This document shows positions 1 to 64,000 of a stretch of 64,000 nt of DNA, piece after piece; the first letter of the stretch is position 1, and each line of letters begins with the position of its first letter. The position numbers were made by a program, and so were the translations under genes. Below the pieces are notes generated by a model. That model had not been told where the DNA came from. It did not search any database and was given only the letters and a program-made list of their open reading frames with translations. This DNA comes from Owenia fusiformis (lineage: Eukaryota > Annelida > Polychaeta > Sabellida > Oweniidae), in contig CAIIXF020000010.1 of assembly GCA_903813345.2 (NCBI GenBank), positions 496,001-560,000 of the forward strand, in the 5' to 3' direction.

Positions 1-3000
1 AATACATTTTATTCCACCTATATATTTTTTCATCCTCTCACCTAATGCGCATCCCCTTTTACAAAATAATATCCGCATTGCACCCAAAGGGTATATAATG
101 CATTAGAATGGTGTGCAGGAAGATTCCCATATTTGATATATTTTTTGCGAATTTCAGGAACCTTACCTTTGGCAATCCTTACATTTTGGAATGCATAACT
201 TTTGTGTAGTTTTGCTTTATCTTTCATTTTAGGTCTCTTCTAAGTCTTACAATAACTCCTAATATTGCAATTGAATTGTTTTACAGAATTCACCAAAATA
301 CACTCGGTTGACCCCTTGGTGAGGAAAGGGTTAATTAATCCACGTATTTGTACCCACTGAATTGAACTTTGATAAGCTGCCAAGGTTCCCAATGATGGCA
401 TTCATAGCTTTCCAATGGTGTATTGGTACCTTTGGGAAATTGTGTCAAACTTAACGGAACATATTAAGTTCAAGGCTTCTCTAGTATCTAAGTACGTTCT
501 GTTTACGTTTCCGTAATCACTATCTGAACTGATTCTATCCGATGTATTCACTGATGAATTGTTCCTGATTGATCTGATTAGATTCAACATTAGGCATCTT
601 AGTTAACTAACTACACTCAATACATGTGTATGCAACAAAATATCATAAAATGGTTAACCATTGAATAAAGATATACTTACGTGTCAAAATATGTGGTATG
701 TGATTTGACATCTTCCCCTTTGTATTCGGACATTTGACGCACTTACATGGCATGCCGAATATCTTATCTCAATCAAAAACTAAATATATTCACAATATAA
801 CTGATAAGCTAACGATGCCTCCTTTAACCGGGTAGTTTTCTGGCAATATGTTTCGTTGATGAATTACAGCTTCGTAGCGCCAGTTCCATAATGTTACGGC
901 AAAAGATCAACAATGGGGTATAATTTATCTGTAGGTATTGGTAGGTAAATCAGAGGTTTAAGTAAAAAAGGTAGAACAGGTACGCTCCCACCTGTGTTAC
1001 TCCATCACGCTGGACGCACAGGGGGCATACCAAAACGAAAATAATTCTGAGAAATAACGCAGTGCTAAAACAGGGGGAGGGAGTACAGGTGAATTAAGGG
1101 CACGAGATCGAGGAAGGAGTATGCGAGTTTTTAGAAATAGATATGTTAATTTACCTGAAAGCGAGTCCATACACCATCTCTCAAATATTCTACATACATG
1201 CGTGAATTCGTGCGTTAGTTGCGTCCTTTAAGTCATCGGCATGCATGATTTGATTATGCAAATATCCTGAAATAATCATCACCTCAAATATATTTCTAAC
1301 TAGAGTTTATTTTACATCCTCAAAACATCATGAATTTCATAATTAGTCACCCGTAAATCAGTATTAACTTACAAAAGATACTCCATCCGAGTATTGTATG
1401 CGACCTTATTTCGACATTCATCATAAATTCCTTTCTTCTGTTTTCCGATATTTTAGATGCATATGTACACCCATCGAAACATTTGGCTAGAATATCATAC
1501 TGAAGTTATAATACAGATAAGAACAAGAACCCCCAATACACAAAGCAACATTGAAACTCTGATGATCACGAGTCAGTTTAATTGGATGAATGCTTTATAG
1601 ATAGGTTAGATGATAACGAGCAGTTACAGAATACTGAAGGACCTAGCGATGCTCGTGGGACCATGATAAAATAAAAAACATATTAGCAGAGACCATAAGT
1701 TGTAACTGTCTGTGGAATGTAACAATAGAACGCGCAATTTAGCCATATGATTATATTTCTGCTATGGCATTATTAAATCAATATATTTGAGAAAGGCCTA
1801 ATATCTATCATCCTAGCTAACACTAACTTTTATTCTCACTTCAACTATTCTTTCAATTCATTTATAGTATGGCTTTAGACAAACTTACGTGGTCACGTGT
1901 GCGTGATGCAAACATGCGTCTTAAAAACGTACATTGTTGTTTTCTATAAAACACCACCCCATCAGTGTCCAAGATGGAGTAATTCAAGTATTTGGGCAAA
2001 CTCGAAGCCCAGTGGATCTTGGATTATCCGAGAAGAGCGGAAAGAGACAACAAGGAACCATTACATGGCAGCAATGATGATAACCATCTTGCGCTTAAAA
2101 GGTCACGATTGTCCTAAAAGGCGCATAATATTTCGATAAATTAATAGCTATAAGTCCCTGTTGTGGATTAGTCATTGGTAATTGGTCATATATTTAATTT
2201 TTAGGGTCGTTTGACATGAAGGCAATGTATGAACACACGACCCCAAGGACCTATCCTGACACCATTAAAGCATAAGCACTCCGTACGATCTAGTGTTAAC
2301 TGAGATGTAACCACCATTGGCGTATAAAATATAATAAAATAACTTATGAACTATATTAAAACCTGTCTAATCCAAACACTTCTGGGACCGGCCATAAGCG
2401 TTCGGATTGGCATAGAACTAGTTTTTCAAACATGATGGAACTATATGTTTAATGTGTTCTCTACTGAGATTGCTAAATAACCATTGACTTCTGATTTTTA
2501 AAACATATAAGATATAAGTTCTAACCTACTTTGGACTACCATTTAGTTAATTTCATTACATGCACTTAGGCAAGGGGATTTGTCTCAAAATATGAATGAT
2601 GCAACAGTACACTTATTCAGACCGAAATGATCATCACCACTTCTACAGTAGTTGAATTAATCTAGCATATTCATGGAAACAATCACCAAACACTTAAGAA
2701 GACTCTAAATAATACTTCTATCTCTTCACAATATTTGTAGTTGCTCGTACCAAGAAATCATAAATGATGTCATCACCACTTCCTCAACTACTAGAGCCTA
2801 ATTATTTTGATAAGACTTTTGCATCAGTTATGGTCTGTGGGGACCAAAACAGGCTCAACTGGCAAGTACCTGTAGAACAAATGAAGAATATGTGATACAT
2901 TATTCAATTAACATTATATAAGTCCATGGTGCTTTTAAAGTGTAGTTTTGGAAACTCATATATATGGAATTCCGCAACAGGATCACCTGATATGTAACGT

Positions 3001-3001
3001 T
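1..3001. other. No gene recognised
   Basis: AT-rich sequence with only short open frames without family signature. GAGGAAAGGG followed by TTAA at 321-334 resembles a piggyBac right end, but its partner would lie before the window. Confidence 0.4.
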
Positions 3002-3010
3002 ACGAATGGC

Positions 3011-3088
3011 TACCCTGCGCGCAGAGTCTAGTTAAACTGAAGACGAATCTCTCTTTTAAGAAGTGAAGTCAAACGAATGCAAAGGGTA
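3011..3088. mobile_element. 78-bp internally deleted copy of the TACCCT...AGGGTA element
   Basis: It keeps the left 28 bp or so and the right 50 bp or so of the 361-bp copy at 21716-22076, joined after GTTAAACT. The exact 9-bp duplication ACGAATGGC (3002-3010 and 3089-3097) shows it transposed in this miniature form. Confidence 0.8.
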
Positions 3089-4197
3089 ACGAATGGCACA
3101 AGAGCTGTTGTATTACATACAATTAGGAAATAGACCAAAATGAGTAGTAAAGTATAACCAAAGTAGTTCTAATCAAACCAACACTGGATGGATACCGTAT
3201 CCGTTCAGTCCTTTTATATTAAGATGGGAAATCAAAAGTCTTGCCGTTGATGACTTGGAGAGTTTTATAGCCATGATATGTTTTAAAATGAATTCTGTAC
3301 CGTTGTGTCCTTTTGTTATACCTAGGTTATACATAGGATATTTTTCATGTTTTATATATATTAATCATTGAATGGTAGAAAGAGGTGAATCAACAAACTA
3401 GAAAATGAAATTCTTGTCTGAATTTTTTAACAACGTGGATATTTTTCCATTTATATCAGTAGATTCAATATGTGAATCACTTGCCTTGGTTTCTTTGTGC
3501 GTAGTTTCACGACCAAACGTATCTCTCAACGACTCTGAGTCATCATGAAACCATAAAAAGGTTAGATTGGCCCCCAGTATCATTCAACCACGACAAGTGT
3601 TAATTGATGAATATGGGTTTGCACTCGACTGACTCATTACAAAACCATTCATGTTGCGTGGATTAATTGTCGATCCTTAACATTCTTTAGATCTTTACAT
3701 TAAGAAAATTGTTACGAACATTGGAGTTATCTTTTACGTTGCCATCAACGGCGAGTTAAGTCTTGATAACAGAAGATTCCCCCATAAAAGCTAGCAAGGA
3801 AAACAATCCGAATGGAAAACTTCACGGTCTTTGATTTGAGATTTGACAAAGTATCTGCCAGTAGAGAAAGATAAGATCACATATTTTGAACCTATTCACG
3901 TTTCTGATCTTGAATCTGACCTCCATTTTGGTGGATGTGTGATTACTTTTCTATGATAGAAAATACCAACAAAACAACAAAAATAAGGTGCACAAAAACA
4001 AAATAAAATTGCAATACAAACAATCGTAGTAGTTTACCCTAATTCTGAAATAGTCTTCTAAATCGGGGAATGAAAAAGACCACTCATCAAAATAAGAATA
4101 CAGACCGCATTATAAGATAAAAACAAATTACACGCTAATTGAAGTTGTTTTTGCAAATCATAAAAACATGTAGATCTGTTTTGTGATTGTATGCATC

Positions 4198-4464
4198 TCA
4201 AAGAGGGGTACTCACACGCACCGTAACACTGGAGTGGCGCAAGCAGAACGGGGTGGTACCAGAACTGTATGTTACAGATTGAGTTAAAAGCAGCGTATCA
4301 CCGAACAACATCATCCAGGTAACATCACAGTCCATCTGCCCACCCAGCATGACTTGCAGTGTAACACCAGAATGATACAACCAATTTAGCCAAATTACCC
4401 AAATGCCCATACGATGGAGGACTAACAGGCCATGATTTGTTGATTCTAGGGTTTGAAGTTTCAA
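4198..4464 (-). other. Isolated exon-like open frame, unassigned
   Basis: An 88-codon minus-strand frame, GC-richer than its surroundings. It ends at a strong donor-like GTGAGTACC (reading through the last codons) and has AG acceptor options near 4450. Part of the translation (GGQMDCDVTW, LLTQSVTYSSGTTPF) is loosely reminiscent of PKD-type Ig-like repeats. No neighbouring exon was found, so it may be a relic or chance. Confidence 0.25.
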
Positions 4465-4649
4465 TTTTTAACATACATCACCTGATTAGCATTGGTAATG
4501 ATAATCATGGGTGAGAACCTTCATTTGGAAAATCATTGCTAAAATAATGATATATTAGACACGATTTCGTCACAGAGAAGGTTTTCTAACGTGTTTGTTT
4601 TTCTATGTTTTTGTTTATACTTCAGTACAGCCGCCCTTTACCTGATGCC

Positions 4650-4718
4650 TACCCTGCGCGCAGAGTCTAGATATAAAGCTCTCTTTTAAGAAGTGAAGTC
4701 GAACGAATGCAAATGGTA
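4650..4718. mobile_element. 69-bp decayed copy of the TACCCT...AGGGTA element
   Basis: TACCCTGCGCGCAGAGTCTA at the left and GAACGAATGCAAATGGTA at the right match the other two copies, with a different internal deletion point (after GAGTCTAG). No target duplication is visible and the right terminus is mutated. Confidence 0.7.
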
Positions 4719-5138
4719 CTTGTTGACTGCAAACTCAACAGCAATCAATCATTTTCATAATTCGTTTTCAAAAGAATTTATTTATTCCCAAAAAGTCAAG
4801 CTAAACTGTTAATAAATAAGAAAAGTGTAAATGTTGCTTCTTTTTATCATCTTCTGTACATTTCAGGAAGTACAACTAGTACAACCACTCTGTTCATATA
4901 TTTCATTTAATATTAATCCAGTCGGCATTCGTTGAACTCCCGTTTTCAAATGCTATAGTATGCTATACTGAGGAACCTTTTCCATTTTTAATGTTAAGCG
5001 TGGTCAGTAATTGGATTACCCTTTTAAAACTTAGCCATTTGACACGTTGACGACCTGATATATTTAAAATCATCCTAAATGCAAAAGGCAGACATGGTAA
5101 CGAATGTTAAATGTCACACATAAAGGCACAATCGTCTC

Positions 5139-5441
5139 TGGGACCAATATGAGTGAATGCAAGGGGGATCAATATGAGTGAATGCAAGGGGGATCAATAT
5201 GAGTGAATGCAAGGGGGACCAATATGAGTGAATGCAAGGGGGATCAATATGAGTGAATGCAAGGGGGATCAATATGAGTGAATGCAAGGGGGACCAATAT
5301 GAGTGAATGCAAGGGGGACCAATATGAGTGAATGCAAGGGGGATCAATATGAGTGAATGCAAGGGGGATCAATATGAGTGAATGCAAGGGGGACCAATAT
5401 GAGTGAATGCAAGGGGGATCAATATGAGTGAATGCAAGGGG
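5139..5441. repeat. 25-bp minisatellite
   Basis: About 12 perfect copies of GATCAATATGAGTGAATGCA plus AGGGG, differing only at GATC/GACC. The order of the two variants suggests duplication of multi-unit blocks. The minus-strand repeat peptide (FTHIGPPCIHSYWSPLHSLI) is a by-product. Confidence 0.95.
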
Positions 5442-5556
5442 TATTCAACACTTTAAATAAATCTATGAATGGCTACTACACTTAGTGCTCATGTATATGC
5501 AAATTATTAGCGTCATAGATCAATGAACATAAGACGAGCATGTGCTCCTGCAGTTG

Positions 5557-6816
5557 TACAACCATTTTGATTGTGACATAGACCATTTTGATTGTGCTTT
5601 ATAACCATTTCAATTATGCTACACAACGACATTGATTGTGCTATACAACCACTTTGATTGTGCTATACAACCACTTTGATCGTGCTATACAACCACTTTG
5701 ATTGTGACATAAACCATTTTGATTGTGCTTTATAACCATTTCAATTATACTACACAACGACATTGATTGTGCTATACAACCACTTTGATTGTGCTATACA
5801 ACCACTTTGATCGTGCTATACAACCACTTTGATTTTGCTATACAACCACTTTGATTGTGCTATACAACCACTTTGATCGTACTATACTACCATTTTGATT
5901 GTGCTATACAACCACTTTGATCGTGCTATACAACCACTTTGATCGTGCTATACAACCACTTTGATCGTGCTATACCACAATTTTGATTGTGCTATACAAC
6001 CACTTTGATCGTGCTACACAACGCTATACAACCACTTTGATCGTGCTACACAACGACATTGATTGTGCTATACAACCACTTTGATTGTGCTATACAACCA
6101 CTTTGATCGTGCTATACAACCACTTTGATTGTGCTATACAACCACTTTGATTGTGCTATACAACCACTTCGATTGTGCTATACAACCACTTTGATTGTGC
6201 TTTATAACTATTTCAATTATGCTACACAAGGACATTGATTGTACTATACAACCACTTTGATTGTGTTATACAACCACTTTGATTGTGCTACACAACGACA
6301 TTGATCGTGCTATATAACCACTTTGATTGTGCTATACTACCACTTTGATCGTGCTATACAACCACGGTGATTGTGCTATACAACCCCTTTGAATGTGCTA
6401 TACAACCACTTTGATTTTACTATAAACCATCTTGATTGTGCTTTATAACCATTTCAATTATGCTACACAACGACATTGATTGTGCTATACAACCACATTG
6501 ATTGTGCTATACAACCACGGTGATTGTGCTATACTACCACGTTGGCTGTGCTATACAACCACTTTGATTGTGCTATACAACCACCTTGATCGTGCTATAC
6601 AACCATCTTGATCGTGCTATACCACCATTTTGATTGTGCTATACAACCACTTTGATTGTGCTATACAACCACTTTGATTGTGCTATACAACCACTTTGAT
6701 TGTGCTATACAACCACTTTGATTTAGCTATACGACCACGTTGATTGTGCTATACAACCACTTTGATTTAGCTATACAACCATGTTGATTGTGCTATAAAA
6801 CCACTTTGATTGTGAT
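5557..6816. repeat. 22-bp minisatellite
   Basis: About 55 diverged copies of GATTGTGCTATACAACCACTTT. A recurring longer pattern (GTGACATA ... TTTATAACCATTTCAATTAT ... CTACACAACGACATTGATTG) marks higher-order blocks near 5,580, 5,705, 6,190 and 6,415. Confidence 0.95.
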
Positions 6817-9800
6817 GTATGCTGCACAATCAAATACCTTACCTTAGAAAGTGTCTCATTCTACAACTTCAGCTTACAATTTGCACCAATCATAACTTTA
6901 TTTCGTTGTAATCTCTTCTCTTTCACGTTGGGTGGCTATCTCTTAAGTTCCTACTTGATCCGTAGTTCAGGTTGTATTAATTGCAGAGTGATTCCTCTTA
7001 AATTGGCAATCAATCAAACGTGTCAATGCATACTTTTTCTAGTATTTAAAAATCCTGATTATCCTTGTTGATGTATTGTTATTTGTAAATCCTTAGCATT
7101 GATATATTGTAAACACTGTAATGTGGTATCCTTGGTCAGCTTATATGCAATATTAGTTATTTTTGGCCCACTCTAGTTAACCTAAGCTAGAACATTAATC
7201 CGCACTAAATAGAAGATATGGATAACATTGATCATCCACAAGTACTGCCCATTGAAGAATAATTCTTGTGGAGCACACTTGAGCCATGTTACACAGTAAA
7301 AACGAACGTCCAGTGCATACAAAACATAAGCCGTATTCCAGCCATTTGGTCTTCATTTTATCTACAAATGCTCTGTAAAGTCCATCACAAAACGCCTGTT
7401 TCTCTGTGTGTGTTGTTGATACATGGCCCGGGGTGAAGGAAGACATACTTATTCCAGATGATTATCATTTTTCCTTTAATCAAAAATAGACCCAAAGCGC
7501 AAACTGAGTTTATCAATAAATCGACAGTATCATTTTCCAATTTCCTCCGGTGCGATAAAACTTAAGAGAAATACGTATTGATAGGTTTAATCTTATTCAT
7601 TCCATTAGCCTAATTAGAAAATTGCAATGACGAAGAAATCATAATGAAAGATAATAAAGCTATGCCAAAGATTAAGTGTTCAAGATCTCCGGTAGTGTAC
7701 ACTGTTCAATCACTTTTATCAACAAACATTACATCCCTGTGTACGAAATAATAGACTTTATAATGACAATGTATGAAACAGGGGTAACTAGGGTTAGATT
7801 TTCTAACTACACATATAATGTACCTATATTATGCGTCAATTATGCACATGTTTTCAAGGATTACTTTACTTCTTTTACGCTGACAGTTGTTTATTTGGGG
7901 TAAAATGATGGACATTTCTGTTTAAGTGTGACATATAGCGTTTTATTGACTTAATGGTCGGCTAGTGTCCATTTACCATTCCTGATTTTTCATCTTTAAA
8001 TATAGCTTAGCTTGTATTCGCGAATGCAAATAGCGGCTAGCGGCTACCGGATTAAACTCCTATTTTAAGATCAGCTCATTATTAAATATGAATGGAAAAG
8101 TGGCAGGTACTATATTAATTAAATGAGTTGCCGATAAAATAGTAAGTTAATCCAAGGTCCAAATATACATGTATTTTTTTGTCTAGCATTAACCCATCAC
8201 AAAGCAGAGAATATGGTCGATGAAAATCCAGCTAGCTATCAAAATTGCATTCTCCAAATTTAGTACCCGGTATTCAATCCATTATTAAACCCTCTTGGTA
8301 AGTCATGACAGCTATTTCATTGGTCATTGAAATCTAATCATCAGCATTAAAACTTTATCTCTACACTATTCAGTTTCCATTTCAAGAGAAAACTGTAACA
8401 TCAAAATTACGTTTTGATTTCATTTGTTATTTTTCAATCGACTTATGATTTCTCTTAATAAATCGTGTACGTGAGGAGATCATGACATAATGCTATTACC
8501 CCACTAATTTCCATATTTACAAACATTCTGTGGCAACATCTCAACACAATCTCTGGCAGATATATTTTCCCAAATGTAAGACGCATGCTACTGATATTTT
8601 GGAGTGTGTGTAATTCATTTGATGTTCGATAGAGCTTCACCTCGTTTATCATAATAGACTTGCATACAACCCAACCATTTCCTAATTCATTTGATAACTT
8701 CCATTCCAAACAACTTATAAGTCTGTTGAAAACCACGCTTGTTAAAACACAACATCGAGTGTTTTGGGTATCATATGAGCAGCTCTCATAGAGCAATAAG
8801 ATCTTGCAATTCTGGTAATTATTTTTTCCAAAAATGAGATTGTTATGTTTTAATGTTTGTATACACTTCTAAATAAAACTATACCTCATTTATAGTTTTT
8901 GAACTTTGACATATTATGTAATTAAAATCCACAGCGCCTTTAATTGCTAGTTACGTCAGACTCTCATAGTATTCAAGTCTGCCATTTTACGTTTATGAGG
9001 CCATTACGTTATATATGTAGACATTTTTTCGATAAAACGCGTTCGGGGAACCAAAAAAGAACTTACAACTATGAACAATCATATATACAAGGATAAGTAA
9101 AACCGGTGTTATGATCGACTCAACCATGTTAAACCAGGTGTGTCTTATGAGTGACGCACCATTTCATTTAAAGGTTAATCGATCAATGAAATAAGCAGCG
9201 TGGTGGTTGATGGAATTTTTTGAGTCGAGTTGCTCCTGAGATGTCTACTTTAGTATTTCGTATATCGTTTGCTATTGAGAGTTTAAATAAGTAGTATTCT
9301 CGTTAAGTGTTTACGATTGAGAGTTTAAATAAGTGGCATTTCGTATAGTATAGTATAGTAATGCATTACTATTCTTTAGTAAGAAAAACTTAATTGCTCT
9401 AAGATTAGTGTTCCCCGTGCTATTTCTTCATTAAAACTCTTATGCTATCCATTGGTTTCAGTTCATTTTGGTCATCCAAATTGAATATCTTTAAAGTCCC
9501 TGGAGCAATCAACTTTTCCTTTTAGGAAATCGAACATGTCTCAAAACACATTCTAATTATGCATTCAATAATATAATAAAAGGTTGTATTTTTGGTCTAA
9601 ATATACATTATTAGGTCAACATTTTTTGAAAAAGTATGTTGATTGGTCCATTGCCCCTTCAATATCACAGAGGTATGATTGACTAAATCATCATTATACC
9701 CCATTTCCTTGAATATGACAGAGGGGTCTAAAAGATGATCAAAAAATATTCAATATTCAAGTTAGAATTGTCTGAAATTGTTTGCGATAACCTACGTGCT

Positions 9801-9839
9801 CCTTTGTTAGGTATATTTTACAAACCAATTTTCTTGATT
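6817..9839. other. No gene recognised
   Basis: Short open frames at 7195-7446 (minus), 7676-7903 (plus) and 8455-8796 (minus) lack recognisable motifs and I do not call them. A TAGTA microsatellite-like run is at about 9340-9362. Confidence 0.4.
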
Positions 9840-10355
9840 TTTCTACAAATTGTAGAATGGTTGAGGATGAAAGTTATGCATTGATGTGGATTATCTCTTA
9901 TGTTATGTATAACTTCCCAATTGAACAAGGTCGACACTTCAAAATCAAATGATTTTGTTACTTCTGTAATCCGAAAAATATAATAGGAGATGAAGAAAAC
10001 ATTCATTTTTATTGTTCTCAATTAAAACTAGAACAAGCCCGATCTCTATATGTCAATCAAATAGAGAGTATAAATGATAGTTTTTCTCATTTCAATACAA
10101 GTAGTTTATTTTTATACTATTTGCTAGCGCATGATGATACGATTAATAAAACAATTTGTGATTATTTTAGAAGACTTCATAATATTACCAAAGTTAAACA
10201 AAATTGATGTGAAATCATTCTATGCTTCTTAAAGACTGTTAAAGATTGTAACTATGATGTTTTGCCATGCATGTGTATGAATGTTTTCTTTGTTATTTGC
10301 TTTATCTGTCGATGTACCCTAAATGTGTTCAAGAGACCAATAAACTTAATAATAT
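9840..10355 (+). pseudogene. Decayed LINE 3' end (C-terminal ORF2 fragment and 3' UTR)
   Basis: In one plus frame: FPIEQGRHFKIK, one TGA, then FCYFCNPKNIIGDEENIHFY and on to DYFRRLHNITKVKQN, stop at 10205-10207. The arrangement (basic RHF, CxxC, GDEE-HF, C) is the usual C-terminal zinc-knuckle tail of non-LTR retrotransposon reverse transcriptases in invertebrates. About 150 bp of 3' UTR follows with AATAAACTTAATAATATT. The upstream part is missing. Confidence 0.6.
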
Positions 10356-13183
10356 TATTCATATATTAATAGAAACGCGTGAGCTTTAAAATTTAGTTTT
10401 AAATAAATACGATGAAAAAGTCCTTGAAAAACCACATTTTGAAATTTAGAGCAGAAAGTTTCACATTTTGATAGCATTAATTGGGTAAGACTACAAATAC
10501 AAGGCAAAGTGGCTGAAACCTCATATGGGGCCTTTAATGTTTGAATCTGTGTCATGTTCAATTATAACTACATGTAATATGCATGTATTGCAATGGAGTG
10601 ATTTATGGAAAAGTTGATTTTCATTAAATCGTCAAACATATTCAAGTTTTGATATGCGATCGAGAAGGACATCGGTTGTCAAACTTATTAAGAGTAGTGT
10701 ACACATGTCATAAAATATAAACATTTGACGAAACACCCTACTCAGAGAAAAGTTGAAATCTAAGTTTTCGGAGCTTGTTTTTCATCCAAAATTACATTAC
10801 ATGTGTTAGTTACCTAATGAGGGGGAGACAGCAGAAATGCTACTTTGCTCTGCATCTTTCAGAATTCCTTCAATTATCATTGAAGAAATAGGATAGGTGT
10901 CCTAGATGGTTGCACCTTGCCCACATGCATTTCATACTCAACCAGTTTCTTAGTCCGAAGAAAATGTTAAGTATTCCTAAAGTTACTTGAACGACTAAAG
11001 AATATTCAATCATTTTCAACACAAACTGCCAGTTTTACCTCTGAATTATTTTTTAGTGATTATTAATATTATTAGGCAATTGCAACGCGAGTATTGTATT
11101 TGCGGTTAATAGTTAAAACTATTGACCACAGTTTGACCAATCAGAATTTCAATAATGGGACTACCAACACGGGGCCATAATCTGAGGAGTAGAACTTAAA
11201 TCCTACATTATTCCCAAACACAAATCATCACTAAACATACAGATATGAGCAGCCAAATGAGGGACATATGTCTCTAATTGGCCCATGTGGAACCGAGAAT
11301 TGCTATATAAGTGCTCAGGTGTTCTGGCTTACGTTACAAATCAACCTAAACAGGTAAAATACTTCACATTGATGGAGAACTACAGGGTAGGAACCGAGTC
11401 TGAATTGTATGAGTCCCCATGTTCTCTCTGTCTAGGGGGAAACTTGTTTGAGATTAGCGTGAACGGGTGATACACCTTTGCTCTCCCTCAAACCATTGCA
11501 TTTCAGGTTATTCAGTCATGTACAACAAAGTCATCATTGACAAATCAACAAGCGACATTTTGCATGGGATCCATTGAGGTACTTAGGTTACATCGTACTT
11601 CCTTAGGGACAACTGAGAAGCATATGTTTATTGATCATAGTCAAAACATGCAGTTTCAAGGTTCATATTCATGGCTACATACCTGATTGCTGCATATCCT
11701 ACGCCAGTCATATTTTAAGGTCCTTTTGATTAAATCCAACGTAGATGCAATGAAAAGACTATTACTGACCATTAGAACACAACAGTTCGAATTATAGTAT
11801 TTCCAAAATCCAGTGCAAAACATAGTGTTTTCTAAGTACATAGACTGCTAGGCAACCGATAGTGTCACCATGTATACTTTGGTTACTATAGCAATAGATG
11901 TGTTTCCCTGGTGATAAAATGTAAGGTTCTGTGTATGTTTCCGCATCTATAGTTCCATGTTGTAGACGGCTTAGTTGCTAATGCAACAATTTAGAAATTC
12001 TACTTGTTCAAGTGTAATTCCGTCACTTATCTACCCTAGCAACTTGCAGGTAGGCCTGAGTCTTCAGGCTAGAATTCCATTCACTCCGGCTAAGTAGTCA
12101 AATTGAGGGATGCTATTATATCCTCGCCTCGAGCTTCTTATCTCTTTCCTGACCCTTTCTTCTGGTGTTACCAATCAGATTTCCCGAAACATTTGAATAA
12201 GAGAGTTTCTTGAAAATAACAAGTAGAAGTTAGACTGCTTATTTCAACGATGACGTCATATAATGATAATTAAAAGCTATAAAGGAACTAGGCAAGATAT
12301 ACCCTTAACATATTTATCAAATCGGGTATACGTACTCTGCGATCTAAGTACACAAAATTAGAATAGTTACAGTGAGGTCCATGTTTGCAATATCAGTATG
12401 ATAGACGTAGCATTGGCTTATTGAGCTACAGGGAAAAGTAAAGGTCTACTTGGAACATTGATAAATGGGAGCAGAACGTAACGATGTACAATGTATACAT
12501 GATGGCCAACAAAGCAAGCCAACCGATTTCGAAAATTTGGATTCGTTTGGTTAATGTTAGCGTACCCGTGGAACAACCTTCAGGGGTGATCTCAAAAGTA
12601 TTTTTTCTTAAAGGGAATCAGAAAAACATGAATAGCAGAAGTGAACTTTCAAGTCAAAAATATTATTACCATTCAAAACAAAAGATAGGGAGATTTGAAG
12701 CGGAAGAGGCGTTTTTAAAAATCCAAAATCAGTCGTTTAACAGCATAATCGCGATTCTAAGGCTGGAATGAACAAAAAATATGCATGATTTAAATATGTT
12801 GCTTTAGTTGCGAGAAAACTTCCCATTCTAAAATAAGTTGGCCATTTTGAGTAAAAAATTATCCAACGAAGATTGTAATTGTTTTGAACATTGCTAACTT
12901 CCTGAGTAAATAGTTGATCGACATATTCTTTTAATATTTCCCAACACTTGTGTTACTCTCATCGCGTGTTTAATGATGCAGTAATTGATTCAAACCTGCC
13001 AACCTATTTCAAAATTGCAGAGAATCTCATTTTCTCTACCATATATTGCAATGATCTGAAGAAATAACAATGTGACAAATAAGAATTCTAAACCTTAAAA
13101 ATGACATTGTAACAACTCAAAAACTAGTCTTCCAAAAGATAACTAGTCTTTAATTGGAAAACAATAAAGTTTGGAATAAAAAA
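10356..13183. other. No gene recognised
   Basis: AT-rich DNA between the LINE remnant and the foldback cluster. Open frames of 61-95 codons show no conserved motif and lack splice context I can defend. Confidence 0.4.
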
Positions 13184-13521
13184 GTGTTTCGTGAAAAAGC
13201 GAAAATTAAACATAGTAGTCGTATGTAGTAAAATATTTCTGAACATGATTCTTCAGGTTGGTAGTTAATTTTTATATCCATAACTGTTACTGTTTGACGC
13301 AACATTAAATTTATTGTTTATCGACCGTTTCTTCCTCAGAATTTTAACTTCAATAAAGAATAAATTTAAGGTTGCGTCAAAAACAGTAACAGTTATGGAT
13401 ATAAAAAGCAGTAAAATAGTTTATCTAAGTCTCACACATACATATATACATATTAAAAATAGTTTTTTAAAAGCTAGGATTGTATGTGATTGTGTGTTTC
13501 GTGAAAAAGCGAAAATTAAAC
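13184..13521. repeat. 28-bp direct repeat flanking the foldback
   Basis: GTGTTTCGTGAAAAAGCGAA plus AATTAAAC occurs exactly at 13184-13211 and 13494-13521, on either side of the foldback at 13271-13405. Confidence 0.85.
13271..13405. repeat. Foldback with nearly perfect 33-35-bp arms
   Basis: TTTATATCCATAACTGTTAC through GACGCAAC (13271-13303) is inverted at 13371-13405 with a 2-bp indel. TTAAATTTATT/AATAAATTTAA extends the stem inwards. It could be a tiny MITE. Confidence 0.8.
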
Positions 13522-13757
13522 GTATAAACGTAGGTACAAATTTTATAGCTCTTATCAAAATGCTTACAGATTTTAAAAACATCATCCAAAAACTTCAGAC
13601 GCCACACAGAAAATGTGAACTACTGGAAGTGAATGTACAAAGCCGCATAATTTAGGATAAACAAATCAGCCTAAATTGGTTTTCACGATATTGGGATTAA
13701 CATTTATCAATATAGGCCACTATAACACGTCTGCCCCCGGAACCCCCATACCTAAAC

Positions 13758-13918
13758 AGATACATTACGTGATCCTATATTTAGTGTACTAAATTTATAA
13801 TAACATGAAAAATAAATGTGATGTGATGCGGTTATAACAGATATATTACGTTATCCTATATTTAGTGAACTAAATGTATAACATGAAAAAATAAATGTGA
13901 TGTGATGCGGTTGTAATA
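13758..13918. repeat. Two-copy tandem repeat of about 78 bp
   Basis: CATTACGTGATCCTATATTT to AAATGTGATGTGATGCGGTT is followed at once by a second copy with few changes (TATTACGTTATCCTATATTT). Confidence 0.8.
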
Positions 13919-14110
13919 CGTCAACTCTTCTTAGAGGAGACATGACAATAAGAAAACGAAAAGAAATCTGTCACTCACTCGAACATTGTGATATACATCC
14001 AATCTGTTCGAAGTCGAATCCACTTGATTTATCAACTTCTATCAGTTCATATCATGCATCAACTAATCTATTACTTCTATGAATGTTCATCTCTCTGGTA
14101 GTAATGTACT

Positions 14111-14174
14111 ATTAACAAAGTTGTTGATTTTAAAATAAATATCTCTGAGAAAGAAAATCAACAACTTTGTTAAT
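14111..14174. repeat. Perfect 21-bp hairpin
   Basis: ATTAACAAAGTTGTTGATTT(T) at 14111-14131 is perfectly inverted at 14154-14174, with a 22-nt loop. Confidence 0.85.
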
Positions 14175-15544
14175 AATCTTTTACTAAAACTAAGTGTATC
14201 AAGCATTTCCTAATTCTAAATACTTCATGGAATTATTGTGTGCAAGAATTGTATAAAATTAATGGACTAGAGTTGGATTTTTCCCAATCATTCAGTTATT
14301 GTTTCGAACTGGGTCCAAGTTTTCTCCAACCTTGCTCAATCATTCCAATAAAGCTTACTGTTTATAAATAGCAGAGGCATATCTTATAACAGTTGAAATT
14401 GAATGGTTCACTCTTCACCAATGACTAGTATTTGGTATATTCTCTTTAAGTCTTGACCTTGACCTTGCTAACTCACTTCCTCAATGCCTTGTTTTTTGTG
14501 TTGGTGGTAACATATATCTTTTGATGACTGTTACTGTTATCTGACTTTAATTATAAATATATCTCAATTGGCAACATTTAGAGTTCAAGGTCACCTGAAA
14601 TGTCAACAAATGGGCTCTAAAAAGGAAGGATGATGTAAGCTATGGTCCTCTTTTCATTATAATTGTCATTTCAAAAAGTGATGAAATAAGGTCTGAGCAT
14701 TAGGATTTTTCAGTAAACAGACATTTTAATATAAGGGATAGAGTAACAAAAGTTATCCTCAACTCACATCATTTACTTTCCCTTTAGGCTATAAAGCTTC
14801 TTTATTAAATTGAAGGGAAATATAGCATGAACGGATTTTCAAAGTTCAAGTTTAATAAAAGGTTCCCACTTATCCCAACAACAAAAAATGTATGGATTGG
14901 CGTTGACAGATTGTTCACAATTTAAGAGAATTTTGTTAATGAACAGTTTGAATATAAGACTTAGTCCCTCAGGAAATGCCTTGAGATTCTAAACCAGTAT
15001 GTCTTGCAATCAGCAATTAACAGAATAGAATTTTATAAATGTCAGGGATATCCAATCTATAGATTATTCCTCTTCCATGAAAACGTATTCCCTTTTTATA
15101 ACACAAGCTATTCTTTTGGGATTGTACAAGTATAACACAAGATAAATTACTCATTTAGTTAATTGTTGTTTATCTAAAACTAAAGCTACATAAAACTAAG
15201 TATTCATTTAAAAGTTTATTGCAATGATTCAAAAACGGTTTGCAAATGAGTAGATTTAACATTGAGCGGTTGAGTAAATGCTTCCGAGTAGTCCAGTAGA
15301 CTCAACCAAACATGCATATTACATTTTAACTAATGTTTTGGAGAAAAGAAAATACATTTGAGATTTAATTTTTAGACACTTAAAATTCCAGTGTAGAATA
15401 TTGCATATAAATCAGGTGCTAATTCAGCAAATAGATGAACGTCTTAATTTTTACATTTTTGATAAACTACCCAAGATTAAAGTCTTTAATGTTAAGTGAT
15501 GATTCAGGTTCAATGAAGATCCTTAAAATGATAATAAATATTTG
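14175..15544. other. No gene recognised
   Basis: AT-rich sequence downstream of EIF3J on its strand. No repeat or coding signal stands out; it may include distal 3' UTR or intergenic DNA. Confidence 0.35.
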
Positions 15545-15866
15545 ATCAGGATCATCCCAGAATGGTCAGGATCATCCCAGAAAGATCAGGATCATCCCAG
15601 AATGGTCAAGATGATCCCAGAATGATCAGGATCATCCCAGAATGGCCAAGATCATCCCAGAATGGTCGGGATCATCGTAGAATGGTCGGGATCATCCCAA
15701 AATGGTCGGGATTATCCCAGAAAGGTTGGGATTATCCCAGACTGCTCAGGATCATCCCAGACTGGTCAGGAGGATCATCCAAGACTGGTCAGGAGGATCA
15801 TCCAAGACTGGTCAAGATTATCTCAGAATGGCCAGGATCATCCCAGACTGGTCAGGTCAGACTGGT
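15545..15866. repeat. 20-bp minisatellite downstream of EIF3J
   Basis: About 16 copies of GGTCAGGATCATCCCAGAAT with two 23-bp variants (AGGAGGATCATCC). It starts about 190 bp past the EIF3J stop codon, so it could lie in that gene's 3' UTR. Overlapping plus-strand open frames of 86-103 codons are repeat artefacts. Confidence 0.92.
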
Positions 15867-16053
15867 TCAATGATATTATTCCATGCAATGTTATTCAGCT
15901 TAAAATCTTCCCAAATCTGGATTGAGCTCAGCTTAAATACAATTCAAAATTGTCCAACATGATTGAAATTAAAATTATTCCAATTATAGTAAGAACAAAT
16001 CCTATTGTGGTTGAGATTATTCCAAATAAGGGCATAACGGCTCTGGATGGAGT

Positions 16054-19000
16054 CTACATAAAATCGTCATAAGCATTGTCGTATTGTACAGTTGCACTAT
16101 AGTCATCCAGTTCACCTCCTCCTTTCGAGCTTGTAATTTTAGGTTTAGTACTTTTTTTCTTTCCTTTTTGACCCTGGAAAAACAAACATTAATGTAATGG
16201 AATATACTAAATATACTTTATAGTACTGTTAATTGCTTTGGTTTGACAATTGTCGTATTCATTGTTCCCTCTTCAAAAGAGGAGACACGAAAGATTTTCC
16301 TTATAAGGTCAAAATATTTCCATTGATGCAGTTCGCGGAGGAACAAATTCATACTTCCTTGTTTTCCCCAATAGGTTTAACATGGGGATTTTCACACCTA
16401 CACATAAACAACTGAGCAGTTGACGCGTCGCTATTATCTAGGTCAACCGGTTCAGTGTCCGAAAGCAAATTGATGGTACTCATTTCCGAATTTCATTGTT
16501 CATTATAAAAGCTTTTCTTGATTATACTCAGTATACTGACCATTAAAGCAATGACAAAGAACAATACTTCTGATGCTGTCATTGTTTTATTTAGAACTTT
16601 CGGGTCACGCAAATGTATCGTTGGAAATATTTACCAAACAAATTTTGTCCTTTTTGAGAGCTTTTTAAGTATATATTTTCGTACCTTCTCGATTAAAGAG
16701 CGAACTACGAAAGGCTTAATTCACCCATCTTGTTCTTGTTCTTGATTACCAATTGAAATGTCATCATTATATTAATAATATCAAACAGTATTTTAATATA
16801 CTTTCTTAAAAAAATCTTCTAAATTGAGTAGTAGCTGAAATTTTTCGAAATGGCAAATTTGCTAACTTAAATCCACAACAACATTTCAGTGATTTTTGTT
16901 TCAGATACTGTTGAGGTGCTTTTATATTTTCACAAGTCACGCACCATGAAAGACCTGTTAATATTTCATCTAGCCCCATGGTTATACTTTATCATATAGC
17001 ATTTCATCCATTTACAAATTGATAAAGTTTTATACCTTTTGTATTTTTACTTTTTCATTTGCAACAGCATTTAATGTACTTGAGAGCTTCTTCACTTCGT
17101 CTGCGTCCACTGCAAGTTAAGAAAATTAAATTAAGTTCCTCTATTTTAACAAATTAGGTCCCTCTGTAAGACAAATCCAAAATAGAATGTCATATCATTT
17201 GTTCTCGTTTTTCTAATAGTAATTATTATCAATTTATCATACATGATGTCATCTTATTTTCAAATAGTTTTGTAATGTTTTACAAACAATATTTTCAAGG
17301 TGAATAGAGGTAACGCATTCCAGCCATGCGTCGCTGTTCAAAACGAGGCTGCAACATGTTTCAGAACAAATTGGAGGCAACAATGATTATCAGAGCCATT
17401 GTTTTTGAAAACCATTGCTTTACATTCGATGAACAACCCCTAAAAGTATGTAAAGCCATAAAAATTTCTAATTAGGCATTGACCATGATGAGCCGATCCT
17501 TTTTTTCTGGAGCTATCTTCTAATTCATTCAAATTGAGGTGGTATTTCGCCACTTATGAGCAAAATTAACATTGGCATTCAATGACCTAACAAATAGAGA
17601 ATGAACAGTACAAATTAAGGTTGAGACTTTTGTTCGTTTTTCTAGCAAACTGCTTACAAAATTGAACTCCTAGAAACGTGACACAGTCATTTTCAGCAAT
17701 ATTGCAAGAGTCCACAGGTCAGGTTCAGCTATATGGCAACGTAGTCCAAACACCCACTTTCTCTGTACACTGTATTTTAAAGCACAGTCATGAAGGATTG
17801 TTCCTCCAGTCGAATTTCAAGAAACAGATTAATTGACTAACCATGGTCTAATTGATTGGGATTTGATACATCTAGACTAGTATGTGTGAATATTCATAAA
17901 ACTTATTATCAGCAAGTTAGACTAGAAACTAATTGCTAGATCAAATGAATCCTCTAACTCTAATTTGTATCATGAGCTCCTCAATATATTTGTCCAGAAA
18001 AATAGCATTTTTGCATGCAACTGTGTAGAAGATCAGCTTCATTGCTGTGACCTAGTTTCCAATTTCGTCAAATATGTATGGTGTCTAGACCAGCATTGCC
18101 ATTGTGTCTGGACTACGTTTCCAAAATATGCCTGGTTTTTGACCCAGAATAGGTTGACAGAAGACAAACAATGAACACACTTTGAAGAACTATAGTTTCT
18201 GTGGTTTATATGTGATTTCATAGATATGTACCCAGTGACAAAGTCAAAAACATGGAATAGAAGCTAGAAAAATGACCTGACAAAGGATAGGTATCGATAT
18301 GAAGAACTGAATTCAACAATGCTTTTCTCGTAAACCAATTATTGAAAACATTCTGTAAAAAAACATGGTGCTTTATGTAATTTAATGTCTAAATTATTTA
18401 TATATATTTCATATAACTGTCTTTGTTAACATATTCTGTTTTTTTAGTACAATTGTTTTTTGTTCCTTTCTACCAATTCTTGAGAATGAAATAAAATGTC
18501 TTTCCTAACCTTGTTGGAACAAAATAGCATATATACTAGTACAACATTTTCTTTGACCTCTCAATATTATAGTTATACAAAGGAAATTTTGGGTTAATTG
18601 ACAATTGATTAATTGGTTGATTTAACAAAAAGTATGCAAAAACTTAATAAAACAAAAAAAAACAAAAAAAAATTGGAACATTTGTTAATTGAACACAAAC
18701 CCTTCATTTTTCCTCTAAAATGCACCAAAATTTCACTGAGCATAGTTCTCACTTAACTCTCTGATGTAAAGTTCATAGGTGCAAACCACAACGTTAATGC
18801 ATTAAACTAGTCAATGCTTGATATGACCCCCTTTTCTTATCTTAAATATACACTTGTCAATTTCGCAGCTACTTTTTCAAGCATTCTTTATTTCAAAGCT
18901 TTAATGAACATGTTGATTGCTATACACATTTTATAAAATCATATTTAGTTGACATGAGGTATTTACATCTATGGTTTACTGGAAAACTATTGTCAACTCA

Positions 19001-22000
19001 AGAATACCCCAAATCATTATTTTTATTTAAGAGTAGGAAAGAAAGAACATGTCAAAGGTGAGTGATTGCATAACCCATAAAGCTACTAAACTGACAAAAT
19101 CATTGTTTCCACTTTTCAGGAGAGGGAAAACTGACTAGTTATTTACAAGGCTTTATTAAAGACCACCTCTAAGCGCACATAATATAATATATCATTTGTG
19201 TTCTGGGAAACTCCTTTATGATATTGATATACATATATTGATATATTCAATGAATATTATTCATATTAAACAAGAAAGGGGAGGGGGTTCATTTACCAGT
19301 CAAGGCAAACATATAAGTAGTTTGTTCGAGCTGAATTTTTTAATCAAGATGGCTTGGACAAAATCAAACGAACAGCAAAGTAAATGAATAATTTCAAAAC
19401 TGAGTCCCAGGCTTCAACTTGTAATTCAGGAGAAAAGGGGTCATATCTTTAACTTTGTTGTTAGCACCTATAAACTTCACATCAGATTAATAAGTGATTG
19501 AACAAGACTCAGTAAAATTTTGGTGCATTTTAGAGAATGATTTTGAGTTCAATTATCAAATGTTCCAATTTTTTTTTTTGGACCACCCTGTACATAAAAA
19601 TTAAGATAAACCTTTTATTTTATTAACAAGATACTTTTTTAAATCAACCAATTACAATATTAAGAGACCTAAACACATTGTGTTATGTCGTTTTGTTCCA
19701 ATGAGGTTTGGATAGATGTTTCATTCCATTCCGAACATATGATACCAGGAACAAAAGAAGTGTCTGATGTGTTTTCTAAAACAATATAGAGAAAAGTATA
19801 TACAGAATATACATGTACATGTATATTTCAAATTATATTGTTACCATCTAAAAGATGACCATTAAATTGATGATGAATAAAATTTTCAGAATTTTTTGAT
19901 GACTGGTTTAAGAGAAACGCGGTGTATTTTGGTGTATTTTGCATCAACATTTTTCATGATGCTATAATTTATATAATAAATTCTGTATTTACTTACGGGT
20001 AACTGTTACATCTCGTATTAAATCATCTAGGAAACCGTGATAGTGAATAGACCGCTGCAACAAAAATTGTTAACATTTAACAGTAAAACAGTCTGACAAA
20101 TATCAATGTACATTGAAATTATGCTTTAAAATCAATAGAAATATCTCTATGTGTCTAGCTACACAAAGAGATGTTTAAAAACACAAGTCACATTTTATTT
20201 TTACAATAAATATCTTGTTGTATTAAACCAATGTCAATTCTTCCAGTGTTCCGCCGAGTGCACACATAATTAGCCCTAGTCCAGGAGAAGCTTAGCTTAG
20301 CAGAATTTTGAATTTTCTCACATTTGCATTAGATTTTTCAGTACAGTTCAGTATACTGTACACACACTTACCTCTAATGTGTTAAATTTTTCGACTATTT
20401 TATTTTTAAAAGTATTAAATTCCTCTACTGTGGTTGGTTGCATAGCATCAATACTGGACAAGCCTTTCAGTTCATCATTTGATATTCCTGAAATGCACAA
20501 AATATTTTTTGCATGCTCTCTGCTTCTACTATTGATGGAAAATCTACAGACTCAAATCGCAATGAGTAAAATATTTTTTAATTTGGGTTATTTAACCCTT
20601 TCACGACGATAGGCTCCATATGGAGCCCTATTACAGTCTACAATTTCGTTTTCAGCTCATACTTGCCAAGAGTGACTACTAAAAATTATTAGTTCTCGCC
20701 ATATGAAATTTGTACTAGTCCTGTTTTGGGCAGGAAATAACACATAAATTAAACAGAGACACGACACATAAAATAGTCCACCCGTGTAGCTCAGCGGTAG
20801 CGCAGGTACCTCTTACGTGGAACAATCTTCCCTAATCCGTAATAGACACCACAGAAATAAATCAATTCAAGAATGGAATTGATAAGCACCTGATAAGACA
20901 GAAATTTCTTCCCCGCAACTAAACCCATGTCCAGCGAGCAATTAAACAACACCCCCCCCCCTTTAATATGACATTAAGTGTAAAAAGAACTGGATCATAC
21001 AGGACTATCCTTCTTTCCAGAATAACAGACATAGATATATTTGCCTCAAAGAATAGTATTTTTCTGACTCAAAAGTAAACAGAATTAGCTTTAGAAGAAT
21101 GTTTCAAGTCAAACAATTCAGAGAAAACATGTTGTCTTATGAGAACATAAACATTGGTAGTCATGTGATCAGACCAATCATATACCAATATACCAATCAT
21201 GTTGTTTCAACATTCAAATTTAAATTTCCCACTATAATAAACATTCCTAAGTGGCTCTAAGTGAAAGGTCATCCTGCTTAATTTATGCAGCTCTTGCGTT
21301 TTAGAGTTTCCCTCCCCAAGATTTTATTTTTTATTTCAAATCTACATGATAAAATGGGAACTGCAAACTTTATTGAAGGGGGTATGCTTATTGAAAGCAA
21401 TTACTAGTATTTTTCTCAATAGATGTCTCCCTCTCTCACACTAATCTGAGAACAGGAAGTTAGCAAACTTCAAAAAGTATCTTAATAATACGGTGATTTT
21501 ACCTATAAATTGCTGGTTTTTAAGACTTTATTTTGGAAAAATAAGAATCTGTATGGTAAGTAAACACTTTATCTTATGTTTTGAGAAGTTATAGCCTAAA
21601 AGCTGGTCTTTTGTTCTAGCTCATTTTCGCCTCAGCAGTTTCATTTCCGCATTTGGCGAGGTGCGACAGACGAAATCGTAGACTGCTATTATGTAATACC
21701 TTGCAGGAGGATAGGTACCCTGCGTGCAGAGTCTAGTTAAACTACACTCTGCCTAGTAGAGACCATATTACAGTTTAGTAGCCCCGCCCCCACGACGGGG
21801 TACCGATGACAGTTTGGGTAAATCACTTTTGACCTAAGCGCCAATCAGCAAGCTTGAAGAAACATACGCCAAATGCGTTCTAATTAAATATGCGCATGTC
21901 ATTGGTCAATTCCGGGCTCAAGGATGACGTCAGAAGGAATGACCATATAAAGAACATCGGTCAAATTTGGCCGACGAACACTGATTGGCGCAGTGAGTTC

Positions 22001-25000
22001 ACAGGTTTATTTTAGTTTGAAAGAGTGAAGACGAAGCTCTCTTTTAAGAAGTGAAGTCAAACGAATGCAAAGGGTAGAGGATAGGCTCCTCTTTGCACCA
22101 TTATTTTTATCTATATACATCGATGAAATGATAATATCTTCAGTTCTATTCAGTATTTTTACACCAAATTTTGACAAGTTGTTCTAATGTGATAATCCTT
22201 ACTAAAAATTGTATTTCAGTGATAAAATTGAAGGTATAGGTCCCGGGGCATAGGTAATTTTCCCCTAAAAAACACTCTTACTTATCCGTCACCAGGGTCA
22301 ACATTTACCTCTTATATTCACGTCGGGAAAGGGTTAATGGATCTGATACAGAGGCTTAGGAAAGCAGTCGTCTACTCGTAATTTACTACCACTTTTTTCA
22401 TTTGACGACTACATGTTTCAGTCTGGTAGTCCTGTGTACGACTAGTATATTCAAAGTTTTTATATGAACTTATTTACCGTCAAACTTGCCCGGAATATTG
22501 CAAGAGAAAAACAATTTCTAAAATTCACTTTCTTCCGGTATTCAAACCAATCAGGTTAATTCTTTATGCAATGATTCAGGGATGAAATTTTGGGACCACT
22601 AAAATTATTTAAAGTAGTGGTCCCTGGGACTAGTACAATTTCAAAAAGACCTAAGCCTCTGATCTGATACATGCCACAGTATAATATTCACCATCTATTC
22701 TTAAATACCTTTGGTTAACAGACAAAAAGGGCTTCTAAAATTCTTTGCCTATTCAAGCAACTGGGATTCACTTAAAAACCAGGGGCTGTGAATTTGTACC
22801 ACCATCTTTTTTTATATTTTATAATCTTTTTTAAATATTTTTGTGATCAAATTTTACCTAATGTTTCTACAGCTATTTTAAGATCTTCTTCCTCCATTTG
22901 TCTTTTTAGTCGAAGTTTTTCAGCTGCCATCTCCTCGGGATTTAGTTTCCTTTTGGCCATCTCTTCCTAAATCACATAAATGCATAAATGGGTTAGTAAT
23001 AAAAAACTAAAATATGGAAGGATTAAAAGTTTAGGCATTACATACTGTAGAAGTGGAAATTTCAACGAGGCATAAATTTTATTGAATTTTTCTGAGAACA
23101 AGAGGTCAGCAAAGTAAAATTCGTTAAACTTGAAAAAGTGTCGTATTCTTGGTACATAATCTTGAAATTCCATTTGTCCACAGTTGGAAATAAAATTGAA
23201 AATTTCCTATTTGAAAATTCTAATTTTTGTATGACATTAACAGCGCTTGCATTAGGTTAGAAAATTTGTGAGTCCCAAGGACGCAATTTTTTTTAAAAAG
23301 TGTGTCCTTTGAAAAAAAAGTGTGTCCCCTATTTCTAGCCTGTTTTGAGGTATAACTTTATTTTAAAAGCATTTTTTACCAAAACACCTTTCAGTTTTTG
23401 ATTTCTTGCCGCGAATTTAAAACGGAAGTAAACGTTAAGTACGGACTGAATAAATGCATGTTCGTTCATTCAACAACGAATACATTTTATTTCATGAATA
23501 ACCTAATATTTGTTTCTGAATAGGAAAAACTGTGGCGTGTCATGGTTTCAAATCTAAAAATAAACAAAGTCGAAAAAATTCGAGAGAATCATGATTATTT
23601 GTACATGTTGAGCCTTATTTACGATTCAAATAAAGGTGAGAGATCATAATTATTTGTTTTTGTTAGGTTTCGTTGTAAACAAATTGTAGTATTGACCTAA
23701 ACAATTTTGCGTCCAAAAAACGGAAATATTTTCAATTTTTGCGTCCTCCAAATTATTTTTGAGTCCTTAACATGTACGGGACGCCGTTAATGCAAGCCCT
23801 GCATTAAACTTTAATGAGCCTTTAATACTTGTAAACCTCAGAATGTTGACCTTGCATGTCTTTGATAAAACACAAAACTTTTTTTTATGACTAGTTTGAG
23901 AGAAAAATGTGTTCAATTTAGTCTACCATATCACTACCAATCCTTTAAAAGCAATGTTTGGGAGTATTTTGGCTTTCCCTAATGATAAATGTTAAGGTGA
24001 AGGAATACTACAATATGTATTTAGTTTGTAGGGAGGATTTGAAGTACATTGTATATTCACAATGAGTAAAAAGTTTAAATGACTCTGAAATTCAAAATTG
24101 AGAAATAAATTCAAAAAGTGTAAGTCAAAATATAATTCAATGAACCATGCTACTTTTGCCAGTCAGGTCTTGTCATAGCCTGGCACATCAGTTCCCAGTC
24201 AATTCCCAGTGAGAGGGCTTTCAGTACTGCTGCTGACACTGAGACAGCCTTTTAGGGTCCCACCTGTCCCCAGACAAAGTGGACGTGCTTATTACCTGGT
24301 GATTAAGGCTCTTGACACTAAATAGTTGGCTTGTAGCCAGATTTTGCTCGTAAAAAATTAAATATTTATATTATATTATAATGAGGCCTGTAAAAACTGT
24401 CAACAGAACCTGAACTGAACCTTGAAATTTTAGCATCATTTGATCCCTACAAGGGGTTTCATTAGCAGCAGGTGATTTTCACTGGTTGTTTTCACAAAAT
24501 CGCCTGATTTTTTAGGGATTTTTCAACTTTTCCATGTTAAACTCATGATTTCCATTAATTTTGCCTGTTGTTTTCATTTATTTAGCCTGTTGTGAGAAAT
24601 TCTAGGGAAACTCCTGCCAACATATTTTCACTAAAAATTACATTTGCTGGCTGTTATTACTGTAGATTGGGTTAATTTGGCGCTACTTAATTTGGCGATT
24701 TTGCCATTTTTGGCATATTGGCGGCTATTTAATTTGGCGGATATGCAAAAAATTGGGCATGTTTGGCTATGTTCATTTTTTTTCTTTTGAGGACCACTGG
24801 CGATATTCACCATGTTTGTACAATTTTGTGAGATCATCCTTAACATTTTGCACCTCGATCGATGCTGCTACTATACTGCGCTTTTCCTTTCTAGTTTTTC
24901 CCTGAGTATTAATGAGTGACTGACCAGTTCTAAGCCAATTTATGAGACATTTTTTCATATTTTTGGAAAAACTAAACCGGAAGTGACCTAAATACACTGG

Positions 25001-28000
25001 ACGAAATACCCTAGATAATTCCCGGGGATTCATTCTAAATTTTGGCGAAGATTTATATTGGCGAATTTTTCAATTTCGCCAAATTCGCCAAATTAAAGCG
25101 GGCGCCAAATTAACCCAATCTACAGTATTAGGAATTTCTCAACCTTTAACCAGTGAAAGGGTTTGGGTAAACTTACATTTTTTCTCTTTTCCTCTGCTGC
25201 TTTTCTTGCTTGCTCTTCTTTCTCAGCTATCCTTTCTTTAAGAGGCTTCTTTTTCTTCACTTGAATGGCTTTTGGGGCTAAAATAAAAACATTATAATCT
25301 TGGAATAACATTTATCGAACTAGGAGTCACACAAAAGAACAAACAGAAGGTTAGGTTACATATGGTAGTCATACAGTGCCATTATATCATTTGATTCATA
25401 GGATCATTGAGTGTAAAACCAACTACATGACTGATTGCAGATGCTTTGTGTGTTCTACTGTGCATGGTAAAGTATATATTTACTATAGTACTAGTATATT
25501 GTATAGTATAGGATACAGAAAACAAAAGGTGCTCACAAAAACAGGGCCAAGCGTCTATCACCAAACAACCTAACATTAGAGTTTTATGGCAGAGGGGATT
25601 TCAGAACATCAAAGTGTTCTTTCTTACCATATCAGAGCAATTTAACCGCATCTTGTTTTAATGCATACACATTTCTTTCAGATAAATAAAAATATTGTAT
25701 ATATTTGAGATATTAATACATTTAGTTCTACTTCAAACTGCATCTAGAAACAAGTTGACTTTTAATTACTAACCATCATCTTCTGGTTTTTCTTCATCTT
25801 CATCTTCCCAGCTTGCCTACAATGAAAAATATAAAATATACATTTAAAGATTAAAATATACAATGAAATTACTAATTATACAATGAAAGTATAACACTAC
25901 AAAACGGTTAATTTGAATAAGTGACAAATGATTACTTTGAAAGATGTTTGATAGCATAATATTTGTTGAGTGTTTAGAAAGTAAGTTTTGATCCTATACC
26001 ATATAAGGTTTTACAAGGTTTTATAATGGAGCTACAGTTTTATAGCAAAATCAGATTCTTGTCCACAATACAAGTTTCAATTAACAAATTAATTTCTGAT
26101 CTGGTTCACCTTTACCATCCACCTAATAATCAAAAGGTATTGCTACTAATCAGTATATACAGGTAGTCGCTAATCGAATCATGGCCAATGTTACTTGCAA
26201 ATTGTAAAAAGTCAGTGAAAAGAACACAGTTTCTTGCTATTTTTGACATGACATCAGATCTCATGAAAGAACATCAAAAAATGACAATTTCTGACAGGAT
26301 GGAAGTTAAAAACAAATCTACCCACTACAGGCCCGTAGCCAGTGGGGGAGCTGGGGGAGCGGAAGCTCCTCCCCCCCTGGCCAGAAATTCTTTCAAAATC
26401 ATGCAGTTTTTCACCATTCTGAGAATTTTTCCCATGATTTTTAGCCAAAATTGTGAAAAAGCTCCCCCCCCCTGGTAAAAGCTGGCTATGGGCAAGCACT
26501 ACACTTAGCTAATTGGCAGAGACTGAGTGGTCAACAACTCGTATACAAGAACACAAATGTGTACAATATGTCCCCACCTATGGTTGATCCTGTCAAATGG
26601 TTATCCTAAAAATGAGTAGACAAGACTTTACCGACACAATTTGAGGACGGAGAATCCAAAATGGCCACCTTAAAATTTACCAAGAATGCCAAAAAATTAG
26701 TCTAGATTTTCATACTAAGAACCACCCCTGAAAATTTGAAATTGATCCGTCACACAGTTAACCAGAAAACATGTAAACAAGACTTTACAGACAAGATTTG
26801 AGGACAGAAAATCCAAAATGGCTGCCTTGACATTTATCCAGAATGCCAAAAAATAATCTGTTCTAGATTTTCATACTAAGAATCTTTCCTGAAAATTTGA
26901 AATTGATCTACCAAGCAGTTCACCTAAAAACGCATAAACAAAACTTTAAGATTTTAAGACAGAAAATCCAAAATGGCTGCCTTGACATTTATCCAGAATG
27001 CCAAAAAACTAATCAGATCTAGATTTTCATACTGAGAATCATCCCTGAAAATTTGAAACTGATATACCAAATGGTTCACCTGGAAATGTGTAGACAAGAC
27101 TTTACAGACAAGATTTTAGGACGGAAAATCCAAAATGGCTGCCTTGACATTTACCCAGAATGCCCAAAAACTAATCAGTTCTAGATTCTCATACTAAGAA
27201 TCATCCCTGAAAATTTCAAATTGATCTACAAACGGTTCACCTAAAAACGCGTAGACAAAACTTTAAGATTTTAAGACGGAAAATCCAAAATGGCTGCCTT
27301 GACATTTATCCAGAATGCCAAAAAACTAATCAGATCTAGATTTTCATACTGAGAATCATCCCTGAAAATTTGAAATTGATCTACCAAACGGTTCACCTGA
27401 AAATGCGTAGACAAGACTTTACAGACAAGATTTTAGGACGGAAAATCCAAAATGGCTGCCTTGACATTTACCAAGAAAGCCCAAAAACTAATCAGATCTA
27501 GATTCTCATACTAAGAATCATCCCTGAAAATTTGAAATTGATCTACCAAACGGTTCACCTGAAAACGCGTAGACAAGACTTTACAGACAAGATTTTAGGA
27601 CGGAAAAATCCAAAATGGCCGACAATAAAAAAGTGATTATGAGTTTTTGCTGAAATCTTTTTACAAAATTATCACATATAACTACTGTTAACAATAACCT
27701 AGGCTTTTACAACAAAGTACACCTGAAATTATTTATAAAGCTACTAAAAAGTTAAAGTATGAAAACTGAAAAACACCATTCAATATGATACAAAGTATTA
27801 TCGTGCGCTAACTTTTCTTAAAACATTCAAAATGGCTGACATGACGGAGCTAACAGGTCCAAAACCTAATCAGATCTAGAATGAAGTGAGCTGAACAAGA
27901 TGTTAAAGTTTTAAAAGGAACTGTGAAGCCGTTTTTCTTAAAGTTTGCAGACAAGGATTTTAGCATTTGACTTAAAAATGGCCGACAGGAAGTAGGTATC

Positions 28001-30753
28001 GAGTTAATTTTTTTTCATCCACATCTGTATGCACTCATAAGTTATCCCTGAAAATTTGAAGGTGATATCTGTAGCGGTTTTGGAGAAAACTGCCGGATGT
28101 ACGGACGGACAGACGGACAGACAGACGGACAGACAGACAGACGGACAGACAGACGGACAGACGGACGCGCCTAGGCCGACAATATGGCCCCACACTATGT
28201 GGTGGGGACATAAAAAGGCTGTGGTGTGTACTTGAATGTCTGTGAATCCGTGAACATAAAACTATGGCTCCTCCAAGGAGAGGTTTCTGGCTCTGGCTTT
28301 GAGTGTAAAATATGTTAAGTATGGAAATATACTGATAGGGTATTGTTCACCAGAATATGGAGGTAACTATAGTATGTATCCAACAGACTGACTAGAAGTC
28401 AGTCTGTTATGATGTACTACTTTCCTGTGGAAATTGCAGTGAAATTTTTTGCACAATATTATCAATTAGAGGAACCATTTCTTCAATAAAATAAACATTA
28501 CAAAATTTCAATTGAGTAGTAAGGTGCAATTAAATGCAATAAAAAGTAACACAGCATATTGTCAAGTGGAAATAAAGCTAGATGAAGTAACAAATGTGCA
28601 AATTAAGTTTACCCAATCGGCCATTTTGAATAGCACTTCCTATGTAAACAAATATTTAGAATTACCAAACTTTAACAAAGGTGCCTTATAGTCTGAATAT
28701 AAATCAGACTAAATAGGATATAGTCTAGAGGTAACCAAAATACAATGCAACTGATAAAAGAACTCCCATCAAGGAGCAAAAATAAAACAATGAGCTAAAC
28801 AAAAACATCAATTACAAGATAAACAAAGAACTAAAAACCTTCTTAATTAAAACTAAGAGGTTCTAAAAGGCCTGTAGAGAGACAATATATTTCATGTATA
28901 TAAAAGAATTGCCAATGAACTGTACATATATAGATAAGAATTTTAAATAATAAGACAAGGCACAGACGTGAACAATATCGTACCTAAAACACAGCATTGT
29001 GGTCTTGTTGACCAAGAAAGCCGCAGAAAAGTTAATCAGCTCTAGAACTTATCACTGTGTAACATATGTAAAAATTTGAACGGTTTGGCTGGAAACCTGT
29101 AGACAAGTCTTGAAAGTGAAGATTTTAGGACGGAAAATCCAAAATGGCCACCTTAAAATTTACCCAGAATGCCCAAAAACCAATCAGTTCTTGACGCTGA
29201 TATGTAGAAACATCCCTGAAAATTTCAGATGAATCCCTCAAATGGTTTGGCTGAAAATCTGTAGACAAGTCTTGAAAGTGAAGATTTTAGGACGGAAAAT
29301 CCAAAATGGCCACCTTAAAATTTACTCACAATGGCCAAAAACTAATCAGTTCTTGACATTGATACGTAGAAACATCCCTGAAAATTTCAGATGAATCCCT
29401 CAAATGGTTTGGCTGGAAACCTGTAGACAAGTCTTGAAAGTGAAGATTTTAGGACGGAAAATCCAAAATGGCCACCTTAAAATTTAACCAGAATGCCCAA
29501 GAACTAATCAGTTCTTGACGTTGATATGTAGAAACATCCCTGAAAATTTCATATGAATCCCTCAAAAGGTTTGGCTGAAAACCTGTAGACAAGTCTTGAA
29601 AGTGAAGATTTTAGGACGGAAAATCCAAAATGGCCACCTTAAAATTTACCCAGAATGCCCAAAAACTAATCAGTTCTTGACGTTGATACGTAGAAACATC
29701 CCTGAAAATTTCAGATGAATCCCTCAAATGGTTTGGCTGGAAACCTGTAGACAAGTCTTGAAAGTAAAGATTTTAGGACGGAAAATCCAAAATGGCCACC
29801 TTAAAATTTACCCAGATGCCCAAAAACTAATCAGTTCTTGACGTCGATATGTAGAAACATCCCTGAAAATTTCAGATGAATCCCTCAAATGGTTTGGCTG
29901 AAAACCTGTAGAGAAGTCTTGAAAGTGAAGATTTTAGGACGGAAAATCCAAAATGGCCACCTTAAAATTTACCCAGAATGCCCAAAAACTAATCAGTTCT
30001 TGACTTTGATATGTAGAAACATCCCTGAAAATTTCAGATGAATCCCTCAAATGGTTTGGCTGAAAACCTGTAGACAAGTCTTGAAAGTGAAGATTTTAGG
30101 ACGGAAAATCCAAAATGGCCATCTTAAAATTTACCCAGAATGCCCAAAAACTAATCAGTTCTTGACGTTGATATGTAGAAACATCCCTGAAAATTTCAGA
30201 TGAATCCCTCAAATGGTTTGGCTGGAAACCTGTAGACATGCTGAAAAGTGAGACGCCGCCCGCCCGCCCGTCAAGCTGAGTACAATATCGTACCTCTTGT
30301 TAGGTACGATAAAAAAAAAACCAAAAAAATAGAATCTACAAAACACAAGAGCAGCATATAGCAACATCAGTGTAAAGCACCAGAAAAAGAGGATAACCAA
30401 AATAAATCAATATGTTATTTTTTCTAAGTTACCAAACTTCCAGTTTAGTATAGTAGAGAGGATTAATGATGCTGATTGTGTATTAGCTGTAGGCTAAACA
30501 GCGAACATATTGCGCAATATCTTTTGAAAAAATGCCGGCATAAAAACGTGAATAACACTTCCGTACTTTGACGCCTTCCTCGTCTTCACCAACCCACTTG
30601 TCTGTTGGGGCTTTACTGAAATCATCAGGTTCAAAATCATCTGCATCTGGAATAAAAGAACAATTTCCAATTTATTGATCTCATCTACAACACTCACAAA
30701 GAGTAAATATTGAATAAATATGCGAAAATTTGGCGCTAACCCCAGTCTGCCAT
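16054..30753 (-). CDS. EIF3J: Eukaryotic translation initiation factor 3 subunit J, nine coding exons
   Basis: Coding exons in transcript order: 30753-30741, 30646-30567, 25816-25774, 25277-25177, 22966-22858, 20487-20372, 20054-19997, 17109-17036, 16173-16054. All junctions are GT-AG, phases match, and the total is 714 nt (237 aa; human eIF3j is about 258). The N-terminus MADWDADDFEPDDF is the acidic Trp-containing eIF3j motif, which in the family contacts eIF3b. Exon 3 is acidic (ASWEDEDEEKPEDDG). Exons 4-5 form a Lys/Glu-rich coiled coil (KERIAEKEEQARKAAEE, then KLNPEEMAAEKLRLKRQMEE). A helical core follows (FLDDLIRDVTVT), then a Lys-rich linker and the hallmark C-terminus YDDFM. eIF3j helps eIF3 bind the 40S decoding centre and regulates mRNA recruitment in the cytosol. 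Introns 2, 4, 5 and 7 are swollen by transposons. A GGAAAT (ETS-like) site and AAAATGGC around the ATG suggest a housekeeping promoter. UTR limits are not determined. Confidence 0.95.
18270..19930. mobile_element. Large foldback element (EIF3J intron 7)
   Basis: Left arm (about 18,320-18,840) and right arm (about 19,410-19,925) are inverted copies; for example TTGGAACATTTGTTAATTGA with the reverse of TCAATTATCAAATGTTCCAA, and CATTGGAACAAAA-type blocks on both arms. The arms are of the order of 500 bp with moderate divergence. The left end carries CAAAGGATAGGTATCGATAT, the same terminus as the 49.7-kb copy. Exact right end not resolved. Confidence 0.6.
20785..20820 (+). other. tRNA-like 5' fragment inside the piggyBac-like element
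   Basis: TGTAGCTCAGCGGTAGCGC resembles a tRNA D-arm with box A. No box B (GGTTCGA-type) or acceptor 3' half follows, so this is a truncated tRNA or SINE head, not a tRNA gene. Confidence 0.35.
21716..22076. mobile_element. Long copy of a TACCCT...AGGGTA element with 9-bp target duplication
   Basis: A 361-bp element nested in the piggyBac-like one. An exact 9-bp duplication GAGGATAGG flanks it (21707-21715 and 22077-22085), suggesting a Mutator-type transposase in trans. It contains promoter-like sites: CCAAT (21841), ATTGG (21901, 21984), a full CRE TGACGTCA (21925-21932) and TATAAAG (21946-21952). Confidence 0.75.
22349..22661. mobile_element. hAT MITE
   Basis: A 313-bp element with 12-bp terminal inverted repeats CAGAGGCTTAGG, flanked by an exact 8-bp duplication ATCTGATA (22341-22348 and 22662-22669). 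It starts 15 bp beyond the end of the piggyBac-like element. It contains a GGGACCACT ... AGTGGTCCC hairpin near its right end. Confidence 0.85.
23241..23801. mobile_element. hAT-like element with 6-bp duplication (EIF3J intron 4)
   Basis: Terminal inverted repeats CAGCGCTTGCATTA and CAGGGCTTGCATTA (one mismatch), flanked by CATTAA on both sides (23235-23240, 23802-23807). 561 bp, AT-rich, non-coding. Duplication length differs from the usual 8 bp for hAT, so the class is tentative. Confidence 0.6.
23883..23946. mobile_element. Terminal fragment of the foldback family
   Basis: GTTTGAGAGAAAAATGTGTT followed by CCATATCACTACCAATCCTT matches the right terminus of the element ending at 51188. Only this end is recognisable. 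Confidence 0.45.
24660..25125. mobile_element. MITE with long perfect terminal inverted repeats (EIF3J intron 4)
   Basis: Ends CTGTAGATTGGGTTAATTTG and its inverse are a perfect match for about 24 bp. Flanking TATTA occurs on both sides (24655-24659, 25126-25130), which could be a 5-bp or a TA duplication. The interior is rich in TTGGCG/CGCCAA motifs. A minus-strand open frame (25033-24773) has no recognisable domain. It ends about 50 bp from the donor of exon 4. Confidence 0.75.
26329..26494. mobile_element. Short hAT-like MITE with GCCCGTAGCCAG ends
   Basis: GCCCGTAGCCAG at 26331-26342 is inverted as CTGGCTATGGGC at 26482-26493. Flanks CCCACTAC and AGCACTAC share six of eight bases. The interior holds G- and C-runs able to pair (GCTGGGGGAG with CTCCTCCCCC). 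Confidence 0.5.
26567..28212 (+). mobile_element. Pearl/Helentron-associated-type element, copy 1 (EIF3J intron 2)
   Basis: Starts TATGTCCCCACC and ends GGTGGGGACATA. The core has about seven tandem units of about 157 bp, each with GGACGGAAAATCCAAAATGG. A diverged stretch follows, then a tetranucleotide tract of ACGG/ACAG (about 28091-28168). The last 36 bp, ACAATATGGCCCCACACTAT onward, can fold as a terminal hairpin. This order (tandem core, microsatellite, 3' hairpin) matches oyster pearl elements and Helentron-associated INEs. No transposase. Confidence 0.65.
28976..30311 (+). mobile_element. Pearl/Helentron-associated-type element, copy 2 (EIF3J intron 2)
   Basis: Starts TATCGTACCT and ends AGGTACGATA. 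It contains about seven to eight tandem units of about 157 bp homologous to copy 1 (AGGACGGAAAATCCAAAATG, then CCTGAAAATTTCAGATGAAT), a short CCGCCCGCCCGCCCG tract, then ACAATATCGTACCTCTTGTT with a terminal hairpin. Its terminal sequence differs from copy 1 although architecture and core are shared. Confidence 0.65.
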
Positions 30754-31038
30754 TTTGGATTCTCGTTTGAAATCTCGTAATTTCTCGCGCATCATTTCCG
30801 TTTTAAAAAAATTGTTGCCAGGCGAAGTGATACTTTTCTGTCAATTTAGAGGCCTTTAGAGGTGTATGTAATGCATTTTAATTACAGAATGTAAGTAAAT
30901 GATTAAATTTAACCATACTCTCCTTGTATACGTTTAGTTTTACACTAGCAGATGGAAGGCTTTACAGCTATTCTTCAAAATTTGGGGAGCACAGCCACGG
31001 CCACAAGAATTAGAAATGAGAATGTGAACATACATGTA
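30754..31038 (-). promoter_or_regulatory. Probable EIF3J promoter region
   Basis: Upstream of the EIF3J ATG, reading on the minus strand, are GGAAATGATGCGCGAGAAAT (an ETS-like GGAAAT next to a CGCGAGA core) and then CCAAAATGGC overlapping the ATG, a YY1-like context common in ribosomal and translation genes. An inverted-repeat element begins at 31039. Promoter limits are inferred. Confidence 0.4.
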
Positions 31039-32316
31039 CATAGGCCAAGGGTAAAGTAATAGTAAGCCGTATATAGAAGAGACAGGTGAACAACTCTGAC
31101 TTAGACCACTTGTTAAGATGGAGATTTCAACAATATTTAGTGTATTATTTTCAAAAAGCCATGGGGAGTTGATAGAAAATTGATAGTTTGTAGCTCTTAC
31201 ATGAACCTATGATTGAAACTCAGTCAGATGATATAGAGCGAATAATGCTGTCTTAAAGAGAGAATTTCTGAAAACCTGCAATTGCTTGGCAAGTTCATTA
31301 GTAAACAAGTGATCTGATTGGTCACTGCTGACCTCCCTGACCTCCACCCACGGATAGTTGGAAGTCCTCCATCTAGGAGGTATATACACCAGGTTATATG
31401 CGACTAAAAATTTAAAAAATATGAAAAAAATATGGTCATCTGTCCTCTAGATTCAATTTTTGAATGAATTGTAGCATAATGTACAGATTATTTGATATCA
31501 TGCTATTATTGAAACATTTATACGCAAAAATAACTGGGTCTCTCACCTCTTATGCCTATATGTGTTCAGTAATCATCAATTCTCGTGAGTAAAATTTCTC
31601 CAGGCCATTGAAAGGTCCGCTCAGTAAATTGACAATTTCTACTGCGCATGTGTCATGAACTACTTCAGGTTGTGAAACACTGGACAAAATGGTTTGGTAA
31701 ATTTCAAGCTATTTGATTAGTTGAAAAAATTGCGCCTTTGCGTGATTTGCTTTATTCTCGCGAGATAAGGCACTCCATCCCCTTAAATTTTTATTTTGAA
31801 CAACCATTATGATTTGGTGCATTATCTGACCAATAAAGCAGATTTGGAGGTATGAATATTTTTTTTTTTCTGTTTAGTGTTTTCTACAAGCCCTATGTGT
31901 CTCAGGATATTTGTTTAACGAAAACTAGACAAATAATTTATTTCAAAAATACATATTTTTTTATTTTGGATGGAAGCTGCGTAACCTGACAAATAATATA
32001 AGTAATATATGGAGGACTTCCCATAACCATGCCTCCACCAGTGACAATCAGTTTCAGCTTGCCAGGCAATTGCAGATATCCATAGTTGTTGTTTTATATG
32101 CAGTATTATATGCAGTTTTTAGATAAAGATTTGAAAAAAACAATGATATAAGTTTGTAAAACACTTTGAAGAAGATTTTGGAGAGATTTGGGAATACAAT
32201 TTGATACCAGTAAGGAGAACTAGTGCCAAGACTAAAAAATTTGAAAAATTTTCAATCTTACTTGTGGACCTGTCTCTTCTATATACAGCTTACTATTACT
32301 TTTCCCTTGGCCTATG
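31039..32316. mobile_element. CATAGGCCAAGGG element between EIF3J and FAM221B
   Basis: A 1,278-bp relative of the 49,895 element. Ends CATAGGCCAAGGGTAAAGTA and inverse, followed by GAAGAGACAGGTGAACAAC as in the other copy. Inner inverted blocks (GGAAGTCCTCCAT with ATGGAGGACTTCC) make it fold back. No clear target duplication. It occupies over half of the 2.3-kb divergent intergenic space. Confidence 0.7.
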
Positions 32317-33075
32317 CTTGTGAATATGAATCAATCAATGCCACTTGTTGAAATTTGAATAATTTCTGATTTAGAATGAGTGATTTTATTAGCTCTTTGT
32401 ATTTAATTGGATAATTGATATGACGGATATGAAAAACTGAGTTTCGGGTATGCCTCTATGAAGGGCATCATAGCCTATGACATAGGCCCTGGAATGTGTA
32501 TAAACAAATCGAGTTGAATACACCTAAAAGTAACATATGATATAACTAACTCCTTGGATCCCTTTCATGTTCAGTATCCGATTTCTTACACTACAGCTCC
32601 CGGCTTGGATTATTACAGCCCCTAAAACTGAGATACCACATACTACAAAAGATTGAGACGTTCTCAGGACTATAGTCCTGGCACGAGATAACCACGTACT
32701 ACATGTACATGTATTTTTCAATTTTTTGCCAGTTATGGGTCTCATATATGCTTAGAATGTACTGAAGAGGGTCAAGATTCCAAATATTTTCTGGGATCAT
32801 GCCAGACCCCCTTAGCTTGAGGAGTTACACCCTGTAGAAGCTTTGCCAGGGTGTGTCGACGGTGCAATCCATCTGTAAGATTAATATATACGCATCAAAA
32901 GTCCAAGACTGACTCACTCTTGATTACAATAAAGGTAATATAGGAATTATGCACTAGTGTGTATTCTCTGTAGATATTCCACTGTACAGTGTGCAATGTA
33001 AAGGTATGTAAGCAAAGAACATTGATTGTAACTGTGTATTCCAGATATAATATTTAAGAGCAACAGGTAAATGCC

Positions 33076-36000
33076 ATGAGTGGAAGACCAACTTCACGCC
33101 CAAGTGGATCAAGGGGTACCCCAGGAACTGCATGGCAAAAAACAACTGCAAAACCAACCACTGGTGCTAAACCTAAATCTGCTTCTCCAAAAAAGGTTGG
33201 TGTCCAGCTTCTGTAACGGCACAGCAATTGGTGTTTGGTGTCTGTAACAAATTCTTACGGTGTCTGTAACAAATTCTTATGGCATCTGTGACTAATACAT
33301 GGCAGGTGGTGACATTTTGCATGTTAATGCCTTGTTACTTTATTGCTACATGTACATGTTCCACAGAATTATTTTATGAGCATGTGCTTGATTATTTTCA
33401 AGGCTGCAAATAAGGCAGGAACAAGTACTGCATTGGTTCCTAGGAGCAAACAAGGTGCCATAGCAACCAGGAAAGGAATGGCACCTATCCCAATGAAGAA
33501 ACAGGATGGCATGCTTGTACCAGAGGGTGAGGACATACTATGATGTACATTCACTTCATAATACATACATTTACATTTACATAATGAATGTTTATGAATC
33601 AACTGACATAAAGACTATTACCTACATTACATAGGCAATTCATTGCTATAAGATTTTCACAAAATACATGCTAATCCAAGATCAAGAACTAAAACCATTC
33701 CTCCCATCCCATGTTAAAAAATCTTGAATTGTGAAAAACCCCAAATTTTAACAGTGGACAGTCCATGGGCTCTATCATGGGTGGTAAAGCCCACGGACAG
33801 TCTTAATTGGAACATTAATCTCACAAAAATAAACATTTATGAACCCAGACTCTTTGTTTGTTACCTTTTACAGGTTACACTGTGCGTAAGATAGAGCCTG
33901 CCAAGAATTACGACGTAGTGTCATTTGCCCGTGCCATGAATCCGGACTTTGCACCCAGAGTGAAAAAATTGTTTGATCCAGAAAGGGAAGCTGCAATTGC
34001 TGCTCAGAAGTCTGGTAAATCTGTCGACCAAATAAACATTTTGTTGAGTATCATGCAATCATCAGCAATTATTTTCAAATCCTCATTGTGTTCTTGCTGT
34101 TTTTAAAACCATCCAGATTGTATCATTTTTTTTTAAAATTACCTGTTTTTCTCACAATTTCTTGAATGATTTCATATTGTGTGAATATTGAAGACATGTA
34201 CTTTATTTTACAATCATTTTAAATTATTTTTGAAATAACTTGTATTCATATTAATTGTAGGTGTCTACATTGGCTGGAGGTGCCCTGAGTTTACTTGGGA
34301 TTGTCAAAGAGTTAGTTCAATGTCTAAGTGTTTCTGCGGACATCTACTAGGAGAGCACAATTCATACAATGGTAAGTTAAACCATGGGCTTTCAAGAGAG
34401 CTTGAAATACATTATTGATCTTACATGAAAATGTAGTGAAACATTCTACATGGTCAGTATTGGAGACTAAAAGAAAGGAGGTGGGATGGGTATCAGAAAA
34501 CAAGTAAATGAAGGCAAGCCATCATATCACTTATCATACAATTTCTAGTTTATTTGCCAGATAGCTAATTTTATTAAAAACATTCTATGCGTACTTAACC
34601 TTATTTAGAATATCCATTTTACATTACATATACAGTAGTACTATGCAGCATTACATTTTGAATATTATAGGCCATTGTGTTAGAGTCCTCTGCAGACAAC
34701 CAGGCTGTTCCTCTAAAGCATATGTAGCATAACACTTCGATTATTATAGGCCATAGTGTTAGAGTCCCCTGCAAACAACCAGGCTGTTCCTCTAAAGCAT
34801 ACATAACACTTTGATTATTATAGGCCATAGTGTTAGAGTCCCCTGCAGACAACCAGGCTGTTCCTGCAAAGCATATGTAGCATAACATTTTGATTATTAT
34901 AGGCCATAGTGTTAGAGTCCCCTGCAGACAACCAGGCTGTTCCTCTAAAGCATATGTAGCATAACACTTTGATTATTATAGGCCATAGTGTTAGAGTCCC
35001 CTGCAGACAACCAGGCTGTTCCTCTAAAGCATATGTAGCATAACACTTTGATTATTATAGGCCATAATGTTAGATTCCCCTGCAGACAACCAGGCTGTTC
35101 CTCTAAAGCATATGTAGCATAACACTTTGATTATTATTGGCCATAGTGTTAGAGTCCCCTGCAAACAACCAGGCTGTTCCTCTAAAGCATACATAACACT
35201 TTGATTATTATAGGCCATAGTGTTAGAGTCCCCTGCAGACAACCAGGCTGTTCCTCTAAAGCATATGTAGCATAATACTTTGATTATTATTGGCCATAGT
35301 GTTAGAGTCCCCTGCAGACAACCAGGCTGTTCCTCTAAAGCATATGTAGCATAACACTTTGATTATTATAGGCCATAGTGTTAGAGTCCCCTGCAGACAA
35401 CCAGGCTGTTCCTCTAAAGCATATGTAGCATAACACTTTGATTATTATAGGCCATAGTGTTAGAGTCCCCTGCAGACAACCAGGCTGTTCCTGCAAAGCA
35501 TAATATGTAGCTGTAGCATAACACTTTGATTATTATAGGCCATAGTGTTAGATTCCCCTGCAGACAACCAGGCTGTTCCTCTAAAGCATATGTAGCATTA
35601 CACTTTGATTATTATAGGCCATAGTGTTAGAGCCCCCTGCAGACAACCAGGCTGTTCCTCTAAAGCATATGTAGCATAACACTTTGATTATTATAGGCCA
35701 TAGTGTTAGAGTCCCCTGCAGACAACCAGGCTGTTCCTCTAAAGCATATGTAGCATAACACTTTGATTATTATAGGCCATAGTGTTAGAGTCCCCTGCAG
35801 ACAACCAGGCTGTTCCTGCAAAGCATATGTAGCATAACACTTTGATTATTATAGGCCATATTGTTAGAGTCCCCTGCAGACAACCAGGCTGTTCCTCTAA
35901 AGCATATGTAGCATAACACTTTGATTATTATAGGCCATAGTGTTAGATTCCCCTGCAGACAACCAGGCTGTTCCTCTAAAGCATATGTAGCATAACACTT

Positions 36001-39000
36001 TGATTATTATAGGCCATAGTGTTAGAGTCCCCTGCAGACAACCAGGCTGTTCCTCTAAAGCATATGTAGCATTACACTTTGATTATTATAGGCCATAGTG
36101 TTAGAGTCCCCTGCAGACAACCAGGCTGTTCCTCTAAAGCATATGTAGCATAACACTTTGATTATTATAGGCCATAATGTTAGATTCCCCTGCAGACAAC
36201 CAGGCTGTTCCTCTAAAGCATATGTAGCATAACACTTTGATTATTATTGGCCATAGTGTTAGAGTCCCCTGCAAACAACCAGGCTGTTCCTCTAAAGCAT
36301 ACATAACACTTTGATTATTATAGGCCATAGTGTTAGAGTCCCCTGCAGACAACCAGGCTGTTCCTCTAAAGCATATGTAGCATAATACTTTGATTATTAT
36401 TGGCCATAGTGTTAGAGTCCCCTGCAGACAACCAGGCTGTTCCTCTAAAGCATATGTAGCATAACACTTTGATTATTATAGGCCATAGTGTTAGAGTCCC
36501 CTGCAGACAACCAGGCTGTTCCTCTAAAGCATATGTAGCATAACACTTTGATTATTATAGGCCATAGTGTTAGAGTCCCCTGCAAACAACCAGGCTGTTC
36601 CTCTAAAGCATACATAACACTTTGATTATTATAGGCCATAGTGTTAGAGTCCCCTGCAGACAACCAGGCTGTTCCTCTAAAGCATATGTAGCATAATACT
36701 TTGATTATTATTGGCCATAGTGTTAGAGTCCCCTGCAGACAACCAGGCTGTTCCTCTAAAGCATATGTAGCATAACACTTTGATTATTATAGGCCATAGT
36801 GTTAGAGTCCCCTGCAGACAACCAGGCTGTTCCTCTAAAGCATATGTAGCATAACACTTTGATTATTATAGGCCATAGTGTTAGAGTCCCCTGCAGACAA
36901 CCAGGCTGTTCCTGCAAAGCATAATATGTAGCTGTAGCATAACACTTTGATTATTATAGGCCATAGTGTTAGATTCCCCTGCAGACAACCAGGCTGTTCC
37001 TCTAAAGCATATGTAGCATAACACTTTGATTATTATAGGCCATAGTGTTAGAGTCCCCTGCAGACAACCAGGCTGTTCCTCTAAAGCATATGTAGCATTA
37101 CACTTTGATTATTATAGGCCATAGTGTTAGAGTCCCCTGCAGACAACCAGGCTGTTCCTCTAAAGCATATGTAGCATAACACTTTGATTATTATAGGCCA
37201 TAGTGTTAGAGTCCCCTGCAGACAACCAGGCTGTTCCTCTAAAGCATATGTAGCATAACACTTTGATTATTATAGGCCATAGTGTTAGAGTCCCCTGCAG
37301 ACAACCAGGCTGTTCCTCTAAAGCATATGTAGCATAACACTTTGATTATTATAGGCCATATTGTTAGAGTCCCCTGCAGACAACCAGGCTGTTCCTCTAA
37401 AGCATATGTAGCATAACACTTTGATTATTATAGGCCATAGTGTTAGAGTCCCCTGCAGACAACCAAGCTGTTCCTCTAAAGCATATCTAGCATAACACTT
37501 TGATTATTATAGGCCATATTGTTAGAGTCCCCTGCAGACAACCAGGCTGTTCCTCTAAAGCATATGTAGCATAACACTTTGATTATTATAGGCCATAGTG
37601 TTAGAGTCCCCTGCAGACAACCAGGCTGTTCCTCTAAAGCATATGTAGCATAACACTTTGATTATTATAGGCCATTGTGTTAGAGTCCCCTGCAGACAAC
37701 CAGGCTGTTCCTGCAAAGCATAATATGTAGCTGTAGCATTACACTTTGATTATTATAGGCCATAGTGTTAGATTCCCCTGCAGACAACCAGGCTGTTCCT
37801 CTAAAGCATATGTAGCATAACACTTTTATTATTATAGGCCATAGTGTTAGAGTCCCCTGCAGACAACCAAGCTGTTCCTGCAAAGCATATGTAGCTTAAC
37901 ACTTTGATTATTATAGGCCATAGTGTTAGAGTCCCCTGCAGAAAACCAGGCTGTTCCTCTAAAGCATATGTAGCATAACACTTTGATTATTATAGGCCAT
38001 AGTGTTAGAGTCCCCTGCAGACAACCAGGCTGTTCCTCTAAAGCATATGTAGCATTACACTTTGATTATTATAGGCCATAGTGTTAGAGCCCCCTGCAGA
38101 CAACCAGGCTGTTCCTCTAAAGCATATGTAGCATAACACTTTGATTATTATAGGCCATAGTGTTAGAGTCCCCTGCAGACAACCAGGCTGTTCCTCTAAA
38201 GCATATGTAGCATAACACTTTGATTATTATAGGCCATAGTGTTAGAGTCCCCTGCAGACAACCAGGCTGTTCCTGCAAAGCATAATATGTAGCTGTAGCA
38301 TTACACTTTGATTATTATAGGCCATAGTGTTAGATTCCCCTGCAGACAACCAGGCTGTTCCTCTAAAGCATATGTAGCATAACATTTTGATTATTATAGG
38401 CCATTGTGTTAGAGTCCCCTGCAGACAACCAGGCTGTTCCTGCAAAGCATATCTAGCATAACACTTTGATTATTATAGGCCATATTGTTAGAGTCCCCTG
38501 CAGACAACCAGGCTGTTCCTCTAAAGCATATGTAGCATAACACTTTGATTATTATAGGCCATAGTGTTAGAGTCCCCTGCAGACAACCAGGCTGTTCCTC
38601 TAAAGCATATGTAGCATAACACTTTGATTATTATAGGCCATAGTGTTAGAGTCCCCTGCAGACAACCAAGCTGTTCCTCTAAAGCATATGTAGCATAACA
38701 CTTTGATTATTATAGGCCATAGTGTTAGAGTCCCCTGCAGACAACCAGGCTGTTCCTGCAAAGCATATGTAGCATAACACTTTGATTATTATAGGCCATA
38801 GTGTTAGAGTCCCCTGCAGATAACCAGGCTGTTCCTCTAAAGCATATGTAGCATAACACTTTGATTATTATAGGCCATAGTGTTAGAGTCCCCTGCAGAC
38901 AACCATGCTGTTCCTCTAAAGCATATGTAGCATAACACTTTGATTATTATAGGCCATAGTGTTAGAGTCCCCTGCAGACAACCAGGCTGTTCCTCTAAAG

Positions 39001-42000
39001 CATATGTAGCATAACACTTTGATTATTATAGGCCATAGTGTTAGAGTCCCCTGCAGACAACCAGGCTGTTCCTCTAAAGCATATGTAGCATAACACTTTG
39101 ATTATTATAGGCCATAGTGTTAGAGTCCCCTGCAGACAACCAGGCTGTTCCTCTAAAGCATATGTAGCATAACACTTTGATTATTATAGGCCATAGTGTT
39201 AGAGTCCCCTGCAGACAACCAGGCTGTTCCTCTAAAGCATATGTAGCATAACACTTTGATTATTATAGGCCATAGTGTTAGAGTCCCCTGCAGACAACCA
39301 GGCTGTTCCTCTAAAGCATATGTAGCATTACACTTTGATTATTATAGGCCATAGTGTTAGAGTCCCCTGCAGACAACCAGGCTGTTCCTCTAAAGCATAT
39401 GTAGCATTACACTTTGATTATTATAGGCCATAGTGTTAGAGTCCCCTGCAGACAACCAGGCTGTTCCTCTAAAGCATATGTAGCATAACACTTTGATTAT
39501 TATAGGCCATAATGTTAGAGTCCCCTGCAGACAACCAGGCTGTTCCTGCAAAGCATAATATGTAGCTGTAGCATAACACTTTGATTATTATAGGCCATAT
39601 TGTTAGAGTCCCCTGCAGACAACCAGGCTGTTCCTCTAAAGCATATGTAGCATTACACTTTGATTATTATAGGCCATAGTGTTAGATTCCCCTGCAGACA
39701 ACCAGGCTGTTCCTCTAAAGCATATGTAGCATTACACTTTGATTATTATAGGCCATAGTGTTAGAGTCCCCTGCAGACAACCAGGCTGTTCCTCTAAAGC
39801 ATATGTAGCATTACACTTTGATTATTATAGGCCATAGTGTTAGAGTCCCCTGCAGACAACCAGGCTGTTCCTCTAAAGCATATGTAGCATAACACTTTGA
39901 TTATTATAGGCCATAATGTTAGAGTCCCCTGCAGACAACCAGGCTGTTCCTGCAAAGCATAATATGTAGCTGTAGCATAACACTTTGATTATTATAGGCC
40001 ATATTGTTAGAGTCCCCTGCAGACAACCAGGCTGTTCCTCTAAAGCAAATGTAGCATAACACTTTGATTATTATAGGCCATAGTGTTAGAGTCCCCTGCA
40101 GACAACCAGGCTGTTCCTCTAAAGCATATGTAGCATAATACTTTGATTATTATTGGCCATAGTGTTAGAGTCCCCTGCAGACAACCAGGCTGTTCCTCTA
40201 AAGCATATGTAGCATAACACTTTGATTATTATAGGCCATAGTGTTAGAGTCCCCTGCAGACAACCAGGCTGTTCCTCTAAAGCAAATGTAGCATAACACT
40301 TTGATTATTATAGGCCATAGTGTTAGAGTCCCCTGCAGACAACCAGGCTGTTCCTCTAAAGCATATGTAGCATAATACTTTGATTATTATTGGCCATAGT
40401 GTTAGAGTCCCCTGCAGACAACCAGGCTGTTCCTCTAAAGCATATGTAGCATTACACTTTGATTATTATAGGCCATAGTGTTAGAGTCCCCTGCAGACAA
40501 CCAGGCTGTTCCTCTAAAGCATATGTAGCATAACACTTTGATTATTATAGGCCATAGTGTTAGAGTCCCCTGCAGACAACCAGGCTGTTCCTGCAAAGCA
40601 TATCTAGCATAACACTTTGATTATTATAGGCCATATTGTTAGAGTCCCCTGCAGACAACCAAGCTGTTCCTCTAAAGCATATGTAGCATAACACTTTGAT
40701 TATTATAGGCCATAGTGTTAGAGTCCCCTGCAGACAACCAGGCTGTTCCTGCAAAGCATATCTAGCATAACACTTTGATTATTATAGGCCATATTGTTAG
40801 AGTCCCCTGCAGACAACCAAGCTGTTCCTCTAAAGCATATGTAGCATAACACTTTGATTATTATAGGCCATATTGTTAGAGTCCCCTGCAGACAACCAAG
40901 CTGTTCCTCTAAAGCATATGTAGCATAACACTTTGATTATTATAGGCCATAGTGGTAGAGTCCCCTGCAGACAACCAGGCTGTTCCTCTAAAGCATATGT
41001 AGCATAACACTTTGATTATTATAGGCCATTGTGTTAGAGTCCCCTGCAGACAACCAGGCTGTTCCTGCAAAGCATATGTAGCATAACACTTTGACTATTA
41101 TAGGCCATAGTGTTAGAGTCCCCTGCAGACAACCAGGCTGTTCCTCTAAAGCATATGTAGCATAACACTTTGATTATTATAGGCCATAGTGTTAGATTCC
41201 CCTGCAGACAACCAGGCTGTTCCTCTAAAGCATATGTAGCATTACACTTTGATTATTATAGGCCATAGTGTTAGAGTCCCCTGCAGACAACCAGGCTGTT
41301 CCTCTAAAGCATATGTAGCATTACACTTTGATTATTATAGGCCATAGTGTTAGAGTCCCCTGCAGACAACCAGGCTGTTCCTCTAAAGCATATGTAGCAT
41401 AACACTTTGATTATTATAGGCCATAGTGTTAGAGTCCCCTGCAGACAACCAGGCTGTTCCTGCAAAGCATAATATGTAGCTGTAGCATAACACTTTGATT
41501 ATTATAGGCCATAGTGTTAGAGCCCCCTGCAGACAACCAGGCTGTTCCTCTAAAGCATATGTAGCATAACACTTTGATTATTATAGGCCATAGTGTTAGA
41601 GTCCCCTGCAGACAACCAGGCTGTTCCTGCAAAGCATAATATGTAGCTGTAGCATTACACTTTGATTATTATAGGCCATAGTGTTAGATTCCCCTGCAGA
41701 CAACCAGGCTGTTCCTCTAAAGCATATGTAGCATTACACTTTGATTATTATAGGCCATAGTGTTAGAGTCCCCTGCAGACAACCAGGCTGTTCCTCTAAA
41801 GCATATGTAGCATAACACTTTGATTATTATAGGCCATAGTGTTAGAGTCCCCTGCAGACAACCAGGCTGTTCCTCTAAAGCATATGTAGCATAACACTTT
41901 GATTATTATAGGCCATAGTGTTAGAGTCCCCTGCAGACAACCAGGCTGTTCCTCTAAAGCATATGTAGCATAACACTTTGATTATTATAGGCCATAGTGT

Positions 42001-45000
42001 TAGAGTCCCCTGCAGACAACCAGGCTGTTCCTCTAAAGCATATGTAGCATTACACTTTGATTATTATAGGCCATAGTGTTAGAGTCCCCTGCAGACAACC
42101 AGGCTGTTCCTCTAAAGCATATGTAGCATAACATTTTGATTATTATAGGCCATAGTGTTAGAGTCCCCTGCAGACAACCAGGCTGTTCCTCTAAAGCATA
42201 TGTAGCATTACACTTTGATTATTATAGGCCATAGTGTTAGAGTCCCCTGCAGACAACCAGGCTGTTCCTCTAAAGCATATGTAGCATAACACTTTGATTA
42301 TTATAGGCCATAGTGTTAGAGTCCCCTGCAGACAACCAGGCTGTTCCTGCAAAGCATATCTAGCATAACACTTTGATTATTATAGGCCATATTGTTAGAG
42401 TCCCCTGCAGACAACCAAGCTGTTCCTCTAAAGCATATGTAGCATAACACTTTGATTATTATAGGCCATAGTGTTAGAGTCCCCTGCAGACAACCAGGCT
42501 GTTCCTGCAAAGCATATCTAGCATAACACTTTGATTATTATAGGCCATATTGTTAGAGTCCCCTGCAGACAACCAAGCTGTTCCTCTAAAGCATATGTAG
42601 CATAACACTTTGATTATTATAGGCCATAGTGTTAGAGTCCCCTGCAAACAACCAGGCTGTTCCTCTAAAGCATATGTAGCATAACACTTTGATTATTATA
42701 GACCATAGTGTTAGAGTCCCCTGCAGACAACCAGGCTGTTCCTCTAAAGCATATGTAGCATTACACTTTGATTATTATAGGCCATAGTGTTAGAGTCCCC
42801 TGCAGACAACCAGGCTGTTCCTCTAAAGCATATGTAGCATAACACTTTGATTATTATAGGCCATAGTGTTAGAGTCCCCTGCAGACAACCAGGCTGTTCC
42901 TCTAAAGCATATGTAGCATAACACTTTGATTATTATAGGCCATAGTGTTAGAGTCCCCTGCAGACAACCAGGCTGTTCCTCTAAAGCATATGTAGCATAA
43001 CACTTTGATTATTATAGGCCATAGTGTTAGAGTCCCCTGCAGACAACCAGGCTGTTCCTCTAAAGCATATGTAGCATAACACTTTGATTATTATAGGCCA
43101 TAATGTTAGATTCCCCTGCAGACAACCAGGCTGTTCCTCTAAAGCATATGTAGCATAACACTTTGATTATTATAGGCCATAGTGTTAGAGTCCCCTGCAG
43201 ACAACCAAGCTGTTCCTCTAAAGCATATGTAGCATAACACTTTGATTATTATAGGCCATAATGTTAGATTCCCCTGCAGACAACCAAGCTGTTCCTCTAA
43301 AGCATATGTAGCATAACACTTTGATTATTATAGGCCATAGTGTTAGAGTCCCCTGCAGACAACCAGGCTGTTCCTGCAAAGCATATCTAGCATAACACTT
43401 TGATTATTATAGGCCATAGTGTTAGAGTCCCCTGCAGACAACCAGGCTGTTCCTCTAAAGCATATGTAGCATAACACTTTGATTATTATAGGCCATAGTG
43501 TTAGAGTCCCCTGCAGACAACCAGGCTGTTCCTGCAAAGCATATCTAGCATAACACTTTGATTATTATAGGCCATAGTGTTAGAGTCCCCTGCAGACAAC
43601 CAGGCTGTTCCTCTAAAGCATATGTAGCATAACACTTTGATTATTATAGGCCATAGTGTTAGAGTCCCCTGCAGACAACCAGGCTGTTCCTCTAAAGCAT
43701 ATCTAGCATAACACTTTGATTATTATAGGCCATAGTGTTAGAGTCCCCTGCAGACAACCAGGCTGTTCCTCTAAAGCATATGTAGCATAATACTTTGATT
43801 ATTATAGGCCATAGTGTTAGAGTCCCCTGCAGATAACCAGGCTGTTCCTCTAAAGCATATGTAGCATAACACTTTGATTATTATAGGCCATAGTGTTAGA
43901 GTCCCCTGCAGACAACCAGGCTGTTCCTGCAAAGCATAATATGTAGCTGTAGCATAACACTTTGATTATTATAGGCCATATTGTTAGAGTCCCCTGCAGA
44001 CAACCAGGCTGTTCCTCTAAAGCAAATGTAGCATAACACTTTGATTATTATAGGCCATAGTGTTAGAGTCCCCTGCAGATAACCAGGCTGTTCCTCTAAA
44101 GCATATGTAGCATAACACTTTGATTATTATAGGCCATAGTGTTAGAGTCCCCTGCAGACAACCAGGCTGTTCTTGCAAAGCATAATATGTAGCTGTAGCA
44201 TAACACTTTGATTATTATAGGCCATATTGTTAGAGTCCCCTGCAGACAACCAGGCTGTTCCTCTAAAGCAAATGTAGCATAACACTTTGATTATTATAGG
44301 CCATAGTGTTAGAGTCCCCTGCAGACAACCAGGCTGTTCCTCTAAAGCATATGTAGCATAACACTTTGATTATTATAGGCCATAGTGTTAGAGTCCCCTG
44401 CAGACAACCAGGCTGTTCCTCTAAAGCATATCTAGCATAACACTTTGATTATTATAGGCCATAGTGTTAGAGTCCCCTGCAGACAACCAGGCTGTTCCTC
44501 TAAAGCATATGTAGCATAACACTTTGATTATTATAGGCCATAGTGTTAGAGTCCCCTGCAGACAACCAGGCTGTTCCTGCAAAGCATATCTAGCATAACA
44601 CTTTGATTATTATAGGCCATATTGTTAGAGTCCCCTGCAGACAACCAAGCTGTTCCTGCAAAGCATATGTAGCTTAACACTTTGATTATTATAGGCCATA
44701 GTGTTAGAGTCCCCTGCAGAAAACCAGGCTGTTCCTCTAAAGCATATGTAGCATAACACTTTGATTATTATAGGCCATATTGTTAGAGTCCCCTGCAGAC
44801 AACCAGGCTGTTCCTCTAAAGCATATGTAGCATTACACTTTGATTATTATAGGCCATATTGTTAGAGTCCCCTGCAGACAACCAGGCTGTTCCTGCAAAG
44901 CATATGTAGCATAACACTTTGATTATTATAGGCCATAGTGTTAGAGTCCCCTGCAGACAACCAGGCTGTTCCTCTAAAGCATATGTAGCATAACACTTTG

Positions 45001-48000
45001 ATTATTATAGGCCATAGTGTTAGAGTCCCCTGCAGACAACCAGGCTGTTCCTCTAAAGCATATGTAGCATTACACTTTGATTATTATAGGCCATAGTGTT
45101 AGAGTCCCCTGCAGACAACCAGGCTGTTCCTGCAAAGCATATCTAGCATAACACTTTGATTATTATAGGCCATAGTGTTAGAGTCCCCTGCAGACAACCA
45201 GGCTGTTCCTCTAAAGCATATGTAGCATAACACTTTGATTATTATAGGCCATAGTGTTAGAGTCCCCTGCAGACAACCAGGCTGTTCCTCTAAAGCATAT
45301 GTAGCATAACACTTTGATTATTATAGGCCATAGTGTTAGAGTCCCCTGCAGACAACCAGGCTGTTCCTCTAAAGCATATGTAGCATAACACTTTGATTAT
45401 TATTGGCCATAGTGTTAGAGTCCCCTGCAGACAACCAGGCTGTTCCTGCAAAGCATATCTAGCATAACACTTTGATTATTATAGGCCATAGTGTTAGAGT
45501 CCCCTGCAGACAACCAGGCTGTTCCTCTAAAGCATATGTAGCATAACACTTTGATTATTATAGGCCATAGTGTTAGAGTCCCCTGCAGACAACCAGGCTG
45601 TTCCTCTAAAGCATATGTAGCATAACACTTTGATTATTATAGGCCATATTGTTAGAGTCCCCTGCAGACAACCAGGCTGTTCCTCTAAAGCATATGTAGC
45701 ATAACACTTTGATTATTATAGGCCATAGTGTTAGATTCCCCTGCAGACAACCAGGCTGTTCCTGCAAAGCATATCTAGCATAACACTTTGATTATTATAG
45801 GCCATAATGTTAGAGTCCCCTGCAGACAACCAGGCTGTTCCTGCAAAGCATAATATGTAGCTGTAGCATAACACTTTGATTATTATAGGCCATATTGTTA
45901 GAGTCCCCTGCAGACAACCAAGCTGTTCCTCTAAAGCATATGTAGCATAACACTTTGATTATTATAGGCCATAGTGTTAGAGTCCCCTGCAGACAACCAG
46001 GCTGTTCCTGCAAAGCATATCTAGCATAACACTTTGATTATTATAGGCCATAGTGTTAGAGTCCCCTGCAGACAACCAGGCTGTTCCTCTAAAGCATATG
46101 TAGCATAACACTTTGATTATTATAGGCCATATTGTTAGAGTCCCCTGCAGACAACCAGGCTGTTCCTCTAAAGCATATGTAGCATAACACTTTGATTATT
46201 ATTGGCCATAGTGTTAGAGTCCCCTGCAGACAACCAGGCTGTTCCTCTAAAGCATATGTAGCATAACACTTTGATTATTATAGGCCATATTGTTAGAGTC
46301 CCCTGCAGACAACCAGGCTGTTCCTCTAAAGCATATGTAGCATAACACTTTGATTATTATAGGCCATAGTGTTAGAGTCCCCTGCAGACAACCAGGCTGT
46401 TCCTCTAAAGCATATGTAGCATAACACTTTGATTATTATAGGCCATAGTGTTAGAGTCCCCTGCAGACAACCAGGCTGTTCCTCTAAAGCATATGTAGCA
46501 TAATACTTTGATTATTATTGGCCATAGTGTTAGAGTCCCCTGCAGACAACCAGGCTGTTCCTCTAAAGCATATGTAGCATAACACTTTGATTATTATAGG
46601 CCATATTGTTAGAGTCCCCTGCAGACAACCAGGCTGTTCCTGCAAAGCATATGTAGCATAACACTTTGATTATTATAGGCCATAGTGTTAGAGTCCCCTG
46701 CAGACAACCAGGCTGTTCCTCTAAAGCATATGTAGCATTACACTTTGATTATTATAGGCCATATTGTTAGAGTCCCCTGCAGACAACCAAGCTGTTCCTC
46801 TAAAGCATATGTAGCATAACACTTTGATTATTATAGGCCATAGTGTTAGAGTCCCCTGCAGACAACCAGGCTGTTCCTCTAAAGCATATGTAGCATAACA
46901 CTTTGATTATTATAGGCCATAGTGGTAGAGTCCCCTGCAGACAACCAGGCTGTTCCTCTAAAGCATATGTAGCATTACACTTTGATTATTATAGGCCATA
47001 GTGTTAGAGTCCCCTGCAGACAACCAGGCTGTTCCTCTAAAGCATATGTAGCATAACACTTTGATTATTATAGGCCATAGTGTTAGAGTCCCCTGCAGAC
47101 AACCAGGCTGTTCCTCTAAAGCATATGTAGCATTACACTTTGATTATTATAGGCCATAGTGTTAGAGTCCCCTGCAGACAACCAGGCTGTTCCTCTAAAG
47201 CATATGTAGCATAACACTTTGATTATTATATGCCATAGTGTTAGAGTCCCCTGCAGACAACCAGGCTGTTCCTCTAAAGCATATGTAGCATTACACTTTG
47301 ATTATTATAGGCCATAGTGTTAGAGTCCCCTGCAGACAACCAGGCTGTTCCTCTAAAGCATATGTAGCATAACACTTTGATTATTATAGGCCATAGTGTT
47401 AGAGTCCCCTGCAGACAACCAGGCTGTTCCTGCAAAGCATTTGCCTGGATTCCTTCTAGACCAGAGGAAATAGGAGAGTTCTGGTTTGCAAGGAGAAGAG
47501 ACTTTGATCCTGAGGCCTGGAGGGCTAAATGTAGATGTAAGCACACACATGAGGACCATGATCCAAATGGTATGAGGAGGTGCAAAATGAGAGGTGAGTA
47601 ATGGTATGGTGTATGAGGAGGTGAAAAATGAGAGGTACATGTTTATTGTATTGTAAGGAGGAGGTGTAAAATAAGGTGCATGTTCATGAATTTTTATGCA
47701 GAATCTAAAAATGAGAGATGTTGATGCTTATTTAATGTTATTGAGGTTATGGGAGGTAGATATTTACATTGTATTATTAGATGGCTTTGATCATGTAGAT
47801 CTCTGTTTGAAAAACATGGTACTTATTGTAAAGCAAGTTTTCAGTACAACATTATTAAATCAGTCCTATATTTTGAATACACATACAGTACATTTACAGT
47901 AACGTACATGTAAATCTGACAACTAACAAACTTGTTGTAGGTTGTGGGTGCAGTGTCTTTGACTCTCCATTCTTGTGTGCTGCATGTGACCAACATTGGG

Positions 48001-49261
48001 AAGTTCATGAAACATTTTTTGAAACTGAGTCAATGAGGCGAGACAAGGGACTACCCTATGGTATGTTGTAATAATATTGATTTTGACAAATGACTACCAT
48101 ATGGTATGTTGTAATAATATTGATTTTGACAAATGACTACCCTATGGTATGTTGTAATAATATTGATTGTGACAAAGGACTACCATATGTTATGTTTTAA
48201 TAATATTGATTTTGACAATGATCTACCATATCATTATGTTATGTTGCAATATTATTGAATGTGACAAAGGACTACCATAATGGTATGTTGTAAAAATATA
48301 TTTTGACAAATGGCTACCATATGGTATATTTTAGTTCAGAGGGGGAGAAACACCAGGGTTCAAAGATGACATACGCTTATAATGTAAATCTGTATTGAGA
48401 TGACATCGTCGCTGATTGGTCAAAAGTCGACAAACAAATGACGTCATCAATGGCGGTTTCAAAGTTTTCGAAATACGCTTCGAATAATATTATGTTAATT
48501 TCTGGCGTGTTAACCAATATCATAGCTTCTCATTACACATCAAGATAAAGAAAGGTGTACGGAATATGCCTATATCAATAAAACATCCCATCGAAGTGTA
48601 GTTTTGATAAATAGCCGATGAAAATTCGAACGAACGAAGGTGGTAAGCAAGAGACGTAATTATGTCTGTCATCTTTAAACTCCTCTTGTTTTAGTTACAT
48701 TGAATGTTGTTGTATTATTGATTTCGACAAATGACTACCATATGGTATGTTGTAATAATATTGATTGTGACAAATGGCTACTATATGGTATGTTGTTATA
48801 ATATTGATTGTGACAAAGGACTGCCTTATGGTATGTTGTAATTATAATGTTGACTGTAACAAAGGACTATTATATGGTATGTTGTAATTATAATGATGAC
48901 TGTAACAATGGACTGTCGTAATCAAATTGATTGTGACAAAGGACTCTATATAGGGTACTCTATATTGTTACATGTACTTTGTATAATAATATTGTAGATT
49001 TACATGCATTGTAAATTGTATATGTTCCCTGTACCTCCAGGTGAGGAGTACTTACCATTCCACGAGATGCCAGAATTACGCAACATTGTCCTAACAGGGG
49101 AGGAGACTGATGATTCTGTGTACCGTGCCCTGACTGAGGGGGAGGGTGCTATACCACATACCAATGTTAGGGCCATTGCTGATAATAATACACCATTCTC
49201 ATTTGGAGGAGGGGGAAGGGGTGGTGGGAGATCAGGAGGATTTAGACCAACTTATGATTAG
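33076..49261 (+). CDS. FAM221B: FAM221B-like cysteine-rich protein, seven coding exons
   Basis: Coding exons: 33076-33195, 33403-33526, 33874-34014, 34261-34371, 47390-47593, 47941-48060, 49041-49261. Phases agree throughout (1041 nt, 346 aa). Residues 1-80 are a low-complexity Ser/Pro/Lys/Thr region. The conserved part starts at EGYTVRKIEPAKNYDVVSFA and continues through YIGWRCPEFTWDCQR, CFCGHLLGEHN, VPCRQPGCSCKAF, IPSRPEEIGEFWF, CRCKHTHEDHDP and FLCAACDQHWEVHETFFETE, matching the FAM221B family. The Cys/His clusters look like metal-binding knuckles. The C-terminus is Gly/Arg-rich (GGGGRGGGRSGGF), unlike the vertebrate protein as I know it. The family's function is not established; human FAM221B is testis-biased. 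Intron 4 (13.0 kb) is nearly all satellite derived from exon 5's own acceptor junction, and intron 6 holds repeats of exon 6's donor junction. The start is the first in-frame ATG; upstream UTR exons cannot be excluded. Confidence 0.93.
34643..47389 (+). repeat. 79-bp satellite array in FAM221B intron 4, built from the exon 5 acceptor junction
   Basis: Unbroken head-to-tail array. Each unit reads about 30 bp ending in TTTGATTATTATAG, then about 49 bp beginning GCCATAGTGTTAGAGTCCCC and running to AAAGCAT. The same junction, in register, is the true acceptor and first codons of exon 5 (AG at 47388-47389; then GHSVRVPCRQPGCSCKA with the G from exon 4). The first AG/GCC junction is at 34670/34671 and the real one at 47389/47390, 12,719 bp apart. 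By eye there are 11 long units (88 bp, AATATGTAGCTGTAGC variant) and 4 short units (74 bp), which gives 160 monomers. Most units change TCC TGC to TCC TCT, and all reach an in-frame TAA (GTA GCA TAA) a few codons later. Open frames read from the minus strand are artefacts of the repeat. Confidence 0.95.
48043..48336 (+). repeat. 43-bp tandem repeats copying the exon 6 donor junction, left block
   Basis: The exon 6 end GACAAGGGACTACCCTATG, the donor GTATGT and the following TTGTAATAATATTGATTTT recur immediately at 43-bp spacing (GTATGT at 48061 and 48104, and onward) for about six to seven increasingly diverged units. Each unit is about 19 bp of exon 6 plus 24 bp of intron 6. The first unit is the real splice junction. 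The block is interrupted at 48337 by a hAT-like insertion. Confidence 0.88.
48337..48688. mobile_element. hAT-like non-autonomous element splitting the intron 6 repeat array
   Basis: A 352-bp non-repeat block is flanked by identical 8-bp copies of TTTTAGTT (48329-48336 and 48689-48696). Its ends are CAGAGGGGGAG and, inverted, CAAGAGGAGTT, resembling hAT termini; the inverted match is imperfect. No coding sequence. Confidence 0.55.
48697..48960 (+). repeat. 43-bp donor-junction repeats, right block
   Basis: The same unit resumes after the insertion: GATTTCGACAAATGACTACC, ATATGGTATGTTGTAATAA and variants, about five to six copies, more diverged than the left block (TTATAATG and CTATATAG changes). 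It fades before the acceptor of exon 7 at 49040. Confidence 0.8.
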
Positions 49262-49683
49262 TGACTAGCAGGGGGTCTCTTAGAGTTTCCTGAATTCTGT
49301 CTGCCTTAAGTTAAGGAGGCTCTTATTCTAATATACCCCCTCCCCCTTCTTCCTTAGTATGTCCTCTTTCAAGGAGATATATTGGAAGAAGAGACAGAAC
49401 TGAAGATAATACAGGAACAAACACAATAGATTATGATTGTCCACTAAGATGCACAATTTGCTACCATATTATTGCGGCCTGCCTTTATTCTAGAAAGGAA
49501 TCTCAGGACAGCGTCGACTGGCAAATGATTAAATACCTAATAAGCTAAGAACAAAATGAGATGGTCATTTTGTGATTTAATTGGGCATGAAATGTTTGTA
49601 TCTGTATATAGTAGGAAAAAGGACTATTCTCGGTTCGGAGAACAAAGTTCATCACTCTAAATGAGCGTTACCCCTGTTTCGGA

Positions 49684-51188
49684 CAAAGGATGGGTATCGA
49701 TATGGTGAACTTTCTGAACACACGTTTCTCTTAAACCAGGCATAAAAAATCTGAAAATTTTACACATTGTCAATTAAATGGTCATCTTTTGAATGTAATG
49801 GTAACAATATAATTTGAAATAAATATATTTTTCTCTATATTGTTTTAGAAAACACATCAGGCACCTCTTTGGTTCTTGGTATCATACTCGGTATCATAGG
49901 CTAAGGGTTAAGTAATAGTAAGCTGTATACAGAAGAGACAGGTGAACAACTAGGATTTAGGCCACTTGTTAACATGGTGATTTTAACATTATTTGTGTAT
50001 AATTTGCAAAAAACAATGCAGAGTTGATCCAAAATTGATAGTTCTCAATTCTTACCTATGAATCAACCACATTCAAGTGATATAGAGTGAATAAAGCCGT
50101 CTTGAGGTGAGATATTCTGAAAACCTACAATTGCCTGGCAAGTTACCCGGATTTCCGTGTTGAATCATGAATGGAAGTTTGAAACAAGGAATTTGATTGG
50201 TTCCTGCTAACCGCCGCCAGTGACACCTATCTGGTTCTCTAAAATGTAATTCATTTTCTAGAAATAACAATCAATTAAAGTGTATAAAACTATAAAAGGT
50301 TTACTTAATAATTATTTATCAAAACATCTGATTCATATAATATCTTTTTAAACCCAATTTAAATGGTGAAATTTCAATCTTTCCATGTGTCCGGAAGTTT
50401 CAACTTGCCGGGCAATTGCAGGTTCGTACAGTTGGTGTTTTTTATGCTGTCTTATCGAAGAGTTAGGATATAGATTTGAAATATTCAACAATCTACGTTT
50501 CGAAAACACTTTGGAGAAGATTCTTGGGAGATTTGGTGGTACGACTCGATACCAGTAAGGAGAACTCGTACCAAGACGGCAAGTTTTTGAAAAAATTTTC
50601 AATCCTAATTGTTTACCTGTCTCTTCTATATACAGCTTACTATTACTTAACCCTTAGCCTATGCTCGGTATCATATGTTCGGAATGAAATGAAACATCTA
50701 TCCGAACCTCATTGGAACAAAATGACATAAACACAACGCGGTTAAGTCTTTCAATATTGTAATTGTACAAAGGAAAGTTTGGTTGATATAAAAAAGTATC
50801 TTGTTAATGAAATAAAAGGTTTATCTTAATTTTATCTATTTTACAGATTTTTGAATACTTTTTCTCAAATCAACCAAAATTGCCTTTGTATTAACTATAA
50901 TATTGAGACGTCTAAGAAAATGTTGTATGTGCTATTTTGTTCCAATAAGCTTCGGAAAGATATTTTATTTCATTCTCAAGAATTGGTAAAAAGGAACAAA
51001 AAACGATTGCACTAGAAAACAAAAATGTTAACAAAAACAGTTATATAAAATATTTATAAATTATTTTCGCATTAAATTGTTGTCAACATTACATAAAGGA
51101 CCGTGTTTTTTTACAGAATGTTTTCAATACTTGGTTTAAGAGAAAAACATTGTTGAATTCAGTTCTCCATATCGATACCAATCCTTTG
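49684..51188. mobile_element. Foldback element, second copy, with a nested insertion
   Basis: Ends CAAAGGATGGGTATCGATAT and, inverted, CAAAGGATTGGTATCGATAT. It shares long blocks with the 18.3-kb element (AACATCTATCCGAACCTCAT, AAAAGTATCTTGTTAATGAA) on both arms. It is interrupted by the element at 49895-50663. No host target duplication seen. Lies downstream of the FAM221B stop. Confidence 0.65.
49895..50663. mobile_element. CATAGGCTAAGGG element nested in a foldback element
   Basis: A 769-bp insertion with terminal inverted repeats of about 35 bp (CATAGGCTAAGGGTTAAGTA at the left, inverted at the right), flanked by an exact 8-bp duplication CTCGGTAT (49887-49894, 50664-50671). The 8-bp duplication and CA start suggest a hAT-type element. 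The arms extend further inward as imperfect inverted sequence (TTGCCTGGCAAG with CTTGCCGGGCAA). Confidence 0.8.
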
Positions 51189-51771
51189 ATATTTGCATAA
51201 TATAGTTTTGAATGTCTTCTTTTGAATAGTCATAATTTAATTTGGATGATATTTCTAGAATTTTTATAAAAAATTATTAGTGCAGTACACTAATGAACTT
51301 CTTTCTCCAATTCGAGAATTGTATTTTACTGAATCGGTCTACTGCACGTTACCCCTGCTTCGTACAATTGTGATATTTCTACATCTTCAAGATTTAAATG
51401 TGCTCTTTTGAATATTCATAATTTAATTTGGGTGATTTTTCTAGATTTTTCATAATAAGATTATTAGCCCAGGAGACTGTTCTTCAAACCAAGACCCTTT
51501 TGTGTTCAGTATCCATTTATTGAACATTCAAATAGTTCCAAATTGCATAAAGGTGAAGTATACATGTATCTTGTATCAAGTATTCATTATATTATTAGAT
51601 GCTTTTTATCATTGCTTTATATCTCAGTATGGAGTATCTACATTTGCAGTTCAGGCACATTTTGCTGCTGGTTTGCCAAAATGTGAAACAAGAAATCCGT
51701 CCAAGATTGCATGAAGAGTGATCGTCTTTTGTGTTATACATGAAAATATATTTTCTGTAGAAATGTGATAT

Positions 51772-51910
51772 TCAGTATATTATAGTGCCATTAGTTTTAC
51801 ATTATGGTAGATACTTTATCAATTATTGTGTATATTTATATTATAGTGCCATTAAATTTACATAATGGAAGATACTTTATCAATTATTGTGTATATTTAT
51901 ATTTTAGTGC
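51772..51910. repeat. Two-copy tandem repeat of about 63 bp
   Basis: TATTATAGTGCCATTA, then GATACTTTATCAATTATTGT, occurs twice, with the third start TTTTAGTGCCAT truncated. Confidence 0.75.
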
Positions 51911-52039
51911 CATATATGATCGTGCTTAAGAAGTTGTATATGAAGAAGTTTTAATTTTAAGTGTTTATTAAAGTTAACATGTTATTTACTTTATTTGAAT
52001 CATGCACAAATTGTGCACATTCTATAAGATTAGACTTAA

Positions 52040-52467
52040 AGCCTCACTATGCATATTTTCAACATTTTTTGACAAAATAAAGACTAAAACTTTTGAATTT
52101 CATAGTATATCAATGGATTGACAAGTACTTTATCTTTCATTAGACATCAAAAACAGCTCAAACGGGCCACATCAAAGCTTACAATAAATTATTAAAAATA
52201 TTTTTAATCTGTCAGGTTTTTATATATCAAGTTTTTACCAATGTTAATGAAAGATTGCGAAGTTGTTTTTAGTACATGATTCATTCATTTTTATAGAAGT
52301 GTCACCCTCTTTTATTTAAAAACATGCACTTTGTCAAAAATTTGCATGCACTACTAAAGATCTCATAACTTCAAATGCTGTTTTATATGTGATTTGATGG
52401 AGTGTGTAAATAACATGTTTCAATGATTATTTTATCTTTTTTCCATCTAAATTAAGCATAGTGGGCT
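52040..52467. mobile_element. TTAA-flanked MITE
   Basis: AGCCTCACTATGC and its inverse GCATAGTGGGCT form the ends, with TTAA on both sides (52036-52039, 52468-52471). 428 bp, non-coding. TTAA targets suggest piggyBac or Kolobok mobilisation. Confidence 0.65.
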
Positions 52468-52515
52468 TTAAAGTGGATGGTGATATTGATGTATTTTGTC
52501 AATTTATTGAATGTA

Positions 52516-53581
52516 CGAGGGTTGTCCCAGAAGTAATGCACTATATGCTTTAACTTTATCAATAATTGATATTTTTGCATGAAATTTTCAGTAAATGTTC
52601 CTTAGAGACATTTTGATTATTCTAGAAATTTTCATGTTTACTGATAAAATTATATTGATGTTATAATAAAATCAAGTTGGTGAGTTTGGGTAGGGCGGGG
52701 CAAGTTATACAGTCACGTCAAAAGGAATATAAAATTGAAATTATGAAATAATTAATCAACATATACCATTTGGTGTAGCTATAGGAAGTATGCTCAAAAA
52801 TACATTTTAAGATACTAAATTACTATGAGCACATCCTAGATTTAATGTATGTATATTGCACAGTGTCGCATTTTACATTTTCTCAAAATATTGCCCTTTG
52901 CGTATTATGTACTTTTGATGCCTGTCAGGTCAAACACTCTCGGCAATTTCTTCCACTATGACTTGTGGAGTTTTTGCCTCCCATGTTTTGAGTTGTCATA
53001 CAGGGTCAAATCGTCTCTTTTAAATCTCTTCTGCCAACCCATAATTGAAGTTCTATCTGGTATATACTCCTCATATACTTTCTTCATAGTAGCATTGTTT
53101 TACGTGGCTGTGAGTCCAAGTGAAGTATGAAATTAGGTCACCAAACGCAAGGCCTTCTGTTATCAGGAGAGAATTGTAGCCATTTTTGCAATTTCTTGAC
53201 TTTGACTGTATTTGAATTCGTGACTAGTGAAATGTGGTATTATGGCATCACAGTGCTAAATGTCATTATTCATACTTGGTTAACATCATGCTGAGTAAAT
53301 TTAATAATTTCCCAAACATTTTGACCATTTAAAGGAAAGAAATATTAATAAAAGAACACTTTAGATCTTTTCATAATTATAAAAATTGGTACCTGCCCCG
53401 CCCACCCCTACCCCCATGTTGTTATAGCAACCACATTAAGACTTAATATTAATGTTGGATGCTGAAACTTCAGGATATAAGAGATAAAACTTCAATTGTT
53501 ATATACACAAAATTTCAGCTAAATTGATGAATATTAAAGAAAGTTAGAGCATATAGTGCATTACTTCTGGGACAACCCTCG
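52516..53581 (-). mobile_element. Decayed mariner transposon
   Basis: Terminal inverted repeats CGAGGGTTGTCCCAGAAGTA (match continues through ATGCACTATATGC) with TA on both sides (52514-52515, 53582-53583). On the minus strand around 53,110-52,890 a broken frame reads like the mariner N-terminal HTH region (MKKVYEEYIPDRTSIMGWQK, then RFKRDDLTLYDNSKHGRQK), with stops. At 1,066 bp the catalytic DDE part is largely missing, so it is not functional. Confidence 0.85.
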
Positions 53582-54709
53582 TACTTGTTATTGATCAACT
53601 CTGATTGGTGCATAGACATCAAATCAAGCTTAATGAGTAATTTCACCATCAATTATTACAAAATCCAAGTGTTGTGATATTATACAAACATTGAATTCTG
53701 TTTTCCTGCAATACCTATGTATATTTCTTAGGGTGTATTCCATGAAAACAGGACTCAATATTTGTTTTATTGTTTCTCACCTGATTTATATGTGTATTGA
53801 GATAGAAGTTCTCCAAAATGTTAAGCCTATTCAAATTTCCTTAGGAACAACTTTCAATGTCAGTTTCAATTTCACTTCATGAAATACCTTGTGGTATCAC
53901 AGTGCTTATTATCATGATTATCACTCAGAGAAATAATAAAATATAATATAAGTTCAAAGATTCTGAAATTGTAAAAAAAAGTTTGGTCATGTACTCTCCC
54001 CAATTTTTCCTTCAGATTTATTGTTAACAATTCATTCGCATTAAACACCCAATAAACTCTATGTTGAATTTGCTGTTAGAGAACCTCTTGAAATGAAATG
54101 ATGAAAATGAAATGATTTTTCTCCATTCATCTCATCAAATTTAACCAAGGTTATAACAGAATCCCTGTTTTTATTATCTTCCACTTTTTATGAGAACAGA
54201 GCCATTAAACAAGATTATAGTAAAATTTTGCCATTTTAGATTAGCTGACTGCAAAAGTTGTTGAAGATTATGACTGCCAGATACATTGAATTTTATAAGA
54301 CCTGATTTATTTGAGGCAAATATTGTGATTGATAATGAAAAGCACTAAGGGAGAACTTTATCAATTGTCATTATTAACAAAATATTTTTGACAATTTATC
54401 TGCTATAAACTGTGAAGGTTGCCTGTGTATTCACACTGTATAAAAGGTAAAAAATATAAAACAGAAATAGATTATTATATTAATAAAATATATTTTTGTT
54501 TTTAAAATTCAAGCTGCCATGAGCAGCACATTTATGATGATTATTAAGTCTGAGGGTCAGATCAAAATATTATTGTCTGTCCAATCATCAAATCACTCAC
54601 TTAGCCAATTTTGTAAATTTCATTTGTAAAGTCCAATAATGCATACATGTTAGGGCTACATATTGCTACATGACTTTTATATTTTATCTGACTCCTCTAG
54701 TAACTTTTA

Positions 54710-55314
54710 AAGGAATATTCCTTGCCAAACCATCTCTCTCCTCATATGGTAGCTATAACCATATATATGCTTGCCATGTTTAGCAAAACACGCAAAAATG
54801 TTTTGATATGGTCAAAGTTGATCACTTAGAAATGTGATGCTCAATTCCAGTAAGCTGCCATCTTTTAAAATTTCACACAGGAAGTGATGTCATCGACTCT
54901 CAACTTTGCATATTGCATTAGGTGAGGAGCTATTAAGAATTACAAAACCAGCTAAATATTCTTTTTCTACTTTGTATCTTATCTAATCCTTCTGAAAATC
55001 TCTTCTGTTATTCTAAGTTGACAAGCCCTGAAAATATTTTTGCACAGAAAGTAATGATCACTTGTCGAGAAGTGATTTTGTGCTACTTTCCTATACTGTT
55101 ATGGGCAAGGTTATAGAAGTTGAGAGTTGATAACATCACTTCCTGCAAGAAATCTTAAAGATGGCAGCTCACTGGAAATAAGCACTAGATTTTTAGAAAT
55201 GATCAATATTGACCATATTAAAACATTTTCCCATGTTTTGCTAAATATGGAAACTATATATATGATTATAGCTACCATATCAAGAGAGAAAGGGTCTGGC
55301 AAGGAATATTCCTT
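54710..55314. mobile_element. Long-TIR element with AAGGAATATTCCTTGCCA ends
   Basis: Two inverted arms of about 200 bp each (54710-54920 and 55110-55314) share AAGGAATATTCCTTGCCA, TATGGTAGCTATAA, GCTGCCATCTTT and GGAAGTGATG. TA flanks both ends. The small open frames here arise from the arms. Confidence 0.75.
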
Positions 55315-55534
55315 TAAGTCTTAAGACAAAAAGAATTAAAAAAACAGAAAAACCTATCTGATCTGAATGCCACTGAGATCTACCAAAAGTGCTCAAATTA
55401 GCAGGTGTTCAAACTTGGAAGTCTATGGCAGATTGAAAAATTTAGACTGAAGAAGTTAACATTGAGAGGTATTCAGATATACAGGTTTTACCGTAGATAT
55501 GTTATTATTTGTTTAATAAGTGAGGATCAGGTAG

Positions 55535-57854
55535 TCATGTGCTATCAATAGGAATACCATCAAGTGGACAAGTTGTGGAAGAATATGTGAGCCACTGATC
55601 AATGCATGTTTCATGAAATACATGACCACATGGTAAATATTTCCTACACTGTCCTACAAGGTAGAACTCCATGCATACTGCACAAGGATCTTCTAGAATG
55701 TCATGTTCATGAACAGCTTCAACTCTCAGTGAGCTAAGTGCCAGTGTATTAACAGTTTTAGGTTTGCATAGATCATCAAGGTTAAGCAGCAGGTCAAAGT
55801 CTTCTGGAGTGATCTCCCTGTGCTGTAGGTTTATAAAGGCACTCACAACAGTAGTGTCAAAACTTGAGAATTCTTTAGGGGCACTTGTCGTATTGAGTAA
55901 AGTATGAACTTGAGCAGTTCTATAGTTTTTGGTAGGGGTGTACACTCGGGGTGTTTTTGGGCTGCTTATTTTGTCAATTGTTGCATCAATCTTATTTTTA
56001 CAGGAAACTGCAGCTTCTGAGTGTTTGTATTTTAATATTGGTTGGAATTGATCATTAGCTCTTGAAAGTCTAAGGCAGATAAGTTTATACACTCTGTGGT
56101 GCATAAACAGTTTTGATCTGTTATGTATTGAATTATGGATTTTTCTGCATTGTTTTTGCTTTATTTGTTTCTTTGCACTCTGCACCTTTCTGCCCTTGTC
56201 CTTCCTTAAATAGTCTCTGTTCCCCTTTGAACCATGGATTTGATGATGTTCAAATTGTCCATATGTAGTTTCATATGATTCAAGTTCTTCATCATAATGA
56301 GCCATTATTTCAGCAATTTCTTGCGTTTTCCAAGGATGTTCATCATCAACCCCAATTTTTCTGTTTACTTCAGAATTGTCATATTTGATATTAAGAAGAT
56401 GGTTTGCAGGTTTCCATTTCTTATTCTTACTTTTATCAGTATTTGATTTTATACTTGATGTGGTACTGGTGTGGGAAGTCACTGTATGAAGCTCTTTACT
56501 CTTCAGATCATTGGGTATTTTTTGTGTCTCTTTGGTAAGATGGATGTCATTACAAGTTTCTCTTTCAGTAGAGTAGTTCTAAAATATAAAATGAGTAATA
56601 TACGGTAATTACAATTTAATTTTGAACAATTATCTGCCTTATCAAATACATTGGAGATTCTATATGAAGCACCTACTAACTTATACTAATAGTACTTACT
56701 AATACTAGGTATTTTGAAATACATGTAGATTTGAAAAAGAAGAAAAGATGGTTTTAGTCAATTTTGTATTATTTGATAATAACAGCTCTGTGAAATTGAA
56801 AATTCAACCACCCCCCCCCCCCCTTAGGTGCGGCCATGCTAGTGATCATAGGCCAAGAGAAAAGTACTATTGAGCTCAATATTGAGGTCATCTATATTGA
56901 CCTATACAGTACTTTTCCCTTGGCCTATGCTAGCGACTAAACGTGTATATGAACTGACTTGTATACTATGACCATGGACTGGAAATACATGTAAGCTCAC
57001 ACAATGAACTTTACACAAAAAAAGTGCAAAGTGCACAAAACAAAAATGATATCCATGGGCGTAGCGCTATAAGTAATACGCCACCACGGGAACAAGAGTT
57101 GAGCGAAGCAAAAACGAGCGTTTAGAGGAGTCTGGGGGGGTCCTAGTTCAACAAGTTAAACCCAAAACCACGGCTTTCATTTATTAATCTGAATGTTCTT
57201 GTTGCCGTGGTTGGGTTTAACTTCCATGCTATGCTTTCATTTGTTGCAAATTCTCACTATCAGTTATTAATTAAACGCGCATGGAATTTCATGCGCTACC
57301 ATAGGCCACCATTAAATCTTTTGCATCAAGGGCCGAATAGGCACGGACGTTAAACCCAGGGCGGGCCACAAGATATGTCAGATAAGAAATAAGGCCCAGA
57401 CTAGGTTTAACTTGTTGAACTAGGGGGGTCCCCCCTAGGAAAATTTTGAAATTTGCTTGTATTTGGAGCGAATTTGCAATCATCTAGTACGCCTGTGCAT
57501 ACCCAGCGTACCGGGCGCTACGCCTATGATATCATAGATCAAATGCTAAAATCACTGAAAGACCTGATGAGACAATAGCGCCATAAGACATTAGAGCGCC
57601 AGAAGAATGTCAACAACAACAACATGCAAGTCAAATAACATCAATCTTACCATTTTGACACTATCCAGCTCTCCAGTTTTCATTTCATTCCTTCGTTTGA
57701 TATGTTCCCTGACTAGAACAGCAAAACTTCTCCCCAAATCTTCATATGGTGACACAGGATACAAATGTCTTGGCACCTCAAACTCCATTTCTGGGGTTGA
57801 ACCACCTGTGAGTTGCGATGTAGAAGTATTGACACACAACGAAGTAGTTGCCAT
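55535..57854 (-). CDS. RING-H2 finger protein, two coding exons (presumptive E3 ubiquitin ligase)
   Basis: Exon 1 is 57854-57651 (68 aa, ATG start, ends on a whole codon before GTAAGA). Exon 2 is 56578-55535 after a TTTTAG acceptor, so the protein is 415 aa. Exon 1 encodes PRHLYPVSPYEDLGRSFAVL and a basic helix. The middle is Lys/Ser-rich with no domain I recognise. A C-terminal RING lies at about residues 367-410: CAVC, then LPCGHVFHETC, IDQWL and CPLD. The pattern is C-x2-C ... C-x-H-x2-H-x2-C ... C-P-x-D. The eighth ligand is Asp rather than Cys, as in RBX1, so zinc binding is still plausible. The RING suggests E2-dependent ubiquitin transfer; the substrate is unknown. I could not assign a named orthologue. 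Intron 1 (57650-56579) carries an 83-bp MITE and a pair of nested MITEs. The gene is divergent to NSA2. Confidence 0.85.
56847..56929. mobile_element. 83-bp mini-derivative of the CATAGGCC family (RING gene intron 1)
   Basis: CATAGGCCAAGAGAAAAGTA at the left pairs with TACTTTTCCCTTGGCCTATG at the right. Flanks CTAGTGAT and CTAGCGAC agree at six of eight positions, consistent with an old 8-bp duplication. Confidence 0.65.
57053..57525. mobile_element. GGGCGTAGCGC MITE hosting a second MITE (RING gene intron 1)
   Basis: GGGCGTAGCGC at the left is inverted as GCGCTACGCC at the right, flanked by ATGATAT on both sides (57046-57052, 57526-57532). About 190 bp remain after removing the nested element. 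It ends 125 bp before the donor of exon 1. Confidence 0.6.
57143..57423. mobile_element. Nested MITE with CTAGTTCAACAAGTTAAACC ends
   Basis: A 20-bp terminal inverted repeat (CTAGTTCAACAAGTTAAACC and its inverse) bounds 281 bp inside the GGGCGTAGCGC element. The termini are CTAG, so the duplication may be TA or CTAG. A second inner inverted pair (AACCACGGC with GCCGTGGTT) is present. Confidence 0.65.
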
Positions 57855-58228
57855 TATTGTTGACTTTTTACTCGGTTCTTGTCTACTTCGACACTCCGCC
57901 TAATGCTCTGTTGCAGAACTGCTTCGAAAATGCAATTGTTTGCGTTTTTAAACATGTCTTGCATTGCACAACCAAAATGAAATCTTTGTTTACAAATAAA
58001 GACATGTGGGACTAAATATAGCCAATGAGCAAATCGTTCTATGATCTGATTGGTTTAAAAGATTAGGCGTCATCGGGGATTCCCCAGGAAGAATTCCTAC
58101 GCATGCGCATGTTGTACTTCCTTTACACGCCATTTTTCAATATTTTTAACAAAATGTAAATTTTCCCAATATTTTACTTATCTACAGCACAATAAGCAAT
58201 TTTAAAGAGATTATAACATTGTTCCATC
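57855..58228. promoter_or_regulatory. Shared head-to-head promoter of the RING gene and NSA2
   Basis: Only 374 bp separate the two divergent start codons. The interval holds CCAAT (58022-58026), an inverted CCAAT (ATTGG, 58049-58053), and a near-palindromic NRF1-like motif, ACGCATGCGCAT, around 58099-58110. A pyrimidine run, CTTCCTTT (58117-58124), could be a TOP-like start for NSA2, fitting a ribosome-biogenesis gene. No TATA box is evident. Motifs were read by eye; start sites are inferred. Confidence 0.6.
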
Positions 58229-61200
58229 ATGGTGAGTAGCATAGCTTGATATATATTCGATATTTGAAGTGATTTCAAAAGCTTTATTTACGGTTATGAT
58301 GAGGCATCTTTACCCTTGTAAATGAAAAATGGGCTGGAATGGAATAACCAAAATAAACAATATAAGTGCCAGAGACCATCTTAGCATTTGCATCCATTTT
58401 ACCGCTTTTTAAAGTGAGCTTCGTCCACACTATTATTTCAAGAGAAACCTCTGAATTGCTTAGCCAACCAGATATTGTCATCACCAGAAGGAAGGTCATT
58501 TCCTTTGACATCATTGTTTACCCTGTATTCACCATAGATGCTAGCCAGATCATCAAAGGCTAAATAAATATTCTTCAAAGTGAGATAGGAAAAAAATCCA
58601 AGCCCGTGTAAACATGGTCTTACGCTGATCTTGAAATCCTATTTGTTTTCTTATCTTTACGCTACCTCTGATGGATAAAAGTGATATCCGAAGGGGTTTT
58701 GTTTCTCATTGATTTGATTCCTGAAATGTGACGCCTGCTTCACAATGATATTTGGACACACAGCTTCCAGCAACAATTGTAATCTTTGCCATAGCGAAAA
58801 TTGAATTACAGTGTCCGAAGCCTATTTACTTTAACCAAACAAGTAGAAATAGAAAGATCCAAGCTATAAATTTAGTGATGCTTCACAGAGGAAGTGGATA
58901 TTGTACTCTTACATGATAAGGAAATCAAACTGAACTGGACTCAATATACTCCCAATGAAAAACATATCTCATTTAGATTACAAATATACCATTCCAATCA
59001 TATAGCATTCTGATTAACTATAAACAATATATTTCCAAAACTTGATGAATGCCACATCATAGAAATAAATAAAGTGAACAATCACCAGATTCTACAGACA
59101 TTCATACCTTTTGGTAGAAACTTACAAAATTACAATGACAGTCTACATTCTGCATGCTAAGTGCTTTGGTATTTGTTTTTAGCCTCAGAACGAGCATATT
59201 GAGCTACACAGGAAGCGTCATGGATATCGTCTGGATTACCATGAACGTAAGCGTAAGAAGGAAGGAAGACAGCCTCACGAAATCGCCAAAAAGGCTAAAA
59301 AACTCAGGGGTCTCAAGTAAGTGATGTTTTTGCATATATTATTTGGATTTACAAACCAATAATAGTGAATTCCCTCATAAAACATAAAGAAAAGTGAACA
59401 CAGAAAATAATGATAGATTATAAATTAAAAGTTCAATTGTTCCATTTTGTTATAAAGTTGAATCGTGACACTAGCGCTCGTAGAATCAAAGTAAAATTAA
59501 CATTCCTATAGCACCCTAGTACTCTAGATATAAAAAATATAGATATATTCTCATAATTTTGCAGAATTTGTTCTCAGTTGTCCTTCTTAACATTTCAGGG
59601 CTAAAATGTACAATAAGCAGCGCCATTCAGAGAAAGTACAGATGAAGAAAACGTAAGTTGAATAAAATCCTACATGGATATGACTTGTATTTTAGATATT
59701 AACTGACTAGCTCTTTTGAATCAAAGACAATTCAAAATAATCTATTAAACTTATATTATACATGAAGAATCACCTCATTCTGTATAATACAATTATTGAC
59801 TTACTTTCCAGAATAAAAATGCACGAAGAGCGTAAAACTAAACAAAAGGCAGATGACGCTGTTCCTGAAGGAGCAGTGCCAACATATTTATTGGACAGAG
59901 AAGGACAATCTCGAGCTAAAGTGCTCTCAAATATGATTAAACAAAAAAGGAAAGAAAAAGCGGGAAAATGGGATGTACCACTACCAAAGGTGAAAGGAGT
60001 TAGTGAAGCTGAAGTGTTTAGAGTAGTAAAAACAGGAAAAACTAAAAGTTAGTATTCTATTTGTCATAGATCACATCTATGTCTAGATTGTCATAGATCA
60101 CATCTATGTCTAGATTGTCATAGATCTCATATGCCATAGATAACATGTCTTTACTCTGGTATGATACCAATGATCTATAACTTCAGCATTTCCTATAGTT
60201 TCGCAAAAGAAGAGGGAAGGCCTCTGGAAACATCTTCAAATCTTTGCCTTTGGATTTACTAAATTACAATTCCATTTCCAGAGACTCAGTTCTCTAGAAG
60301 GCCCATGACTTTTCAGAATTAAGTTTAGTGAAATTAAGTTTTTAATGCAAGATATTTAAGATTAGCAGTGCATATTGTATTCCCCATAAATTCAAGATAC
60401 TTAATTTTTCAGGACTCTTAAATATTTGAAGATTTGCAATTTTGATTTGACTTTCTAGGGAAGGCATGGAAAAGAATGGTTACCAAGGCAACATATGTTG
60501 GAGAAGCATTCACTCGGAAACCTCCAAAATATGAAAGATTTATTAGACCAATGGTAAGTTGAATCTGGTAAACACGGATCTATCCTGGTTAGATTATGCA
60601 CAATGGTCCCCAAACATTAGTGAGGTACTACCTCAAGATTAACAGTTCATATTTGTTTCTTGGTAAATATCATGGTTGCTGTGCTTACCCAATTTGATTT
60701 CACCCATGGTAAAACATTTGTAGTAGCAGAAGAAGTAATTGAAAGATAATTTTTGGCATTTTATTATTTTATAAATATCCTGAATATTAATTGCACAATT
60801 GATGTACATATATTTTTATCGCACTTTGAAAAAGTGCTATATTGTCGTCGTCTTGTGCTGTTGGGCGGGCGTGCGGGCGGGCGGGACATAAACCAAATCT
60901 TGTCATCAAATTTCCAGGATAACTGCTTACCTGTTCAACTTGAAATTTTAACAGATGCAAGAGCAGACCAGTACCAAGATCTGATTAGGTTAAGGGCATG
61001 CTGGGTAAACTATGTGGCGGCCATTTTGAATTTTTCAACAAATCTTGTCATCAAAATTCCAGGAAAACCACTTATCCGTTCAACTTGAAATTTTTACAGA
61101 TGCAAGAGCAGACTATTGCCAAGATCTGATTAGGTTTTGGGTATGCTGGCTGAATTACATGGTGGCCATTTTTAATTTTTTAATTTGGCGGCCATTTTTA

Positions 61201-63921
61201 ATTTTTCAACTTGCTCCAAATTGACCAAATTTTTTTTTAAAAAACATCTACAAGTTCTCAGAAGTTCAAATCTGACCTTAGATTTCAGATTTGACCTTTC
61301 ATTCACCTTCAGTGACCTTGAAAAGGTCAAAAAAGTTGATTTTCTAAATTGATATTTTGGATTTAAATTTAGGTCAGCTTAATTACAAAACACCTACTGA
61401 GGTCTGAAAAAGTGAAATTTTCAAGGTCGAAAGTCAAGGTCATTAAACTAGGTCACAAATGATGTTATCCAAGTTTCTCAAAGTTTGAGACTACAAATCA
61501 ATTCTTGTCATCAAAATTCCAAGAAAACCGCTAACCTGTTCAACTTGAAATTTTTACACATGCAATAGCAGACTAGTGCCAAGATCTGATTAGGTTAAGG
61601 GCATGCTGGGTAAACTACGTGGTGGCCATTTTGAATTTTTCAACAAATCTTGTCATCAAAATTCCAGGAAAACCACTTATCCGTTCAACTTGAAATTTTT
61701 ACAGATGCAAGAACAGACTATTGCCAAGATCTGATTAGGTTTTGGGTATGCTGGCTGAATTACATGGTGGCCATTTTGAATTTTTCAATCTGGCGGCCAT
61801 TTTGAATTTTTCAACTTGCTCCAAATTGACCAAATTTTTTTTTTAAAAACATCTACAAGTTCTCAGAAGTTCAAATCTGACCTTAGATTTCAGATTTGAC
61901 CTTTCGTTGACCTTCAGTGGCCTTGAAAAGGTCAAAAATTTGATTTTCTAAATTGATATTTTGGATTTATATTTAGGTCAGCTAATTACAAAAGACCTAC
62001 TGAGGTCTGAAAAAGTGAAATTTTCAAGGTCGAAGGTCATCAAATTAGGTCACAAACAATGTTATCTAAATTTTCCCAAAGTTCAAGACTACAAATAAAT
62101 TCTTGTCATCAAAATTGCAGGAAACCCGCTAACCTTGTCAACTTGAAATGTTTACAGATGCAAGAGCAGACTAGTGCCAAGGTCTGATTAGGTTTTGGCC
62201 ATGCAGGGTAAATTGCATGGTGGTCAGTTTGCTCTTCAAAGTGCGATATTTATCACTGTGTGTCTTGTTTATATATACAGTAGTAAACGCCACTTTTGAT
62301 ATTGCAGGCTTTAAGAATGAAGAAGGCACATGTGACACATCCAGAGTTAAAGGCTACATTCTGTCTGCCAATCATAGGTGTAAAGAAGAATCCAAGTTCC
62401 CCTATGTACACATCTCTGGGGGTCATCACCAAGGGAACAGTAATAGAGGTAACAACCCCCCCCCCACACACACACACACACGACTGGTCCTTAATTCATT
62501 TTCATGAAAGGAATCAAATTAAATTGAAAACTGGTAACTGGTATTTTGATTATTAAACCAAAGTATGTTGTTTGTGTGAGAAGATGTTGCACAAGTTACT
62601 ATGACAACTGCTGCAGGGCCAAAAGTCAACTTATCTCTCTGTATTTTTGGCCATGAAGAGTCAGTGAAATGTACAATGCTTCTTCTGTAAAGATTTCTGC
62701 AAAGGGTGAAAAGTGTGAAAGTTTTGGGGTAAATTTATGGTTTTATTAAGTAATTTACCTTGTGTGTTAATCTGTGTTTTTATTTCAGGTTAACATTAGT
62801 GAACTCGGACTTGTTACTCAAGGTGGAAAAGTTATATGGGGTAAGTTTTTTAGGTCTGTGTTATTGGGCTGTGTTTTAATCAGTTTATTTTACTTGAGGT
62901 TCCACTTTTCCATACGACTTTATCCACTAAGTCTTATTTGCATCGAATAAAGAATTTGAGCAAAAAGTGTCTCTGAGTGTCTCAGTCATATTTTGGCAAG
63001 TCTAAGTCTGATGTTGGAATAGAATTCTCACAAAGTTAACTAGAAGAAGAGTACAGTAAGTCCTCTGTATTGATTAGTTTTATGACCAAAACAATTCATC
63101 AGCTTAGTTAGGTTTTCACCAGAGTCAGGTTCGGGTGTTCTGCTTATAAAGGGGATCCCTTTATACGTTTAAACCATGAAATGTGGAACCATAACTGTAA
63201 TCTTGGAACCTGGTAGTCCACAGAATTTTGCTACTTGACCCAAAGGTTGTAACAATATCTCCATAAGAAAACAGCATTAGAAGTTCAGAGATTTTAAGCA
63301 CCAATCCATATGCATTTTTCACCAAAGTGTTTTCAAATTACTTTTGCAAGCAAGTATTAACTATGCCTACTATTCCCTCACTGAGACTATGACACATGAC
63401 CCCAGCCTGTCCTATTTCCCATTTCTTATCCAAATTGCTGCTATTCTTCCATATTACATGCATTTACATTTGTAATTAAATTTATGTATTTTCTAGCTTA
63501 GCCTATAATGCTTTATAAGCGATTGGCAAGCCATTCTTGAAAAACATGATTATGATGAAATAAATTGATAATGTATAAAAAAAAAAATAAAAAAAAAATT
63601 ACTTTTGAAAAAATATATGATTAACACATATACCAAAAATGAATGACTGATGTACTGTGAACGCCATCATCATCTTTCATTTCAGATTGTAAAAAAAATT
63701 TAACTGATTGAAAAAATATTTTTGCTTATTATTGTTAGCTCCAGTGTTTGAGCTGTCTTTGGTGTCAAATGAAAGTTTGAGTACTTATTAATCCATTGAA
63801 AATATGATGTTATAATAAATTTGTAAATACATGTTTCTTATGTTGTTTTTCAGGTAAATATGCTCAGGTGACAAATCATCCGGAAAATGATGGATGCATC
63901 AACGCTGTTCTGTTGGTATAG
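58229..63921 (+). CDS. NSA2: Ribosome biogenesis protein NSA2, eight coding exons
   Basis: Exons: 58229-58231 (ATG only), 59183-59316, 59599-59652, 59812-60047, 60459-60553, 62308-62448, 62789-62840, 63854-63921. The total is 783 nt (260 aa), the same length as human NSA2 as I know it. It opens [20 protein letters not shown] and carries the family block [20 protein letters not shown], then [44 protein letters not shown], and ends [17 protein letters not shown]2 is a nucleolar, eS8-like factor needed for pre-60S maturation (27S rRNA processing). The exon after RPM reads ALRMKKAHV, where human has GLRFKKAHV. A start codon alone in exon 1 is also seen in EIF3J-like short first exons here. Intron 5 contains a 1.4-kb hairpin-ended transposon. 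Confidence 0.96.
60061..60148. repeat. Short tandem repeat in NSA2 intron 4
   Basis: TGTCATAGATCACATCTATG plus TCTAGAT repeats two and a half times, with internal dyad symmetry, starting about 14 bp after the exon 4 donor. Confidence 0.75.
60817..62247 (-). mobile_element. Pearl/Helentron-associated-type element, copy 3 (NSA2 intron 5)
   Basis: Ends are TATCGCACTTTGAA and TTCAAAGTGCGATA. The left end carries a hairpin (GCACTTTGAAAAAGTGC), ATATTGT, then a GGGCGGGCGTGCGGGCGGGC tract, so the element runs opposite to copies 1 and 2. The core is a large direct duplication (about 60,890-61,490 versus 61,500-62,100) made of smaller units with GGCGGCCATTTTGAATTTTT. No coding capacity; the open frame at 60753-61088 is fortuitous. 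Confidence 0.6.
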
Positions 63922-63980
63922 CAACAGTTGTTCTAGAAACGGTTGTGTATGTTTACAGTTGAACCATAGTAAAAGGACTA

Positions 63981-63986
63981 AATAAA
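63981..63986 (+). terminator. Poly(A) signal of NSA2
   Basis: AATAAA lies 60 bp after the NSA2 stop codon, followed by AT-rich sequence to the window end. The cleavage site is probably at or just beyond position 64000. Confidence 0.7.
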
Positions 63987-64000
63987 AATAAACTCAAGAA

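Follow-up and report, generated by a model that had tools for sequence, protein, structure and literature searches.

How is a single acceptor chosen when the same junction stands 161 times in one intron? The question is raised by a locus in the annelid Owenia fusiformis, whose genome has been described as 505.8 Mb in 12 chromosome-scale scaffolds (PMC9977687). The window analyzed here is a stretch of 64,000 nucleotides, and its gene extends over positions 33076 to 49261 on the + strand, which is also the strand of every other window feature given below. Seven coding exons were assigned from the reading frame and splice signals: exon 1 at 33076 to 33195 (with the ATG at 33076), exon 2 at 33403 to 33526, exon 3 at 33874 to 34014, exon 4 at 34261 to 34371, exon 5 at 47390 to 47593 (204 nt), exon 6 at 47941 to 48060, and the last coding exon, including the stop, at 49041 to 49261. 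Joined, they make 1041 nt and a single open frame of 346 amino acids with a lone terminal stop. Exon 4 closes with the donor ACAATG/GTAAGTTA (the slash marking the junction; score 4.5) and exon 5 with TGAGAG/GTGAGTAA, which at 5.1 is the highest of the gene's six donors (2.2 to 5.1); all splice scores come from a home-made simple weight scheme and not from a trained model. The predicted protein matched the Pfam family FAM221 (PF14753, E 1.3e-23), so that the family in the original label "FAM221B" is upheld; the genome also holds a FAM221 paralogue, at C10:30.36 Mb.

Nearly all of intron 4 (34372 to 47389, 13,018 bp) is taken up by one minisatellite of about 12.7 kb, preceded by some 268 bp of other intron sequence. 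Tandem Repeats Finder (TRF) described it as a single 79-bp array at 34642 to 47440 with 161.0 copies, 95% matches, and a score of 23055. Counting from the acceptors places 161 units at 34640 to 47440, with the first junction at 34671 and the last, true one at 47390, that is, 160 decoys and the functional site, in agreement with the roughly 160 acceptor-like junctions first noticed. Successive junctions are spaced by 79 bp (145 cases), 88 bp (11), or 74 bp (4). Each 79-bp unit crosses the exon-intron boundary, being made of 28 nt from the end of intron 4 and 51 nt from the start of exon 5, and the homology to exon 5 is 51 nt long in 156 of the 160 decoys and 50 nt in the other 4. The monomer is thus the gene's own 3' splice site, as the initial annotation had proposed, with its estimate of about 30 plus 49 bp now replaced by these measured lengths. 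Exon 5 proper follows the last junction in the 346-aa frame, as had also been proposed, and its first 51 nt are common to the array; the end at 47593 assigned to the array is that of exon 5, the array itself ending at 47440. Since the last copy alone continues into the remainder of exon 5, every extra copy is intronic.

The decoys are close copies of a working signal. The AG is kept in 149 of the 160, and 115 are identical to the true acceptor from -20 to +3, 54 from -30 to +40, and 16 across all 79 bp. The true acceptor scores 4.3 on the simple scheme, a value shared by 141 decoys; four score higher (three at 4.4 and one at 5.6), four score lower, and 11 are without an AG. We found no mark near the acceptor that distinguishes the true site from the decoys, and with 115 of them identical over 23 nt, the local acceptor signal cannot identify it. 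Downstream context does differ: among the array's 747 GTs, the best donor score is 1.7, under the weakest donor of the gene, and only the true acceptor is followed, after 204 nt, by a strong donor, with which it would therefore pair. Recursive splicing along the array was considered and ruled out, as none of the 161 acceptors has the ratchet arrangement AG/GT; no GT follows any of these junctions, and the 23-mers all end in GCC or ACC.

We consider it probable that the array is a minisatellite of the kind called a mirage, a repeat spanning a splice junction, and that it is tolerated through exon definition. A 79-bp segment comprising the 3' end of intron 4 and the adjoining 51 nt of exon 5 would have been duplicated in tandem. 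Unequal exchange or gene conversion would then have amplified and homogenized the duplicate until there were 161 copies and intron 4 had grown from about 0.3 kb to 13 kb. Splicing factors would treat the decoys as half-exons and skip them, joining the exon-5 donor in a pair with the last acceptor. Judging from the sequence, exon definition is the likeliest reason for decoys being ignored, and the array is likely to be nearly neutral under selection; its cost would lie in a long intron and in occasional use of the nearest decoys, leading to an early stop. Paired with the exon-5 donor, the three decoys closest to exon 5 would give exons of 283, 362, and 441 nt, at which exon definition might still operate, and exon definition alone does not fully exclude them.

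Whether the decoys are ignored or used was left as an alternative by the initial annotation, and the results lean toward the former: every one of the 160, if joined to exon 4, would lead to an early stop, at residue index 46 to 67 against 218 for the true site (in the product counted from exon 4), and the array offers no donor that scores like those of the gene. A more functional reading would have these early stops serve as a brake, with decoy-spliced transcripts degraded and the length of the array tuning gene output. The retained AGs, the many scores equal to or above that of the true site, and the uniform early stops would all suit such a role, which we nevertheless regard as unlikely. GTs with donor scores like those of the gene are lacking in the array, normal splicing is reported for published mirages (in the passages on them in PMC3087553), and the decoy AG shows neither conservation nor a bias toward loss. 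Position -2 varies in 10 of the 160 decoys and position -1 in 1, which is less than at eight other columns (each variable in at least 13). Thus, the AG is not preferentially lost, and there is no sign that decoys have been purged.

The joint between units bears on how the array arose. It reads ...AAAGCAT/ATGTAGC..., where the exon proper continues with TTGCC, and the intron on the 5' side of the first unit reads ...GTACT/ATGCAGC, being ...GTACTATGCAGC up to the first unit. The initial annotation had suggested a first duplication mediated by a GCAT microhomology shared by exon and intron. No shared GCAT lies at the breakpoint, where a single base (T) is common to both sides, and this model does not fit. 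On the turnover that would have followed the duplication, the outermost 5' unit (34640 to 34721) is informative. Over the ungapped core from -20 to +51, used because whole-unit distances are blurred by fixed cut points, it differs from the consensus by 5 substitutions, compared with 0 to 4 in the 159 other decoys. Its core is the most divergent, as expected if exchange homogenizes the interior, although by a small margin. At the opposite edge, the true unit carries 2 substitutions, both within one codon (+42 to +44), which is TGC in the true exon, TCT in 129 of the 160 decoys, and TGC in the other 31, with no intermediate. The TGC units are scattered along the array, a pattern that either late copying of the exon into the array or exchange of units with the exon could have produced.

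The array might be real in kind and its size have been inflated or collapsed during assembly. Near-identical 79-bp units across 12.7 kb are hard to assemble, and only one haplotype is represented. We consider such an error improbable, given the many unit variants, the three length classes, the contig of 37.5 Mb that carries the array, and the lack of a clear higher-order period. A higher-order repeat structure was looked for by comparing units at fixed lags, and no clear one emerged, the best lag having a mean of 3.93 differences against 4.44 overall.

It would be very surprising if exon 5 began elsewhere or the gene were a pseudogene, so that the decoys never competed for splicing. This reading draws on the fact that an exon-by-exon search of the whole genome for FAM221 matched 4 exons of the paralogue and did not list the gene in the window, presumably because its single exons are too weak. 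The seven exons with their splice signals, the uninterrupted 346-aa frame, and the strong match of the complete protein to FAM221 argue against it.

The unit is also peculiar to this locus. A 37-base pattern from the unit, allowed up to 3 mismatches, matched the 498-Mb genome 161 times (161 forward, 0 reverse), and the window itself holds 161 matches, at 34665 to 47384; there are, therefore, no copies elsewhere in the genome at this threshold. The search for the unit elsewhere, proposed along with the initial annotation, thus speaks against satellite DNA with copies at many loci. A conventional satellite family sitting at exon 5 by chance, for which the satellite-like size of the array might speak, can practically be dismissed, as the genome count equals that of the window at up to 3 mismatches and the unit contains the gene's own exon start.

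Junction-spanning repeats are found on the donor side of the same gene as well. The exon-5 donor junction is duplicated at 47570 to 47636 (26 nt, 96% identical, spacing 41), with a decoy donor after 47634; the self-repeat score of this region was 23, compared with a maximum of 12 in 200 shuffles, and use of the decoy donor would bring an early stop (index 107 against 218). The exon-6 donor junction forms a tandem repeat in two blocks, the first at 48042 to 48327 (43-bp unit, 6.5 copies) and the second about 370 bp after it, at 48699 to 48914 (units of 43 to 46 bp); the donor site ATG/GTATGT recurs there seven more times. Extending exon 6 to any of six later unit positions gave an early stop (index 148 against 218), where the six positions were placed by us and GT starts only two of them. 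At these exon-6 repeats, exon definition cannot be the whole story, because the decoy donors come after the true one. In the FAM221 paralogue, a 40-bp array reaches a predicted acceptor and takes in about 6 nt of exon. Two of its matched exons, which apparently flank the intron corresponding to intron 4, are 456 bp apart, and within that intron TRF reported a 133-bp repeat (1.9 copies, 76% matches) on one strand and none on the other.

Beyond this family, we sampled cytochrome P450 genes at 14 loci picked from 106 matches, testing 54 acceptors and 56 donors. The acceptors are the 56 non-first exons minus one without an AG candidate and one scoring below -1; the junctions were located with a home-made score, and some of the placements are doubtful. 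Ten ORF rows were excluded by hand, being TE-like, second genes, or copies of decoys, and a rule removed shadow frames. The loci are not independent, as they include related paralogues (such as L013/L018/L019, L009/L017, and L016/L020). Three of the 14 loci have junction-spanning repeats. The acceptor at 5342 in L013 has a clear one, with a 96-bp unit and three decoys; a donor in L020 has another clear one, its motif recurring seven more times, in four cases together with the exon tail; and a donor in L009 has two further copies at a spacing of 144 bp, one without GT. The last of these closes the final exon of its locus, falls outside the tested 56, and was found through coding repeats. Acceptor matches at any score numbered three, among which that of L013 at 5342 alone is clear. 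The match at 4605 in L013 is chance-like (22.6 bits), and that at 6524 in L019 was judged by eye to be an array that stops shortly before the real junction. TRF found no array across a junction in the class III ADH locus.

The P450 sample gave no support to the idea that repeats are targeted to junctions. Local direct repeats of at least 40 bits were found at 143 of 840 random intron points, as opposed to 2 of 54 acceptors, 1 of 56 donors, and 1 of 70 exon centers. The sampled introns are rich in repeats, and since intron points lie in repeats more often than junctions do, the junctions need not be targeted. Where a repeat does include a junction, the true exon remains whole, and for this reason the repeat can persist.

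Other searches of this genome pointed to a gene of annelid hemoglobin-linker type, with three matches over the cut-off to the Eryth_link_C domain (best E 5.0e-7). One 63-aa exon had a hemoglobin linker as its best PDB match (E 0.0025), with four further linker matches at E 0.1 to 0.4, and an LDL-A-like stretch was recognized by eye in L021. To our knowledge, hemoglobin linkers are confined to annelids. A search for GFP gave no match in the genome; this search was weak, and the control genomes gave none either. COX1 likewise had no match.

The array is real and is an extreme example of a type of repeat that has been described but is not widely known. Its interest lies first in splice-site choice, for which it is a natural experiment, with 115 acceptor copies identical from -20 to +3 within one intron. 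Models that use only local signals cannot choose among the 115, whereas exon definition predicts the last one; the array would cleanly test to what extent acceptor choice can be directed by the downstream exon alone. Second, it suggests that a mirage can bring the beginning of a coding exon into the pool of sequences among which a minisatellite recombines. We advance only tentatively, and with more doubt than confidence, the possibility that exon 5, over its first 51 nt, still belongs to that pool. A coding segment would then evolve in concert with 160 intronic copies of itself, from which mutations could enter the exon were they not kept out by selection alone, such as the two-base Cys-to-Ser change (TGC to TCT) present in 129 of the decoys. 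The length and composition of the array would then differ from one individual to another, with possible effects on both protein sequence and gene output.

The description of satellites seeded from an exon boundary as unusual was overstated, as the kind has been published in amphioxus and recurs in this genome. The name "mirages" was given to junction-spanning repeats of amphioxus Adh3 (PMC3087553, where the first description is credited to Canestro et al. 2002), and such repeats were later reported in the globins BflGb6 and BflGb9, TnC, and PGBD5 (PMC3087553, PMC3902484), without effect on regular splicing according to the passages on them in both papers. A limited literature search for junction-spanning repeats outside amphioxus found no report of annelid mirages. 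Two other systems are partly comparable. Human variable internal tandem repeats are minisatellite expansions at exon-intron boundaries, which likewise can change gene structure; as described in the relevant passages, they differ in being short arrays (on average, 30-bp units in 4 copies) within segmental duplications and in being tied to new introns and altered transcripts (PMC2812944). Earthworm metallothionein, like the present gene, comes from an annelid and has minisatellites in its introns along with exon copies that go unused, its duplicated fourth exons being absent from the transcript; the passages describing its repeats differ in mentioning no monomer derived from a splice junction (PMC12783039). 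The closest likeness is to the amphioxus mirages, which, in the passages describing them, share with this array many units bearing splice signals, occurrence on both acceptor and donor sides, and an edge unit that is the most divergent. BflGb6 has 6 and 3 units in two haplotypes (PMC3087553), BflGb9 has one duplicate, and PGBD5 has an imperfect triplication of 108 bp (PMC3087553, PMC3902484). Mirages are further characterized by length polymorphism and somatic instability. The present array, in an annelid and not a cephalochordate, has 161 copies over 12.7 kb, about 27-fold the largest amphioxus figure in those passages (6), which give none for Adh3 or TnC. This comparison suggests that mirages are not peculiar to amphioxus and that they can outgrow by far the few copies in those published accounts.

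At the exon-6 donor of the FAM221-family gene, two blocks of the tandem donor repeat are separated by about 370 bp of other sequence (window 48327-48699), and this gap has the look of an insertion that split the array. In the FAM221 paralogue on the large contig C10, a 40-bp array with a 56-bp variant (C10:30365587-30365848; rc positions 1250-1511 of the locus, G000) was found, the 40-bp array extending up to the predicted acceptor TTGTAG|AATTGT.

The window also holds a 1258-bp minisatellite of 22-bp units (5557-6814), for which 44- and 66-bp periods were called too, and two arrays of 162-bp units, at 26594-27619 (6.4 copies) and 29082-30238 (7.1 copies). The units of these two arrays are related, with common stretches such as GGACGGAAAATCCAAAATGG, and the arrays look to have originated in a dispersed element. 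On the minus strand, an open frame of 347 aa (55535-56578) encodes a RING finger (PF13639 match, E 6.2e-12).

Elsewhere in the genome, the ADH class III locus (L001 and L002; C9:33407000-33419000) seems to contain a stretch of about 5 kb duplicated in tandem: its Tandem Repeats Finder arrays reappear at an offset of about 4973 bp. Junction-spanning tandem repeats lie in P450 genes at L020 (5475-6170), L013 (5045-5342) and L009 (8590-8890), in gene-strand coordinates.

Follow-up and report, generated by a model that had tools for sequence, protein, structure and literature searches.

A junction-anchored minisatellite in FAM221

A FAM221 gene of the polychaete Owenia fusiformis contains a 43-bp minisatellite that starts 19 bp inside exon 6, runs into intron 6 and multiplies the exon end together with its donor, so that eight donors with the same nine-mer lie in one intron. 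The array is quite probably a nearly neutral, junction-anchored minisatellite whose first unit would be used through exon definition, both the absence of a function and the choice of donor being read from sequence.

The gene lies on the plus strand of contig C10 of the 498-Mb genome, within the window, i.e., the whole 64,000-nt stretch of DNA analysed. Seven exons, modelled on the open frame, splice consensus and Pfam, join into a single 346-residue open frame, with intron phase 0 after exon 1 and phase 1 after exons 2 to 6:

33076-33195, + strand, exon 1 (open frame, splice consensus, Pfam)
33403-33526, + strand, exon 2 (same basis)
33874-34014, + strand, exon 3 (same basis)
34261-34371, + strand, exon 4 (same basis)
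47390-47593, + strand, exon 5; the final unit of a 79-bp array supplies its acceptor and opening bases
47941-48060, + strand, exon 6, 120 bp, ending in phase 1
49041-49261, + strand, terminal exon 7, coding portion (joined open frame)

The PF14753 match of the product scores 84.1 bits against a curated cut-off of 25 (E 1.3e-23), which identifies it as a FAM221 member, and the best stretch of this match, residues 210-287, includes the exon 6/7 junction at codon 274. The claim that the first repeat unit is the true junction is upheld; it forms the conserved coding junction, across which the Pfam match runs. The exon 7 acceptor had been given as 49040, which is the last base of its AG (49039-49040), while exon 7 itself starts at 49041. 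No Rfam family reached its gathering cut-off anywhere in 33000-50000. Elsewhere in the window, a 315-aa open frame with a RING-finger-like motif at its end, as seen by eye, occupies 55535-56482 on the minus strand. Mouse Fam221b is reportedly among 30 testis-enriched genes dispensable for male fertility (PMC6735960), and this dispensability, although in a distant animal, would be in keeping with a gene in which a degree of mis-splicing does little harm.

The minisatellite extends over 48042-48932 and continues faintly to about 48960. Exon 6 closes with GACAAGGGACTACCCTATG (48042-48060), and GTATGTTG, the donor, follows from 48061. Tandem Repeats Finder (TRF) called the array in two stretches: 48042-48327, with 6.5 copies and a score of 369, and 48704-48897, with 4.4 copies and a score of 228. 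Twelve units can be aligned, and by eye a weaker one carries on to about 48960. The main features are as follows:

48042-48084, + strand, repeat unit 1: 19 bp of exon 6, GTATGT and 18 further bases of intron 6; the true junction
48042-48336, + strand, first array block, units 1-7 (TRF and unit alignments)
48697-48932, + strand, second array block, tail of unit 7 and units 8-12 (TRF and unit alignments)
48061-48066, + strand, true donor GTATGT, unit 1
48104-48109, + strand, decoy donor GTATGT, unit 2
48147-48152, + strand, decoy donor GTATGT, unit 3
48283-48288, + strand, decoy donor GTATGT, unit 6
48745-48750, + strand, decoy donor GTATGT, unit 8
48788-48793, + strand, decoy donor GTATGT, unit 9
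48831-48836, + strand, decoy donor GTATGT, unit 10
48877-48882, + strand, decoy donor GTATGT, unit 11, nearest the acceptor, with which a 164-nt intron would remain
48069-48071, + strand, TAA met by transcripts spliced from any downstream donor or retaining the intron (translations)
48337-48688, strand not assigned, 352-bp MITE, with the target-site repeat TTTTAGTT at 48329-48336 and 48689-48696
34642-47440, + strand, 79-bp array of 161 copies, which multiplies the exon 5 acceptor (TRF)

TRF and base-by-base alignment both find the end of exon 6 within the repeat, as the earlier note had proposed. Unit 2 is identical to unit 1 at 16/19 exonic and 24/24 intronic bases, and its three differences turn AAG GGA CTA CCC into AAA TGA CTA CCA, with an in-frame TGA at the position of GGA. 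The array begins inside exon 6, because the 24 bases to the left of unit 1 agree with its intronic half at only 5/24 and the similarity stops sharply at 48042. Two details of the earlier description had to be given up. The string ACTACC(A/C)TATG/GTATGT, said to be kept in each unit, is complete only in 4 of the 12 (units 1, 2, 3 and 8), while the shorter ATG/GTATGT is present in eight and lost from units 4, 5, 7 and 12; and the array is not one continuous run, since 48337-48688 is a MITE insert. Chance does not explain the repetition: 47900-49100 contains the motif ATGGTATGT eight times, while 1000 dinucleotide shuffles of it never contained more than 1 (mean 0.048), whereas GTATGT alone (8 occurrences) reached up to 6 in shuffles of the same region; TRF at score 50 returned five rows from 200 shuffles, compared with the scores of 369 and 228 for the real arrays. 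Searching the 498-Mb genome with 48043-48327 at the DNA level, in a search that skips very common words, recovered this locus only, twice.

Donor strength and predicted transcripts

Eight units carry the same nine-mer from -3 to +6 and the same pairing energy with an assumed U1 snRNA 5′ end, and several of them could thus act as donors, as had been suggested. The comparison of donor scores along the array, which the earlier note had proposed as a check, gave -5.3 kcal/mol for each of the eight intact donors, while with the same U1 end the exon 3, exon 4 and exon 5 donors gave -5.3, -9.1 and -12.4, respectively. As all eight pair with U1 equally and only modestly, no donor is clearly favoured. 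Between the first base of exon 6 and the exon 7 acceptor there are 86 GTs, and apart from these eight none combines a 7/9 consensus match with -5.3, the next best being 48384 (7/9, -1.6) and 48555 (6/9, -5.2).

Extension of exon 6 past its phase-1 end reads GGT ATG TTG TAA, and the seven downstream donors would consequently give one identical truncated protein, ...DKGLPYGML*, whatever their offset modulo 3, which is 70 residues short of the normal product (111 vs 181, counted from exon 5). Use of unit 2 would indeed add 43 nt and shift the frame, but the shift was rejected as what decides the outcome and is irrelevant, because the TAA just past the junction, at 48069-48071, comes earlier and stops every extension. 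From this stop to the new exon junction there would be 32 nt with unit 2 and 75-805 nt with units 3, 6 and 8-11. In mammals, a stop more than about 50 nt before a junction marks an mRNA for decay, a rule that may not hold in this animal; under it, the mRNAs made with units 3, 6 and 8-11 would be decay candidates. As for the first step of donor choice, it has been reported that, at alternative 5′ sites, U1 could occupy both even when one is used (PMC5861446), and on account of this double occupancy all eight FAM221 donors may be U1-bound at first. A possible in-frame cassette exon of 93 nt is also present at 48695-48787; it is open in frame and may be due to chance, and its candidate acceptor would consist of the MITE end and target-site repeat, with unit 9 as the donor.

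The MITE inside the array

The insert that splits the array is short, present in high copy number, flanked by target-site repeats and provided with inverted ends, as is characteristic of MITEs. A genome search yielded 2157 candidates, of which 40 were scored, and the 39 scored copies besides this one match 345-346 bases at about 97-98%; 29 re-aligned copies show 96.8-97.7% identity. Direct repeats of at least 8 bp flank 27 of the 29 copies with recognisable ends among 30 fetched, this one included, when the ends are allowed to slide by 1-2 bases; two of the loci, L022 and L025, have flanks in common and could represent a single insertion. The inverted subterminal stretch was matched in 0/500 shuffles. 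Target-site repeats of 8-9 bp presumably fit the hAT or Mutator-like superfamily. When the MITE and one target-site copy are removed, unit 7 becomes a 39-bp unit in register, with a score of 48 vs 43 with the MITE, and the array is thus older than the MITE, as unit 7 continues in register once the insert is taken out. The insertion itself is fairly recent.

A second array on the exon 5 acceptor

The 79-mer that multiplies the exon 5 acceptor looks unrelated to the 43-mer by eye. ATAG|GCCAT is found in 149 of its copies, and splicing to the upstream acceptors would cut the protein to 174-193 residues in at least 135 of the 149, all of the 135 listed being truncating. The acceptor is conserved to about the same degree as the other columns of the unit, with ATAGG ranking 44th among 75 five-column windows; the acceptor A is kept in 93.8% and the G in 99.4% of the 161 units. 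Other arrays of the window, with reading frames near them, lie around 2500-9500 and 12500-18000, and 162-bp satellite arrays lie at 26594-27619 and 29082-30238; a 162-bp array of similar consensus is present on another contig (L062), on the opposite strand by eye.

Origin of the copies and constraint

A FAM221 paralogue on the minus strand of the same contig (G000:C10:30363764-30365597, at 30.36 Mb) is without an intron at the intron 6 position and carries a like motif, ETKEEREKRGHPVG against ETESMRRDKGLPYG, in a frame that runs straight on. Protein conservation across the junction and this intronless paralogue indicate that the exon 6 end is ancestral and that the intronic units are copies of it. 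Over the 12 units, exonic columns are conserved at 90.5% and intronic columns at 89.9%; with the two equally conserved, the copies are not read as protein, and coding selection on them was rejected on these values together with the TGA in unit 2. Within the unit, conservation peaks at the donor nine-mer (95.4% vs 88.8% elsewhere), and 2 of 35 nine-column windows, the donor core included, reach 95.4%, which is a weak hint of constraint.

The minisatellite probably arose from a tandem duplication spanning the boundary between exon 6 and intron 6, which would be nearly neutral as long as the exon-side copy is chosen and the normal mRNA remains available, and the array could subsequently have grown by unequal exchange or slippage. 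Coding selection would hold unit 1, while the other units would drift and homogenise among themselves. Unit 1 would most likely be picked via exon definition, as it gives the normal 120-nt exon 6, and the downstream donors would be decoys that yield, at most, low-level truncated or decay-prone transcripts. Some points stand against this reading: the donor nine-mer shows its weak hint of constraint, the modest and equal U1 pairing favours no site, and seven decoys of equal strength remain unpurged, although purging might be expected if they were costly.

Junction-straddling arrays elsewhere in the genome

The frequency of such arrays was estimated with TRF in 96 matched exons of the same genome (86 kinase and 10 RRM exons), a small sample picked mostly for small frames, with the edges of matches taken as proxies for those of exons; many of the large kinase matches are single exons with partly coding flanks, and some exons belong to one gene or to related genes. 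Straddling arrays were found at 4 of the 96 exons, on five junctions, and one more exon has an array that abuts its donor. These cases, with gene labels read from the translations, are:

G000:C10:27469618-27470515, minus strand, MEK-like (L080): donor in an array of 54 bp x 3.9
G000:C5:69071-70127, PAK-like (L106): acceptor array of 86 bp x 3.8 (4 acceptors)
the same PAK-like locus, second array: donor array of 71 bp x 2.0 (2 donors)
CDKL-like kinase exon (L118): acceptor array of 51 bp x 4.8
hnRNP R/Q-like RRM exon (L135): 54-bp two-copy array over the acceptor
G000:C11, around 19329697-19330146, minus strand, LATS-like (L056): 23-bp array of 35 units, starting exactly at the donor

By eye, the unit on the exon side forms the true junction in every straddling or abutting case. 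At the PAK-like locus, use of the second donor or of any of the three upstream acceptors would run into a stop, as would use of any of the four upstream acceptors of the CDKL-like exon. The LATS-like array holds 12 exact copies of GTAAGTAAT. The unit-2 donor of the MEK-like gene would add 18 in-frame residues (VSIGSLANSFIGTRSYMS) in the activation segment.

At TRF score 50, arrays were present in 8 of the first 36 kinase loci with small flanks (L080, L084, L085, L088, L091, L092, L098 and L104) and absent from the other 28. Arrays scoring at least 100 occur in 17 of the 86 kinase loci and overlap the match in only three of these 17, where four arrays cross its edge and all straddle a splice junction by eye; none lies wholly within a kinase match in the 86 loci. 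One strong array (L098) ends short of the acceptor, and another (L115) begins about 50 bp outside the kinase match. In raw values, arrays of score at least 100 cover 0.8% of the 33,522 bp inside kinase matches, 3.1% of the first 50 bp beyond them (0-50 bp) and 3.5-4.8% of the sequence at 50 to 350 bp. Exon edges are therefore not hot spots, since coverage is not raised there relative to further out, and the idea that junctions attract arrays was rejected on the same values. Arrays are rare in exons and are tolerated up to and across their edges. As they are no denser beside exon matches, a neutral origin is the simplest reading, in which arrays would arise along introns and the straddling ones would survive because the exon-side copy still works.

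Alternative explanations

The same donors might instead serve regulated unproductive splicing, in which the decoys compete with unit 1 and the length of the array tunes the dose of FAM221. Such a role would account for eight donors whose nine-mer and U1 pairing are unmatched among the 86 GTs, for the stop shared by all decoys, which lies 75-805 nt before the junction with units 3, 6 and 8-11, and for the donor core as the best conserved window. The conservation of that core is weak, however, and in the kinase sample the flanks hold arrays just as densely as the exon edges do, and we regard this role as unlikely. Extended to the genome, the proposal would be that straddling minisatellites, found at about 4% of exons in the small sample and on donors as well as acceptors, form a recurrent class of length-variable rheostats feeding unproductive splicing, the MEK-like case adding an in-frame 18-residue copy of activation-segment sequence; this wider form seems rather improbable.

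Selection against decoys, by which harmful extra donors are eroded, has a trace in the LATS-like array, where, of the 23 columns, conservation is lowest at the +1 G (15/35 units, with C in 11, A in 8 and T in 1) and the next lowest column stands at 17/35. One column of one array is thin, and few events may have been amplified, and the FAM221 arrays point the other way, the donor array keeping its +1 G in 10/12 units and the 79-mer its acceptor A and G in 93.8% and 99.4% of 161. Such erosion is consequently considered very unlikely.

The repeats of human IFI6 are reportedly 12 bp long and in frame, and their downstream donors are said to be used. A comparable generator of isoforms in FAM221, with downstream donors yielding real protein variants, is scarcely credible: the in-frame extended isoforms said to arise in IFI6 have no counterpart, since TAA ends all seven extensions, and the array cannot diversify the protein because all downstream donors give the same truncated product. 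Diversified C-termini were accordingly excluded by the TAA at 48069-48071. What the two do share is anatomy, as the IFI6 (6-16) minisatellite is reported to provide multiple splice donors (Turri, Cuin and Porter 1995, NAR 23:1854).

A chance intronic repeat that accidentally resembles the exon end, or an assembly error, had nothing in its favour and can be dismissed almost entirely, given that units 1 and 2 match in register (16/19 and 24/24 bases), that the genome search, which skips very common words, recovered a single locus, and that the units are not simple assembler copies because they differ from one another and one holds the MITE.

Relation to known systems

The human IFI6 minisatellite is the closest precedent for the FAM221 array. 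In both, a tandem repeat at an exon end repeats the donor and sets donors in series; the FAM221 array starts from inside the exon, so that each round of repetition takes in the exon end as well as the donor. The FAM221 array differs in its 43-bp unit, its immediate stop, its splitting by a MITE and the second array on an acceptor of the same gene. In human duplicated genes, minisatellites at exon-intron boundaries able to change splicing have been described, as in FAM221, but there the repeats are variable and tied to new introns in recent paralogues (PMC2812944), whereas in FAM221 the copies of an old junction fill the intron that belongs to it. For Drosophila (PMC2891723) and potato (PMC4974935), introns have been reported to arise when exon sequence containing a proto-splice site is duplicated in tandem, which resembles the present case in that a tandem duplication involves splice signals. 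Unlike these, the FAM221 unit holds an existing donor, stops before exon 7 and makes no new intron. No repeat units were found at the start of exon 7 by TRF and a unit search of 47900-49100, the units ending before the acceptor, and intron gain by tandem duplication fails as an explanation, as the two intron ends are not both copies of one exonic stretch. An earthworm metallothionein gene has intronic minisatellites, with no placement relative to junctions in the passages shown (PMC12783039). Among the titles listed in a literature search mostly outside subscription papers, none was a survey of arrays of this kind across an invertebrate genome.

Significance

The FAM221 array amounts to a natural duplicated-donor experiment, with eight donors of identical sequence in one intron, for which the predictions differ: exon definition would favour unit 1 and the 120-nt exon, while closeness to the acceptor would favour unit 11 and the 164-nt intron. 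Moreover, with similar arrays on several junctions, the choice among identical splice sites could be studied at many natural loci of this genome, and gene models may be wrong at the junctions that bear such arrays.
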